A stretch of 64,000 bases of DNA from Acorus gramineus (Eukaryota; Streptophyta; Magnoliopsida; Acorales; Acoraceae). Below are positions 1 to 64,000 of this stretch, piece by piece. Every line of letters starts with the position of its first letter. The stretch's first letter is position 1. The translations under genes were made by a program, and so were the position numbers. The DNA lies in assembly GCA_030737835.1 (NCBI GenBank), contig JAUJYN010000015.1:678861-742860 (forward strand), written 5' to 3'. Below the pieces are notes generated by a model. That model was not told the origin of the DNA, ran no database searches, and saw only the letters and a program-made list of their open reading frames with translations.

Positions 1-1046
1 GACAGGTAGAGGCTATGTTGGAGAGGGCTACCGGATGATTTTGCGAGTGTGGAATTTTTCTCCTCTTATTCGGATCCACGTTGAAGCTACCCGACGTTAA
101 AGCTGTCCTGACAGAGGGCTTCCACCTGTAGGTACTACCGATGCATTCGGCAGATGTACTGAGCATGAGAGTATACCAGGTAGAGGCTCCACGGGAGAGG
201 GGTACCGGATGACGAAGGGTGTAGAACAAAAGGTTTTCGTCCAACAGTCTTGTGTCACCTTGGGGGTGAGGGTGAGGTGAAGTCATGTCGCCGCGTGTCC
301 CATTCGTTTTCATCTGTTCCCATAATTGTTGGGTACGATTACGTATCGATGTTCAAGGATGTCATTTGGCAGTTATCTCGATATAGATGATCCAGTAGTG
401 TTGTGCAGACCAGTAATTCCGCGTTTCTTCGACCAACGGTATGGTCTCTCCCCAAGAGTCCCAAGAGCCTCCCTCCGGGAGTGAGGGTGAGGGTGTGGTT
501 AGTCGCGCCGCCGCGTGACCTTGTTATCCATTGGGTTTCCACCCATGTTTTCCTTGAAAGGAAATTGCTTTAGTATTAAACTTTTGTGATGGTGATTGGT
601 TTTCAGCCACTCACTGAGCTTGTAGCTCACCCCTCGCATATTGTTTCTTTTAGAGGGACAGTGTTGGGCGTGGAGCTGGAGCTTTCCTGTGGCGTGGTCT
701 TATGTGCGTGGAGCGTTCTATCGAGCGGGTGGCGGGTGCGAGGCTATTAGGAGTCCTAGAGTCATTTTATGTATTGTATATCGTGCATGTGGCACAAGTT
801 GTATTTTATTTGGACTAGACTTGGCTCTCACAGGACATTGATTGTGTATTCGAGTCTGTAATGATATTTTTGGTTTACAGACTTATTGATATTTTTATGC
901 TTCCACATTTTTGATTGATCTATCAATTATCATTGTTTTGCCAGCTTTGTGTGTTATTTATTGGAGTCATTGTTGACCTCTTGTAATTGATAGCTGATAC
1001 TTTATATATTGCCATGTCTCGAGGATGGCCGCCTTGGGGCGTGACA
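1..1046 (+). repeat. LTR, family D, 3' part (truncated at window edge)
   Basis: This is the downstream part of a long LTR. It ends in the family signature GGGGCGTGACA at 1046 and is followed at once by a tRNA-Met primer-binding site, so it is the 5' LTR of a plus-strand element whose left end lies outside the window. It closely matches 45450-46490. It contains the conserved acceptor region near 640-655, here mutated from TTTTCAG to TTTTAGAG, and a GGGTGA-type repeat near 480-500. There is no gene in it. Confidence 0.85.
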
Positions 1047-1395
1047 AAAGTTGGTATCAGAGCTTGGTCTTGTCAGAGCCTAAGTCTAGTCATATAGATG
1101 ATTAGTCGTGGGATTGTCATCCGAGTACTTTTGTTTTAGAAGTTTATCTTAGGTTGCTGACATGCCTCCTCACACCCGTAGACGTGGACGTGACCACCCC
1201 TGGACCCACCCTTAAGTTGTCGACTTGGTCGACTGATTAGGGTCAGTTGTTGGATCCCTTGTTCTGGGATTAAGGCTTGGGTAGGAGATTCCAGCCCAGT
1301 AGTATGATAGTGATGAATTGGTTACAATTTCTAAGGTATAGATTGCGTATCGATAATGGAGCTTCTTTCCCGTGCATCGGTATTGCTCTCACGCA
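1047..1395 (+). pseudogene. 5' internal stub with gag start remnant
   Basis: Leader plus a gag start: ATG at 1162 opens a basic peptide (MPPHTRRRGRD) that stops at 1215. The same basic N-terminus opens gag in the better copy at 38008 (minus strand). The interior is cut at about 1395, where the sequence changes to a minus-strand LTR fragment. Codon 7 here is AGA (Arg), whereas NA-1, NA-4 and NA-5 have a TGA stop there. Confidence 0.75.
1052..1063 (+). other. Primer-binding site (initiator tRNA-Met)
   Basis: TGGTATCAGAGC lies 5 bases after the LTR end. It is complementary to the 3' end of plant initiator tRNA-Met, the usual minus-strand primer for Ty3/gypsy elements. Confidence 0.9.
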
Positions 1396-2493
1396 GAAAT
1401 AAGCCCAAGGCACATAACCCAACAGACGGTTCATACACACGCCTAGCACAGGTAGGCCTAGCTTAATGCCATAACTACCGGCTTAGCAAAACCGATAAGA
1501 TAATGAATTCTCCTGAATTCCAAACCAGTGCATCGCTTGGATTCACGTGGGCGATTACATCGCTAGCGCTCTAACTACCCACGCCTATTTCAGATAGGCC
1601 TAATCAGTTTTAACATGCGCATATATATCCAGGAGAATTATATCTTAGTTATGTACATGAACTACATGCACGATAACATATCAAATATCTATAGGATACT
1701 CCCTAACAGGATAAACAATATATATACTATGCATGGGCTAAATAATATGCATACAAGCCTACAAGCATACCTCATGTAAGCATACAAGCATACCTCATAC
1801 AAGCATACTAGCATTCAAGCATATACCATAAAATGCGTTGGATATCACCAACTTAAAAGGGAAGGGTCAAGCGCGATCTTGCGCATTTACAGGTGCATGC
1901 CAATATTCCCAAACAAACCTGAGTCGAGTAGGAAATCGCATCTACTTACTCAGTTCCCGCAAAGAGGGAGGGCAAGAGAGAGGGAAAGTCTCATCCTCTT
2001 GGAAGCTGGTCATAGCCTTGCCCCATTAAGATGGGTGCAACAACCATACCACGTCCTCCAGTCTTATGACCATGGAATATTTAGCATGCACTCGGTTATT
2101 AATCTAGTTTTAATCATGCTAGATATTACTAACATAGGGAGGTAGTACTATAAACAGAGACTACCTAAGGCATGCATATTTTATACATTCATATTAACAC
2201 ACATCACGCATGCCCATGCACGAAGGGTGCACGCAAACATAATAATTCACACATGAATATGATACATAGACAAGTATATGGTAGAAATTAGGGGTTCTAC
2301 ACAATATACGAGCTATACTAAACTAGCATGCAAATTCCTAGCATATTATGGGTTAGACATGACCATACTACTTATCTAAATAAGTAGTATAGTCAGGGTG
2401 CCCAACGGATGCGTGATGCACGACTACGTGCATCCAACGCTTCCCCAAGGGTTGAATCGAACCACTACCTGATATCCGGATCGCCGCGCGTCT
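1396..2493 (-). repeat. LTR fragment, family D, minus strand
   Basis: Reverse complement of an LTR segment; compare 47570-48620 in this window. It runs up to 2493, where NA-1 is inserted, and resumes at 15873. It joins the plus-strand stub at about 1395 by a non-homologous breakpoint. It contains a perfect hairpin at 2365-2390. Confidence 0.8.
2365..2390. other. Conserved LTR hairpin H1 (D version)
   Basis: ATACTACTTAT / ATAAGTAGTAT form an 11-bp perfect stem with a 4-base CTAA loop. The A and C LTRs have the same stem core with an 8-base loop (3966-3995, 13768-13793, 22197-22222, 28480-28505). Confidence 0.8.
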
Positions 2494-3225
2494 TGTTATG
2501 CCTGTGTCATTTGGAGCGCTCTGATTAAAAATTAGGCTACATAATTTTCCTCCTAGAAGTTATGTATTTTCGATTTGGTATTTGGATTTAATTTTGTTAA
2601 AATCCAAGATGAAGAGGTTTAAATATGATTTTATTATGAGATGCTCAATTTTGAGTTAGCTTTTGTACAAAAGTGGAATTAGATCAACTGGATTCATGTA
2701 GTAAAAGTTATGGGTATTTTTCCAAGTATACCCCGGGGATGAAAAATTCTGGCAGCAGCCCTGTTCAATGTTTAGCTCACATTTCGGAATAGCTGGAGAG
2801 ATTATTTATCTTGGCATACACATGAAAGTTGTAGATAATCTTCTTGGCTTTCCAACGGATTTTGAATTGTGCAATTCGGAGCTATATTGAGGAAGTTATG
2901 GCTGTTCTAGTGAAGCATGTACAGAATTTCTAGTCAGGGATGAATTGGTCATTTGTATCCCTCTTTTGGATATTTATTTGCCCAAAAATATCTCTCTCTC
3001 TCCCTCCCACTCCCCACGTGGGATTCTTTGGGTCTCTCTTTCTCTCTTTTCACTCCCCCAAGGTGTTTGTGTTATTTCCTCAAAGAGAAGAGAAGGAGAA
3101 GGTGAAGGAGGAAGAGAAGGAGAAGGTGAAAGAGAAAGAGAAAGGTTTGTGTAGGTGTTGTTGTTGTTATTGTTTCCCCTCTCTCAAGCACCTTTTCATG
3201 ACCATTCCCCCCCCCTGATTTTCAG

Positions 3226-3333
3226 CCAAGAAGGAGGAGGGCTGTGGAGGTGGTGGTAGTGGTGGTGGTGGTTGAGGTGGTCGCGGGTGCATCGAGGGCC
3301 CCCGAATCTCCCCCTTTCATTCCCCCTCCCAAG
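3226..3333 (+). other. Exon-2-like block in LTR A
   Basis: Bounded by a polypyrimidine acceptor (CTGATTTTCAG) and a donor AAG|GTGAGC. It is 108 nt. Read in frame 0 it is open, and it stays open through the 39-nt microexon and the last exon (acceptor at 5701-5702). The predicted peptide is Val-, Arg- and Pro-rich, so this openness may reflect composition. No upstream ATG is convincing. Confidence 0.4.
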
Positions 3334-3840
3334 GTGAGCTCTTCCCTTTATTTTCTTGATTTTTCATGGCTTAGGGGGTTGTGGGGAGGTCATGCATGCT
3401 AGGTAATTGGTTTAGGGTGAGTGAGAAGTGTGGAGGAGGGGTTAAAAGAGGTTAAAAAGGGGTTATGGAAGGCCGGGCGCGCGCAGGGGGTTGTCTGCGC
3501 GCGTGCGCGCGCAGGCGCTCGCGCAGGACGGCGCAGGCGGGAGCGCGGGGTGCGCGCGGAGTGGGCGCGCGGGTGCGCGTGGGCGCTGGCGTGAGTGGGG
3601 GTGCGCGCGGGGCAGTGCGCCTGGGCACCAGTGCGCGCGCATGCGTGCACGTGCTTGCGCATGCGTGGGGCTGCCCAGGGTCTCGGGTAGGTGCTGGGGC
3701 ACCCGGGCATGCGTGCGTACGCGCGTGCTCGCATGCGTGCGAGCCCGTATGCGTGCATGTCTAAGTCTTTGGTAATTCTAGTGATTTCTAAGTGTTAAAT
3801 TGTGATGTTACTCACCAAATTTGATGCCCCTACCTTGCAG

Positions 3841-3879
3841 ATCTCGTCGGATGGGATGCGCGAGGTCCCGGGTTGTATG
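3841..3879 (+). other. Microexon-like segment (39 nt) in LTR A
   Basis: Preceded by CCTTGCAG and followed by GTGAGTGG, both near-consensus plant splice sites. The segment starts ATCTCGTCGG. The same 39-nt length is seen at 58876-58914 and 53837-53875 (minus). Confidence 0.5.
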
Positions 3880-3965
3880 GTGAGTGGTTTGATCCAATCC
3901 CCCCCCCCTCTCGGGATGCGCTCGACGCGCGTAGTCGCACGTCGCGCATCGATGGGGCCCCCTAG

Positions 3966-3995
3966 CCATACTACTTGTGTAGATAAGTAGTATGG
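3966..3995. other. Conserved LTR hairpin H1
   Basis: CCATACTACTT / AAGTAGTATGG form an 11-bp perfect stem with the 8-base loop GTGTAGAT. It lies about 90 bases after the microexon. It recurs with a 9-bp stem at 13768-13793, 22197-22222 and 28480-28505. Confidence 0.85.
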
Positions 3996-6089
3996 CCATG
4001 CATAAGCTGTAATATGTAGATATCTTGCATGCTAGGTTTATATACATGTATTGTATTCATGTATGAATGATTGTGTTGCATGAGCCCCTCTAGTATGGGC
4101 ATGTATGTTGTAAATGTGTATGGATGTATAGAATATGGCATGTCTTAGGTAGTATTGTAATACTACTCCCACCATATTAATGGGAATATACAGTATGATT
4201 AAGTCTGGGTTAATAACGGGCACCTGCCTAATATTCCCTTGCGATAAGACTCGAGGGCGAGGTGTAGCTGTTGCGCCCATGCTAATGGGGCAAAGCTATG
4301 ACCAGCTTCATGAGATGATGATCTCGCTCACCCTCTCCCTCTGAACGAACTGAGTAAGTAGATGCGATTTCCTACTCGACTCAGGTTCGTTTGGAATATT
4401 GGCATGCACCTGTTAGTGCGCGAGATCGCGCTTGACCCTTTCTTTTAAGTTGGCAATATCCAACGCATGCTTAAGTTAGGCCTTGTGATTAATGACCATG
4501 TATGCATGTTGTATGATTTATCATGATGTAAATCCATGTTAGGGAGTGTCCCTATAATTATTAGATGATTGTGCATATGGTTCATGCACATAGCTGGATA
4601 TATTTATATGCGCATGTTAAAAACTGATAGGCCTATCTGAAATAGGCGTGGGTATGACCCGCTGTCGGGTTGTACCTTATTAGTTAGAGCGCTAGCGATG
4701 TAATCGCCCCGTGCATCCGAGCGATGCACTCATTTGGAATTCAGGAGAATTCATTAGCTTATGGGATTATTTCTATGTGAGAGCAGAGGCAACCCCCCCT
4801 TTGTGCCTGAGCAACGAAACGGTGTGGGAGTACAGTAGTATTCGATATATCGATAAGTGATTATCGAGAGCAGTTGTTTTTCCATTAGGTTCGCTTTGCG
4901 AACATGGAATGTTTACTCCCAATGTCGTCCATGATGAAGAGGCCCGGGTTGTAGCTGTCCTGATAGAGGGCTCCCATCCGTAGGTACCACCGATGCGTTC
5001 GGAAGCATACTGATCATGGGAGTGTACCAGGTAGAGGCTACCCGGGAGAGGGCTAACGAATGATATTGTGAGCGTGGAATCGTTCTCCCCTTCGTTGGAT
5101 CCGATGTAGGAACTCCCCGGCGTTGGAAAGCTGTCCTGACAGAGGCTCCCATCCATAGGTATCACTGATGCGTTCGGAGGGTACTGATCGTTGGAGTATA
5201 CCAGGTAGAGGCCACGCGGGGGAAGGGCTACTGGTGGACCAAGGGTGTTGAGCAGTCTAAGTCTCTTCCAAAAGTCCCAAGAGTCTCCCTCCGGGAGTGA
5301 GGGTGAGGATGAGGTGAAGACACGTCGCCTCGCGACCCATTCATTGTTCGTCCGTTCCCATAGTTGTTGGGTCTGGTCTCGTATCGATATTCAAAGACAT
5401 CGTTGGATAGTTACCTCGATGTAGATGATCCAGTAGTGTTGCGTAGACCAGTAATCCCGGGTCTCCTCGACCAACGGTATGGTCTCTTCCCAAAAGTCCC
5501 AATAGTCTCGCTCCGGGGGTGAGGGTGAGGGTGAGGATGAGGGTGAGTTTGGTCGCGCTGCCGCGTGACCCTGTTATCCATGGGTTTCCACCCATGTTTT
5601 CCTTGAAAGGAAAGTGCTTATATATTGAACTGTTGTATGGTGATTGGTTTCTAGCCACTCACTGAGCTTGTAGCTCACCCCTCGCATACTGTTTCTTTTC
5701 AGGGGCAGTGTTGGGCGTGGTGCTGGAGCTTTCATGTGGCGTGGTCTTATGGGCGTGGAGCGTTCTTCCGGCGGGTGGCGAGTGCGAGGCTGTCAGCAGT
5801 CCTAGAGTCATTGTATATATTGTAAATCGTGCATGTGGCACAGGTTGTATTTTCTTTGGTCTAGACTTGGCTCTCACAGGACAGTGATTGTGTATTCGAG
5901 TCTGTAATAATGTTTTGGTTTACAGACATTGTTTATATATTATGCTTCCGCTTTTAGTCAGTTATCATTATCCTTGCTTTGCCACCTTGTGTGTTGTTGT
6001 TGGAGTCTTTATTTGACCTCAGGTATTGATAGCTGATATTTTATTATTGCCACGTCTCGGGGACGGCCACCCTGGGGCGTGACAAAAGT

Positions 6090-6101
6090 TGGTATCAGAG
6101 C
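6090..6101 (+). other. Primer-binding site of NA-1
   Basis: TGGTATCAGAGC, complementary to initiator tRNA-Met, 5 bases after the LTR terminus. Confidence 0.93.
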
Positions 6102-6199
6102 CTGGTCCTGTCAGAGCCTAAGTCTAGTCGTATAGATGATGAGTCGTAGGATTGCCATCCGAGTACTCTTGTTTTAGAAGTTATCTTTAGTTTGCTGAC

Positions 6200-6430
6200 A
6201 TGCCTCCTCGCATCCGTTGACGTGGACGTGACCCCTTGGACCCACCCTTAAGTTGTCGACTGGGTCGACTGAATAGGGTCAGTTGTTGGATCCCTTGTGG
6301 CGGGATTAAGGCTTGGGTAGGAGATTCTAGCCTAGTAGTGTGATAATGATGAACTGGTCGCAATTTCTAAGGTATGGATTGCGTCTCGAAAATGGAGCTT
6401 CTTTCCCGTACATCGGTATTGATGGTAACC
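6200..6430 (+). pseudogene. gag 5' remnant of NA-1
   Basis: The ATG at 6200 opens MPPRIR and stops at codon 7 (TGA, 6218-6220). The identical stop is present at the same codon in NA-4 (24682-24684) and NA-5 (61564-61566, minus). The following 200 bases are non-coding leader shared by these elements. A CpG C-to-T change (CGA to TGA) would explain the stop. Confidence 0.8.
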
Positions 6431-6521
6431 ATGGAGTTCGCGTGCGGCGCCAGTTTCAAGTGTTGAGGATGTGGAGTATTGCTCATTAAGGGGTGATGTC
6501 TTCTTCCAGCCTTCCTACTCA

Positions 6522-6658
6522 GGATTAAGGGGCCTTGCGGGGTCATCGTTGAGACCCGGGCTAGGGTACTCCGTGTTCCTTGTTTGGTTGTCGGGATATC
6601 CTATATCGGGACCTCATGGTGCCCTCCCGAGGTTTCTTTTCCCAGACAAGGAATACCT
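6522..6658 (+). repeat. Segment shared with family-B LTRs, inside NA-1
   Basis: This stretch closely matches the interior of family-B LTRs (for example 11783-11895, 20455-20570, 44060-44190, 52285-52395) yet sits between the gag start and the gag core. The same segment occurs in NA-3, NA-4 and NA-5. It is absent from the A and C LTRs I could compare. Confidence 0.75.
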
Positions 6659-6734
6659 TGAAGCACCAAATCCCAGTCAAGGAATACCTTGAAGCACCAA
6701 ATTGATGATGGATTTTTCCCCTCACTTGGAAGGT

Positions 6735-7260
6735 GCTGTAGCGAGTGGTGATGCATACGATCAGGATTGGGTACATCCTATTGCATCTTGGTGGGCGATT
6801 GCTTGTGGACTGGGTTCCATAGTGGCATCTGGAGTCGCTTCGATATATCATTGTGCGTTGTAGCTGCCCAGTTGAGGCCAGAGCCTTGTGAGGTGCTCCC
6901 AGATACTATGCTTGTTGGTGCGCCCATATGGCAGAGATAGTGGGCTTGGGAGGCTACCAGGTAGGGGCCACACCGGGAGAGTGCTACTAGATGATGTCGA
7001 GAGCGTGGACTCCTTGTGATGAATCTGCCCATGGAGTGCAGGATGCTGGAGTTCCAATGGTTGTAGTTGAGCGACCTATCTCTGGCGGCATGTGAAGCAC
7101 AGTTGTGGATACTGTCACGTTTTGCCCCATCTTGGTCGCAAATAAGAAGACGCGATGCTAGCGTTCGTGATGGGACTCAACCGCCTTATCAGATAGATGA
7201 CGTCACATAGGCATGGTCGAGGTTCGACGACCCCCCCTTATTGCGTGTCTTGTGGATTAA
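6735..7260 (+). pseudogene. gag core remnant of NA-1
   Basis: Degenerate capsid-like region. Its identity comes from alignment by eye to the better gag at 37386 onward (minus strand). At about 7109-7129 it reads ILSRFAP, matching the LSRFAP motif there, and a degraded Ala/Trp-rich segment near 6770-6810 resembles the GSAADWW motif. Several stops and frameshifts are present. The zinc knuckle and protease that should follow are missing, and RT follows directly. Confidence 0.7.
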
Positions 7261-7264
7261 GTGC

Positions 7265-7655
7265 GGTTGAGCGGCTTACCAAGCGTGTAAGTGTCATCAT
7301 GAGCGCCAGCCATGCTCGAGGAGCAGAATCTGGACTTAATTGTTCGCGGTGTTGTTTTGATCTTCTCGTAGGGGTCGAAGATCAGGTACCCCTTGCTGTG
7401 AATTGATGATCTGTTTGACCAGCTCTGGGAGCGAGTGTCTGCTGTCAGATCGATCTTCGCACAAGGGTACCACAAGTTGGAGATCCGAGAGTTGGACATC
7501 CCGTAGATGGCCTTTCGTGACTGTTTCGGGCACTAAGAGTTTTAAGTACTGCAGTCGGGGTTGACGAATGAGCCGGATGCCTTCATGGATCTCAAAATTT
7601 TTACTAGGCTTCCGTGGACTACTTTGAGGTAGTCTTCATAGAGATTGCTAGTAGT
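7265..7655 (+). pseudogene. Reverse transcriptase remnant of NA-1
   Basis: DDLFDQLWERV is readable from 7405, preceded in frame by a TGA (7399-7401). ELDIP is then followed by a TAG at 7504-7506, and a degraded V-V-F-I near 7630-7650 is what is left before the catalytic Asp pair. The fingers/palm portion remains. The thumb, RNase H and integrase N-terminus are deleted at a junction shared with NA-3, NA-4 and NA-5. Confidence 0.85.
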
Positions 7656-7669
7656 GCGATGAAAAGGTG

Positions 7670-8790
7670 ATGTGGGTGACCTTGTTTCCCCAGGTTGGCA
7701 TGCCCTCAGGCAAAGTTCGAGAATCATCATCGCGTTGGAAAGCGTCAGTCCATGGAGATTCCTCAGTGGACGTGGGAGTGGGTTATCAGGGATTGTTGCG
7801 GACTCGCTAATGTCACGTTCGGGTCACGACGCCGTCTAGGTGATCAATGACCGACTGACTAAGTCCGCACTTCCCTCCCTAATCCGACTGATTGAGTCTC
7901 TGGACGCCTTGACGAGGGTTTTCACCTTCGCGATTGTTCGTCTTCATGGCACTCCGGTCGGCGCTATTTTCGGTTGAGACGCGAGGGTTACTTGGAGGTT
8001 GTGGCGCAGCCTTGGCAGGCTTTGGCGCGAGCCTCCATTTAAGTATAGCGTTTCATCGCCGATGGACAGCTGGACAAAGAGGACGATTTAGACCTTGGAG
8101 GACATGCTAAGTACCTGCGTGCTCGATGATGAGGGCAGTTGGGTGAGGCACCACCCATTTGTTGGGGTATGCCTACAAGACGACTGCCATTCGAGCATCC
8201 AGATGGATCTGTGAAAGGCACTCTACAGGCGCAGTTTTATACCACCCTTGTGTTGGGACGGTTGACGAGCGCCAGTTGGAGGGGCCATAAGTCAGTTGTT
8301 TGACCTTGCGGTGGCCAGGTTGGTTCGTGTGTGCATCTGCACCTCCCAGAACCGACAGAAGGGCTACGCAGGTCATCGTCGCCAGGAGCTTACCTTTGGG
8401 TTTGGTGATCGTATTTTTGAGAAGGTGTCCTGGTTTGAGGGTACCCTCTGTTTCGACGTTCGGGGCAAGCTGAGTTGGCTCTTTAATGGGACCGTTTCTC
8501 ATCATTGAGTGGATTGGGGAGGTGGCTTATCATGTAGCCTTTCCCCCACAGCTGGCTCATGCCCACGACGTCGTCCTTGTCTCATGGCCGAGGCGTTATG
8601 TCCACGATCCTGCTCATGTCATTCTGTTCGACCGCCTCATCCTCGAGTTGGATTTGTCGTTCGTGGAGCAGTGGATCGAGGTCAAGGACCAACATGAGAA
8701 GAGGCTCCACGCTAAGACCGTTCCTTTGATTATAGTGTGTTGGTAGCGCCAGTCCGGTGCAAAGACCACTTGGGAGCAAAAGGTTTATGC
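7670..8790 (+). pseudogene. Integrase remnant of NA-1
   Basis: Starts at the second cysteine pair of the zinc finger (RCG*PC near 7670-7690), continues with GKRQSMEIPQW (about 7740-7775) and a ruined catalytic core. It ends with a GPF/Y-type C-terminal domain readable from 8485 to 8746 (GPFLIIEWIGEVAYHV, AHAHDVVLVSW). The C-terminal part is the best preserved. The chromodomain is barely recognisable. Confidence 0.85.
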
Positions 8791-8854
8791 GAGATACTTG
8801 CTATATTCGGTCTTCCCTTTTGGGTTTCCTTAAATTTCGAGGACTAAATTTCCT

Positions 8855-8867
8855 AAGGGGGGAAGAA
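8855..8867 (+). other. Polypurine tract of NA-1
   Basis: AAGGGGGGAAGAA directly abuts the 3' LTR start TGTTATGCC at 8868. This is the plus-strand primer site. Confidence 0.92.
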
Positions 8868-9362
8868 TGTTATGCCTGTGTCATTTGGAGCGCTCTGATT
8901 GAAAATTAGGCTACATAATTTTCCTCCTAGAAGTTATGTATTTCCGATTTGGTATTTGGATTTAATTTTGTTAAAATCCAAGATGAAGAGGTTTAAATAT
9001 GATTTTATCATGAGATGCTCAATTTTGAGTTAGCTTTCGTACAAAAGTTGAATTAGATCAACTGGATTCATGTAGTAAAAGTTATGGGTATTTTTCCAAG
9101 TATACCCGGGGATGAAAAATTCTAGCAACAGCCCTTGTCAATTCTTAGCTCAAATTTCAGAATAGCTAGAAGGATTATTTGATCTTGGCATAAACATGAA
9201 AGTTGTAGATAATCTTCTTGGCTTTCCAACGGATTTTGAATTGTGCAATTCGGAGCTATATTGAGGAAGTTATGGCTGTTCTAGTGAAGCATGTACAGAA
9301 TTTCTAGTCAGGGATGAATTGGTCATTTGTATCCCTCTTTTGGATATTTATTTGCCCAAAAA
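8868..9362 (+). repeat. 3' LTR of NA-1, first part
   Basis: Same start as the 5' LTR (TGTTATGCCTG) and colinear with 2494-2990. It is interrupted by solo LTR B1; the duplicated target is AAAAA on the left and ACAAA on the right (one mismatch). Confidence 0.92.
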
Positions 9363-10564
9363 TGTTATATATGTGTCACTTTTAATCTTCTGGTAACCGT
9401 TGGACCATTCTGGCAGTTTTTGAGTTTTTTTGTTTTTCGATCGGAACCGCTAAAATTTTGGGCTTTTAGCTATCACCCTGAGGTTGAGGGCTCCGATTGA
9501 AAATATAACTGCATATTATGTGTCTTGGTGCCATTCCAAGCCGCTCACAAAAATTTCATCGAATTCCGGTAACGTTTCAGAATTTCATAGTTCCGGGGCG
9601 TATCCGGGTTTTGACCGAGCGAGAAGTCATTGGGAGAGTTGACTTGGTCAAAGTGGGTCCATGACTTGGTCAACCCTTTTTGTTTTTTTGTGTGGTTGAG
9701 TTGACCCAAGTCAAAGCTCACTTAAACTCATTAATCAAGCCTTAAACCCTAATTAACCTTGTTTACCCTAATCTAAGTGGAGTTGACTTATTTAAGTGAG
9801 TAGCAAAAGTTTCCCTCCACTATTCATCATCTTCTCAAGTGAGCTCTCTCTCTCCCCCTCTCTCATTTTCCTTGTTTTGAGCCACCTAGAGGGCTTGAAA
9901 CACAAAACCCAAAACATAGAAATGTTAGATCCGGTCCCGATCTATCTACCGGTAGTTTCGGATTCGAATTCCGGAGTGTTTATCCCCTCCTCACACCCTC
10001 TTTTCTCCTCAGATTTCAGCCCCTTTGAAGGTGGGAAGAGACCTTGGTGGTGGACGGCTTTGGGGAGGCTTTCCGGTGCACGAAGAGCTCCCGGTTCCCT
10101 TCCCTTCCTTTCCTTTCCTTGGGTAAAACTCTCTTTCCTTCCTTTCTTGTTTAGATGCTTGTTAGGATGATGTTTTTGAGTTGGGGTGGCTGTGGGTGGC
10201 GGTGGGAGGCTGTCGGCGGCGGTTGGTGGCCGTGGGAGACCATGGGTGGCCGTCGGGCAAATGGGAGAGCTATCCCGGGTGGGCTCGGGCAGCAGGCAGG
10301 CAGGACTCGGGAAGCAGGCAGGGCGGTGCTCGGGCTGGCAGGCGGGCAGTGCTCGGGCTCCTCGGCAGTGCGCGCGGGCGAGCAGCGCGGGCAAGCTGGC
10401 AGGCGCGCTGGACGCGTGCTGCCAGGCGCGTTGGGCGCGTGTTGCGGGGTGTGCGCGTGGGCGCTGGGCGCAGAGGCTGGTCGCGGGTGCTGGGCGCCGG
10501 GCGCGGGCGCTGGGCGCTGGGCGCCGTGCGGGCAGAGAGCGCGCGGAGCGCTGCGCAGGGGCGC

Positions 10565-10868
10565 AAAATTTTAAAAATTTCATTGTTTTAACCTCACATT
10601 TAAACGTACCTTTAGATTTTTTTTTTTGTTGAAAAATTATAATCATATCTATTTTAAGAAAAATTCAAAATAGACAATGACTGAAATTACCTTTTAGAAT
10701 AACTTAAAAAACACAACTAAATAAAACATGATTTATTCCACTGGTTGATATACAGTCATCTATCCGTGATCAGTTGGGAGATTGAACTCAAAATGTTTAA
10801 TTTTTTTTTTTGGATGCCCAATTTGGGTAGAAGAATGGATGGGGTATAATAAGAGTGAAGAAGTAAAA
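10565..10868. other. AT-rich insertion of unknown origin in LTR B1
   Basis: About 300 bases of AT-rich DNA with two long T runs, sharply bounded by GC-rich sequence on both sides and missing from B2, B3, B4 and B-AUT. I find no terminal inverted repeat, no clear target duplication and no long reading frame. Confidence 0.6.
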
Positions 10869-11432
10869 ATGCTGTGCGCGCGGAGTGGTGAGCGGGTGGT
10901 GTGCGAGTGCTGCTCGGAGGGCGTGGTGCGCGCGGGGCGAGTAGGGTGCGAGCGCGGAGTGTGAGCGGGCAGGTGTGCGGGCGCTGCGCTGGGGCGAAGT
11001 GCGGGCGGGCGCACGTGCGGGGCGCTACGCTGGGGCGCAGTGCGCGCGGGTGCACCGGGGGCTGGTCGAGCCGGTGGTACGCGCGGGGTGCGCGCGGAGC
11101 GAGGCGATGGCGCGCAGGGTGTGCGGGTGTGCGCGCGGGTTGCTGTGCTGGGGCGCAGTGAGCGCGCGGTGCACCCGGGAGGTCTCGGCAGGGTGTCCGG
11201 GCGTGCGGGCTGAGCTCGGCAGGGCGTCTGGGGGCGCGGGCCGGGGCTCGGCTGTGCGCCCGGGGCGGGTGGCCGTGCGTGCGGCTGCCCGGGGGGTTTG
11301 GGAATGAGTTGGGGTGCTCGGGCTCGCGTGCGTATAGGCCGTATGTACGCTTGTCCGAGTGTTGTGTATTTTTAGGTATTTTTGGATTTATTTGTGGATT
11401 TTGCTCACCGAATTGATTACGCTATTTTGCAG

Positions 11433-11468
11433 ATCTTGACGGACGGTCGCGCGACGACCCGACTATCG
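11433..11468 (+). other. Microexon-like segment (36 nt) in LTR B1
   Basis: Acceptor TTTTGCAG, 36 nt starting ATCTTGACGG, donor GTGAGTGG. Length and flanks are identical in the other B LTRs. Confidence 0.55.
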
Positions 11469-12231
11469 GTGAGTGGGACAATCCAACCCAGTAGGGAGGC
11501 GTATACGCACTTGGGCGTGTACCGTCCTCCCCTGGGGCACCATGGATTATATTAACTTGTTGTAATGTGAAATCCATGCAAGCATGAAAAATGTAGAATG
11601 CATGCCACCCTAGACTTGTACGTTAGGGACTTGCACCCTTAGGTTGTGTAAGAGCCGTGCATCCTGTCACCTTGTTATCATGCTAGGAAGCCTCGACCTA
11701 TGCATGTGTCCTACTAGTTTAATTTGTTAAATTAAATGCTAGAATATGTTTAATTGCATGCCTTAGATAATATTATAGGGAGGGGCCTTGCGAGGTCAAC
11801 ATTGAGACCCGTGCTAGGGTACTCCGTGTTCCTTGTTTGGTTGTCGGGATGTCCTATATCGGGACCTCACGCTGCCCTCCCAAGGTTTCTTTCCCAATAG
11901 TATTATACCCTTACTGTTATTATTATTATGCATGTTCCCCGCATCTTGGTTATGCGCCCTGGAGGAATTCTGAGGAATTCATGACATTAGAGTTGTTGAG
12001 ATGTGTTTGTCAGCGGATCCGAGTGGATCATATGCGATGGATAGGCTGATCTGTTCCCTTCGTTGGATCCTTTAGAGACTACCCCGGCTAGAGAGACTGT
12101 CCCGTGCAGGGGCTCCCATCAGTAGGCACCTCCTGATCTTGGACTCGGATTGTGCTGAATGTGGGAGTGGCCAAACAGCCTACGGAGTGGGGAGAGACTA
12201 TCGGTGGACCAAGGGCGACCATCAGCCTAGT

Positions 12232-12470
12232 CAGTCCCAATATCCTATGTCACCTATTGAGAGGTGAGGGTGAGGGTGTGGTGGGTTGGCAATGTAGCGA
12301 CCCACTGGATTGTTAGTCCCAATATCCTATGTCACCTATTGAGGGGTGAGGGTGAGGGTGTATGATTGTGTATGGATGTTTATCAGGCTAGTCAGTCCCA
12401 ATATCCTATGTCACCATATTGAGGGGTGAGGGTGAGGGTGTAGTGGGTTGGCGATAGCGACCCCCTGGCC
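12232..12470 (+). repeat. Tandem repeat in LTR B1 (about three units)
   Basis: A unit of roughly 80 bases beginning CAGTCCCAATATCCTATGTC, containing GGGTGA repeats and a GTGGGT...ACCCAC hairpin, is repeated imperfectly. Copy number differs among family-B LTRs: two at 52733-52900, two in the right LTR of B-AUT (about 38680-38860), one in B2 and B3, none in the left LTR of B-AUT. Confidence 0.75.
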
Positions 12471-13005
12471 TGTATAGCTGTTGCCATTTTGTGGCTTTTA
12501 ATAATGTGATTGTGAGTTAATAATATCTGGTGGTTAATATAAATTGTGGGGCACGGGTTGTGCTGTTCACTGAGCGTGTGGCTCACCCCTCGCATAATAT
12601 TTTCTCCAGTGTCATCTGAGTCGGATCTGGAGGAAGAGCTCCCCGAGGGACTTCATCAGTAGCGGAGTAGCGCTACGTCCCGCGAGTATCAGAGGCTATC
12701 AGCATCCCTTGTAATTATATGTATTTATTCCGTGCTTGGGCACGCGTTTGTATTGTATTTGGATGTCTTTGTATATATTGGCTCTCACAGGACAGTTGAT
12801 TTATGTATCGAGTCTGTAATGTGTTTTGGATTACAGATTCAGTCTTTTAGCTTCCGCTATTGGTGTATATATCATGTCAGCCCTGCTTTTGTAGTCTTTG
12901 TTGTCATTTTAGCTGTTGTGTGAGTATATTATTGAACTCTTGTTTATACTGATATCATATATACACCTGCCGCATCCCGGGGTCGGCCGGCCCTGGGGCA
13001 TGACA

Positions 13006-15296
13006 ACAAATATCTCTCTCTCTCTCCCTCCCACTCCCCACGTGGGATTCTTTGGGTCTCTCTTTCTCTCTTTTCACTCCCCCAAGGTGTTTGTGTTATT
13101 TCCTCAAAGAGAAGAGAAGGAGAAGGTGAAGGAGGAAGAGAAGGAGAAGGTGAAGGAGAAAGAGAAAGGTTTGTGTAGGTGTTGTTGTTGTTATTGTTTC
13201 CCCTCTCTCAAGCACCTTTTCATGACCATTCCCCCCCCCCTGATTTTCAGCCAAGAAGGAGGCTGAGGAGGGCTGTGGAGGTGGTGGTAGTGGTGGTGGT
13301 GGTTGAGGTGGTCGTGGGTGCATCGAGGGCCCCTGAATCTCCCCCTTTCATTCCCCCTCCCAAGGTGAGCTCTTCCCCTTCTTTTCTTGGTTTTTCATGG
13401 CTTAGGGGGTTGTGGGGAGGTCATGCATGCTAGGTAATTGGTTTAGGGTGAGTGAGAAGTGTGGAGGAGGGGTTAAAAGGGGTTAAAAAGGGGTTAGGGA
13501 AGGCTGGGCGCGCGCAGGCGCGCGCGCAGGAGGGCGCTGGCAGGCGCAGGCGGGCGCGCAGACGTGGGCGGGTGCGCACAGAGTGGGCGCGTGGGTGCGC
13601 GTGGGCGTTGGCGCGAGCGGTGGTGCGCGCGGAGCGTGCGCGCGAGTGCGCTCGGGTGCACGAGGTCCCGGGTTGTTTGGTGAGTGGTTTGATCCAATCC
13701 CCCCCCCCTCTCGGGATGCGCTCGACGCGCGTTAGTCCACGTCGCGCATCGATGGGGCCCCCGAGCTATACTACTTGTGTAGATAAGTAGTATGGCCATG
13801 CATAAGCTGTAATATGTAGATATCTTGCATGCTAGGCTTATATACATGTATTGTATTCATGTATGAATGATTGTGTTGCATGAGCCCCTCTAGTATGGGC
13901 ATGTATGTTGTAAATGTGTATGGATGTGAAGAATATGGCATGTCATAGGTAGTATTGTTACTACTCCCACCATATTAATGGGAATATATAGTATGATTAA
14001 GTCTGGGTTAATAATGGGCACCTGCCTAATATTCCCTTGCGATAAGACTTGAGGGCAAGGTGTATATTGCGCCCATGCTAATGGGGCAAAGCTATGACCA
14101 GCTTCATGAGATGATGATCTCGCTCGCCCTCTCCCTCTGAACGAACTGAAAGTAGATGCTATTTCCTACTCGACTCAGGTTCGTCTGAATATTGGCATGC
14201 ACCTGTTACTGCGCGAGATCGCGCCTGACTTTTTCTTTTAAGTTGACGATATCCAACGCATGCTTAAGTTAGGCCTTGTGATTAATGACCATGTATGCAT
14301 GTTGTATGATTTATCATGATGTAAATCCATGTTAGGGAGTGTCCCTATAATTATTAGATGATTGTGCATATGGTTCATGCACATAGCTGGATATATTTAT
14401 ATGCGCATGTTAAAAACTGATAGGCCTATCTGAAATAGGTGTGGGTATGACCCGCTGTCGGGTTGTACCTTATTAGTTAGAGCGCTAGCGATGTAATCGC
14501 CCCGTGCATCCGAGCGATGCACTCATTTGGAATTCAGGAGAATTCATTAGCTTATGGGATTATTTCTATGTGAGAGCAGAGGCAACCCCCCCTTTGTGTC
14601 TGAGCGACGCAACGGTGTGGGAGTACAGTAGTATTCGATATATCGATAAGTGATTATCGAGAGCAGTTGTTTTTCCATTAGGTTCGCTTTGCGAACATGG
14701 AATGTTTACTCCCAATGTCATCCGTGATGAAGAGGCCCGGGTTGTAGCTGTCCTGACAGAGGGCTCCCATCCGTAGGTACCACCGATGCGTTCGGGAGCG
14801 TACCGATCATGGGAGTGTACCAGGTAGAGGCTACCCGGGAGAGGGCTAACGAATGATATTGCGAGCGTGGAATCGTTCTCCCCTTCGTTGGATCCGATGT
14901 AGGAACTCTCCGGCGTTGGGAAAGCTGTCCTGACAGAGGGCTCCCATCCGTAGGTACCACCGATGCGTTCGGAGGGTATACCAGGTAGAGGCTACGGGGG
15001 GGAAAGGGCTTCCGGTGGACCAAGGGTGTAGAGCAGTCTAAGTCTCTTCCAAAAGTCCCAAGAGTCTCCCTCCTGGAGTGAGGGTGAGGATGAGGTGAAG
15101 ACACGTCGCCTCGTGACCCATTCGTTGTTCGTCCGTTCCCATAGTTGTTGGGTCCGGTCTCGTATCGATGTTCAAAGACATCGTTGGGTAGTTACCTCGA
15201 TGTAGATGATCCAGTAGTGTTGCGTAGACCAGTAATCCCGGGTCTCCTCGACCAACGGTATGGTCTCTCCCTAAAAGTCCCAAGAGTCTCCCTCCG

Positions 15297-15329
<33 letters not shown>

Positions 15330-15867
15330 TTGGTCGCGCCGCCGCGTGACCCTGTTATCCATGGGTTTCTACCCATGTTTTCCTCGAAAGGAAAGTGCTT
15401 ATATATTGAACTGTTGTATGGTGATTGGTTTCCAGCCACTCACTGAGCTTGTAGCTCACCCCTCACATACTGTTTCTTTTAAGGGGCAGTGTTGGGCGTG
15501 GAGCTGGAGCTTTCCTGTGGCGTGGTCTTATGGACGTGGAGCGTTCTTCCGGCGGGTGGCGAGTGCGAGGCTGTCAGCAGTCCTAGAGTCATTGTATATA
15601 TTGTAAATCGTGCATGTGGCACAGGTTGTATTTTCTTTGGTCTAGATTTGGCTCTCACAGGACAGTGATTGTGTATTCGAGTCTGTAATAATGTTTTTGG
15701 TTTACAGACATTGTTTATATATTATGCTTCCACTTTTCAATCAGTTATCATTATCCTTGCTTTGCCACCTTGTGTGTTGTTGTTGGAGTCTTTATTTGAC
15801 CTCAGGTATTGATAGCTGATATTTTATTATTGCCACGTCTCGGGGACGGCCGCCCTGGGGCGTGACA
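13006..15867 (+). repeat. 3' LTR of NA-1, second part
   Basis: Resumes with the duplicated target base run and TATCTCTCTC, colinear with 2991-6084. Compared with the 5' LTR it lacks about 220 bases around 13660, which removes most of the GC block, the microexon acceptor and half the microexon. It ends GGCGTGACA at 15867. Confidence 0.9.
15304..15324 (+). other. G-quadruplex motif (GGGTGA repeat)
   Basis: Four GGG runs separated by TGA loops, the canonical G4 pattern, in the LTR upstream of the last acceptor. Similar GGGTGA repeats occur in every LTR of the window. Confidence 0.7.
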
Positions 15868-15872
15868 CGTCT

Positions 15873-15958
15873 GGTCTACGAGATCTGCAAAACACAACCA
15901 ATGACCCACAATTAAAATATGGAACCTCCTAACACACATATAAGCCTACTTCATGTAG
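15873..15958 (-). repeat. Continuation of the minus-strand D LTR fragment
   Basis: Continues the host sequence interrupted at 2493. It includes the reversed CAGATCTCGTAGACC acceptor/microexon start and then breaks off at 15958 against a plus-strand LTR end. Confidence 0.65.
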
Positions 15959-16223
15959 ATCGTGCATGTGGCACAGGTTGTATTTTATTTAGACTAGACT
16001 TGGCTCTCAAAGGACATTGATTGTGTATTCGAGTCTGTAATGATATTTTTAGTTTACAGACTTATTGATATTTTTATGCTTCTGCTTTTCAGTTGAGTTA
16101 TCAGTTATCATTGCTTTGCCAGCTTGTGTGTTATTTATTGGAGTCATTGTTGACCTCTTATACTTGATAGCTGATACTCTATATATTGCCATGTCTTAAG
16201 GACGGCCACTCTGGGGCGTGACA
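15959..16223 (+). repeat. LTR end fragment, family D, plus strand
   Basis: Matches 780-1046 closely and ends GGCGTGACA. No PBS follows; the next bases are integrase sequence on the minus strand, so this is a recombined junction or the end of a fragmentary element. Confidence 0.8.
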
Positions 16224-17872
16224 CTACATGACAAGCCACCTCCCAAATCGACTCAATGACGAGAAACGGTCCGATGAAGGGCCAACTCAGCTTCCCCGAA
16301 CGTCGAAACATAGGATCCCCTTAAACTGGGACACCTTCACGAAAACATGGTCGCCAAACCCGAAGGTAAGCTCCTGGCGACGATGACCTGTGCAGCTCTT
16401 CTGTCGGTTCCGGGAGGTGCGGATGCACACCCAAACTAACCTTGCCACCGCAAGGTCAAATAAATAACTTATGGCCCCTCCAACTGGCGCTCTTTAACCG
16501 TCCCAATACTAGGGAGGCATAAAACTGCACCCGTAGAGTGCCTTTTATAGTTCCACCTTGATGCTCGAATGGTAGTCGACTCGCAGGCATACCCCACCAA
16601 ATGGGTGGTGCCTCACCCAACTGCCCCAAGTCGAGCACGCAGGCACTTAGCATGTTCTCCAATGTCTGAATTGTCCTCATTGATTGGCGATCCATTGGCG
16701 GTGAAACGCTGTACTTAAATGGAGGCTCGCGCCAAAGCCTGTCAAGGTTGCGCCATAACCTCACAGTAACCCTCGTGCCTCAACCGGAACTAGCGCCGAC
16801 CGGAGTACCATGAAGACGAACAATCGCGAAGGCAAAAACCCGCGTCAAGGCATAAAGGTACTCAGTCAGTTGGATAGGGAGGGAAACGCGGACTTAGTCA
16901 GTCGGTCAATGATCACCTTGACGGTGTCGCGACCCGAACGTGACTTTAGCAAGCCCGCAATAATCCCTGATAACCCACTCCCACATCCACTGAAGAATCT
17001 CGATGGACTGACGCTTTCCAACGCGATGATGATTCTCAAACTTTGCCTGAGGGCATGCCATCATAGGGAAACAAGGTCACCCATATCGCCTTTTCATCGT
17101 GCCACTAGCAATCTCAATGAAGACTACCTCAAAGTAGTCCACGAAGGCCCAATAAAACTTTTGAGATCCACGAAGGCATCCGGCGCATTCGTCACCCCGA
17201 CACCAGTACTTAAACTCGTAGTGCCCGAAGCGGTCACGAAAGGCCATCAACGGAATGCCTGACTCCCGGATCTCCAATTTGTGGTACCCTACGCGAAGAT
17301 CGATCTAACAGAAGATACTCGCTCCCAGAGCTGGTCAAATAGATCATCAATTCACGACAAGGGGCACCTGATCTTCAACCTCCACGGGGAGATCAAAACA
17401 ATTCCTCAGATAATTAAGTCCAGATTTTGCTCCTCGAGCATGGCTGGTGCTCATGATGACACTTACATGCTGGGTAAACCACTCAACTAAACATAATTCA
17501 TAAGACACGCAATAAGAGGTCGTCGAACCTCGCAAATGCCTATGCGACGTCATCTATCTGATAGGGAGGTTGAGTCCCATCGTGAACGCTAGCATCGTGT
17601 CTCCTCATTTGCGACCATTGTGGGGCAAAATGCGACAGTATCCACAACTGTGCTCCACATGCCACCACCGACAGGTCACCCAACTACAACCATTGGAACT
17701 CCAGCATTGTGCACTCAATGGGCAGATTCATTATGGGGAGTCCACGCTCTCGACATCATCCAGTAGCACTCTCCCGATGTGGCCTCTACCTAGTAGCCTC
17801 CCATGCCCACTATCTCTACCATATGGGCGCACCAACAAGCATAGTATCTGGGAGCACCTCACAGGGCCCTGG
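16224..17872 (-). pseudogene. NA-3 interior, part 1: integrase, RT, gag remnants (minus strand)
   Basis: From right to left the strand reads gag core, RT and integrase of the same deleted type as NA-1. The RT segment (about 17080-17360) has DDLFDQLWERV preceded by an in-frame TGA (17352-17354) but keeps a sense codon where NA-1, NA-4 and NA-5 have TAG. The RT/integrase deletion junction at about 17070-17110 is the same. Integrase breaks off at 16224 inside its C-terminal domain, and the 3' LTR is missing. NA-4 is inserted at 17873. Confidence 0.85.
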
Positions 17873-18586
17873 TGTTATGCCTGTGTCATTTGGAGCCATT
17901 TCGGTTAAGCCTTGGTCACATCTGGGTCATTCAGGGCCTTTTTCTTTTTCGATCGGAGTCGCTAAAATTTTGGCTTTTAGCCACCTGCGGGAGTTAGGGT
18001 ACTCTGATTGGAAATCAAACTGCATATTATGGGTCCTGGTACCATTTTGTACTACCCATAAAAATTTCATCGAATTCCTGTAACGTTTTGAAAAATATGC
18101 AGTTCTGAACTGCATCCGGGTTTTGAGAGTTCCTGGTTTGATTAGTCGAATAGTGTGAGATATTTTGGTGAATGTGGTGACCTTGGGTAACCTTACCCCC
18201 CTTTGCTTAGTGGTGAAGCAATCAATTGGTTATTTAAAGTGTTAGTGGGTGAGTTTAGGTTAGGTTCACCCCCACATTTTTCCATTACACTCACCCCCCC
18301 CCCCCGCAAGTGAGGAAAAAGTCTCTCTCTCTTCCCCTCCCACTCCCTACGTGAACCTCTCTTTGGGTCTCTCTTTCTCTTTTTCAATCCCCCCCATATG
18401 TTTGTGTTAATGCCTCAAAGAGAAGAGAAGGAGATCAAGAAGGATGTACTACATGAGAGGTGATCTTGAGGTGGGTTATGTGAGCTTGTGCTCATAAGTG
18501 GCTGTCCCTCTATCTTTCCCCCCTGGTTTCAGCCATCAAGAAGAGCACCCAAGGATGGAATTGGTGGTAGTAGTGGTGGTGGCCGA
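17873..18586 (+). repeat. 5' LTR of NA-4 (family C), first part
   Basis: Starts TGTTATGCCTGTGTC like family A but then changes to sequence resembling family B. Acceptor GGTTTCAG at 18525-18532 opens an exon-2-like block that B2 has split at 18586/21485. Confidence 0.9.
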
Positions 18587-19145
18587 TGTTATATATGTGT
18601 CACTTTTAACCTTCTGGTAACCGTTGGGACATTCTGGCAGTTTTTGAGTTTTTTCATTTTTCGATCGAAACCGCTAAAATTTTGGACTGTTAGCTATCAT
18701 CCTAAGTTTGAGGACTCCGATTGAAAATCTAACTGCATATTATGTGTCCTGGTGCCATTCCAAGCCACTCACGAAAATTTCATCAAATTCCGGTAACGTT
18801 TCAGAATTTCACAGTTCTGAAGCGTATCTGGGTTTTGACCGAGCAAAAAGTCATTGGGAGACTTGACTTGGTCAAAGTGGGCCCCATGACTTGGTCAAAT
18901 ATGTTTGGATTTTAGTGTGGTTGGGTTGACTAGGGTCAAACCACACTTAAACCTAATCTTAATCCTCCCTAATCCTAGTTTAACCTAATCTAAGTGTGGG
19001 GTGACTTATAAGTGAAGCTAAAAATATCTCCCCCCACTATTCATCATCTTCTCCACCCAAATTTCTCTCCCCTCCTCTCTTTAAATCCACATTTAGACCT
19101 AGCTAGGGTGCTTGAAACCAAAAACCCTAAGAAGAGAAAAGATAG

Positions 19146-19237
19146 GTGAGCTCCCGATCTACCTTCCGGTGGTCTCGGATTCGAGTTCCCTCAAGTGTGA
19201 CCCCCCTCTCTTACCCTCTTTTCTCCTCTGATTTCAG
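19146..19237 (+). other. Putative intron 1 in LTR B2
   Basis: 92 bases from GTGAGC to a pyrimidine-rich CTGATTTCAG. The equivalents in B3 (42604-42694) and B4 (50961-51051) are both 91 bases with intact GT and AG. The size fits short plant introns. Confidence 0.5.
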
Positions 19238-20105
19238 CCACTTTGAAGGCTGAAAGAGATCTTGGTGGTGGTGGCCTTGGAGGAGGTGTTTCGGTGCGCG
19301 AAGAGCACCCGATCTTCCCTTCCTTCCTTTCCTTCCTTGGGTGAGGTTTCTTTCCTTCCTTTCCATGCTTAGATGCATGTTAGGAGGGTGTTTTTGGGTG
19401 TGGGTGGCTGTTGGTGGCGGTTGGTGGCGGTTGGTGGCCATTGGTGGCCGTCGGGGAGGTGGTAGGCTGTCTCGGGTAGGCTGGCAGCACAGGCAGGCGG
19501 GCTGGCAGGCAGGGCGGGCAGAGAAGGCTGGCAGGGCACGCGCGCGTGCGCGCGGGTGGAGCAGGAGCGTGCGGGTGTGTGCGCTGGGCGCCGTGCAGGG
19601 GCGTGCGCGCGGGCGCTGCGCAGAGGCGCAGTGCGTGCCGCGAGCAGGGGTCGTGTGCGGATGCTGCGCAGGGCGCTGTGCGGGGGCGTGCGCGTGGAGC
19701 GCTGCGTAGAGGCGCAGGCGTGCTGTGCACGCGCGGTGAGGCGAGCCGGTGGTGCGCGCGGGGTGCGCGCGGGGTGAGGCGATGGGGCGCAGGGCGTGCG
19801 GGTGTGCGCACGAGTGCTGCGCTGGGGCGCAGTGAGCGCGCGGTGCACCCAGGGGGCTCGGCGGCGTGTCCTGGCATGCGGGCAGGGGCTCGGCAGTGCA
19901 TCTGGGCGCGCGGGCTGGGGCGCGGCTGTGCGCCTGGGTCGGGTGGCCGTGCGTACGGCTGCCCAGGGGTTCGGGAGTGAGTCGGGGTGCTCGGACTCGC
20001 GTGCGTACGGGCCGTATGTACGTTTGTCCGAGTGTTGGGTATTTTAGTGTATTTTTGTATATATTTGTGTATTTTACTCACCGAGTTGATTACCCTATCT
20101 TGCAG

Positions 20106-20141
20106 ATCTTGACGGACGGTCGCGCGACGACCCGGTTATTG
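20106..20141 (+). other. Microexon-like segment (36 nt) in LTR B2
   Basis: Acceptor CTTGCAG, segment starting ATCTTGACGG, donor GTGAGTGG. Confidence 0.55.
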
Positions 20142-20938
20142 GTGAGTGGTACAATCCAACCCAGTAGGGAGGCGCTATATGCACTTGGGCGTATACCGTC
20201 CTCCCCTGGGGCACCATGGTTAATATTAACTTGTGTAACATGTAATCCATGCAAGCATGATTAATATGTAGTATGCATGCTACCCTAGACCGTGTATGTT
20301 AGGGACTTGCACCCTTAGGATATGTGTAAGAGCCATGCATCCTGTCACCATGTTCTCATGCTAGGAAGCCTCGACCTATGCATGCGTCCTATTAGTTTAA
20401 TTTATTAAATTAAATGCGAGCATATGTCTATTAGTATGCCTTGGGGAATATTAAGGGGGCCTTGCGAGGTCAACATTGAGACCCGGGCTAGGGTACTCCG
20501 TGTTCCTTGTTTGGTTGTCGGGATGTCCTATATCGGGACCTCAGGTTGCCCTCCCAAGGTTTCTTTTCCTCATTATTATCATATATGTTCCCCGCATCTT
20601 GGTTATGCACCCTGGAGGAATTCTGAAGAATTCATGACATTAGAGTTGTTGAGATGTGTTGTCGGCGGATCCGAGTGGATCATATGCATATGGATAGGTT
20701 GTTCTGTTCCATTCGTTGGATCCGTGTAGAGACTGCCCTAGCGTTAGAAAGGCCGTCCCGTGAGAGGGCTCCCATCAGTAGGTACCTCCTGATTTTGGAT
20801 TCGGACTGTGCTGAATGTGGGAGTGGCCAAGCGGCCTACGGAGTGGAGGAGAGACTATCGGTGGACCAAGGGTGATTAACAGCCTAGTCAGTCCCAATAT
20901 CCTATGTCACCATATGGAGGGGTGAGGGTTAGGGTGTG

Positions 20939-20963
20939 GTGGGTCGGCAATGTAGCGACCCAC
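20939..20963. other. Conserved LTR hairpin H2
   Basis: GTGGGTCG / CGACCCAC form a perfect 8-bp stem with a 9-base loop. It also occurs at 44469-44493, 50071-50095, 52871-52895, 59608-59632 and 62944-62968, in both family B and family A LTRs. Confidence 0.8.
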
Positions 20964-21484
20964 TAGATTTTGTAGTTCCTGCCACTTTGAGGCTTGATTA
21001 TTTATTTGTGGTTGATATAATTGTGATGGATGGGTTGTGCTATTCGCTGAGCATGTGGCTCACCCCTCGCATAATTTTTCTCCAGTTATCATTGAGTCGG
21101 ACTTGAAGGAGGAGCTCCCCGAGGGACTTCATCAGTAGTGGAGCAGCGCCACGTCCCGCGAGTATTAGAGGCCATCAGCATCCTTTCTTTTGCTTGTATG
21201 TATATATTTCCGTGCTTGGGCACCGTTTGTATATTATTTGGATGTATGTGTGTATATTGGCCCTCACTGGACATTTGATTATGTATCGAGTCTGTAGTAT
21301 TTTTTTGAATTACAGACTCAGTCTTTTAGCTTCCGCTATCTGTGTATATATCATGTCAGCCTTGCTTTCGTATGTGTTGTCATTTTAGTTGTTGTTTAGA
21401 GTATGTTATTGATCTCCTGTATAGACTACTGATATCATGTATACACTTGCCGCGTCCCGGGGACGGCCGCCCTGGGGCGTGACA

Positions 21485-24400
21485 GCCGAGGTGGTCAAGG
21501 TGCTTGCGAGCCTCTACATCTCCCCCTCCCCTTCCCCCTCCCTTTGGTTAGTTTCCCTCTTCCTTATTGGGTTTTTATGCATGGTCAGGTGTTAGGGAGG
21601 TCATGTAAGGTAGATGAATGAGTTAGGGTGTGTGTCGAGGAGTTAAAAGGGGTTAAGAATGGCTGGGCGCAGACGCGCGTGTAGAGGGGTGTTGGTAGGC
21701 GCGGGCGAGCGCGCAGGCGGGCGCGTGCGCGCAGGCACGCGGGTGCGCGCGAAGTGGGCACGCGGGTGCACGCGGGCGCTGCGCGCAGGACGTGCGCGCG
21801 AGTGCGCGCAGGTGCGTGCGAGCGTGCGCGCGCGCGGGGCAGCGTGTGTGTGCGTGCATCTGGGCGAGCAGCTGGGCGCCAGTGCACGTTCGCGCGTGCG
21901 TGGGGCTGCCCATGGGCTCGGGTAGGTGCTGGGGCACTCGGGCATGCGTGCGTACATGCGTGCTCGCATGTGTGCGAGCCCGTATGCGTGCATGTTTATG
22001 TCTTTAGTATTTCTAGTAATTTCTAAGTGTTATATTCTGATGTTACTCACCAAATTTGATGCCCTTACCATGTAGATCTCGTCGAAAGGGATGCGCGAGG
22101 TCCCGGGTTGCGGTGAGTGGTTTGACCCAATCCCCCCCCTCGAGATGCGCTCGGCGCGCGTAGTCGTGCGCCACGCATCAATGGGGCATCCTAGCTATAC
22201 TACTTGTGTGGATAAGTAGTATGGCCATGCGTAATCTATAATATGTTAGATATCTTGCATGCTAGGCTTATATACATGTATTGTATCCTTGTATGAATGA
22301 CTGTATCACATGCGCCCCTCTAGTATGGGCATGCATTTTGTAATGTGTATGGATGTATAGAATATGGCATGCCTTAGGTAGTATTGTAATACTACTCCCA
22401 CCATATTAATTGAAATATCCAGCATAATTAAGTCTGGGTTAATAACGGGCACCTGCCTAATATTCCCTTGCGATAAGACTCGAGGGCGTGGTGTAGTTGT
22501 TGTGCCAATGCTAATGGGGCAAAGCTATGACAAACTTCATGAGATGATGATCTCTCTCGCCCTCTCCCTCTGCACGAACTGAGTAAGTAGAGGTGATTTT
22601 CTACTCGACTCGGGTTCGTTTGGAATATTAGCATTCACCTGTTAGTGCGCGAGATCGCGCTTGACCCTTCCCTTTTGAGTTGGCGATATCCAACGCATGT
22701 TAGAGTATATTTTGTATGTTTATACGATTAGTGCCCTCATATGCATGTGTAGTTAGGCCTTGCCTTGTATGTATGTTGCATGATGTGTTGTTTATGCCAT
22801 ATACTCATGTTAGGGAGAACCCCTATAGTTAAGCATATGTTATTGTGCATGTGGATCAAGTTCCTTCAGTGATAGAATTCTCCTGTAATAATGATGCGCA
22901 TATTAAAACTGATTAGGCCTATCTGAAATAGGCGTGGGTATGAACCGTTGTCGGGTTGTACCTTATTAGTTAGAGCGCAAGCGATGTAATTGCCCCCGTG
23001 CATCCGAGCGATGCACTCGTTTAGAATTCAGGAGAATTCATTATCTTATCGGTTTTGTTAAGCCGGTAGTTGTGGTATTAAGCTAGGCCTACCCATGTTA
23101 GGCGTGTATATGAACCGCCTGTTGGGTTATGTGCCTTGGGATTATTTCTGCGTGAGAGCAGAGGCAACCCCCCTTGTGTCTGAGCGACGCAACCGTATGG
23201 GAGTACAATAGTATTTGATATCATCGATATGTGATTATCGAGGGTAGTTGTTTTTCCATTGGGTTTGCTTTGCGAACATGGAATGTTTACTCCCAATGTC
23301 GTCCGTGTTGAAGAGGCCCGGGTTGTAGCTGTCCTGACAGAGGGCTCCCATCCGTAGGTACCACCGATGCGTTCGGGAGCGTACTGATCGTGGGAGTGTA
23401 CCAGGTAGAGGCTACCCGGGAGAGGGCTAACGAATGATATTGCGAGTGTGGAATCGTTCTCCCCTTCGTTGGATCCGATGTAGAACCTTTTCGGTGTTGA
23501 AAAAGCTATCCTGATAGAGGGCTCCCATCCGTAGGTACCACCGATGCGTTCGGAAGCGTACTGATCGTGGGAGTATACCAGGTAGAGGCTAACCGGGGAA
23601 AGGGCTACCGGTGGACCAAGGGTGTAGAGGAGTCTAATCTCTCCAAAAGTCCTATGTCACCTCTAAAGGGTGAGGGTGAGGATGAGGTGAAGACATGTCA
23701 CCGCGAGACCCATTCGTTGTTCATCCGTTCCCATAGTTGTTGGGTCCGGTTACGTATCGATGCTCAAAGACATCGTTGGGCAGTTATCTCGATGTAGATG
23801 ATCCAGTAGTGTTGTATAGATCAGTAATTCCGGGTCTCGTCGACCAATGGTATGGTCTCTCCCCAAGAGACCCATGAGTCTCCCTCCGGAAATGAGGGTG
23901 AGGGTGAGGTTGGTGATCCAGTAGTGTTGAGTGGACCAGTAATTCCCTGTCTCTTCGACCAACGGTATGGTCTCTCCCCAAAAGTCCCAAGAGTCTTCCT
24001 CCGGGAGTGAGGGTGAGGGTGAGGTTGGTCACGCCGCCGCGTGACCCTGTTATCCATTGGGTTTCTACCCATGTTTTTCCTTGAAAGGAAATTGTGTTAG
24101 CATTGAACTGTTGTAATGGTGATTGGTTTCCAGCCACTCACTGAGCTTGTAGCTCACCCCTCGCATACTGTTTCTTTTCAGGGACAGTGTTGGGCGTGGA
24201 GCTGGAGCTTCCGTATGGCGTGGTCTTATGGACGTGGAGCGTTCTTCCGGCGGGTGGCGAGTGCGAGGCTGTCAGCAGTCCTAGAGACATTTTATGTATT
24301 GTAAATCGTGCATGTGGCACAGGTTGTATTTTATTTGGTCTAGACTTGGCTCTCACAGGACAGTGATTGTGTATTCGAGTCTGTAATAATGTTTTTGGTT

Positions 24401-24564
24401 TACAGACATTATTTATATATTATGCTTCCGCTTTTCAGTTAGTTATCATTATCCTTGCTTTGCCACCTTGTGTGTTGTTGTTGGAGTCTTTATTGACCTC
24501 AGGTATTGATAGCTGATATTTCATTATTGCCACGTCTCGGGGACGGCCGCCCTGGGGCGTGACA
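21485..24564 (+). repeat. 5' LTR of NA-4, second part
   Basis: Resumes after B2 at the duplicated GCCGA and runs through the GC-rich block (21655-21990), a 37-nt microexon (22076-22112, acceptor TGTAG), hairpin H1 (22197-22222) and the acceptor TTTCTTTTCAG ending at 24181, to the terminal GGCGTGACA. Confidence 0.92.
22076..22112 (+). other. Microexon-like segment (37 nt) in LTR C
   Basis: Starts ATCTCGTCGA after a TGTAG acceptor and ends before GTGAGTGG. The 3' LTR copy (28356-28392) has the stronger acceptor TGCAG. Confidence 0.45.
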
Positions 24565-24569
24565 AAAGT

Positions 24570-24581
24570 TGGTATCAGAGC
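24570..24581 (+). other. Primer-binding site of NA-4
   Basis: TGGTATCAGAGC, 5 bases after the LTR end. A second partial copy (TGGTATCAGAG) lies at 24703-24713. Confidence 0.92.
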
Positions 24582-24663
24582 CTAAGTCTAGTCGTATAGA
24601 TGATGAGTCGTAGGATTGCCATCCGAGTACTCTTGTTTTAGAAGTATATCTTAGGTTACTGAC

Positions 24664-24715
24664 ATGCCTCCTCGCATCCGTTGACGTGGACGTGACAAAA
24701 GTTGGTATCAGAGTT
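24664..24715 (+). pseudogene. gag start remnant of NA-4, with a duplicated PBS-like scar
   Basis: The ATG at 24664 opens MPPRIR and stops at codon 7 (TGA 24682-24684), as in NA-1 and NA-5. At GACGTGGACGTGAC (ending about 24696) the sequence jumps to a second AAAAGTTGGTATCAGAG and then straight to sequence lying about 240 bases further on in NA-1, so the leader is deleted. Confidence 0.8.
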
Positions 24716-24788
24716 TCAAGTTTCAAGTTTTGAGGATGTGGCGTATTGCTCATTAAGGGGTGATGTCTTCTTCCAGCCTTCCTACTCA

Positions 24789-24924
24789 GGATTAAGGGGC
24801 CTTGCGGGGTCATCGTTGAGACTCGGGCTAGGGTACTCCGTGTTCCTTGTTTGGTTGTCGGGATATCCTATATCGGGACCTCAGGGTGCCCTCCCAAGGT
24901 TTCTTTTCCCAGTCAAGGAATACC
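24789..24924 (+). repeat. Segment shared with family-B LTRs, inside NA-4
   Basis: Counterpart of 6522-6658 in NA-1, again placed between the gag start and the gag core. Confidence 0.75.
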
Positions 24925-24989
24925 TTTGAAGCATCTATTGATGATTGAGTTTTCCTCTCACTTGGAAGGTGCTGTAGCGAGTGGTGATG

Positions 24990-25490
24990 CGTACGATCGG
25001 GATTGGGTGCATCCTATTGCAGCTTGGTGGGCGATCGCTTGTGAACTAGGTTCCATAGTGGCATCTGTAGTCGCTTCGATATATCATTGTGCGTTGTAGC
25101 TGCCCGGTTGAGGCCAGAGCCCTGTGAGGTGCTCCCAGATACTATGCTTGTTGGTGCGCCCATATGGCAGAGATAGTGGGCTTGGGAGGCTACCAGGTAG
25201 AGGCCACACTGGGAGAGTGCTACTGGATGATGTCGAGAGCGTGGACTCCCCGTGATGAATCTGCCCATTGAGTGCAGGATGCTGGAGTTCCAATGGTTAT
25301 GGTAGGGCGACCTGTCGGTGGCGGCATGTGAAGCACAGTTCGCGATACTGTCGCGTTTTGCCCCCACATGGGTCATAAACGAGGAGACGCGATGCTAGCG
25401 TTCGTGATGGGACTCAACCGCCCTATCAGATAGATGACGTCGCATAGGCATTGTCGAGGTTCGATGACCCCTTATTGCGTGTCTTGTGGA
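24990..25490 (+). pseudogene. gag core remnant of NA-4
   Basis: Translating around 25280-25470 gives SVAACEAQFAILSRFAP and then NEETRC. These match [15 protein letters not shown] and DEETRC of the better gag (minus strand, about 37250-37200). Stops interrupt it, for example a TAG after the RPIR motif near 25430. It lacks the CCHC knuckle. Confidence 0.78.
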
Positions 25491-25499
25491 TTAAGTGTG

Positions 25500-25895
25500 G
25501 TTGAGCGGCTTACCAAGCGTGTAAGTGTCATCATGAGCGCCAGCCATGCTCGAGGAGTAGAATCTGGACTTAATTGTTCGAGGTGTTGTTTTGATCTTCC
25601 CGTGAGGGTTGAAGATCAGGTACCCCTTGCTGTGAATTGATGATCTATTTGACCAGCTCTGGGAGCGGGTGTCTGCTGTTAGATCGATCTTCGCACAAGG
25701 GTACCACAAGTCAGAGATCCGGGAGTTGGACATCCCGTAGATGGCCTTTCGTGATCGTTTCAGGCACTACGAGTTCTAAGTACTGCCGTCAGGGTTGACG
25801 AATGCGCCAGATGCCTTCGTGGATCTCAAAAGTTTTATTGGGCTTCCGTGGATAACATTGAGGTAGTCTTCATTGAGATTGCTAGTGGTGCGATG
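25500..25895 (+). pseudogene. Reverse transcriptase remnant of NA-4
   Basis: Has [12 protein letters not shown] with the TGA directly upstream (25633-25635) and the TAG after DIP (25738-25740), the same two stops as NA-1. The catalytic region is truncated at the shared junction near 25885-25910. Confidence 0.87.
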
Positions 25896-25904
25896 AAAAG
25901 ACGA

Positions 25905-27030
25905 TATGGGTGACCTTGTTTCCCCAGGTTGGCATGCCCTCAGGCAAAGTTCGAGAATCATCATCCCGTTGGAAAGCGTCAGTCCATGGAGATTCCTCAG
26001 TGGACGTGGGAGTGGGTTATCAGGGATTGTTGCGGACTCGCTAATGTCACGTTCAGGTCACGACGCCGTCTAGGTGATCATTGACCGACTGACTAAGTCC
26101 GCGCTACCCTCCCAAATCCGACTGATTGAATCTCTGGACGCTTTGACGTAGGTTTCCACCTTCGCGATTGTTCGTCTTCTTGGCACTCCGGTCGGTGCTA
26201 TTTTCGGTTGAGACGTGAGGGATACTTTGAGGTTTTGGCGCAGCCTTGGAAGGCTTTAGCGCGAGCCTCCATCTAAGTGCAGCGTTTCACCGCCGACGAA
26301 TGGCCAAGCAGGAGGACGATTCAGACCTTGGAGGACATGCTAAGTGCCTGCGTGCTCGATGATAAGGGCAGTTGGGAGAGGCACCACCCATTTGTTGGGG
26401 TATGCCTGCAAGACAACTGTTATTCGAGCATCCTGATGGTACTGTGAAAGGCACTCTACAGGCGCAGTGTTATACCTCCCTTGTGTTGGGACGGTTGAGG
26501 AGCGCCAGTTGGAGAGGCCACAAGTTATTTATTTGACCTTGTAGTGGCCAGGTTGGTTCGTGTGTGCATCTGCACCTCCCAGAACCGACAGAAGGGCTGC
26601 GCAAGTCATCGTCACCAGGAGCTTACCTTTGGGTTCGGCGGCCATGTTTTTGTGAAGGTGTCCCAGTTTAAGGACATCCTATGTTTCGGCGTTCGGGGCA
26701 AGCTGAGTTGGCCCTTCATCGGACCGTTTCTCGTCATTGAGTGGATTGGGGAGGTGGCTTGTCATGTAGCCTTTCCCCCACAACTGGCTCATGCCCACGA
26801 CGTCGTCCTTGTTTCATGGCTGTGGCGTTATGTCCACGATCCTGCTCATGTCATTCTGTTCGACCGCCTCATCCTCGAGCTGGATTTGTCGTTCGTGGAG
26901 CAGTGGATCGAGGTCAAGGACCAGCATGTGAAGTGGCTCCACGCTAAGACCGTTTCTTTGATTACAGTGTGTCGGTAGCGCCAGTCTGGTGCATGGACCA
27001 CTTGGGAGCAAAAGGTCTATGCGTGATACT
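25905..27030 (+). pseudogene. Integrase remnant of NA-4
   Basis: Begins at the second cysteine pair of the zinc finger, retains GKRQSMEIPQW near 25975-26010, and has an open C-terminal stretch at 26544-26978 that reads RVCICTSQNRQKG, then GPFLVIEWIGEVACHV and AHAHDVVLVSW. The catalytic core is full of stops. Confidence 0.85.
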
Positions 27031-27085
27031 TGCTATATTCGGTCTTCCCTTTGGGTTTCCTTAAATTTTGAGGACTAAATTTCCT

Positions 27086-27098
27086 AAGGGGGGGAGAA
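27086..27098 (+). other. Polypurine tract of NA-4
   Basis: AAGGGGGGGAGAA abutting the 3' LTR at 27099. Confidence 0.93.
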
Positions 27099-30000
27099 TG
27101 TTATGCCTGTGTCATTTGGAGCCATTTCGGTTAAGCCTTGGTCACATCTGGGTCATTCAGGGCCTTTTTCTTTTTCGATCGGAGTCGCTAAAATTTTGGT
27201 TTTTAGCTACCTGCGGGAGTTAGGATACTCTGATTGGAAATCTAACTGCATATTATGGGTCCTGGTACCATTTTGTACTACCCATAAAAATTTCATCGAA
27301 TTCCGGTAACGTTTTGAAAAATATGCAGTTCTGAACTGTATCCGGGTTTTGAGAGTTCCTTGTTTGATTAGTCGAATAGTGTGAGATATTTTGGTGAATG
27401 TGGTGACCTTGGGTAACCTTACCCCCCTTTGCTTAGTGGTGAAGCAATCAATTGATTATTTAAAGTGTTAGTGGGTGAGTTTAGGTTAGGTTCACCCCCA
27501 CATTTTTCCATTACACTCACCCCCCTCCCCCAAGTGAGGAAAAAGTCTCTCTCTCTCTTCCTCTCCCACTCCCTACGTGGACCTCTCCTTGGGTCTCTCT
27601 TTCTCTCTTTCAATCCCCCCCATACATTTGTGTTAATGCCTCAAAGAGAAGAGAAGGAGATCAAGAAGGATGTACTACATGAAGAGGTGATCTTGAGGTG
27701 GGTTATGTGAGCTTGTGCCCCTAAGTGGCTGTCCCTCTCTCTTTCCCCCCTGGTTTCAGCCATCAAGAAGAGCACCCAAGGATGGAGGTGGTGGTAGTAG
27801 TGGTGGTGGTCGAGGTGGTCAAGGCGCTTGCGAGCCCCTACATCTCCCCCTCCCCTTCCCCCTCTCTTTGGTGAGTTTCCCTCTTCCTTATTGGGTTTTT
27901 ATGCATGCTCAGGTGTTAGGGAGGTCATGCAAGGTAGATGAATGAGTTAGGGTGTGTGTGGAGCGGTTAAAAGGGGTTAAGAATGGCTGGGCGCCGTGCG
28001 GGTCTGTCTGCGCGCGTGCGAGCGCAGACGTGCGCGCAGAGGGGCACTAGCAGGCGCAGGTGCACGCGTGCACGTGCGGTGCGCGCAGGACGTGCGCCCG
28101 AGTGCGCGCGGGGCAGTGCGTCTGGGTGCGCGGCTGGGCCCCAGTGCGCGCGCGCGTGCGTGCGCGTGCAGGGGCACGCGTGGGGCTGCCCAGGGGCTCG
28201 GGTAGGTGCTGGGGCACTCAGGCATGCGTGCGTACGCGCGTGCTCGCATGCGTGTGAGCCCGTATGCGTGCATGTCTAAGTCTTTGGTATTTCTAGTAAT
28301 TTCTAAGTGTTATATTATGATGTTACTCACCAAATTTGATGCCCTTACCATGCAGATCTCGTCGAAAGGGATGCGCGAGGTCCCGAGTTGCGGTGAGTGG
28401 TTTGATCCAATCCCCCCCCCTCTCGAGATGCGCTCGACACGCGTAGTCGTGCGTCGCGCATCGATGGGGCATCCTAGCTATACTACTTGTGTAGATAAGT
28501 AGTATGGCCATGCTTAATCTATAATATGTTAGATATCTTGCATGCTAGGCTTATATACATGTATTGTATCCATGTATGAATGACTGTATCGCATGCGCCC
28601 CTCTAGTATGGGCTTGTATTTTGTAATGTGTATGGATGTATAGAATATGGCATGCCTTAGATAGTATTGTAATACTACTCCCACCATATTAATTGGAATA
28701 TCCAGCATGATTAAGTCTGGGTTAATAACGGGCACCTGCCTAATATTCCCTTGCGATAAGACTCAAGGGCGTGGTGTAGTTGTTGCGCCCATGCTAATGG
28801 GGCAAAGCTATGACCAACTTCATGAGATGATGATCTCTCTCGCCCTCTCCCTCTGCACGAACTGAGTAAGTAGAGGCGATTTCCTACTCGACTCGGGTTC
28901 GTTTGGAATATTAGCATTCACCTGTTAGTGCGCGAGATCGCGCTTGACCCTTCCCTTTTGAGTTGGCGATATCCAACGCATGTTAGAGTATATTTTGTAT
29001 GTTTATACGATTAGTGCCCTCATATGCATGTGTAGTTAGGCCTTGCCTTGTATGTATGTTGCATGATGTGTTGTTTATGCCATATACTAATGTTAGGGAG
29101 AACCCCTATAGTTAAGCATGTGTTATTGTGCATGTGGATCAAGTTCCTTCAGCGATAGAATTCTCCTGTAATAATGATGCGCATATTAAAACTGATTAGG
29201 CCTATCTGAAATAGGTGTGGGTATGACCCGTTGTCGAGTTGTACCTTATTAGTTAGAGCGCAAGCGATGTAATCGCCCCCGTGCATCCGAGCGATGCACT
29301 CGTTTGGAATTCAGGAGAATTCATTATCTTATCGGTTTTGTTAAGCCGGTAGTTGTGGCATTAAGCTAGGCCTACCCGTGTTAGGCGTGTATATGAACCG
29401 CCTGTTGGGTTATGTGCCTTGGGATTATTTTTGCGTGAGAGCAGAGGCAACCCCCTTGTGTTCGAGCGACGCAACCGTGTGGGAGTACAATAGTATTTGA
29501 TATCATCGATATGTGATTATCGAGAGTAGTTGTTTTTCCATTGGGTTTGCTTTGCGAACATGGAATGTTTACTCCCAATGTCGTCCGTGTTGAAGAGGCC
29601 CGGGTTGTAGCTGTCCTGACAGAGGGCTCCCATCCGTAGGTACCACCGATGCGTTCGGGAGCGTACTGATCATGGGAGTGTACCAGGTAGAGGCTACCCG
29701 AGAGAGGGCTAACGAATGATATTGCGAGCGTGGAATCGTTCTCCCCTTCATTGGATCCGATGTAGGAAGTTCCTGGTGTCGAAAAAGCTGTCCTGAAAGA
29801 GGGCTCCCATCCGTAGGTACCACCGATGCGTTCGGAAGCGTACTGATCGTGGGAGTATACCAGGTAGAGGCTAACCGGGGAAAGGGCTACCGGTGGACCA
29901 AGGGTGTAGAGGAGTCTAATCTCTCCAAAAGTCCTATGTCACCTCTAAAGGGTGAGGGTGAGGATGAGGTGAAGACACGTCGCCGCGAGACCCATTCATT

Positions 30001-30340
30001 GTTCGTCCGTTGCCATAGTTGTTGGGTTCGGTTGCGTATCGATGTTCAAAGACATCGATATGGCAGTTATCTCGATGTAGATGATCCAATAGTGTTGTGT
30101 AGACCAGTAATTCCGGGTCTCATCGACCAACAGTATGGTCTCTCCCCAAGAGACCCAAGAGTCTCCCTCTGGGAGTGAGGGTGAGGTTGGTGATCCAGTA
30201 GTGTTGTGTAGACCAGTAATTCCGCGTCTCTTCGACCAACGGTATGGTCTCTCCCCAAAAGTCCCAAGAGTCTTCCTCCGGGAGTGAGGGTGAGGGTGAG
30301 GTTGGTCACGCCGCCGCGTGACCCTGTTATCCATTGGGTT
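27099..30340 (+). repeat. 3' LTR of NA-4 (family C), first part
   Basis: Colinear with the NA-4 5' LTR. It carries an exon-2-like block (27760-27870, acceptor GGTTTCAG, donor TTTG|GTGAGT), a GC block (27985-28270), the 37-nt microexon 28356-28392 and hairpin H1 (28480-28505). An ATG at about 27636 (MPQREEKE) lies upstream of exon 2 and can be joined to it in frame if the GAG|GTGATC site is used. Interrupted at 30340 by B-AUT. Confidence 0.92.
28356..28392 (+). other. Microexon-like segment (37 nt) in LTR C, 3' copy
   Basis: Acceptor ATGCAG, donor GTGAGTGG. Same length as the 5' copy at 22076-22112. Confidence 0.45.
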
Positions 30341-33199
30341 TGTCACGCCCCAGGGCGGCCGTCCCCGGGACGCAGCAAGGGTATACATGATATCAACAGT
30401 CAATACATGAGATCAATAATATACCATAAACAACAGCTAAAAAGACAACACAGACAACAAAAAGGCTGACATGATGTATACACAGAAAAGCGGAAGCAAA
30501 AGACTGAATCTGTAAATCAACAACACTTTACAGACTCGATACATAATCATATGTCCTGTGAGAGCCAATATATCCACAATACATCCCAATACAATCCATA
30601 CTAGGTGCCCAAGCACAGAAATATATACATACAATATTAGAGAAGGATGCTGATGGTCTCAAAACTCGAGGGACGTGGCGCTACTCCGCTACTGGTGTAG
30701 TCGCTCGGGAAGCTCCTCCTTCAAGTCCTCCTCGGTAATCACTGGAGAAAATAATTATGCGAGGGGTGAGCCACACGCTCAGTGAATAGCACAACCCATG
30801 CATACAGTTTATATTAACCATATTTAATCAAGTCAATAGCCTCAAAGTGGCATAAACAACACAAATCCGGGGGTTCGTTACATCACAGAACCACCTGCAC
30901 GGGACGACCTTTCCAACGCTGAGGTAGTCTCTACACGGATCCAACGAAGGGAACAGAACAGCCTATCCATCGCACATGATCCACTCGGATCTGCTGACAG
31001 CACATCTCTACTACTCTAATGTCTTGAATTCTTCATAATTCCACCAGCGCGCATAACCAAGATGCGGGGAATACATAAGATAATAATGAGGGAAAAGAGA
31101 CCTTGGGAGGGCAACCTGAGGTCCCGATATAGGACATCCGCCAACCAAACAAGGAACACGGAGTACCCCATCCCGGGTCGCAATGTTGACCTCGCAAGGC
31201 CCCCTTAATATTCCCCAAGGCATGCCAAAAATATCTTAAGCTTGCATTTAATTAAATAAATCAAACTAATAGGACGCATGCATAGGTCGAGGCTTCCCTA
31301 GCATGATAACGAGGTGACAGGATGCACGGCTCATGCACATATCCTAAGGGTGCAAGTCCCTAACATACAAGTCTAGGGTGGCATGCATTCTACACATAAA
31401 TCATGCTTGCATGGATTACAATAAAACAGTTAATATTAACTATGTGCCCCAGGGGAGGACGGTACACGCCCAAGTGCATGTAGCGCCTCCCAACTGGGTT
31501 GGGTTGTCCCACTCACCGGTGACCGGGTCGTCGCGCGACCGTCCGTCAAGATCTGCAAGACAGGGTAACCCACTTGGTGAGTAAAATACACAAATACCAC
31601 AAAATACTCAAAACACACAAATAAACACCCAACACTCGGGCAAACATGCATACGGCCCGTACGCACGCTAGCCCGAGCACCCCGACTCACTCCCGCACCC
31701 CCGGCAACCACCCGCACGGCCACCCGCCCCTGGATGCACCACCGCGCCTCAGCCCGCGCACCCAGGCGCACCGCCGGGCCCTTGCCCGCACGACTGGACC
31801 TGCTGCCGAGCCACCCGGGTGCACCGCGCGACCACTGCGCCCCATTGCAGCAACCCGCGCGCACACCGCATGTCCCGCGCGCCCAGTGCGTCGCCCCGCG
31901 CGCACCCCGCGCGCACCTCTACTGCCTCGCCGCGCCCTCACCTCGCTCCGCGCGCACCCCGTGCTCGCCCAGCACTCCATCGACTCACCGCGCGCGCACA
32001 GCGCGCCTGCGCCCCTGCGCAGCACTCCGTGCGCGCCCCGCACGACGCCCTGCACGCATGCCTACCCGGCCAGCACCCCCAGCACGCCCAGCACATGCCC
32101 ACTCGACCAGCACACCCCAGCACGCCCACCGCATGCCCACTCGACCAACGCCCAGCACACGCGCCCTGCTGGCCTCCAGCTCCACCCGAGCGCACACCCG
32201 CGCACACGCACAAGCGCGCCCTGCCAGCTGCGCCTGTGCTGCCTGTGCTGCTGCCTTGCCCGAGACCACCCATCCACCTTGCCCGAGCACCTCCACCACT
32301 ACCCATCGGCCACCAACGGCCTCCGACCGCCCCCAACCACCTCCGACAGCCTCCCACAGCCGCCGACCACCACCCAACCTCAAAATCACCCTCCTAACAA
32401 GCATCTAAGCCAAAAAGAAGAGGAAGAAGAGCTTACCAAGGGGAGGAAGGGATGTTCGGTTGCTCTCCGCGCACCGAAACGCCTCTCCAAGGGTCTCCAC
32501 CACCGAGACCTCTTCCCACCTCCGAAATGGCTCTGATCTGAGGAGAAGAGAGGGCGGAAGAAAGGGCTAGACACGCCAAAATTCGGATTTGCAACCACCG
32601 GGGTGTAGATCGGGACCGGATCTACCCTTTCTATGTTTTAGGTTTTAAGGTTTGGGCACTCTAGCTAGGTTGAATGAAGGTTTTAAGGGGAGGGGGAGAG
32701 AGAGAGATTGCTCGGAGAAGAAGATGAATAGGGGGTTTAAGTCGTGGGATTTCTTTAAAACCACCCCCACCCCACCTATACTCACACCCCTAATTAGTTT
32801 AGCCCTAATTAGGTTTAGGGGGGCTTAAGGGGGGTTTTAAGTGGGTTTGACCTAAGTCAACTCAACCACACAAAAGGACAAAAAGGTTGACCAAGTCATG
32901 GGCCCACTTTGACCGAGTCAACTCTCCCAATGACTTCTCGTTCGGTCAAAACCCGGATACGCCCCGGAACTGTGAAATTTCGGAAACGTTACCGGAATTC
33001 GATGAAATTTTGTGAGTGGCTTAAAATGGCACCAGGACACATAATATGCAGTTAGATTTTCAATCGGAGTCCTCAAACACAGGACGATAGCTAACAGTCC
33101 AAAATTTTGCGGTTCCGATCGAAAAAAACAAAAAAACTCAAAAACTGCCAAAATGCTCCAATGGTTACCAGCAGGCCAAAAAGTGACACATATATAACA
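30341..33199 (-). repeat. 3' LTR of B-AUT
   Basis: 2,859 bp; on its own strand TGTTATATATG to GGCGTGACA. Relative to the other LTR it lacks about 280 bp near 30890, spanning the tandem-repeat region. It retains exon 2, the 36-nt microexon (31517-31552) and the last-exon frame (30689-30741). Confidence 0.93.
31517..31552 (-). other. Microexon-like segment (36 nt), 3' LTR of B-AUT
   Basis: On the minus strand: acceptor CTTGCAG, segment starting ATCTTGACGG, donor GTGAGTGG. Confidence 0.55.
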
Positions 33200-33212
33200 T
33201 TCTCCCCCCCTT
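33200..33212 (-). other. Polypurine tract of B-AUT
   Basis: Minus strand AAGGGGGGGAGAA directly before the LTR start TGTTATATATG. Confidence 0.93.
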
Positions 33213-33247
33213 AGGAAATTTTGTCCTCAAAATAAATACAAGAACAT

Positions 33248-35332
33248 CTAAGAAGGGAAAAGATGCGGATACGCGTCACGCATGGCGTCCTCGAGCTCCC
33301 AAGTGGCCTCGGCACCGGAACGGTGCTGCCATCGCACCTTGACCAGCTGGACGGTCTTGGTGCGGAGCCTCTTCTCGCGGCGGTCCAGGATCTCAATCGG
33401 CTGCTCATCGAAAGACGAGTCCGACTCGAAGACGAGCGGCTCGAACGGGATGACGTGAGCAGGATCGTGGACATATCGCCTCAGCTGCGAGACATGGAAG
33501 ACGTCATGAGCCTGAGCCAACTGTGGGGGCAGAGCTATGCGATAGGCCACCTCTCCAACTCGCTCGAGGATGAGGAACGGCCCAATGAAACGCGGACTCA
33601 GCTTGCCCCGCACACCGAATCGGAAGATGCCCTTCATCGGGGACACCTTCAAGAACACATGGTCACCAACCTCGAAGGTGAGCTCACGGCGACGACGGTC
33701 GGCGTAGCACTTCTGACGACTCTGAGCGACTCGGATACGCTCGCGAATCGTCTTCACCATCTCGGAGGTCTGGTGAACGATCTCTGGTCCCTCTAACTGG
33801 CGCTCTCCGACCTCGTCCCAACACAGGGGGGACCTGCAGCTGCGGCCATAAAGTGCCTCGTAAGGAGCCATCCGGATGCTCGAGTGGTAGCTGTTGTTGT
33901 AGGCAAACTCCACCAACGGAAGGTGCCTCTCCCAACTGCCCCCAAAATCGAGAACACAGGCCCGCAGCATGTCCTCAAGAGTCTGGATCGTCCTCTCTGA
34001 CTGGCCGTCTGTCTGCGGATGAAACGCTGTACTGAAATGGAGGTTCGTACCAAGGGCGTGCTGGAGGCTACGCCAGAACCTCGAAGTAAAACGCGCGTCT
34101 CGATCGGAAATGATGCTGACTGGAGTGCCATGGAGACGGACAATCTCGGAGACAAATAACTGCGCTAGGGTGTCCAGAGAATCGGTGAGTCGGATGGGGA
34201 GGAAATGAGCAGACTTCGTCAGCCGGTCGACGATCACCCAGATGGCATCGCGACCCGAATGTGACCTCGGCAAACCCGAGACGAAGTCCATGGTGATCTG
34301 CTCCCACTTCCACTGAGGGATCTCAATGGACTGCAGCTTCCCCGCAGGGCGCTGATGCTCCGACTTCACCTGCTGGCATACTAGGCATCGAGAGATGAAA
34401 CGGGCGATATCCGTCTTCATCCCACGCCACCAGTAGCCGTGACGAAGGCCCCTGTACATCTTCGTGCCACCAGGATGCACTGTGTCGTCGGGAATGCACA
34501 CTCGGCCTCTGAATCGCAGGATCCCGTCCGCGCGAATCTGGTAGTCCGGACGCTCGCCCCGGGCGACGCCTTCAGAGAGGACTATAAAATGCGGATCCTG
34601 AGCCTGAGCCGTGCGGATATCGTCGAGAAGGACTGGCTGCACCACTAGCCTGGCCAAAAAGCCACCAGCAGGAGTCTCTCGAACGCTAATCCAGCAAGCG
34701 GCCTCCTCCAGAAGCCTCCAACGACGGACAGCCATGTGGGCGGCCATGCCCAAGGGCTGCCTACTGAGCGCATCTGCAACGACATTCGCCTTACCCGGAT
34801 GGTAAGCGATGTCACAATCGTAGTCCGTCAGGAACTCAACCCAACGTCTCTGACGCATGTTGAGCTCCGGCTGGGACTGCAGATATGTCAAGCTCTTATG
34901 ATCAGTAAAGAGCTCGAACTCCTCTCCATAGAGGTAATGCCTCCACATCTTCAGCGCAAAGATGATCGCAGCCAACTCAAGGTCATGGGTGGGGTAATTC
35001 TGCTCATGGGGCTTCAACTGACGAGACGCGTAAGCCACCACCTTACCGTGCTGCATCAGGACGCAACCCACACCCAACTGCGATGCATCTGTGTAAACTG
35101 CGAACCCACCACTCCCAGATGGAAGGGTAAGAACTGGCGCTGAGGTGAGCCTTCGCTTCAGCTCCTGGAAGCTCTCCTCGCAAGCAGGGGACCACTCGAA
35201 CCGAATATCCCCTTCCGAGTGAGGCGGGTAAGAGGAACGGCTATCTTCGAGAAACCCTCGACAAACCTCCTGTAATAACCCGCCAAGCCCAAGAAGCTCC
35301 GAATCTCTGTGGGGTTCGACGGTCGACGCCAA
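33248..35332 (-). CDS. Pol C-terminal part: RNase H, integrase, chromodomain
   Basis: 694 residues from the first Met, but genuine homology begins near residue 42 (about 35210), where the upstream RT frame ends, so this is the second half of a frameshifted Pol. RNase H: TDAS with D82, E119, D144 and D187. Integrase: zinc-finger residues H286, C316 and C319, with the usual first His not visible; catalytic D349, D410 and E446 with the D-35-E spacing. GPF motif at 582-586. The C-terminal domain (about 643-690) ends with VRWQHRSG and a Trp-Glu-Leu-Glu motif, as in integrase chromodomains, which direct insertion to chromatin. The stop lies just before the PPT. Confidence 0.93.
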
Positions 35333-37386
35333 TTCGACACGGCGAGCGTCTTCTCCGGGTCCACAGATATGCCCTCACCGGAAATCACATGGCCCAGAAA
35401 GGCCATACGCTCCAACCAGAACTCGCACTTGCTGAACTTGGCGAACAACTGATGTCTGGCCAAAGTCTCCAAGACAGTGCGAAGATGGTGAGCGTGCTCC
35501 TCAAGACTCCTCGAGTACACCAATATGTCATCGATGAATACTACCACAAAGGAGTCGAGGAAGGGTCGAAATACCCGGTTCATCAGATCCATGAAGGCCG
35601 CCGGCGCGTTCGTCAACCCGAATGGCAGTACTCTGAACTCGTAGTGCCCATACCGGGTGCGAAAGGCCGTCTTCGGAATGTCTGACTCCCGGATCTTCAG
35701 CTGGTAGTACCCCGAGCGGAGATCGATCTTGGAAAAGACACGCGCTCCCTGGAGCTGGTCAAACAGATCGTCGATCCGCGGCAACGGGTACTTGTTCTTC
35801 ACTGTCCGTTTATTCAGCTGCCTGTAATCAATACACAGCCGCAGCGAACCGTCCTTCTTCCGGACGAACAGGACAGGGGCTCCCCACGGAGAAACACTCG
35901 GACGTGCGAAGCCCTTCTCCAGCAACTCCTCCAACTGCTCCTTGAGCACCCTCAGCTCTGCAGGGGCCATCCGGTACGGAGCTCTCGAAATCGGCTCGGT
36001 CCCCGGAATCAGATTGATCTCAAACTCGATCGCGCGATCCGGCGGTAATCCCGGAAGATCATCGGGGAAAACCTCGGGATACCCTGCCACGACCGGAGTC
36101 TGACTGATATCTGCCTGCAGCGGTGCATCCTCCTGAGCAATATAAGCTAGAAAGCCCTCGCATCCACCCTGAAGGAGTCTCCACGCCTGCATGGACGACA
36201 CGAACCCCAAAGGAGCTACGTCTCGATCGCCCACGAACTGGAAGGACCTCCGACCCGGAAGGTGGAACGACACCGACTTGGTGAAACAGTCGATGCTGGC
36301 ATGACTAGCTGCAAGCCAATCCATCCCCAGGATGGCATCAAAGTCCGTCATCGCGAGCTCCACCAGCTCCACTGGAAACTCATGCTCCGCAACCTCTACC
36401 GTACACCCTCGGTACACAGAACTGAGGAGAATCCGGTCTCCCACGGGCAATGATACCTCCAAGATAGCATCCAAAGGGGCGGACGCCACACCCGTCCGTC
36501 TCGTGAAAGCGGGAGACACGAACGAGTGGGTGGCCCCGGAATCAAACAATACATAAGCAGGAAGCTGGGAGATCTGAACAGTACCTCTGACCACGCTGCC
36601 TGATGCCTGAGCCTCCTCTGCCGAAAGCGCTGCCACTCGGCCCTGCACGAACTGAGGCTGAGGAGCAGGGGCACGCCTCGTCAGCTGAGCTGGCTGCCTC
36701 CTCTGATCAGCACGGTCACCCTGTGGCTGCTGCTGCTGACGCTGAGGCTGCTCTGGCTGAGGCTGCTGCTGCTGCTGGCGCTGCTGCTGAAACGGCTGCT
36801 GCTGCAACTGCTGCTGCTGCTGCGGAGGCATCACTCTGGGTCGGCCAGCGTCGGGGCAATTATACAAGATATGCCCGACGCGCTGACAGTGATAACAGCG
36901 CCGCGTCTCTGGTCGCCTCGCCTGGACTGGCACTGCTGCGATGGGTGCCGGACCTCGCACTGGCACCGCATCTGCTGGAGAAGAGGCAGCCGCTGTCCGA
37001 TCAAAACGGGGCCTCTTCTTCTTCCGCTGACCCTGGTCCTGGCTCCTGGGTGGCCTCTGGTCTGCCGACGGGGTCGAAGCCCTCACGAGGATCCCGAGGT
37101 CTCGCTCGACGGTCTTCGCTCGAGACACTAAGTCGGAGTACCTCGAGAAAGCCTGGGAGGTGACGTGCACCCGAATGGCACTGCTGAGACCGAGCTCGAA
37201 TCGACGGCACCTCGTCTCCTCGTCCATCACCAAAGCTGGAGCGAATCTGGACAGCCTCGTAAAACGCGTGGAGTAGTCAGCGACAGACATAGTGCCCTGA
37301 GTCAGCTGCTCAAACTCCTGCATCACTATCTGTCGCGTCGAGAAGGGGAAGTACTCCTCCAAGAAATACCTCCGAATCCCGCCCAT
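35158..37386 (-). CDS. Gag C-terminal part, protease and reverse transcriptase
   Basis: 742 residues. Gag capsid C-terminal region with LSRFAP and DEETRC at about 45-61; CCHC zinc knuckle at 164-177 (C-X2-C-X4-H-X4-C); Gln-rich linker (about 185-230); retropepsin motif [12 protein letters not shown] with D282; RT with [10 protein letters not shown], and the catalytic FIDD at 617-620. The frame runs off after [15 protein letters not shown] into unrelated residues, and RNase H continues in another frame, which implies a 1-nt indel near 35205-35215. The upstream gag core is also out of frame. Family members normally encode this as one polyprotein. Confidence 0.94.
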
Positions 37387-37622
37387 GTAAGCTGCTCCAA
37401 TCCCTCCGGGATGTCCACTGATCTAGTAGCCCACCAGTCGGCGGCGCTACCCTTCAGCATAAAAGTGGCCAGGGAGACTCGCTGGCGGTCGGTGCAAAGC
37501 ATGGTCGAGAAGATGGTATCCACCTCCATCAACCATCTCTCTGGAGCAAGGGGGTCCTCCGTCTGACCCTGGAACTCGGGAGGGTGGAGCTTCAGAAAGG
37601 CTGAGAGGCCACTCTGCTGCAC
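37326..37622 (-). CDS. Gag capsid core, frameshifted piece
   Basis: 98 residues: [11 protein letters not shown], then PERWLMEVD and [10 protein letters not shown], typical of the retrotransposon Gag capsid domain of this lineage. After TWAGF the homology continues in the frame of the next ORF, so a 1-nt deletion lies near 37366. Upstream homology continues past the Met toward about 37690. Confidence 0.85.
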
Positions 37623-37636
37623 CCTCGCTGCAGCCT

Positions 37637-38008
37637 CTAGCCCACCTCCCTCTCCTGCGGGTCCTGAACTCTGACCGCCGGGACCACCACGGGGACTGGG
37701 GGTACATCGGGTACCACAGGTGGATCTGCCACCAAGGGAACCTGCGGAACTGCCTCGCGGGCCGCCCGCAGCTCCTGAATCTCCCGTGCCTGATCTGCCA
37801 ATACTCTCGTCTGGGCCTCCAATGCCCTGGTCTGCGTCTCCACCAAATCAGCTATCCGCGCAAACGCGCGCTCCCAGGCAGGAGGCTCCTGCACTGATCC
37901 TGGCCTCACGGCTGAGGACTCACCAATAGCATCCTCGCCTCTGGTAGGTCCGGAAACCTCCAAAGGTCGAGAGGGACCACGTCCGCGCCGTCCTTTGCGA
38001 GGAGGCAT
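37637..38008 (-). CDS. Gag N-terminus of B-AUT
   Basis: 123 residues beginning MPPRKGRRGRG, with a basic start and then Pro/Val-rich sequence and a helical stretch (RIADLVETQTRALEAQ) with coiled-coil character. It ends at a TAG about 15 bases before the next Gag piece; Gly-rich sequence in another frame shows the frame was shifted near 37680. The start lies 103 bases after the PBS. Gag would form the virus-like particle. Confidence 0.85.
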   Translation of the reverse strand: MPPRKGRRGRGPSRPLEVSGPTRGEDAIGESSAVRPGSVQEPPAWERAFARIADLVETQTRALEAQTRVLADQAREIQELRAAREAVPQVPLVADPPVVPDVPPVPVVVPAVRVQDPQEREVG

Positions 38009-38110
38009 ATCAGCAACCTAAGAAAACCAGACACTAGGATCAGAATACTCATATAGAAATCCTAGGACTCATCTCTACGAAAAAAAGACAATTGGCTCTG
38101 ACAGGACCAG

Positions 38111-38122
38111 GCTCTGATACCA
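38111..38122 (-). other. Primer-binding site of B-AUT
   Basis: Minus strand TGGTATCAGAGC, 5 bases after the 5' LTR end. Confidence 0.93.
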
Positions 38123-38127
38123 ACTTT

Positions 38128-41100
38128 TGTCACGCCCCAGGGCGGCCGTCCCCGGGACGCGGCAAGGGTATACATGATATCAGCAGTCAATACAGGAGAT
38201 CAATAATATACCATAACAACAGCTAAAAAAACAACACAGACAACAAAAGGCTGACATGATGTATACACAGAAAGCGGAAGCAAAAATACTGAATCTGTAA
38301 ATCAACAACACTTTACAGACTCGATACATAATCATACGTTCTGTGAGAGCCATTATATCCACAATACATCCAAATACAATCCATACTAGGTGCCCAAGCA
38401 CAGAATATATACATACAATAAAAGAGAAGGATGCTGATGGCCTCAAAACTCGAGGGACGTGGCGCTACTCCGCTACTGGTGTAGTCGCTCGGGAAGCTCC
38501 TCCTTCAAGTCCGCCTCGGTAATCACTGGAGAAAATAATTATGCGAGGGGTGAGCCACACGCTCAGTGAATAGCACAACCCATGCATACAGTTTATATTA
38601 ACCACATTTAATCAAGTCACTAGCCTCAAAGTGGCATAAACAACACAAATCCGGGGGTTCGTTACATCGCCGAACCACCACACCCTCACCCTCACCCCTC
38701 AATAGGTGACAAAGGATGTTGGGACTTAATAGGCTGATAATCACCCTTACACAATCCAGTGGGTCGCCACATCGCCGGCCCACCATACCCTCACCCTCAC
38801 CCCTCAATAGGTGACATAGGCTCTTGGGACTGACTAGGCTGTTGGTCACCCTTGGTCCACCGATAGTCTCTCCCCACTCCGTAGGTCGTTTGGCCACTCC
38901 CACATTCAGCACAGTCCGTCTACCAAATCAGGAGGTGTCTACTGATGGGAGCCCCTGCACGGGACGACCTTTCTAACGCTGAGGTAGTCTCTACACGGAT
39001 CCAACGAAGGGAACAGAACAGCCTATCCATCGCATATGATCCACTCGGATCCGCTGACAGCACATCTCTACAACTCTAATGTCTTGAATTCTTCAGAATT
39101 CCTCCAGCGTGCATAACCAAGATGCGGGGAATACATAAGATAATAATGAGGGAAAAGAGACCTTGGGAGGGCAACCTGAGGTCCCGATATAGGACATCCG
39201 CCAACCAAACAAGGAACACGGAGTACCCTAGCCCGGGTCTCAATGTTGACCTCGCAAGGCCCCCTTAATATTCCCCAAGGCATGCTAAAAATATCTTAAG
39301 CTTGCATTTAATTAAATAAATCAAACTAATAGGACGCATGCATAGGTCGAGGCTTCCTAGCATGATAACGAGGTGACAGGATGCACGGCTCATGCACATA
39401 TCCTAAGGGTGCAAGTCCCTAACATACAAGTCTAGGGTGGCATGCATTCTACACATAAATCATGCCTGCATGGATTACAATAAAACAGTTAATATCAACT
39501 ATGTGCCCCAGGGGAGGACGGTACACGCCCAAGTGCATGTAGCGCCTCCCAACTGGGTTGGGTTGTCCCACTCACCGGTGACCGGGTCGTCGCGCGACCG
39601 TCCGTCAAGATCTGCAAGACAGGGTACCAACTTGGTGAGTAAAACACACAAATACCACAAAATACTCAAAACACACAAATAAACACCCAACACTCGGGCA
39701 AACGTGCATACGGCCCGTACGCACGCTAGCCCGAGCACCCCGACTCACTCCCGCACTCCCGGCAACCACCCGCACGGCCACCCGCCCCAGGATGCACCGC
39801 CGCGCCTCAGCCCGCGCACCCAGGCGCACAGCCGGGCCCCTGCCCGCACGCCTGGACATGCTGCCGAGCCACCCGGGTGCCCGCGCGACCACTGCGCCCC
39901 ATCGCAGCAGCCCGCGCGCACACCGCACGCCCCGCGCTGGCCCGCGCGCACATCACACGCCCCGCGCGCACCCCGCGCGTACCTCTGCTGCCTCGCAGCG
40001 CCCTCGCCTCGCTCCGCGCGCACCCCGCGCTCGCCCAGCACTCCATCAACTCGCCGCGCGTGCACAGCGCGCCTGCGCCCCTGCGCAACGCTCCGCGCGC
40101 ACCCCACACAACGCCCTGCACGCATGCCCACTCGCCCAGCACGCCCAGCACATGCCCACTCGACCAGCACCCCCAGCACGCCCAGCGCATGCCCACTCGA
40201 CCAGCACCCAGCACACGCGCCCTGCTGGCCTCCAGCTCCACCCGAGCGCACGCCCGCGCGCACACACGCGTGCGCCCTGCCAGCTGCTCCGCCTGCTGCG
40301 CCTGTGCTGCCTGTGCTGCTTCCCTGCCCGAAGCCACCAGCCACTCTGCCCGAGCACCTCTACCACCAACCACCGGCCACCAACGGCCTCTGACCGCCCC
40401 CAACCACCACCGACAGCCACCCACAGCCGCCGGCCACCACCCAACCTCAAAACCACCCTCCTAACAAGCATCTAAGCCAAAAAGAAGAGGAAAAAGAGCT
40501 TACCAAGGAAAGGAAGGGATGTTCGGTTGCTCTCCGCGCACCGAAACGCCTCTCCAAGGGTCTCCACCACCAAGACCTCTTCCCACCTCCGAAATGGCTC
40601 CGATCTGAGGAGAAGAGAGGGCGGAAGAAAGGGCTAGACACGCCGGAATCCGGATTTGAAACCACCGGGGTGTAGATCGGGACCGGATCTACCCTTTCTA
40701 TGTTTTAGGTTTTAAGGTTTGGGCACTCTAGCTAGGTTGAATGAAGGTTTTAAGGGGAGGGGAGAGAGAGAGATTGCTCGGAGAAGAAGATGAATAGGGG
40801 GTTTAAGTCGTGGGATTTCTTTAAAACCACCCCCACCCCACCTATACTCACACCCCTAATTAGTTTAGCCCTAATTAGGTTTAGGGGGGCTTAAGGGGGG
40901 TTTTAAGTGGGCTTGACCTAAGTCAACTCAACCACACAAAAGGACAAAAGAGGTTGACCAAGTCATGGGCCCACTTTGACCGAGTCAACTCTCCCAATGA
41001 CTTCTCGTTCGGTCAAAACCCGGATACGCCCCGGAACTGTGAAATTTCGGAAACGTTACCGGAATTCGATGAAATTTTTGTGAGTGGCTTAAAATGGCAC

Positions 41101-41266
41101 CAGGACACATAATATGCAGTTAGATTTTCAATCGGAGTCCTCAAACACAGGACGATAGCTAATAGTCCAAAATTTTAGCGGTTCCGATCGAAAAACTCAA
41201 AAACTCAAAAACTGCCAAAATGCTCCAATGGTTACCAGCAGGCCAAAAAGTGACACATATATAACA
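38128..41266 (-). repeat. 5' LTR of B-AUT
   Basis: 3,139 bp. Contains two tandem units with GGGTGA repeats (38680-38860), last-exon frame 38473-38525, microexon 39576-39611, GC-rich block (39700-40450) and donor TTG|GTAAGC at 40503. An intron 1 equivalent is weaker than in B2-B4. Confidence 0.93.
39576..39611 (-). other. Microexon-like segment (36 nt), 5' LTR of B-AUT
   Basis: Minus strand acceptor CTTGCAG, donor GTGAGTGG. Joined with exon 2 (from 40504 upward) and exon 4 (38473-38525), it gives an open frame ending LPERLHQ and TAG. Confidence 0.55.
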
Positions 41267-41772
41267 CTACCCATGTTTTTCCTTGAAAGGAAATTGTGTT
41301 AGCATTGAACTGTTGTAATGGTGATTGGTTTCCAGCCACTCACTGAGCTTGTAGCTCACCCCTCGCATATTGTTTCTTTTCAGGGGCAGTGTTTGGCATG
41401 GAGCTGGAGCTGGAGCTTCCCTGTGGCGTGGTCTTATGGGCGTGGAGCGTTCTTCCGGCGGGTGGCGAGTGCGAGGCTGTCAGCAGTCCTAGAGACATTT
41501 TATGTATTGTAAATCGTGCATGTGGCACAGGTTGTATTTTATTTGGTCTAGACTTGGCTCTCACAGGACAGTGATTGTGTATTCGAGTCTGTAATAATGT
41601 TTTTGGTTTACAGACATTGTTTATATATTATGCTTCCGCTTTTCAGTCAGTTATCATTATCCTTGCTTTGCCACCTTGTGTGTTGTTGTTGGAGTCTTTA
41701 TGGACCTCAGGTATTGATAGCTGATATTTCATTATTGCCATGTCTCGGGGACGGCCGCCCTGGGGCGTGACA
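41267..41772 (+). repeat. 3' LTR of NA-4, last part
   Basis: Continues at CTACCCATG after B-AUT and matches 24065-24564, with the acceptor TTTCTTTTCAG ending at 41383 and the terminus GGCGTGACA. Confidence 0.92.
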
Positions 41773-42023
41773 CCTGGCCTCAACCGGGCAGCTACAATGC
41801 ACAATGATATATCGAAGCGACTCCAGATTCCACTATGGAACCCAGTCCACAAGCGATCGCCCACCAAGTTGCAATCGGATGCACCCAATCCCGATCGTAC
41901 GCATCACCACTCGCTATAGCACCTTCCAAGTGAGAGGAAAAATCAATCATCAATTACATGTTTCAAAGGTATTCCTTGACTGGGAAAAGAACCCCTTAGG
42001 AGGGCACCATGAGGTCCTGATAT
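41773..42023 (-). pseudogene. NA-3 interior, part 2: gag remnant
   Basis: Resumes after NA-4 at the duplicated CCTGG and matches the gag core and the B-LTR-like segment of NA-5 (60930-61175). Interrupted at 42023 by solo LTR B3. Confidence 0.85.
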
Positions 42024-42462
42024 TGTTATATATGTGTCACTTTTAGCCTTCTGGTAACCATTGGAACATTCTGGCAGTTTTTTAGCTTTTTCATTTTTCG
42101 ATCGGAACCGCTAAAATTTTGGACTTTTAGCTATCACCCTGAGTTTGAGGGCTCCGATTGAAAATCTAACTGCATATTATGTGTCCTGGTGCCATTCCAA
42201 GCCACTCACAAAAATTTCATCAAATTCCGGTAACGTTTCAGAATTTCACCGCTCCGAATCGTATCCGGGTTTTAACCGAGCGAAAAGTCATTGGGAGACT
42301 TGACTTGGTCAGGTTGACCTTTGACTTGGTCAAATGAATTTGGATTTTTGTGTGGTTGGGTTGACTAGGGTCAAACCACACTTAAACCTAATCTAATCCT
42401 AGCCTAAACCTAATTAGGGCTAATCTAAGTGTGGGTGTGAGAGTGTGTGGTGGGTGTGTGAG

Positions 42463-42469
42463 TATAAAG
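42463..42469 (+). promoter_or_regulatory. Possible TATA box in LTR B3
   Basis: TATAAAG about 140 bases before the first donor. B2 and B4 have TTATAAGT at the equivalent place. No transcript evidence is available. Confidence 0.3.
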
Positions 42470-43611
42470 AAATCCCACGACAACATATCCCCCACTATTC
42501 ATCATCTTCTCCAAAAATTTCTCTCTCTCTCCCTCTCTTTAATCCCCCCATGTGACCTAGTTCTAGTGGTGGAAATCAAAAACCCTAAGAAGCGAAAGGA
42601 TAGGTAAGAACCCGGTCTACCTTCCGGTGGTCTCGGATTCGAATTCCCACATGTGTGACCCCTTCTCTTACCCTCTTTTCTCCTCTGATTTCAGCCACTT
42701 TGAGGGCTGAAGGAGATCTTGGTGGTGGTGGTCCTTGAGGTGGTGTTTCGGTGCGCGAAGAGCACCCGTTCTCCTCCCCTTTTGCTTTCCTCTCCTTGGG
42801 TAAGGTTTCTTTCCTTCCATTCCTTGTTTAGATGTATGTTAGGAAGTGTTTTTGGGGTAAGAATGGCTGTTGGTGGCGGTTGGTGGCGATTGGTGGCTGT
42901 TGGTGGCCATTGGTGGCCGTCGGGGAGGTGGTAGGGTTGTCTCGGGTAGGCGGGCTGGTAGGCAGCGCAGGCAGGCGGGCTGGAAGGCAGGGCGGGCAAG
43001 GCAGGCTGGCAGGGCACGCGCGCGTGCCCGCGGGAGTGCGCGCGGGTGCTGCGCAGGGGGTGCAGTACGCGGGTGGTGTGTGGGTGCTGCGCGCTGGGCG
43101 CCGTGCGAGGGCGTGCGCGCGGAGCGCTGCGCAGAGGTGCAGTGCGTGCTGTGCGCGCGGGGCCGCGTGCGGGTGCTGCGCGCAGGGGGCCGTGCGGGAG
43201 CGTGCGCACGGAGCGCTACGCAGAGGCACAGTGCGTGCTGTGCGCGCGCAGTGAGGCGAGCTGGTGGTGCGCGCAGGGTGCTGCGCTGGGGCGCAGGGTG
43301 TGCGGGTGTGCGCGCGAGTTGCTGCGCTGGGCCGCAGTGAGCGCGCGGTGCACCCGGGGGGCTCGGCAAGCGTGTCCGGGCATGCGGGCAGGGGCTCGGC
43401 AGTGCGTCTGGGCGCGCGGGCTGGGGCGCGGCTGTGCGCCCGGCGCGGGTGGCCGTGCGCATGGCTACCCGGGGGTTCGGGAGTGAGTTGGAGTGCTCGG
43501 ACTCGCGTGCGTACAGGCCGTATGTACGCTTGTCCGAGTGTGGGGTATTTTTAGTGTATCTTGTATATATTTGTGTATTTTACTCACCGAGTTGATTACC
43601 TTGTCTTGCAG

Positions 43612-43647
43612 ATCTTGACGGACGGTCACGCGACAACCCGGGTATTG
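43612..43647 (+). other. Microexon-like segment (36 nt) in LTR B3
   Basis: Acceptor CTTGCAG, donor GTGAGTGG. Confidence 0.55.
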
Positions 43648-44468
43648 GTGAGTGGGACAATCCAATCCAGTAGGGAGGCGCTATATGCACTTGGGCGTAT
43701 ACCGTCCTCCCCTGGGGCACCATAGTTTAATATTAACTTGTATGATATGTAATCTATGCAAGCATGATTAATATGTAGTATGCATGCCACCCTAGACCTT
43801 GTATGTTAGGGACTTGCACCCTTAGGATATGTGTAAGAGCCATGCATCATGTCACCATGTTTTCATGCTAGGAAAGCCTCGACCTATGCATGTGTCCTAT
43901 TAGTTTAATTTATTAAATTAAATGCGAACTTATGGTATTTTTGCATGCCTTAGTAAGTATTATAACTTGATGGTTATTATATATGTTCCCCGCATCTTGG
44001 TTATGCGCCCTAGAGGAATTCTGAAGAATTCATGACACCAGTAGAGTCTCCCTTCTCTGGATTAAGGGGCCTTGCGAAGTCAGCGTTGAGACCCGGGCTA
44101 GGGTACTCCGTGTTCCTTGTTTGGTTGTCGGGATATCCTATATCGGGACCTCATGGTGCCCTCCCAGGGTTTCTTTTCCAGTTAAGGGAATACCGCGGAT
44201 CCAAGTGGATCGTATACGTGTGGATAGGCTGTTTCTGTTCCCTTCGTTGGATCCGTATAGAGACTGCCCCAGCGTTAGACAGGCCGTCCTGACAGAGGGC
44301 TCCCATCAGTAGGCACCTCCTGATTTGATGACGGACTGTGCTGAAAGTGGGAGTAGACCAGGCGGACTACGGAGTGGAGGAGAGACTATCGGTGGACCAA
44401 GGGTGATTAACAGCCTAGTCAGTCCCAATATCCTATGTCACCTATTGGAGGGTGAGGGTGAGGGTGTG

Positions 44469-44493
44469 GTGGGTCGGCGATGTAGCGACCCAC
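44469..44493. other. Hairpin H2 in LTR B3
   Basis: GTGGGTCG / CGACCCAC with a 9-base loop. Confidence 0.8.
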
Positions 44494-45015
44494 TGGATTG
44501 TGTAGTTCTTGCCACTTTGAGGCTTTGAATAATAAATTGTGGTTAATATAAATTGTGATGCATGGGTTGTGCTATTCACTGAGCATGTGGCTCACCCCTC
44601 GCATATATTTTTCTCCAGTGTTATCTAAGTCGGATCAGGAGGAGGAGCTCCCCGAGGGACCTCAGCAGTAGCGGAGCAGCGCCACATTCCGCGAGTGTTA
44701 GAGGCTATCAGCACCCCTTTTTATTGTATGTATTGTATTCTGTGCTTGGGCACACGTTTGTATTATATTTGGATGTCATTGTATATATTGGCTCTCATAG
44801 GATAGTTGATTATGTATCGAGTCTGTAATATGTCTTTCAGTTACAGATTCAGTCTTTTAGCTTCCGCTATTTGTGTATATATCATGTCATCCTCATTGTT
44901 GTCTGTGTTGTAATTGTTGATGTTGTTTAGGGTATATTATTGACCTCCTGTTTAGACTGCTGATATCATATATACACTTGCCACGTCTCGGGGACGGCCG
45001 CCCTAGGGCGTGACA

Positions 45016-45196
45016 GATATAGGATATCCCGACAACCAAACAAGGAACACGGAGTACCCTAGCCCAGGTCTCAATGATAACCACGCAAAGCCCCTTAATC
45101 CTGAGTAGGAAAACTGGAAGAAGAGTTCACCCCTTAATGAGCAATATGCCACATACTCAAAACTTGAAAATGGCGCTACACGCGAACTCCATGGTA
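45016..45196 (-). pseudogene. NA-3 interior, part 3: 5' gag region
   Basis: B-LTR-like segment and leader of NA-3, equivalent to 61175-61355 of NA-5. It ends at about 45196 within CCATGGTAC, where a plus-strand LTR D piece begins. NA-3's PBS and 5' LTR are missing. Confidence 0.8.
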
Positions 45197-46490
45197 CCCC
45201 TTGTGTTCGAGCGACGCACCCATGTGAGAGTACAAGAGTATTCGATATCATCGATATGTGATTATTGAGTGTAGTTGACTTTCCCATAGGGTTCGCTTTG
45301 CGAACGTGGGGTGCTTCCTCCCGACATCGTCGTGCGTCGAACACCCCAGCGTCGAAGCTGTCCTGTTTGGGTGCCACCACTTGTAGGTGCTACTGATGCG
45401 TATCGTGGTACACATCTGGCTGATGTACCGATCGAGGAAGGCCGATAGGTAGACGCTATGCGGGAGAGGGCTACCGGATGATTTTGTGAGATTGTTCTCC
45501 CCTTCTTCGGATCCGCGTTGAAGCTACCCGACGTTAAAGCTGTCCTGACAGAGGGCTCCCACCTGTAGGTACTACCGATGCGTTCGACAGATGTACTGAT
45601 CATGGGAGTATACTAGGTAGAGGCTACTCGGGAGAGGGCTACCGGATGACGAAGGGTGTAGAACAAAAGGTTTTCTTCCAACAGTCTTGTGTCACCCTTG
45701 GGGGTGAGGGTGAGGATGAGGTGAAGTCACGTTGCCGCGTGACCCATTCGTTTTCATCTATTCCCATAGTTGTTGGGTCCGGTTACTCATCGATGTTCAA
45801 GGACGTTGTTGGGCAGTTATCTCGATATAGAAGATCCTATAGTGTTGTGTAGACCAGTAATTCTGCGTCTCTTTGACCAACAGTATGGTCTCTCCCCAAG
45901 AGTCCCAAGAGCCTCCCTCCGAGAGTGAGGGTGAGGGTGAGGTTGGTCGCGCCGTCGCATGACCTTGTTATCCATTGGGTTTCCACCCATGTTTTCCTTG
46001 AAAGGAAATTGCTTTACTATTAAACTGTTGTGATGGTGATTGGTTTCTATCCACTTACTGAGCTTGTAGCTCACCCCTCGCATACTGTTTCTTTTCAGGG
46101 GCAGTGTTGGGCATGGAGCTAGAGCTTTCCTTTGGCGTGGTCTTATGTGCGTGGAGCTTTCTGTCGAGCGGGTGGCGGGTGCGAGGCTGTCAGCAGTCCT
46201 AGAGTCATTTTATGTATTGTGTATCGTGCATGTGGCACAAGTTGTATTTTATTTGGACTAGACTTGGCTCTCACAGGACATTGATTGTGTATTCGAGTCT
46301 GTAATGATATTTTTGGTTTACAGACTTATTGGTATTTTTATGCTTTCGCATTTTTTGGTTGATCTATTAGTTATCATTGTTTTGCCAGCTTTGTGTGTTA
46401 TTTATTGAAGTCATTGTTGACCTTTTGTAATTGATAGCTGATACTTTATATATTGCCACGTCTCGGGGACAGCCACCCTGGGGCATGACA
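45197..46490 (+). repeat. LTR fragment, family D, plus strand
   Basis: 3' part of a D LTR, matching 1-1046 and extending further upstream; it ends GGGGCATGACA. The acceptor TTTCTTTTCAG near 46099 is intact. No PBS follows. Confidence 0.85.
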
Positions 46491-48669
46491 CTATTTACAA
46501 TCCATCAATGACTCTAGGACTGCTGACAGCCTCGCACTCGCCAACCGTCGGACGAAACGCTCCACGCACACAAGACCACGCCACAGAGAAGCTCCAGCTC
46601 CACGCCCAACAACGCCTTTGTAAAAAAAATAGTACGCGAGGGGTTAGCTACAAGCTCAGTGAATGGCTAGAAACCAAACACCATTACAACAATTTAATGT
46701 TTAGGCAATTTCCTTTCAAGGAAAGCATGGGTGGGAACCCAATGGATAACAAGGTCACGCGGCGGCGCGACCAACCACACCCTCACTCCCGGAGGGAGAC
46801 TCTTGGGACTCTTTGGGAGAGACCATACTGTTTGTCAAAGAGATGCGGAATTACTGGTCAACACAACACTACTGGATTATCTACATAGAGATAATTGTCC
46901 ACCGATGTTTCTCAACATCGATACATAACCGGACCTAACAACCATGGGAACGGACGAACAAAAGAATGGGTCATGTAGTGACGTGACTTCATCTCACCCC
47001 GCCCCCGCCCCCGCCCCCGAATGGAAACTCTTGGGAAACCCGGGGAGGAAACAAAGGTTAACCATAACACCTGGTGTTACTAGATAACATAATACAGCCA
47101 GTCCCTCCACTAGGAGGTAGAGATGTCACTACGATACCTCAAGGTGTTAGGCATAACTTACCTAGAGTGTACTCGACCAGAAAAAGAGGTCACGTGACTA
47201 CGTGACCTCAACTGACCCTCACCCTCACCCCTAAGGGTGACACGAGACTGTTGGGGGAAAATCCAACAGCTCTACACCCTTCATCATCCGGTAGCCCTCT
47301 CTCGAGTAGCCTCTACCTTGTATACTCTCATGATTAGTACATCTGCCGAACGCATCGGTAGTATCTACAAGTGGGAGCCCTCTTTCAGGACAGCTTCAAC
47401 GCCGGGCAGCTTCAACTCGGATCCGATGAAAGGGAGAACGATTTCTTTCTCACAATGTGAACCATATAGGTCGACTACTCTCGATAGTCATAGACCGATG
47501 ATATCGAATACCCTTGAACTCCCACGCAGATGCGTAGCTCAGACGCGAGGAGTTAACTCTGCACTCGTGCAGAAATAAGCCAATGGCAAAGCCCAACAGA
47601 CGGTTCATACACACGCATTGCACGAGTAGGCCTAGCTTAATGCCATAACCACCGGCTTAACAAAACTGATATGAAAGTGAATTCTTCTGAATTTCAATCG
47701 AGTGCATCACTCGGATGCAAGGGGCCGATTCCATCGCAAGCGCTCTAACTAATAAGGTATAACCCGACAGCGGGTCATACCCACACCTATTTCAGATAGG
47801 CCTAATTAGTCTAAAATGCACATATATATGTACAGGTATCGTAGTTATATACATGGATCACATGCATGATAACATAGAATTAACTGTAGGTTTTCTCCCT
47901 AACATGGATGGAACATAAACAATATATATATGAAACATACATACCAGGCATGGCCTAAATAATATGCATACAAGCATACAAAGTATACCCTAACCTGCGT
48001 TTGACATCACCAACTTAAAAGGGAAGGGTCAAGCACGATCTTGCGCACTAACAGGTGCATGCCAATATTCTCAAACAAACTTGAGTTAAGTAGGAATCGC
48101 ATCTACTTACTCAGTTCACACAAAAAGAGAGGGCGAGAGAGAACTCATCATCTCTAGAAGTTGGTCATAGCTTTGTCCCATTAGCATGGGCGCAATAACT
48201 ACACCACGATCTCAAGTCTTATCACAAGGGAATATTAGGCATGTGCCCGTTTATTAACTCAGGCTTAATCATGCTGAATATTAATAATAATAGGGTAGCA
48301 TTACTAGAAGGACTACCTATGTCATGCCATATTCTATACGCCATATAAACACACAAGATACATGCAAACATGATCATTCATACATGAATACAATACATAG
48401 GCAAGTATATGGTAGAATAAGGGGGTTCTACGTAATATACGAGCTATATTTACCTAGCGTGCAATTATATAGCTTATTATGGGTCAGACATGACCATACT
48501 ACTTATCTAAATAAGTAGTATAGTCAGGGTGCCCAACGGATGCGCAACACATGACTAAGTCCATCCAACGCTTTCGAAGGGTTGGATCGAACCACTCACC
48601 GATACCCGTATCGTCGCACATCCAACCGACGTGATCTGCAAGGCAAGGGCATCAAAAGGGGTGAGTATT
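46491..48669 (-). repeat. LTR fragment, family D, minus strand
   Basis: Inverted relative to the preceding piece and starting about 280 bases inside the LTR end, so roughly 1 kb of 45200-46215 is complementary to 46496-47560. It includes hairpin H1 (48496-48521) and a reversed microexon acceptor near 48630. Confidence 0.8.
48496..48521. other. Hairpin H1, family D
   Basis: ATACTACTTAT / ATAAGTAGTAT with a CTAA loop, identical to 2365-2390. Confidence 0.8.
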
Positions 48670-48824
48670 TCAAACAAAGACTACCTAACTCCTGATAGTT
48701 TTGACAACATGTATGGCAACTCCTTGACAAAAAATCAAGCAAAAACTGGTATATCTACTGCACCCTGCCCTACTATTTGATCTCCACAGCACCCAATGCA
48801 TATCCACAAATTCTGAACTAAATC
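48670..48824. other. Unassigned sequence
   Basis: About 155 bases that I cannot match to any other LTR in the window. It may be the intron part of a D LTR, or older DNA next to NA-5. No reading frame is seen. Confidence 0.4.
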
Positions 48825-50392
48825 TGTCATGCCCCAGGGCGGCCGTCCCCAAGACGTGGCAATGGTAAATATCAGCTATCAATACCTGAGGTCAATAAAG
48901 ACTCCAACAACAATACACAAGGTGGCAAAGCAAGATAATGATAACTGACTGAAAAGCGGAAGCATAATATATAAACAATGTTTGTAAATCAAAAACATTA
49001 TTACAGACTCGAATACACAATCACTGTCCTGTGAGAGCCAAGTCTAGACCAAAGAAAATACAACCTGTGCCACATGCAAGATTTACAATACATACAATGA
49101 CTCTAGGACTGCTGACAGCCTCGCACTCGCCATTCGTCGGAAGAACGCTCCACGCCCATAAGACAACGCCACAGGAAAGCTCCAACTCCACGCCCAACAC
49201 TGCCCCTGAAAAGAAACAGTATGCGAGGGGTGAGCTACAAGCTCAGTGAGTGGCTGGAAACCAATCACCATACTACAGTTCAATACATATACACTTCCCT
49301 TTCAAGGAAAACATGGGTGGAAACCCATGGATAACAGGATCACGCGGCAGCACGACCAACCTCACCCTCACCCTCACTCCCGGAGGGAGACCCTTGGGAC
49401 TTTTGGGGAGAGACCATACCGTTGGTCGAGGAGACCCGGAATTACTGGTCTACACAACACTACTGGATCATCTACATCAGGATAACTGACCCAACGATGT
49501 CCTTGAACATCGATTACGAGACCGGACCCAACAACTATGGGAATGGTCGAACAACGAATGGGTCACGCGGCGATGTGTCTTCACCTCATCCTCACCCTCA
49601 CCAATATCATTCGTTAACCCTCTCCTGGGTAGCCTCTACCTGGTATACTCCCACGATCAGTACGCTCCCGAATGCATCGGTGGTACCTACGGATGGGAGC
49701 CCTCTGTCAGGACAGCTACAACCCGGCCTCTTCAACTCACCGCTCTACACCCTTGGTCCACCGGTAGCCCTTTCCCTGGGTAGCCTCTACCTGGTATACT
49801 CCCATGGTCACTACGTTCCCGAATGCATCGGTAGTACCTACAGATGGGAGCCATCTGTCAGGACAGCTGTAATCTCGAGAAGTTCCTACATCGGATCCAA
49901 CGAAGGGCAGAACGATCCCATGTTCACAAAGCGAACCCAATGAAAAACAACTACTCTCGATAATCACTTATCGAGATATCAAAACACAGGCATAACAACA
50001 ATCTATGCAACACACTCATATTAACCTTAAAATAATTAAAGTCCCTAAACGGGAGTAACTGTATGAGCTAGTGGGTCGTAACATCGCCGACCCACCCCAC
50101 CCTCACCCTCACCCTTTAAGGGTTGACATGGGCCTTTTGGGACTTACTAAACTGCTCTCCACCCTTGGTCCACCAGTAGGCTCTCCCACACTCCGTAGCC
50201 TCTACCTGGTATACTCCCACGATCAGCACCCTCTGACGCATCGGAGGTACCTACAGATGGGAGCCCTCTGTCAGGACAGCTTTCTAACGCCGGGGAGTCC
50301 CTACTCGGATCCAACGAAGGAGAGAAAATAGCCTACTCACGCGCGTATACGATCCTCTTGGATCCGTCGACAACGATTTCTAACACTACTAA
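48825..50392 (-). repeat. 3' LTR of NA-5, distal part
   Basis: Minus strand end GGGGCATGACA at 48825. Contains the reversed acceptor TTTCTTTTCAG (49206) and hairpin H2 (50071-50095). Interrupted by B4. Confidence 0.9.
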
Positions 50393-51936
50393 TGTTATAT
50401 ATGTGTCACTTTTAGCCTTCTGGTCACCATTGGAGCATTCTGGCAGTTTTTCAGTTTTTTTTCATTTTTCGATCAGAACAGCTAAAATTTTAGACTGTTA
50501 GCTATCGTCCTGAGTTTGAGGACTCCGATTGAAAATCTAACTGCATATTATGTGTCCTGGTGCCATTCCAAGCCACTCACGAAAGTTTCATCGAATTCCG
50601 GTAATGTTTCAGAATTTCACTATTCCGAAGTGTATCCGGGTTTTGACCGAGCGAGAAGTCATTGGGAGACTTGACTTGGTCAAAGTGGGCCCCATGACTT
50701 GGTCAAATGTGTTTGGATTTTAGTGTGGTTGGGTTGACTAGGGTCAAACCACACTTAAGCCTCCCTAATGCTAGCTTAAACCCTAATTAACCTAGCTTAG
50801 CCTAATCTAAGTGGGGGTTGACTTATAAGTGAGCTAAAATATCTTTTCCCCCCACTATTCATCATCTTCTCCACCCAAATTTCTCTTCCCTCTCTTTAAA
50901 CCTCACTTTTGACCTAGCTAGAGGGCTTGGATCAAGAAACCCTAAGAAGAGAAAAGATAGGTGAGCTCCCGATCTACCTTCCGGTGGTCTCGGATTCGAG
51001 TTCCCACATGCGTGACCCCTTCTCATGCCCTCTTTTCTCCTCTGATTTCAGCTGTTTTTAGGGCTGAGGGAGATCTTGGTGGTGGTGGCCTTTGAGGAGG
51101 TGTTTCGGTGCGCGAAGAGCAACCGATCTTCCCTTCCTTCCTTTCCTTCCTTGGGTAAGGTTTTCTTTCCTTCCTTTCTTGTTTAGATGCTTGTTTAGGA
51201 GGTGTTTTTGGGTGGGGGTGGCTGTTGGTGGCGGTTGGTGGCTGTTGGTGGCGGTTGGTGGCCGTCGGTGGCCATTGGTGGCCGGTGAGAGGTGGTAGGG
51301 TGGCTCGGGCAGGATGGCAGGGCAGGCGGGCTGGCAGGCCGGCTCGGGTAGGCAGGCAGGCAGGCAGGCTGGGCGCGTGCTGCCGGGCACGCTGGGCTTG
51401 TGCTGTCGGGCCCGCTGGGTACGTGCTGCCAGGCGCGCTGGGCGCGTGCTGTCTGGGGTACGAGCGAGCGGGTGCTGGGCGCTGGGCACCGTGCACAGGG
51501 GCGCAGGGCGTACTGTGCGCGCGGAGAGGTGATCGGGTGGTGTGCGGGCGCTGTGCTGGGGCGCAGTGCGGGCGGGTGCACGTGCGGGGCGCTGCGCTGG
51601 GGCGCAGTGCGCGCGGTTGCACCCGGGGCTAGACGCGCTGTGCGCGCAGGCACGCGCGAGCGTGCGCGCGGCGTGCGGCGGGTCTGGGCGAGTAGGCTGG
51701 GCTCGACATAGTGTCCGGGCGTGCGGGCTGGGCTCGGCAGTGCGTCTGGGCGCGCGGGCCAGGGCTCGGCTGTGCGCCCGGGGCGGGTGGCCGTGCGTAC
51801 GGCTGCCCGGGGGTTCGGGATTGAGTTGGGGTGCATACGGGGCCGTATGTACGTTTGCCCGAGTGTTGCGTATTTTTAGAGTATTTTGGTATATATTGTG
51901 GATTTTACTCATCGAATTGATTACCCTATTTTGCAG

Positions 51937-51972
51937 ATCTTGACGGACGGTCGCGCGACGACCCGGTTGTTG
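51937..51972 (+). other. Microexon-like segment (36 nt) in LTR B4
   Basis: Acceptor TTTTGCAG, donor GTGAGTGG. Confidence 0.55.
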
Positions 51973-52870
51973 GTGAGTGGTACAATCCAACTCAGTTGGG
52001 AGGCGCTATATGCACTTGGGCGTATACCGTCCTCCCCTGGGGCACCATAGGCTATATTAACTAGTGTAATCCATGCGAGCATGATTAAAATGTAGTATGC
52101 ATGCTACCCTAGACTTTGTATGTTAGGGACTTGCACCCTTAGGATATGTGTAAGAGCCATGCATCCTGTCACCCTGTTCTCATGCTAGGAAGCCTCGACC
52201 TGTGCATGTGTCCTACTAGTTTAACTTATTAATTTTGAATGCGAACTTTAGTATTTCAGCATGCCTTAGATAATATTATAGGGAGGGGCCTTGCGAGGTC
52301 AACACTGAGACCCAGGCTAGGGTGCTCCGTGTTCCTTGTTTGGTTGTCGGGATGTCCTATATCGGGACCTCATGCTGCCCTCCCAAGGTTTCTTTTCCCA
52401 ATAATATTATAACCTTGTTATTTCTATTATGCATGTTCCCCGCATCTTAGTTATGCGCCCTGGAGGAATTCTAAAGAATTCATGACATTAGAGTTGTTGA
52501 GATGTGCTGTCGGCGGATTCGAGTGGATCATATGCGTATGGATAGGCTGTTCTGTTCCCTTCGTTGGATCCGTGTAGAGACTGCCCCAGTGTTAGAAAGG
52601 CCGTCCCGTGAGAGGGCTCTCATCAATAGGCACGTCCTGATTTGGGACGGACTGTGCTGAATGTGGAAGTGGCCAAGCGGCTACGGAGTGGAGGAGAGAC
52701 TATCGGTGGACCAAGGGTGACCAACAGCCTAGTCAGTCCCAATATCCTATGTCACCTATTGAGGGGTGAGGGTGAGGGTGTGGTGGGTCGGCGATGTAGC
52801 GACCCGCTGGATTTGTGTAGTCAGTCCCAATATCCTATGTCACCAGCTTGAGGGTGAGGGTGAGGGTGTG

Positions 52871-52895
52871 GTGGGTCGGCGATGTAGCGACCCAC
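52871..52895. other. Hairpin H2 in LTR B4
   Basis: Perfect 8-bp stem. The neighbouring tandem unit (52784-52808) has one stem mismatch. Confidence 0.8.
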
Positions 52896-53437
52896 TGGAT
52901 TCTGTAGTGCCTGCCACTTTGAGGCTTGAATAATAAATTGTGGTTAATAATATCTGGTGGTTAATATAAATTGTGATGCATGGGTTGTGCTGTTCACTGA
53001 GCGTGTGGCTCACCCCTCGCATAATTATTATTCTCCAGTGTCATCTGAGTCGGATCTAGAGGAGGAGCTCCCCGAGGGACTTCATCAGTAGCGGAGTAGC
53101 GCCACGTCCCACGAGTATCAGAGGCTATCAGCATCCCTTTTGATTGTATGTATTATATTCCGTGCTTGGGCATGCGTTTGTGTTGTATTTGGATGTCCTT
53201 GTATATATTGGCTCTCACAGGACAGTTGATTATGTATCGAGTCTGTAATATGTCTTTGAATTACAGATTCAGTCTTTTTAGCTTCCGCTATTTGTGTATA
53301 TATCATGTCAGCCTCTTTGTTGTCTGTGTTGTCATTTTTAGTTGTGGTGAGAGTATGTTATTGAACTCCTGTCTAGACTGCTGATATCATATATACACTT
53401 GCCGTGTCCCGGGGTCGGCCGGCCCTGGGGCGTGACA

Positions 53438-55415
53438 ACTAATGTCATGAATTCTCAAGAATTCCTCCAGGGCGCATAACTAAGATGCGGGGAAACATAT
53501 ATTATAACAACAAGGTTATAATATTCTCTAAGGCATGCTTATAACAATATAATCTCATTTGATTTAAATAAATTAAACTAAATGGGAAACATGCGTAGAT
53601 CGAGGCTTTTCAAGCATGGGACATGGTGTCTAGGCATGTATGGGCCTCTATGCATGAATCATGGGTGTATATCCCTAGCATATAATGTCTAACAAGGCAT
53701 GGTTATATCATAGCAAACATGCATTAACATGGTATCTACATATTATAGCTAGGGGGCCCCATCGATGCGCGACACGCGTCTACGCGCGTCGAACACATCC
53801 CTAGAGAGGGGGGGGGATTGGAATCGAACCACTCACCATACGACCCGGGACCTCGCGCATCCCTTCCGACGAGATCTGCAAGGTAGGGGCATCCAATTTG
53901 GTGAGTAACAACACAATTTACACATAGAAATTTACTAGAAATACCAAATACTCGGGCAAGCATGCATATGGACTCGCACGCATGAGAGCACGCACGTACG
54001 CACGCGAGTCCGAGTGCCCCGACACCTACCCGAACCCTCGGGCAGCCACATGCATGGCCCCCCGCACGCGCACGCACGCACGCGCACGCCCCAGCACCCT
54101 TGGCGCACTGCCGCGCGCGCCTGCCCGGCCGCCCGCGCGCACTGCATGTCCAGCCCGCGCGCCCTCGCGCGCACTGCGCACCCGTGTAGAACCCCGCGCA
54201 TGCCCCAGCACGCGCACGCGCGCACTGCCCCCCAGGCGCATGCCCAGGCACACTGCCCCGCACACGCGCACGCCTCACACGCACCCCCGCTCGCGCCAGC
54301 GCCCGCGCGCACCCGCGTGCCCACTCCGCGCGCACCCGCGCCCTCACGCGCACGGGCCCGCGCGAGTCTGCGCGCCCGCCTGCGCCTCCCAGGGCCCGCC
54401 TGCGCGCGCACGCGTGCAGACAACTCCCAACGCGTGCCCATCCAACCCTATCCTTCTTTTAACCCTCCTCAACCCCTCACACACACCCTTCCTCCTATGC
54501 ATAGCATGCATGACCTCCCCAACCATCCCAATAGCCCTAAAAATCAAAAGAAGGGGAAGGGGACTTACCAAAAGAGGGAAAGGGAAAGGGAAAGGGGGAG
54601 ATGCGGGGCTCTCGACGCGCCCACGGCCACCTCTACCACCACCACCACCACCACCACCTCTTCAGCCTCTCCTCAGCCTCCTTCTTGGCTGAAAATCAGG
54701 GGGGGAAGGATCATGAAAAGGGAGCTTGAGAGAGGAGGATCAACAACACCACACATGCACAAACCTAGTCATGCACTTGCACCATCTCCTTCTCCATCTC
54801 ATTGAGGAGTTAAAACAAACACTTGGGGGGGCTTGAGAGAGAGGAAGAGAGAGCTTTGAATCCCACGTTGACGTGGGGAGTGGAAGGGAGAGATATATAT
54901 ATATATATATATTTATTTGGCACATAAATATCTAAAGAAGGATCAAATGACTAAGTCGTCCTTAACCAGAAATTCTGTACATGCTTCACTAGAACAGCCA
55001 TAACTTCCTCAATATAGCTCCGAATTGCACAATTCAAATTCCGTTGCAAAGCCAAGAAGATTATCTACAACTTTCATGTTTATGCCAAGATCAAATAATC
55101 TCTCAAGCTATTCCGAAATTAGAGCTAAACATAGAACAGGGCTGCTGCCAGAATTTTTCATCCCCGGGGTATACTTGGAAAAATACCCATAACTTTTACT
55201 ACATGAATCCAGTTGATCTAATTCTACTTTTGTACGAAAGCTAACTCAAAACTGGACATCTCATAATAAAATCATATTTAAACCTTTTCATCTTGGATTT
55301 TAACAAAATCAAATCCAAATACCAAATTGGAAATACATAACTTCAAGGAGGAAAAGAAAAAAATTATGTAACCAAATTTTTCAATCAGAGCGCTCCAAAT
55401 GACACAGGCACAACA
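53438..55415 (-). repeat. 3' LTR of NA-5, proximal part
   Basis: Resumes at the duplicated ACTAA and ends on the minus-strand LTR start TGTTGTGCCTG at 55415. Contains the 39-nt microexon 53837-53875, the GC block (53960-54425), the exon-2-like block near 54580-54700 and a short AT dinucleotide run near 54895-54912. Confidence 0.9.
53837..53875 (-). other. Microexon-like segment (39 nt) in LTR A of NA-5
   Basis: Minus strand acceptor CTTGCAG, segment starting ATCTCGTCGG, donor GTGAGTGG. Confidence 0.5.
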
Positions 55416-55428
55416 TTCTTCTTCCCTT
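55416..55428 (-). other. Polypurine tract of NA-5
   Basis: Minus strand AAGGGAAGAAGAA abutting the 3' LTR. Confidence 0.88.
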
Positions 55429-55469
55429 AGGAAATTTAGTCCTCAAAATTTAAGGAAACCCAAAGGGAA

Positions 55470-56590
55470 GACCGAATATAGCAAGTATCTCGCATAGACC
55501 TTTTGCTCCCAAGTGGTCTTTGCACCGGACTGGTGCTACCAACACACTATAATCAAAGGAACGGTCTTAGCATGGAGCCTCTCCTCATGCTGGTCTCTGA
55601 CCTCGATCCACTGCTCCATAAATGACAAATCCAGCTCGAGAATGAGGTGGTCGAACAGAATGACATGAGCAGGATCTTGGACATAACGCCTTGGCCATGA
55701 GACAAGGACGACGTCGTGGGCATGAGCCAGCTGTGGGGGAAAGGCTACATGATAAGCCACCTCCCCAATCCACTCAATGACGAGAAACGGTCCCATTAAA
55801 GAGCCAACTCAGCTTGCCCCGAATGTCGAAACAGAGGGTGCCCTTGAACTGGGACACCTTCATGAAAACATGGTCACCAAACCCAAAGGTAAACTCCTGG
55901 CGACGATGACCTGCGTAGCCCTTCTGTCAGTTCTGGGAGGTGCAGATGCACACACGAACCAACCTGGCCACCGCAAGGTCAAACAACTGACTTATGGCCC
56001 CTCCAACTGGCGCTCCTCAACCGTCCCAACACAAGGGAGGTATAAAACTGCGCCTGTAGAGTGCCTTTCACAGATCCATCTGGGTGCTCGAATGGTAGTC
56101 GTCTTGCAGGCATACCCCAACAAATGGGTGGTGCCTCACCCAACTGCCCTCATCATCGAGCACGCAGGCACTTAGCATGTCCTCCAAGGTCTGAATCGTC
56201 CTCTTTGTCTGGCTGTCCATCGGCGATGAAACGCTATACTTAAATGGAGGCTCGCGCCAAAGCCTGCCAAGGCTGTGCCACAACCTCAAAGTAACCCTCG
56301 CGTCTCAACCGAAAATAGCGCCGATTGGAGTGCCATGAAGACGAACAATCGCGAAGGTGAAAACCCACGTCAAGGCGTCCAGAGACTCAATCAGTCGGAT
56401 TAGGGAGGGAAGCGCGGACTTAGTCAGTCGGTCAATGATCACCTAGACGGCATCGTGACCCGAACATGACATTAGCGAGTCCGCAACAATTCCTGATAAC
56501 CCACTCCCACGTCCACTGAGGAATCTCGATGGACTGACGCTTTCCACTCAATGATGATTCTCGAACTTTGCCTGAGGGCATGCCAACCTG
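55470..56590 (-). pseudogene. Integrase remnant of NA-5
   Basis: The C-terminal domain is readable at 55536-55796 (GPFLVIEWIGEVAYHV, AHAHDVVLVSW). Upstream, [11 protein letters not shown] is at about 56510-56545. The core is degraded and the zinc-finger N-terminus is absent. Confidence 0.85.
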
Positions 56591-56599
56591 GGGAAAATG

Positions 56600-56990
56600 G
56601 TTCACCCACATCACCTTTTCATCGCACTACTAGCAATCTCAATGAAGACTACCTCAAAGTAGTCCACGAAAGCCCAATAAAATTTTGAGATCCACGAAGG
56701 CATCCGGCGCATTCGTCATCCCCGACAGCAGTACTTAAAACTCGTAGTGCCTGAACGGTCACGAAAGACCATCTACGGGATGTCCAACTCCCGGATCTCC
56801 AACTTGTGGTACCCTTGTGCGAAGATCGATCTAAGAGAAGACACTCGCTCCCAGAGCTGGTCAAATAGATCATCGATTCGCGGCAAAGGTAATTGATCTT
56901 CAACCTCCACGGGGAGATCAAAACAACACCTTGAACAATTAAGTCCAGATTCTGCTCCTCGAGCATGGCTGGCGCTCATGATGACACTTA
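56600..56990 (-). pseudogene. Reverse transcriptase remnant of NA-5
   Basis: [15 protein letters not shown] is intact here, without the TGA seen in NA-1, NA-3 and NA-4. It shares the TAG after DIP (56773-56775) with NA-1 and NA-4. The junction to integrase at about 56590-56640 is the common one. Confidence 0.87.
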
Positions 56991-56999
56991 CACGCTTGG

Positions 57000-57337
57000 T
57001 AAGCCGCTCAACCGCACTTTATCCACAAGAAACGCAATAAGGGGTCGTCGAACCTCGACAACGCCTATGCAATGTCATCTATCTGATAGGGTGGTTGAGT
57101 CCCATCACGAACGCTAGCATCACGTCTCCTTATTTACGACCAAGGTGGGGCAAGACGCGACAGTATCCACAACTGTGCTTCACATGCCACCAGAGATAGG
57201 TCGCTCATCTATAACCATTGGAACTCCAGCATCCTGCACTCCATGGGCAGATTCATCACGGGGAGTCCACGCTCTCGACATCATCTAGTAGCACTCTCCC
57301 GGTGTGGCCTCTACCTGGTACCCTCCCAAGCCCGCTA
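57000..57337 (-). pseudogene. gag core remnant of NA-5, part 1
   Basis: Degraded capsid region matching 7090-6935 of NA-1 in reverse. Split at 57338 by solo LTR A2 and continued at about 60876. Confidence 0.75.
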
Positions 57338-57926
57338 TGTTGTGCCTGTGTCATTTGGAGCGCTCTGATTGAAAAATTTGGTTACATAATTTTTTTTTCT
57401 CCTAGAAGTTATGTATTTCCAATTTGGTATTTGGATTTGATTTTGTTAAAATCCAAGATGAAGAGGTTTAAATATGATTTTATTATGAGATGTCCAGTTT
57501 TGAGTTAGATTTCGTACAAAAGTAGAATTAGATCAACTGGATTCATGTAGTAAAAGTTATGGGTATTTTTCCAAGTATACCCCGGGGATGAAAATTCTGG
57601 CAGCAGCCCTGTTCTATGTTTAGCTCTAATTTCGGAATAGCTGGAGAGATTATTTGATCTTGGCATAAACATGAAAGTTGTAGATAATCTTCTTGGCTTT
57701 CCAACAGATTTTGAATTGTGCAATTCGGAGCTATATTGAGGAAGTTATGGCTGTTCTAGTGAAGCATGTACAGAATTTCTGGTCAAGGACGACTTAGTCA
57801 TTTGATCCTTCTTTAGATATTTATGTGCCAAATAAATATCTCTCTCTCTCTCTCTCTCCCTTCCACTCCCCACGTCAACGTGGGATTCAAGCTCTCTCTT
57901 CCTCTCTCTCAAGCCCCCCCCCCCCC

Positions 57927-57987
57927 CAAGTGTTTGTTTTAACTCCTCAATGAGATCCCAAGTGTTTGTTTTAACTCCTCAATGAGA
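57927..57987. repeat. Tandem duplication, 32-base period
   Basis: AAGTGTTTGTTTTAACTCCT and following bases occur twice in a row (from 57928 and from 57960) after a long C run. The other A LTRs have one copy. Confidence 0.8.
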
Positions 57988-58875
57988 AGAGAAGGAGATG
58001 GTGCAAGTGCAAGAGGAAACTTGTGTAGGTTTTGTTGTTGTTGTTGATCTCCTCTCTCTCAAGCACCCTCTCATATCTTGTTCTCCCCCCCTGATTTTCA
58101 GCCAAGAAGGAGGCTGAAGAGGTAGTGGTGGTGGTGGTGGTGGTTGAGGTGGTCGTGGGCGCGTCGAGAGCCCCGCATCTCCCCCTTTCCTTTTCCCTCT
58201 TTTGGTAAGTCCTCTTCCCCTTCTTTTTTATTTTTAGGGCTGTTTGGATGCTTAGGGTGTTCATGCATGCTATGCATAGGGGTTAGAGTGTGTGTGAGGG
58301 GTTGGAGAGGGTTAAAAAGAGGTTGGGAGAGGCTGGGCGCCTGTTGGGGGTAGTCCGCGCCGGTGCGCGAGCAGGCGCGCGCGCAGGCGGGCGCGTGTGC
58401 GCGGAGTGGGCGCGAGCGGGGGTGCGCGCGAGTGCACGTGGGCGCGCGCGAGCTTCCGCGCGCACGGGGCAGTGCGCCTGGGCATGCGCCTGGGCGCGGG
58501 GCTGGGGGCCAGTGCGCGCGCGCGCATGCGTGCGCGTGCTAGGGCATGCGCGGGGTTCCGCACGGGCGCGTGGGCTAGACGTGCAGTGCGCGCTCGCGGC
58601 AGCGTGTCTGGGAGCGCGGGCAGGCGCGCGACAGTGCGCCGAGGGTGCTGGGGCGCGTGCGTGCGTGCGTATGCGTGCGTGCGCGTGCGGGGGGGCATGC
58701 GTGTGGCTGCCCGAGGGTTCGGGTAGGTGTCGGGGCACTCGGACTCGCGTGCGTACGTGCATGCTCGCATGCGTGCGAGTCCGTATGCATGCTTGTCCGA
58801 GTATTTTGTATTTCTAATGATTTCTATGTGTAAATTGTGTTGTTACTCACCAAATTGGATGCCCCTACCTTGCAG

Positions 58876-58914
58876 ATCTCGTCGGATGGGATGCGCGAGG
58901 TCCCGGGTCGTATG
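58876..58914 (+). other. Microexon-like segment (39 nt) in solo LTR A2
   Basis: Acceptor CTTGCAG, segment starting ATCTCGTCGG, donor GTGAGTGG. Confidence 0.5.
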
Positions 58915-59607
58915 GTGAGTGGTTCGATTCCAATCCCCCCCCCCCCCTCTCTAGGGATGCGCTCGACCCGCATAGACGCGCGTCGCGCATCGATGGGGCC
59001 CCCTAGCTATAATATGTAGATACCATGTTAATGCATGTTTGCTATGATATGACCATGCCTTGTTAGACATTATATGCTAGGGATGTACACCCATGATTCA
59101 TGCATAGAGGCCCATACATGCCTAGACACCATGTCCCATGCTTGAAAAGCCTTGATCTTTGCATGTTTCCCATTTAGTTTAATTTATTTAAATCCAATGA
59201 GATTATATTGGTATAAGCATGCCTTAGAGAATATTATAACCTTGTTGTTATAATATATGTTTCCCCGCATCTTAGTTATGCGCCCTGGAGGAATTCTTGA
59301 GAATTCATGACATTAGTAGTGTTAGAAATCATTGTCGATGGATCCAAGAGGATCGTATCCGCGTGAGTAGGCTGTTTTCTCCCCTTCGTTGGATCCGAGT
59401 AGGGACTCCCCGGCGTTGGAAAGCTGTCCTGACAGAGGGCTCCCATCTGTAGGTACCTCCGATGCGTCGGAGGGTGCTGATCGTGGGAGTATACCAGGTA
59501 GAGGCTACGGAGTGAGGGAGAGGCTACTGGTGGACCAAGGGTGGAGAGCAGTCTAGTCTGTCCCAAAAGGCCCATGTCACCCCTTAAAGGGTGAGGGTGA
59601 GGGTGAG

Positions 59608-59632
59608 GTGGGTCGGCGATGTTACGACCCAC
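59608..59632. other. Hairpin H2 in solo LTR A2
   Basis: GTGGGTCG / CGACCCAC, 9-base loop GCGATGTTA. Confidence 0.8.
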
Positions 59633-60875
59633 TAGCTTGTACAGTTACTCCCGTTTAGGGACTTTAATTATTTTAAGGTTAATATGAGTGTGTTGCATAG
59701 ATTGTTGTTATGCCTGTGTTTTGATATCTCGATAAGTGATTATCGAGAGTAGTTGTTTTTCATTGGGTTCGCTTTGCGAACATGGGATCGTTCTCCCCTT
59801 CGTTGGATCCGATGTAGGAACTTCTCGGGATTACAGCTGTCCTGACAGAGGGCTCCCATCTGTAGGTACTACCGATGCATTCGGGAACGTAGTGACCATG
59901 GGAGTACACCAGGTAGAGGCTACCCGGGGAATGGGCTACTGGTGGACCAAGGGTGTAGAGCGGTGAGTTGAAGAGGCCGGGTTGTAGCTGTCCTGACAGA
60001 GGGCTCCCATCCGTAGGTACCACCGATGCATTCGGGAGCGTACTGATCGTGGGAGTATACCAGGTAGAGGCTACCCGGGAGAGGGTTAACGAATGATATT
60101 GGTGAGGGTGAGGATGCGGCGAAGACACATCGCCGCGTGACCCATTCGTTGTTCGACCGTTCCCATAGTTGTTGGGTCCGGTCTCGTAATCGATGTTCAA
60201 GGACATCGTTGGGTCAGTTATCCTGATGTAGATGATCCAGTAGTGTTGTGTAGACCAGTAATCCCGGGTCTCCTCGACCAACAATATGGTCTCTCCCCAA
60301 AAGTCCCAAGATTCTCCCTCCGGGAGTGAGGGTGAGGGTGAGGTTGGTCGCGCTACCGCATGACCCTGTTATCCATGGGTTTCCACCCATGATTTCCTTG
60401 AAAGGAAAGAGTATATGTATTGAACTGTAGTATGGTGATTGGTTTCCAGCCACTCACTGAGCTTGTAGCTCACCCCTCGCATACTGTTTCTTTTCATGGG
60501 CAGTGTTGGGCGTGGGGTTGGAGCTTTCCTGTAGCGTGGTCTTATGGGCGTGGAGCGTTCTTTCGGCGGATGGCGAGTGCGAGGCTGTCAGCAGTCCTAG
60601 AGTCAATGTATGTATTGTAATTCGTGCATGTGGCACAAGTTGTATTTTCTTTGGTCTAGACTTGGCTCTCATAGGACAATGATTGTGTATTCGAGTCTGT
60701 AATAATGTTTTTGATTTACAGACATTGTTTATATATTATGCTTCCGCTTTTCAGTCAGTTATCATTATCTTGCTTTGCCACCTTGTGTATTGTTGTTGGA
60801 GTCTTTATTAACCTCAGGTATTGATAGCTGATATTTATTATTGCCACGTCTCGGGGATGGCCGCCCTGGGGCATG

Positions 60876-61160
60876 CTATCTCTGCCATATGGGCGCACCA
60901 ACAAGCATAGCATCTGGGAGCACCTCACAGGGCTCTGGCCTCAACCGGGCAGCTACAACGCACAATGATATATCGAAGCAACTCCAGATGCCACTATGGA
61001 ACCCAGTCCACAAGCAATCGCCCACCAAGCTGCAATAGGATGCACCCAATCCCGATCGTACGCATCACCACTCGCTACAACACCTTCCAAGTGAGAGGAA
61101 AAATCCATCATCAATTTGATGCTTCAAAGGTATTCCTTGACTGGGAAAAGAACCTTGGCA
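60876..61160 (-). pseudogene. gag core remnant of NA-5, part 2
   Basis: Continues the gag region after A2, matching 6700-6930 of NA-1 in reverse, including the Ala/Trp-rich capsid segment. Confidence 0.75.
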
Positions 61161-61162
61161 GG

Positions 61163-61270
61163 GCACCATGAGGTCCCGATATAGGATATCCCGACAACCA
61201 AACAAGGAACACGGAGTACCCTAGCCCGGGTCTCAACGCTGACCCTGCAAGGCCCCTTATCCTGAGTAGG
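61163..61270 (-). repeat. Segment shared with family-B LTRs, inside NA-5
   Basis: Counterpart of 6522-6658 and 24789-24924, in the same position relative to gag. Confidence 0.75.
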
Positions 61271-61349
61271 AAGACTGGAAGAAGACATCACCCCTTAATG
61301 AGCAATACTCCACATCCTCAACACTTGAAACTGGCGTCGCACGCGAACT

Positions 61350-61584
61350 CCATGGTTACCAGCGATACTGATGCACAGGAAAGAGGCTCCATTATCGAGG
61401 CGCAATCCATACCTTAGAAATTGCGACCAATTCATCACTATCACACTACTAGGCTAGAATCTCCTACCCAAGCCTTAATCCCACAACAAGAGATCCAACA
61501 ACTGACCCTAACCAGTCGACCCAGTCGACAACTTAAGGGTGGGTCCAGGGGGTCACGTCCACGTCAACGGATGCGAGGAGGCAT
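61350..61584 (-). pseudogene. gag 5' remnant of NA-5
   Basis: ATG at 61584-61582 opens MPPRIR and stops at codon 7 (61566-61564), exactly as in NA-1 and NA-4. Confidence 0.82.
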
Positions 61585-61681
61585 GTCAGCAACCTAAGAT
61601 AACTTCTAAAACAAGAGTACTTGGATGACAATCCTATGACTCATCATCTATACGACTAGACTTAGGCTCTGACAGGACCAG

Positions 61682-61693
61682 GCTCTGATACCA
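61682..61693 (-). other. Primer-binding site of NA-5
   Basis: Minus strand TGGTATCAGAGC, 5 bases after the LTR end at 61699. Confidence 0.92.
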
Positions 61694-61698
61694 ACTTT

Positions 61699-64000
61699 TG
61701 TCACGCCCCAGGGCGGCCATCCCCGAGACGTGGCAATAATAAATATCAGCTATCAATACCTGAGGTCAATAAAGACTCCAACAACAATACACAAGGTGGC
61801 AAAGCAAGATAATGATAACTGACTGAAAAGCGGAAGCATAATATATAAACAATGTCTGTAAATCAAAAACATTATTACAGACTCGAATACACAATCACTG
61901 TCCTGTGAGAGCCAAGTCTAGACCAAAGAAAATACAACCTGTGCCACATGCACGATTTACAATACATACAATGACTCTAGGACTGTTGACAGCCTCGCAC
62001 TCGCCATCCGCCGGAAGAACGCTCCACGCCCATAAGACCACGCCACAGGAAAGCTCCAACTCCACGCCCAACACTGCCCCTGAAAAGAAATAGTATGCGA
62101 GGGGTGAGCTACAAGCTCAGTGAGTGGCTGGAAACCAATCACCATACTACAGTTCAATACATATACACTTTCCTTTCAAGGAAAACATGGGTGGAAACCC
62201 ATGGATAATAGGGTCACGTGGAGCGCGACCAACCTCACCCTCACCCTCACTCCCGGAGGGAGACTCTTGGGACTTTTAGGGAGAGACCATACCGTTGGTC
62301 GAGGAGACCCGGAATTACTGGTCTACACAACACTACTTGATCATCTACATCAGGATAACTTACCCAACGATGTCCTTGAACATTGATTACGAGACCGGAC
62401 CCAACAACTATGGGAACAGTCGAACAGTGAATGGGTCACACGGCGATGTGTCTTCGCCTCATCCTCACCCTCACCAATATCGTTCGTTAACCCTCTCCCG
62501 GGTCGCCTCTACCTGGTATACTCCCACGATCAGTAGTCTCCTGAATGCATCGGTGGTACCAACGGATGGGAGCCACCTGTCAGGACAGCTACAACCCGGC
62601 CTCTTCAACTCACCGCTCTACACCCTTGGTCGACCGGTAGCCCATTCCCCGGGTAGCCTCTACCTGGTATACTCCTATGGTCAGTACGTTCCCGAATGCA
62701 TCAGTAGTACCTACAGATGGGAGCCCTCTGTCAGGACAGCTGTAATCCCGAGAAGTTCCTACATCGGATCCAACGAAGGGGAGAACGATCCCATGTTCGC
62801 AAAGCGAACCCAATGAAAGACAACTACTCTCGATAATCACTTATCAAGATATCAAAACACAGGCATAACAACAATCTATGCAACACACTCATATTAACCT
62901 TAAAATAATTAAAGTACCTAAACGGGAGTAACTGTACAATCTAGTGGGTCGTAACATCGCCGACCCACCTCACCCTCACCCTCACCCTTTAAGGGGTGAC
63001 ATGGGCCTTTTGGGACAGACTAGATTGCTCTCCACCCTTTAAGGGGTGACATGGGCCTTTTGGGACGCACTGCAAGTCCAGCCCACGCGCCCTCGCGCGC
63101 ACTGCGCGCCTGTGTAGAACCCCGTGCATGCCCCAGCACGCGTGCGCTGCCCCAGCACGCGCACGCACGCGCGCGCGCGCACTGGCCCCCAGCCCCGCGC
63201 CCAGGCGCATTGCCCCACCCGCGCGCACTCGCGCACACGCCTCGCGTGCACCCCCGCTCGCGCCAGCGCCTGCGCGCGCCTGCCCGCGCACGCGCGTAGA
63301 CAACTCCCAACGCGCGCCCAGCCAACCCTATCCTTCTTTTAACCCTCCTCAACCCCTCACACACACCCTACCTCCTATGCATAGCATGCATGACCTCCCC
63401 AACCATCCCAACAGCCCTAAAAATCAAAAGAAGGGGAAGGGGACTTACCAAAAGAGGGAAAGGGAAAGGGGGAGATGCGGGGCTCTCGACGCGCCCACGG
63501 CCACCTCTACCACCACCACCACCACCACCACCTCTTCAGCCTCTCCTCAGCCTCCTTCTTGGCTGAAAATCAGGGGGGGAAGGATCATGAAAAGGGAGCT
63601 TGAGAGAGGAGGATCAACAACACCACACATGCACAAACCTAGTCATGCACTTGCACCATCTCCTTCTCCATCTCATTGAGGAGTTAAAACAAACACTTGG
63701 GGGGGCTTGAGAGAGAGGAAGAGAGAGCTTTGAATCCCACGTTGACGTGGGGAGTGGAAGGGAGAGAGAGAGATATATATATTTATTTGGCACATAAATA
63801 TCTAAAGAAGGATCAAATGACTAAGTCGTCCTTGATCAGAAATTCTGTACATGCTTCACTAGAACAGCCATAACTTCCTCAATATAGCTCTGCATTGCAC
63901 AATTCAAAGTCCGTTGGAAAGCCAAGAAGATTATCTACAACTTTCATGTTTATGCCAAGATCAAATAATCTCTCCAGCTATTCCAAAATTAGAGCTAAAC
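61699..64000 (-). repeat. 5' LTR of NA-5, truncated by the window end
   Basis: Colinear with the 3' LTR but with a deletion at about 63065. There, sequence just after hairpin H2 (62944-62968) and a duplicated TTTAAGGGGTGACATGGGCC joins directly to the GC-rich block, removing the microexon region. By comparison with 55120-55415, roughly 300 more bases should lie outside the window. Confidence 0.9.

Follow-up and report, generated by a model that had tools for sequence, protein, structure and literature searches.

Conserved splice signals predicted inside the long terminal repeats of nested plant retrotransposons

Nested retrotransposons and the full-length family B element

The window, i.e., the whole stretch of 64 kb of DNA that was analysed, consists of long terminal repeat (LTR) retrotransposons nested in each other. 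They show LTRs bounded by TG...CA, 5-bp target duplications and a tRNA-type primer-binding site. Target duplications of 5 bp were found for the LTRs B2, B3 and B4 as well as for elements A and C, and no clear duplication was seen at B1, D1 or the full-length element of family B. Host elements and family B copies are arranged as follows:

2494-15867, element C, target duplication CGTCT, with B1 inserted within it
9363-13005, plus strand, B1 LTR, predicted microexon at 11433-11468, lacking donor 1
17873-41772, element A, target duplication CCTGG; its 5' LTR holds the B2 solo LTR and its 3' LTR the full-length B element
18587-21484, plus strand, B2 solo LTR of 2,898 bp with TG...CA ends and the target duplication GCCGA
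30341-41266, minus strand, the single full-length B copy in the window
30341-33199, minus strand, B5, 3' LTR of the full-length B element, predicted exon 3 at 31552-31517
33251-35374, minus strand, RNase H-integrase open reading frame (ORF) of B
35161-37422, minus strand, gag-protease-RT ORF of B
38128-41266, minus strand, B6, 5' LTR of the full-length B element
42024-45015, plus strand, B3 solo LTR, target duplication GATAT, predicted microexon at 43612-43647
50393-53437, plus strand, B4 solo LTR, target duplication ACTAA, predicted microexon at 51937-51972
element E, minus strand, cut by the window's end, hosting B4 and another LTR, D1

The B2 insertion has a matching empty site at about 27811 in the sister LTR of element A. 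The internal regions of elements A, C and E are 91-93% identical to each other and contain no ORF of at least 180 aa; RT and integrase fragments remain in all of them, and gag fragments in A. Furthermore, gag stops at codon 7 in C1, A1 and E2. Identities between the non-B LTRs (96% for C1/C2, 94.5% for A1/A2 and 93% for D1/E1) indicate that these six LTRs represent about three lineages.

In the full-length B element, the primer-binding site TGGTATCAGAGC, which we take to be that for tRNA iMet, follows immediately after the 5' LTR, and the gag ATG is located at 38008 (minus strand). Pfam matches in the two ORFs comprised Retrotrans_gag, RVP_2, RVT_1, RT_RNaseH and H2C2, with rve below its cut-off. 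The domain order gag-protease-RT-RNase H-integrase is present, as in Tekay/Del chromoviruses of the Ty3-gypsy type, and family B is regarded as a Tekay/Del-like Ty3-gypsy element. The chromodomain model PF00385, which several plant relatives carry, gave no match in the B ORF at E 1e-3; by eye, the C-terminal segment looks chromodomain-like. At least 8,000 protein matches were scored, the best 120 of which showed 43-63% identity, and all species-named ones among these originate from flowering plants. No relatives were retrieved from IMG/VR with two protein queries or with a DNA pattern, and scans of the DNA against Rfam (at gathering scores) and for tRNAs gave no match.

Splice signals in the LTRs and their conservation

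Within the B2 LTR, a series of splice signals was predicted downstream of a TATA-like box:

19006-19011, plus strand, TATA-like box TTATAA, 31 nt upstream of the assumed exon 1 start at 19037
19037-19145, plus strand, predicted exon 1, its start placed from the TATA-like box
19146-19237, plus strand, predicted intron 1, 92 nt
19238-19340, plus strand, predicted exon 2, 103 nt
19341-20105, plus strand, predicted intron 2, 765 nt
20106-20141, plus strand, predicted exon 3 (microexon), 36 nt
20142-21085, plus strand, predicted intron 3, 944 nt, with donor GGTGAGTGG
20167-20205, plus strand, stem-loop, 26 nt inside predicted intron 3
21086-21195, plus strand, predicted exon 4, 110 nt up to GTATGT, without ATG

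All donor, acceptor and exon coordinates given for B2 in the preliminary description of this DNA (19146, 19237, 19341, 20105, 20142 and 21085) proved exact, as did the 91-nt intron 1 of B3 and B4 with exons 2 of 105 and 103 nt, respectively, and the 36-nt microexon in all six B LTRs (11433, 20106, 43612 and 51937; minus strand 31517 and 39576). On the minus strand, B6 carries the GT of donor 2 at 40503, exon 3 at 39611-39576, the GT of donor 3 at 39575 and the start of exon 4 at 38525. The 36-nt exon is flanked by TTGCAG and GGTGAGTGG in each of the six copies, and a TATA-like match lies at -28 to -32 of the assumed exon 1 start in all of them. Sizes range from 765 to 1310 nt for intron 2 and from 775 to 1141 nt for intron 3. 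A branch-like CTCAC motif occurs 25-27 nt upstream of acceptor 3 in 10 of the 11 checked LTRs in which this region is present (B4 is without it), and acceptor 4 is preceded by GCTCACCCCTC in 15 of 16 copies. No ATG is present in the predicted exon 2 of any of the six B LTRs.

The related non-B LTRs carry the same signals. For introns 2 and 3, GT/AG ends, branch-like motif, pyrimidine tract and conservation across families coincide; the donor of intron 1 is not conserved. It reads GTGAGC in B2 and B4 and GTAAGA in B3, and is missing in B1, B5 and B6; at the aligned position, GT is found in all six non-B LTRs and GTRAG in none. Intron 1 is considered optional, since donor 1 is present in only three of the six B copies. 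In B5 and B6, the position aligned with acceptor 2 of B2 no longer has the AG or lacks its pyrimidine context; exon 2 measures 94 nt counted from this position, or 101 nt if an alternative CTCAG is used. The multi-exon series described as conserved at the outset is upheld for the five internal sites taken together, donors 2 and 3 and acceptors 2, 3 and 4, and fails at donor 1.

Copies for the conservation analysis, all from the one 64-kb window, were found by BLAST, the queries being fragments from the surroundings of each site and not the splice motif, and the 12 LTRs used for whole-LTR tests (six B and six non-B) were picked by their boundaries, not by motif. As it was in B copies that the sites had been proposed, the non-B LTRs represent a partly independent test. 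Thirteen of 14 copies preserve donor 3 (GGTGAGTGG), the exception being a truncated copy, G (2469, minus strand). The AG of acceptor 3 is kept in all 12 copies that still contain this region, which is missing through deletion or truncation in C2, G and E2. At donor 2, all 13 copies have GT and 11 have GTRAG (A1 and B1 deviate). TTTCAG at acceptor 2 is found in 11 of 13 copies, with losses in B5 and B6, and AG stands at the aligned place of acceptor 4 in 14 of 16, D1 and a copy at 46617 (minus strand) having lost it.

Compared with flanks of ±45 nt (13 or 15 copies, G left out), the cores were more conserved at every one of these sites, with values of 0.86 versus 0.65 for acceptor 2, 0.87 versus 0.63 for donor 2, 0.92 versus 0.78 for acceptor 3, 1.00 versus 0.78 for donor 3 and 0.93 versus 0.72 for acceptor 4. 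Downstream of the exon 1 start, 31 of 204 GT and 22 of 146 AG dinucleotides are kept in at least five of six B and at least five of six non-B LTRs, and all five sites fall within these sets. The observed five-site mean was matched by 13 of 200,000 random sets of two GT and three AG windows, and by 30 of 200,000 when non-B copies alone were used; these counts are a guide rather than exact probabilities, because conserved islands cluster. Taken singly, the sites differ in the share of 6-nt windows that are equally conserved: donor 3 has the lowest, 1%, followed by acceptor 2 (4.5%), donor 2 and acceptor 3 (8% each), acceptor 4 (19%) and donor 1 (29%). Acceptor 4 is accordingly not outstanding by itself, and acceptor 3 and donor 2 are only moderately so. 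The expectation that GT/AG sites exceed their neighbours in conservation was thus borne out in this window for the five sites jointly and not for donor 1.

Moreover, sites were ranked in the six B copies with an approximate, rounded plant splice matrix. Donor 3 ranked 1st to 4th among the 234-275 GT sites per LTR and acceptor 4 ranked 2nd to 5th among 152-202 AG sites. Donor 2 (2nd to 37th), acceptor 3 (7th to 22nd) and acceptor 2 (9th to 22nd in four copies; B5 and B6 not scored) are surpassed by stronger sites elsewhere in the LTR. Conservation extends past donor 3: within family B, 87% of the first 75 nt of intron 3 are invariant, and 78% of exon 3. The predicted intron 2 has a GC content of 60-70% and 21-23% T, unlike the U-rich introns that a passage of PMC3735527 describes for plants.

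The invariant exon length had been put forward as the sign of selection for splicing. However, exon 3 measures 37 nt in A1 and A2, 39 nt in C1, D1 and E1 and 36 nt in F1, so that its length is not invariant beyond B and F1. In addition, 455 of the 3,402 windows of 36 columns downstream of the exon 1 start (13%) are free of gaps in all six B copies. Constant exon length was consequently rejected as too weak for a main argument, and what speaks for selection is the conservation of the signals between B and non-B LTRs. Position, order and conservation of the signals across families are evident, as is the retention of the introns in the compared LTRs; the architecture is conserved and extends beyond family B.

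Proposed leader splicing, the template and alternative readings

Based on these signals, we consider it probable that leader splicing within the LTR yields the gag-pol mRNA and that unspliced RNA is the template for reverse transcription. The long transcribed part of the B LTR, and of its relatives, would house spliceosomal introns. Transcription would start some 30 nt downstream of the TATA-like box (19006), and RNA spliced from donor 2 to acceptor 3 and from donor 3 to acceptor 4 would lose about 1.7-2.5 kb; some copies may also splice donor 1 to acceptor 2. The spliced, AUG-poor leader would form the 5' UTR of a gag-pol mRNA destined for translation. Unspliced RNA would retain the introns together with the stem-loop, be packaged and be copied into new LTRs, and it is proposed that the LTRs keep their introns because this RNA serves as template.

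During reverse transcription, the R-U5 part of a new LTR derives from the 5' end of the RNA. A spliced template would therefore delete the LTR introns in new copies. Among the 12 LTRs compared in full, none looks intronless. Neither the deletion in C2 nor that in E2 extends from one exon to another; the latter reaches, relative to D1, from the interior of intron 2 to the interior of intron 3. Strings of 24 nt representing four exon junctions of B2, searched with up to six mismatches allowed, gave a single match, with six mismatches. The earlier proposal of unspliced RNA as template agrees with all of these results, and the lack of exon-exon joins supports it, provided that splicing occurs.

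Across the six B copies, two ATGs were counted in 2,392 nt of predicted exon sequence, compared with 231 in 11,666 nt of introns; for this count, intron 1 of B1, B5 and B6 was treated as exon, and exon 4 was taken to end at the GTATGT-type pattern in which its first ATG lies. Counted as far as this end, a leader would carry 0-1 AUG if spliced versus 34-46 if unspliced. Against dinucleotide shuffles, P values for the scarcity of ATG in exons were 0.06-0.27 per copy, the copies being related. Composition mostly accounts for the scarcity, and selective depletion of AUG was dismissed as weak once composition had been controlled. A further intron may follow in B6:

38018-38416, minus strand, possible intron 4, from GTATGT at 38416 to CTTAG at 38018

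With this intron, the LTR end and the primer-binding site would be spliced out, and the leader would continue at a point 9 nt upstream of the gag ATG (38008). In B6, the matrix places the acceptor 5th among 194 sites and the donor 9th among 274, and the acceptor AG is kept in all five elements with an aligned internal region. Intron 4 is speculative, because GTATGT, kept in five of six B LTR ends, is kept in only three of nine non-B LTR ends.

In 12 of 13 copies, the hairpin begins 26-41 nt downstream of donor 3, whereas that of F1 is weak and folds poorly. Copy G keeps the stem-loop although donor 3 is lost, which brings comparable hairpins to 13 of 14 copies. The upper part of the stem is unrelated in sequence between B and non-B. 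Energy z-scores ranged from -0.3 to -3.0 in the ten copies folded, and covariation in the stem did not exceed that of shuffles within B or within non-B, with one pair changed on both sides per group. Since the stem-loop would occur only on unspliced RNA, a role in packaging is a fair hypothesis, not a result.

The alternative that fares best is that conserved RNA or DNA elements of the LTR, serving packaging, dimerisation, poly(A) formation or promoter function, resemble splice sites by chance and that no splicing takes place. It would account for the conserved block that continues past donor 3 into the stem-loop, for copy G with its stem-loop and without donor 3, for the block CACTGAGCnTGTnGCTCACCCCTCGCATA before acceptor 4, which exceeds the length that splicing needs, and for the signals kept in gag-less families. 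However, chance would have to place islands matching the branch-like CTCAC, YAG and GTRAGT in the correct order at several places, and the length of exon 3 varies (36, 37 and 39 nt) between intact signals. This reading is regarded as unlikely, although it retains appreciable weight.

Somewhat less likely still is an extended form of the splicing model, in which the LTR contains a switch: removal of introns 2 and 3, and possibly of intron 4, would produce an AUG-poor messenger that is dead for replication, intron 4 taking the primer-binding site with it, and the stem-loop would mark only unspliced RNA for packaging, as a plant counterpart of retroviral psi, likewise downstream of the major splice donor but duplicated in both LTRs.

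Leader splicing could also be real and serve mainly RNA export or stability, or restraint of premature polyadenylation by U1, instead of separating messenger and genome. Ashe et al. reportedly found that the major splice donor of HIV-1 silences the 5' LTR poly(A) site via U1. The strong donor 3 is kept in families with truncated gag, and a role in gag mRNA only cannot explain everything, because gag-less families also keep the signals. Nevertheless, donor 3 is present in both LTRs, so that U1 alone could not discriminate between the 5' and the 3' poly(A) site, and the identity of 91-93% between the internal regions of A, C and E implies that the time without gag may be short. We consider such a main role improbable.

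Least of all, the series, called gene-like in the preliminary description, could have that character in a coding sense, with exons 2-4 encoding a short protein (...EELPEGLHQ-stop in B) from a small spliced gene in the LTR: the frame is open from exon 2 to exon 4 in five of six B copies (with a stop near the start of exon 2 in some), all six end at an identical TAG, and no indel occurs among the six copies in exon 3 or in the first 53 nt of exon 4. Coding exons were nevertheless not supported, and this reading is very improbable, given nearly ATG-free exons without any in-frame ATG, a shift of 2 nt in exon 2 of B3, only a weak tilt among codon positions 1, 2 and 3 of exons 3-4 (10, 7 and 12 of 29 variable columns), and a frame broken between families by the 37-nt exon 3 of A, with the TAG stop missing from non-B exon 4.

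Relation to known elements and significance

In HTLV/BLV and in foamy viruses, a splice donor lies inside R, and unspliced RNA alone constitutes the genome. Family B shares with these viruses a donor, here a predicted one, in the LTR-encoded leader. Their acceptors are located far downstream in the internal region, whereas B would carry whole introns, donor and acceptor included, within the LTR.

How RNA of plant LTR retrotransposons is divided between translation and reverse transcription appears, from the literature considered, to have been worked out in few elements. BARE1 of barley, a Ty1-copia element, maintains separate pools of translated and packaged RNA; its 104-nt intron is located at the end of gag, and BARE2, a gag-less relative found alongside, does not splice (PMC3735527). 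Similarly, one element would give rise to spliced and unspliced RNA in family B, as predicted here from sequence, and gag-less relatives occur alongside. The predicted introns of B, however, are located in the LTR and not at the end of gag, and unlike BARE2 the gag-truncated relatives of B keep their splice signals. Partly spliced RNA is also described for the plant LTR elements Ogre, EVADE and CRR (PMC6317226, PMC12786077, PMC3735527). Their introns, as far as these sources describe them, separate ORFs or interrupt the coding region, and the predicted ones of B are inside the LTR. According to PMC12786077, plant LTR elements are generally without introns, Ogre and EVADE being the exceptions.

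Retrosat2 of rice, which is grouped with Del/Tekay (PMC6317226), has an LTR of 3.3 kb with a predicted R of about 2 kb, deduced from motifs (PMC3485330). It shares the long LTR with B; introns are not mentioned in the main text of that study, where splicing comes up in a reference title only (PMC3485330). Long-read RNA of sunflower revealed spliced copia elements, and Tekay was absent from the highly expressed set (PMC7730604). No LTR intron was found in the text portions considered of PMC6317226, PMC3601003, PMC7010299 and PMC11656987, and in the open-access literature searched, as far as accessible, no plant LTR was described as containing introns.

Introns located wholly inside the LTR, if confirmed, would represent a new way of dividing RNA between translation and reverse transcription, and they could explain why some LTRs reach a length of 3 kb. 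Furthermore, solo LTRs, which are common remnants in plant genomes, would then carry ready-made promoters equipped with splice sites.

Predicted introns 2 and 3 of the LTRs

In intron 3, a short GTGAGGG repeat was observed at approximately 20920-20945 of the solo LTR B2 and at equivalent positions, together with duplicated TCAGTCCCAATATCCTATGTCACC blocks. Both seem to account in part for the length variation of this intron. Intron 2 contains GC-rich GCGCG stretches (approximately 19480-19990 in B2 and equivalents), and these give rise to long open reading frames on the opposite strand that are probably spurious.

Structured elements of the LTRs

A truncated LTR copy, G, was also recorded:
2380-2493, minus strand, truncated LTR copy adjoining element C
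In this copy donor 3, the predicted 5' splice site of intron 3, is gone and the strong stem-loop below its place is retained. Furthermore, a second conserved inverted repeat, GTCTGTA...TTACA, is located close to the LTR 3' end (21290-21317 in B2, same place in the other LTRs). The pattern was present in all 15 LTR ends searched, with the full fold in 14 and a weakened one in E1, an LTR of element E. This repeat could represent a poly(A) or dimer element.

Insertion site and related elements

The full-length B element (30341-41266, minus strand) lacks a 5-bp target duplication, and one base is missing in comparison with the empty site at approximately 24064. Recombination may have generated this element or altered it.

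Elements A, C and E have the following internal regions:
6085-8867, internal region of element C
24565-27098, internal region of element A
55416-57337, internal region of element E
These regions share 91-93% identity and appear to have in common one internal pol deletion and a truncated gag, whereas the 5' parts of the corresponding LTRs are strongly divergent. A, C and E are interpreted as a non-autonomous family with a swapped or fast-changing U3.
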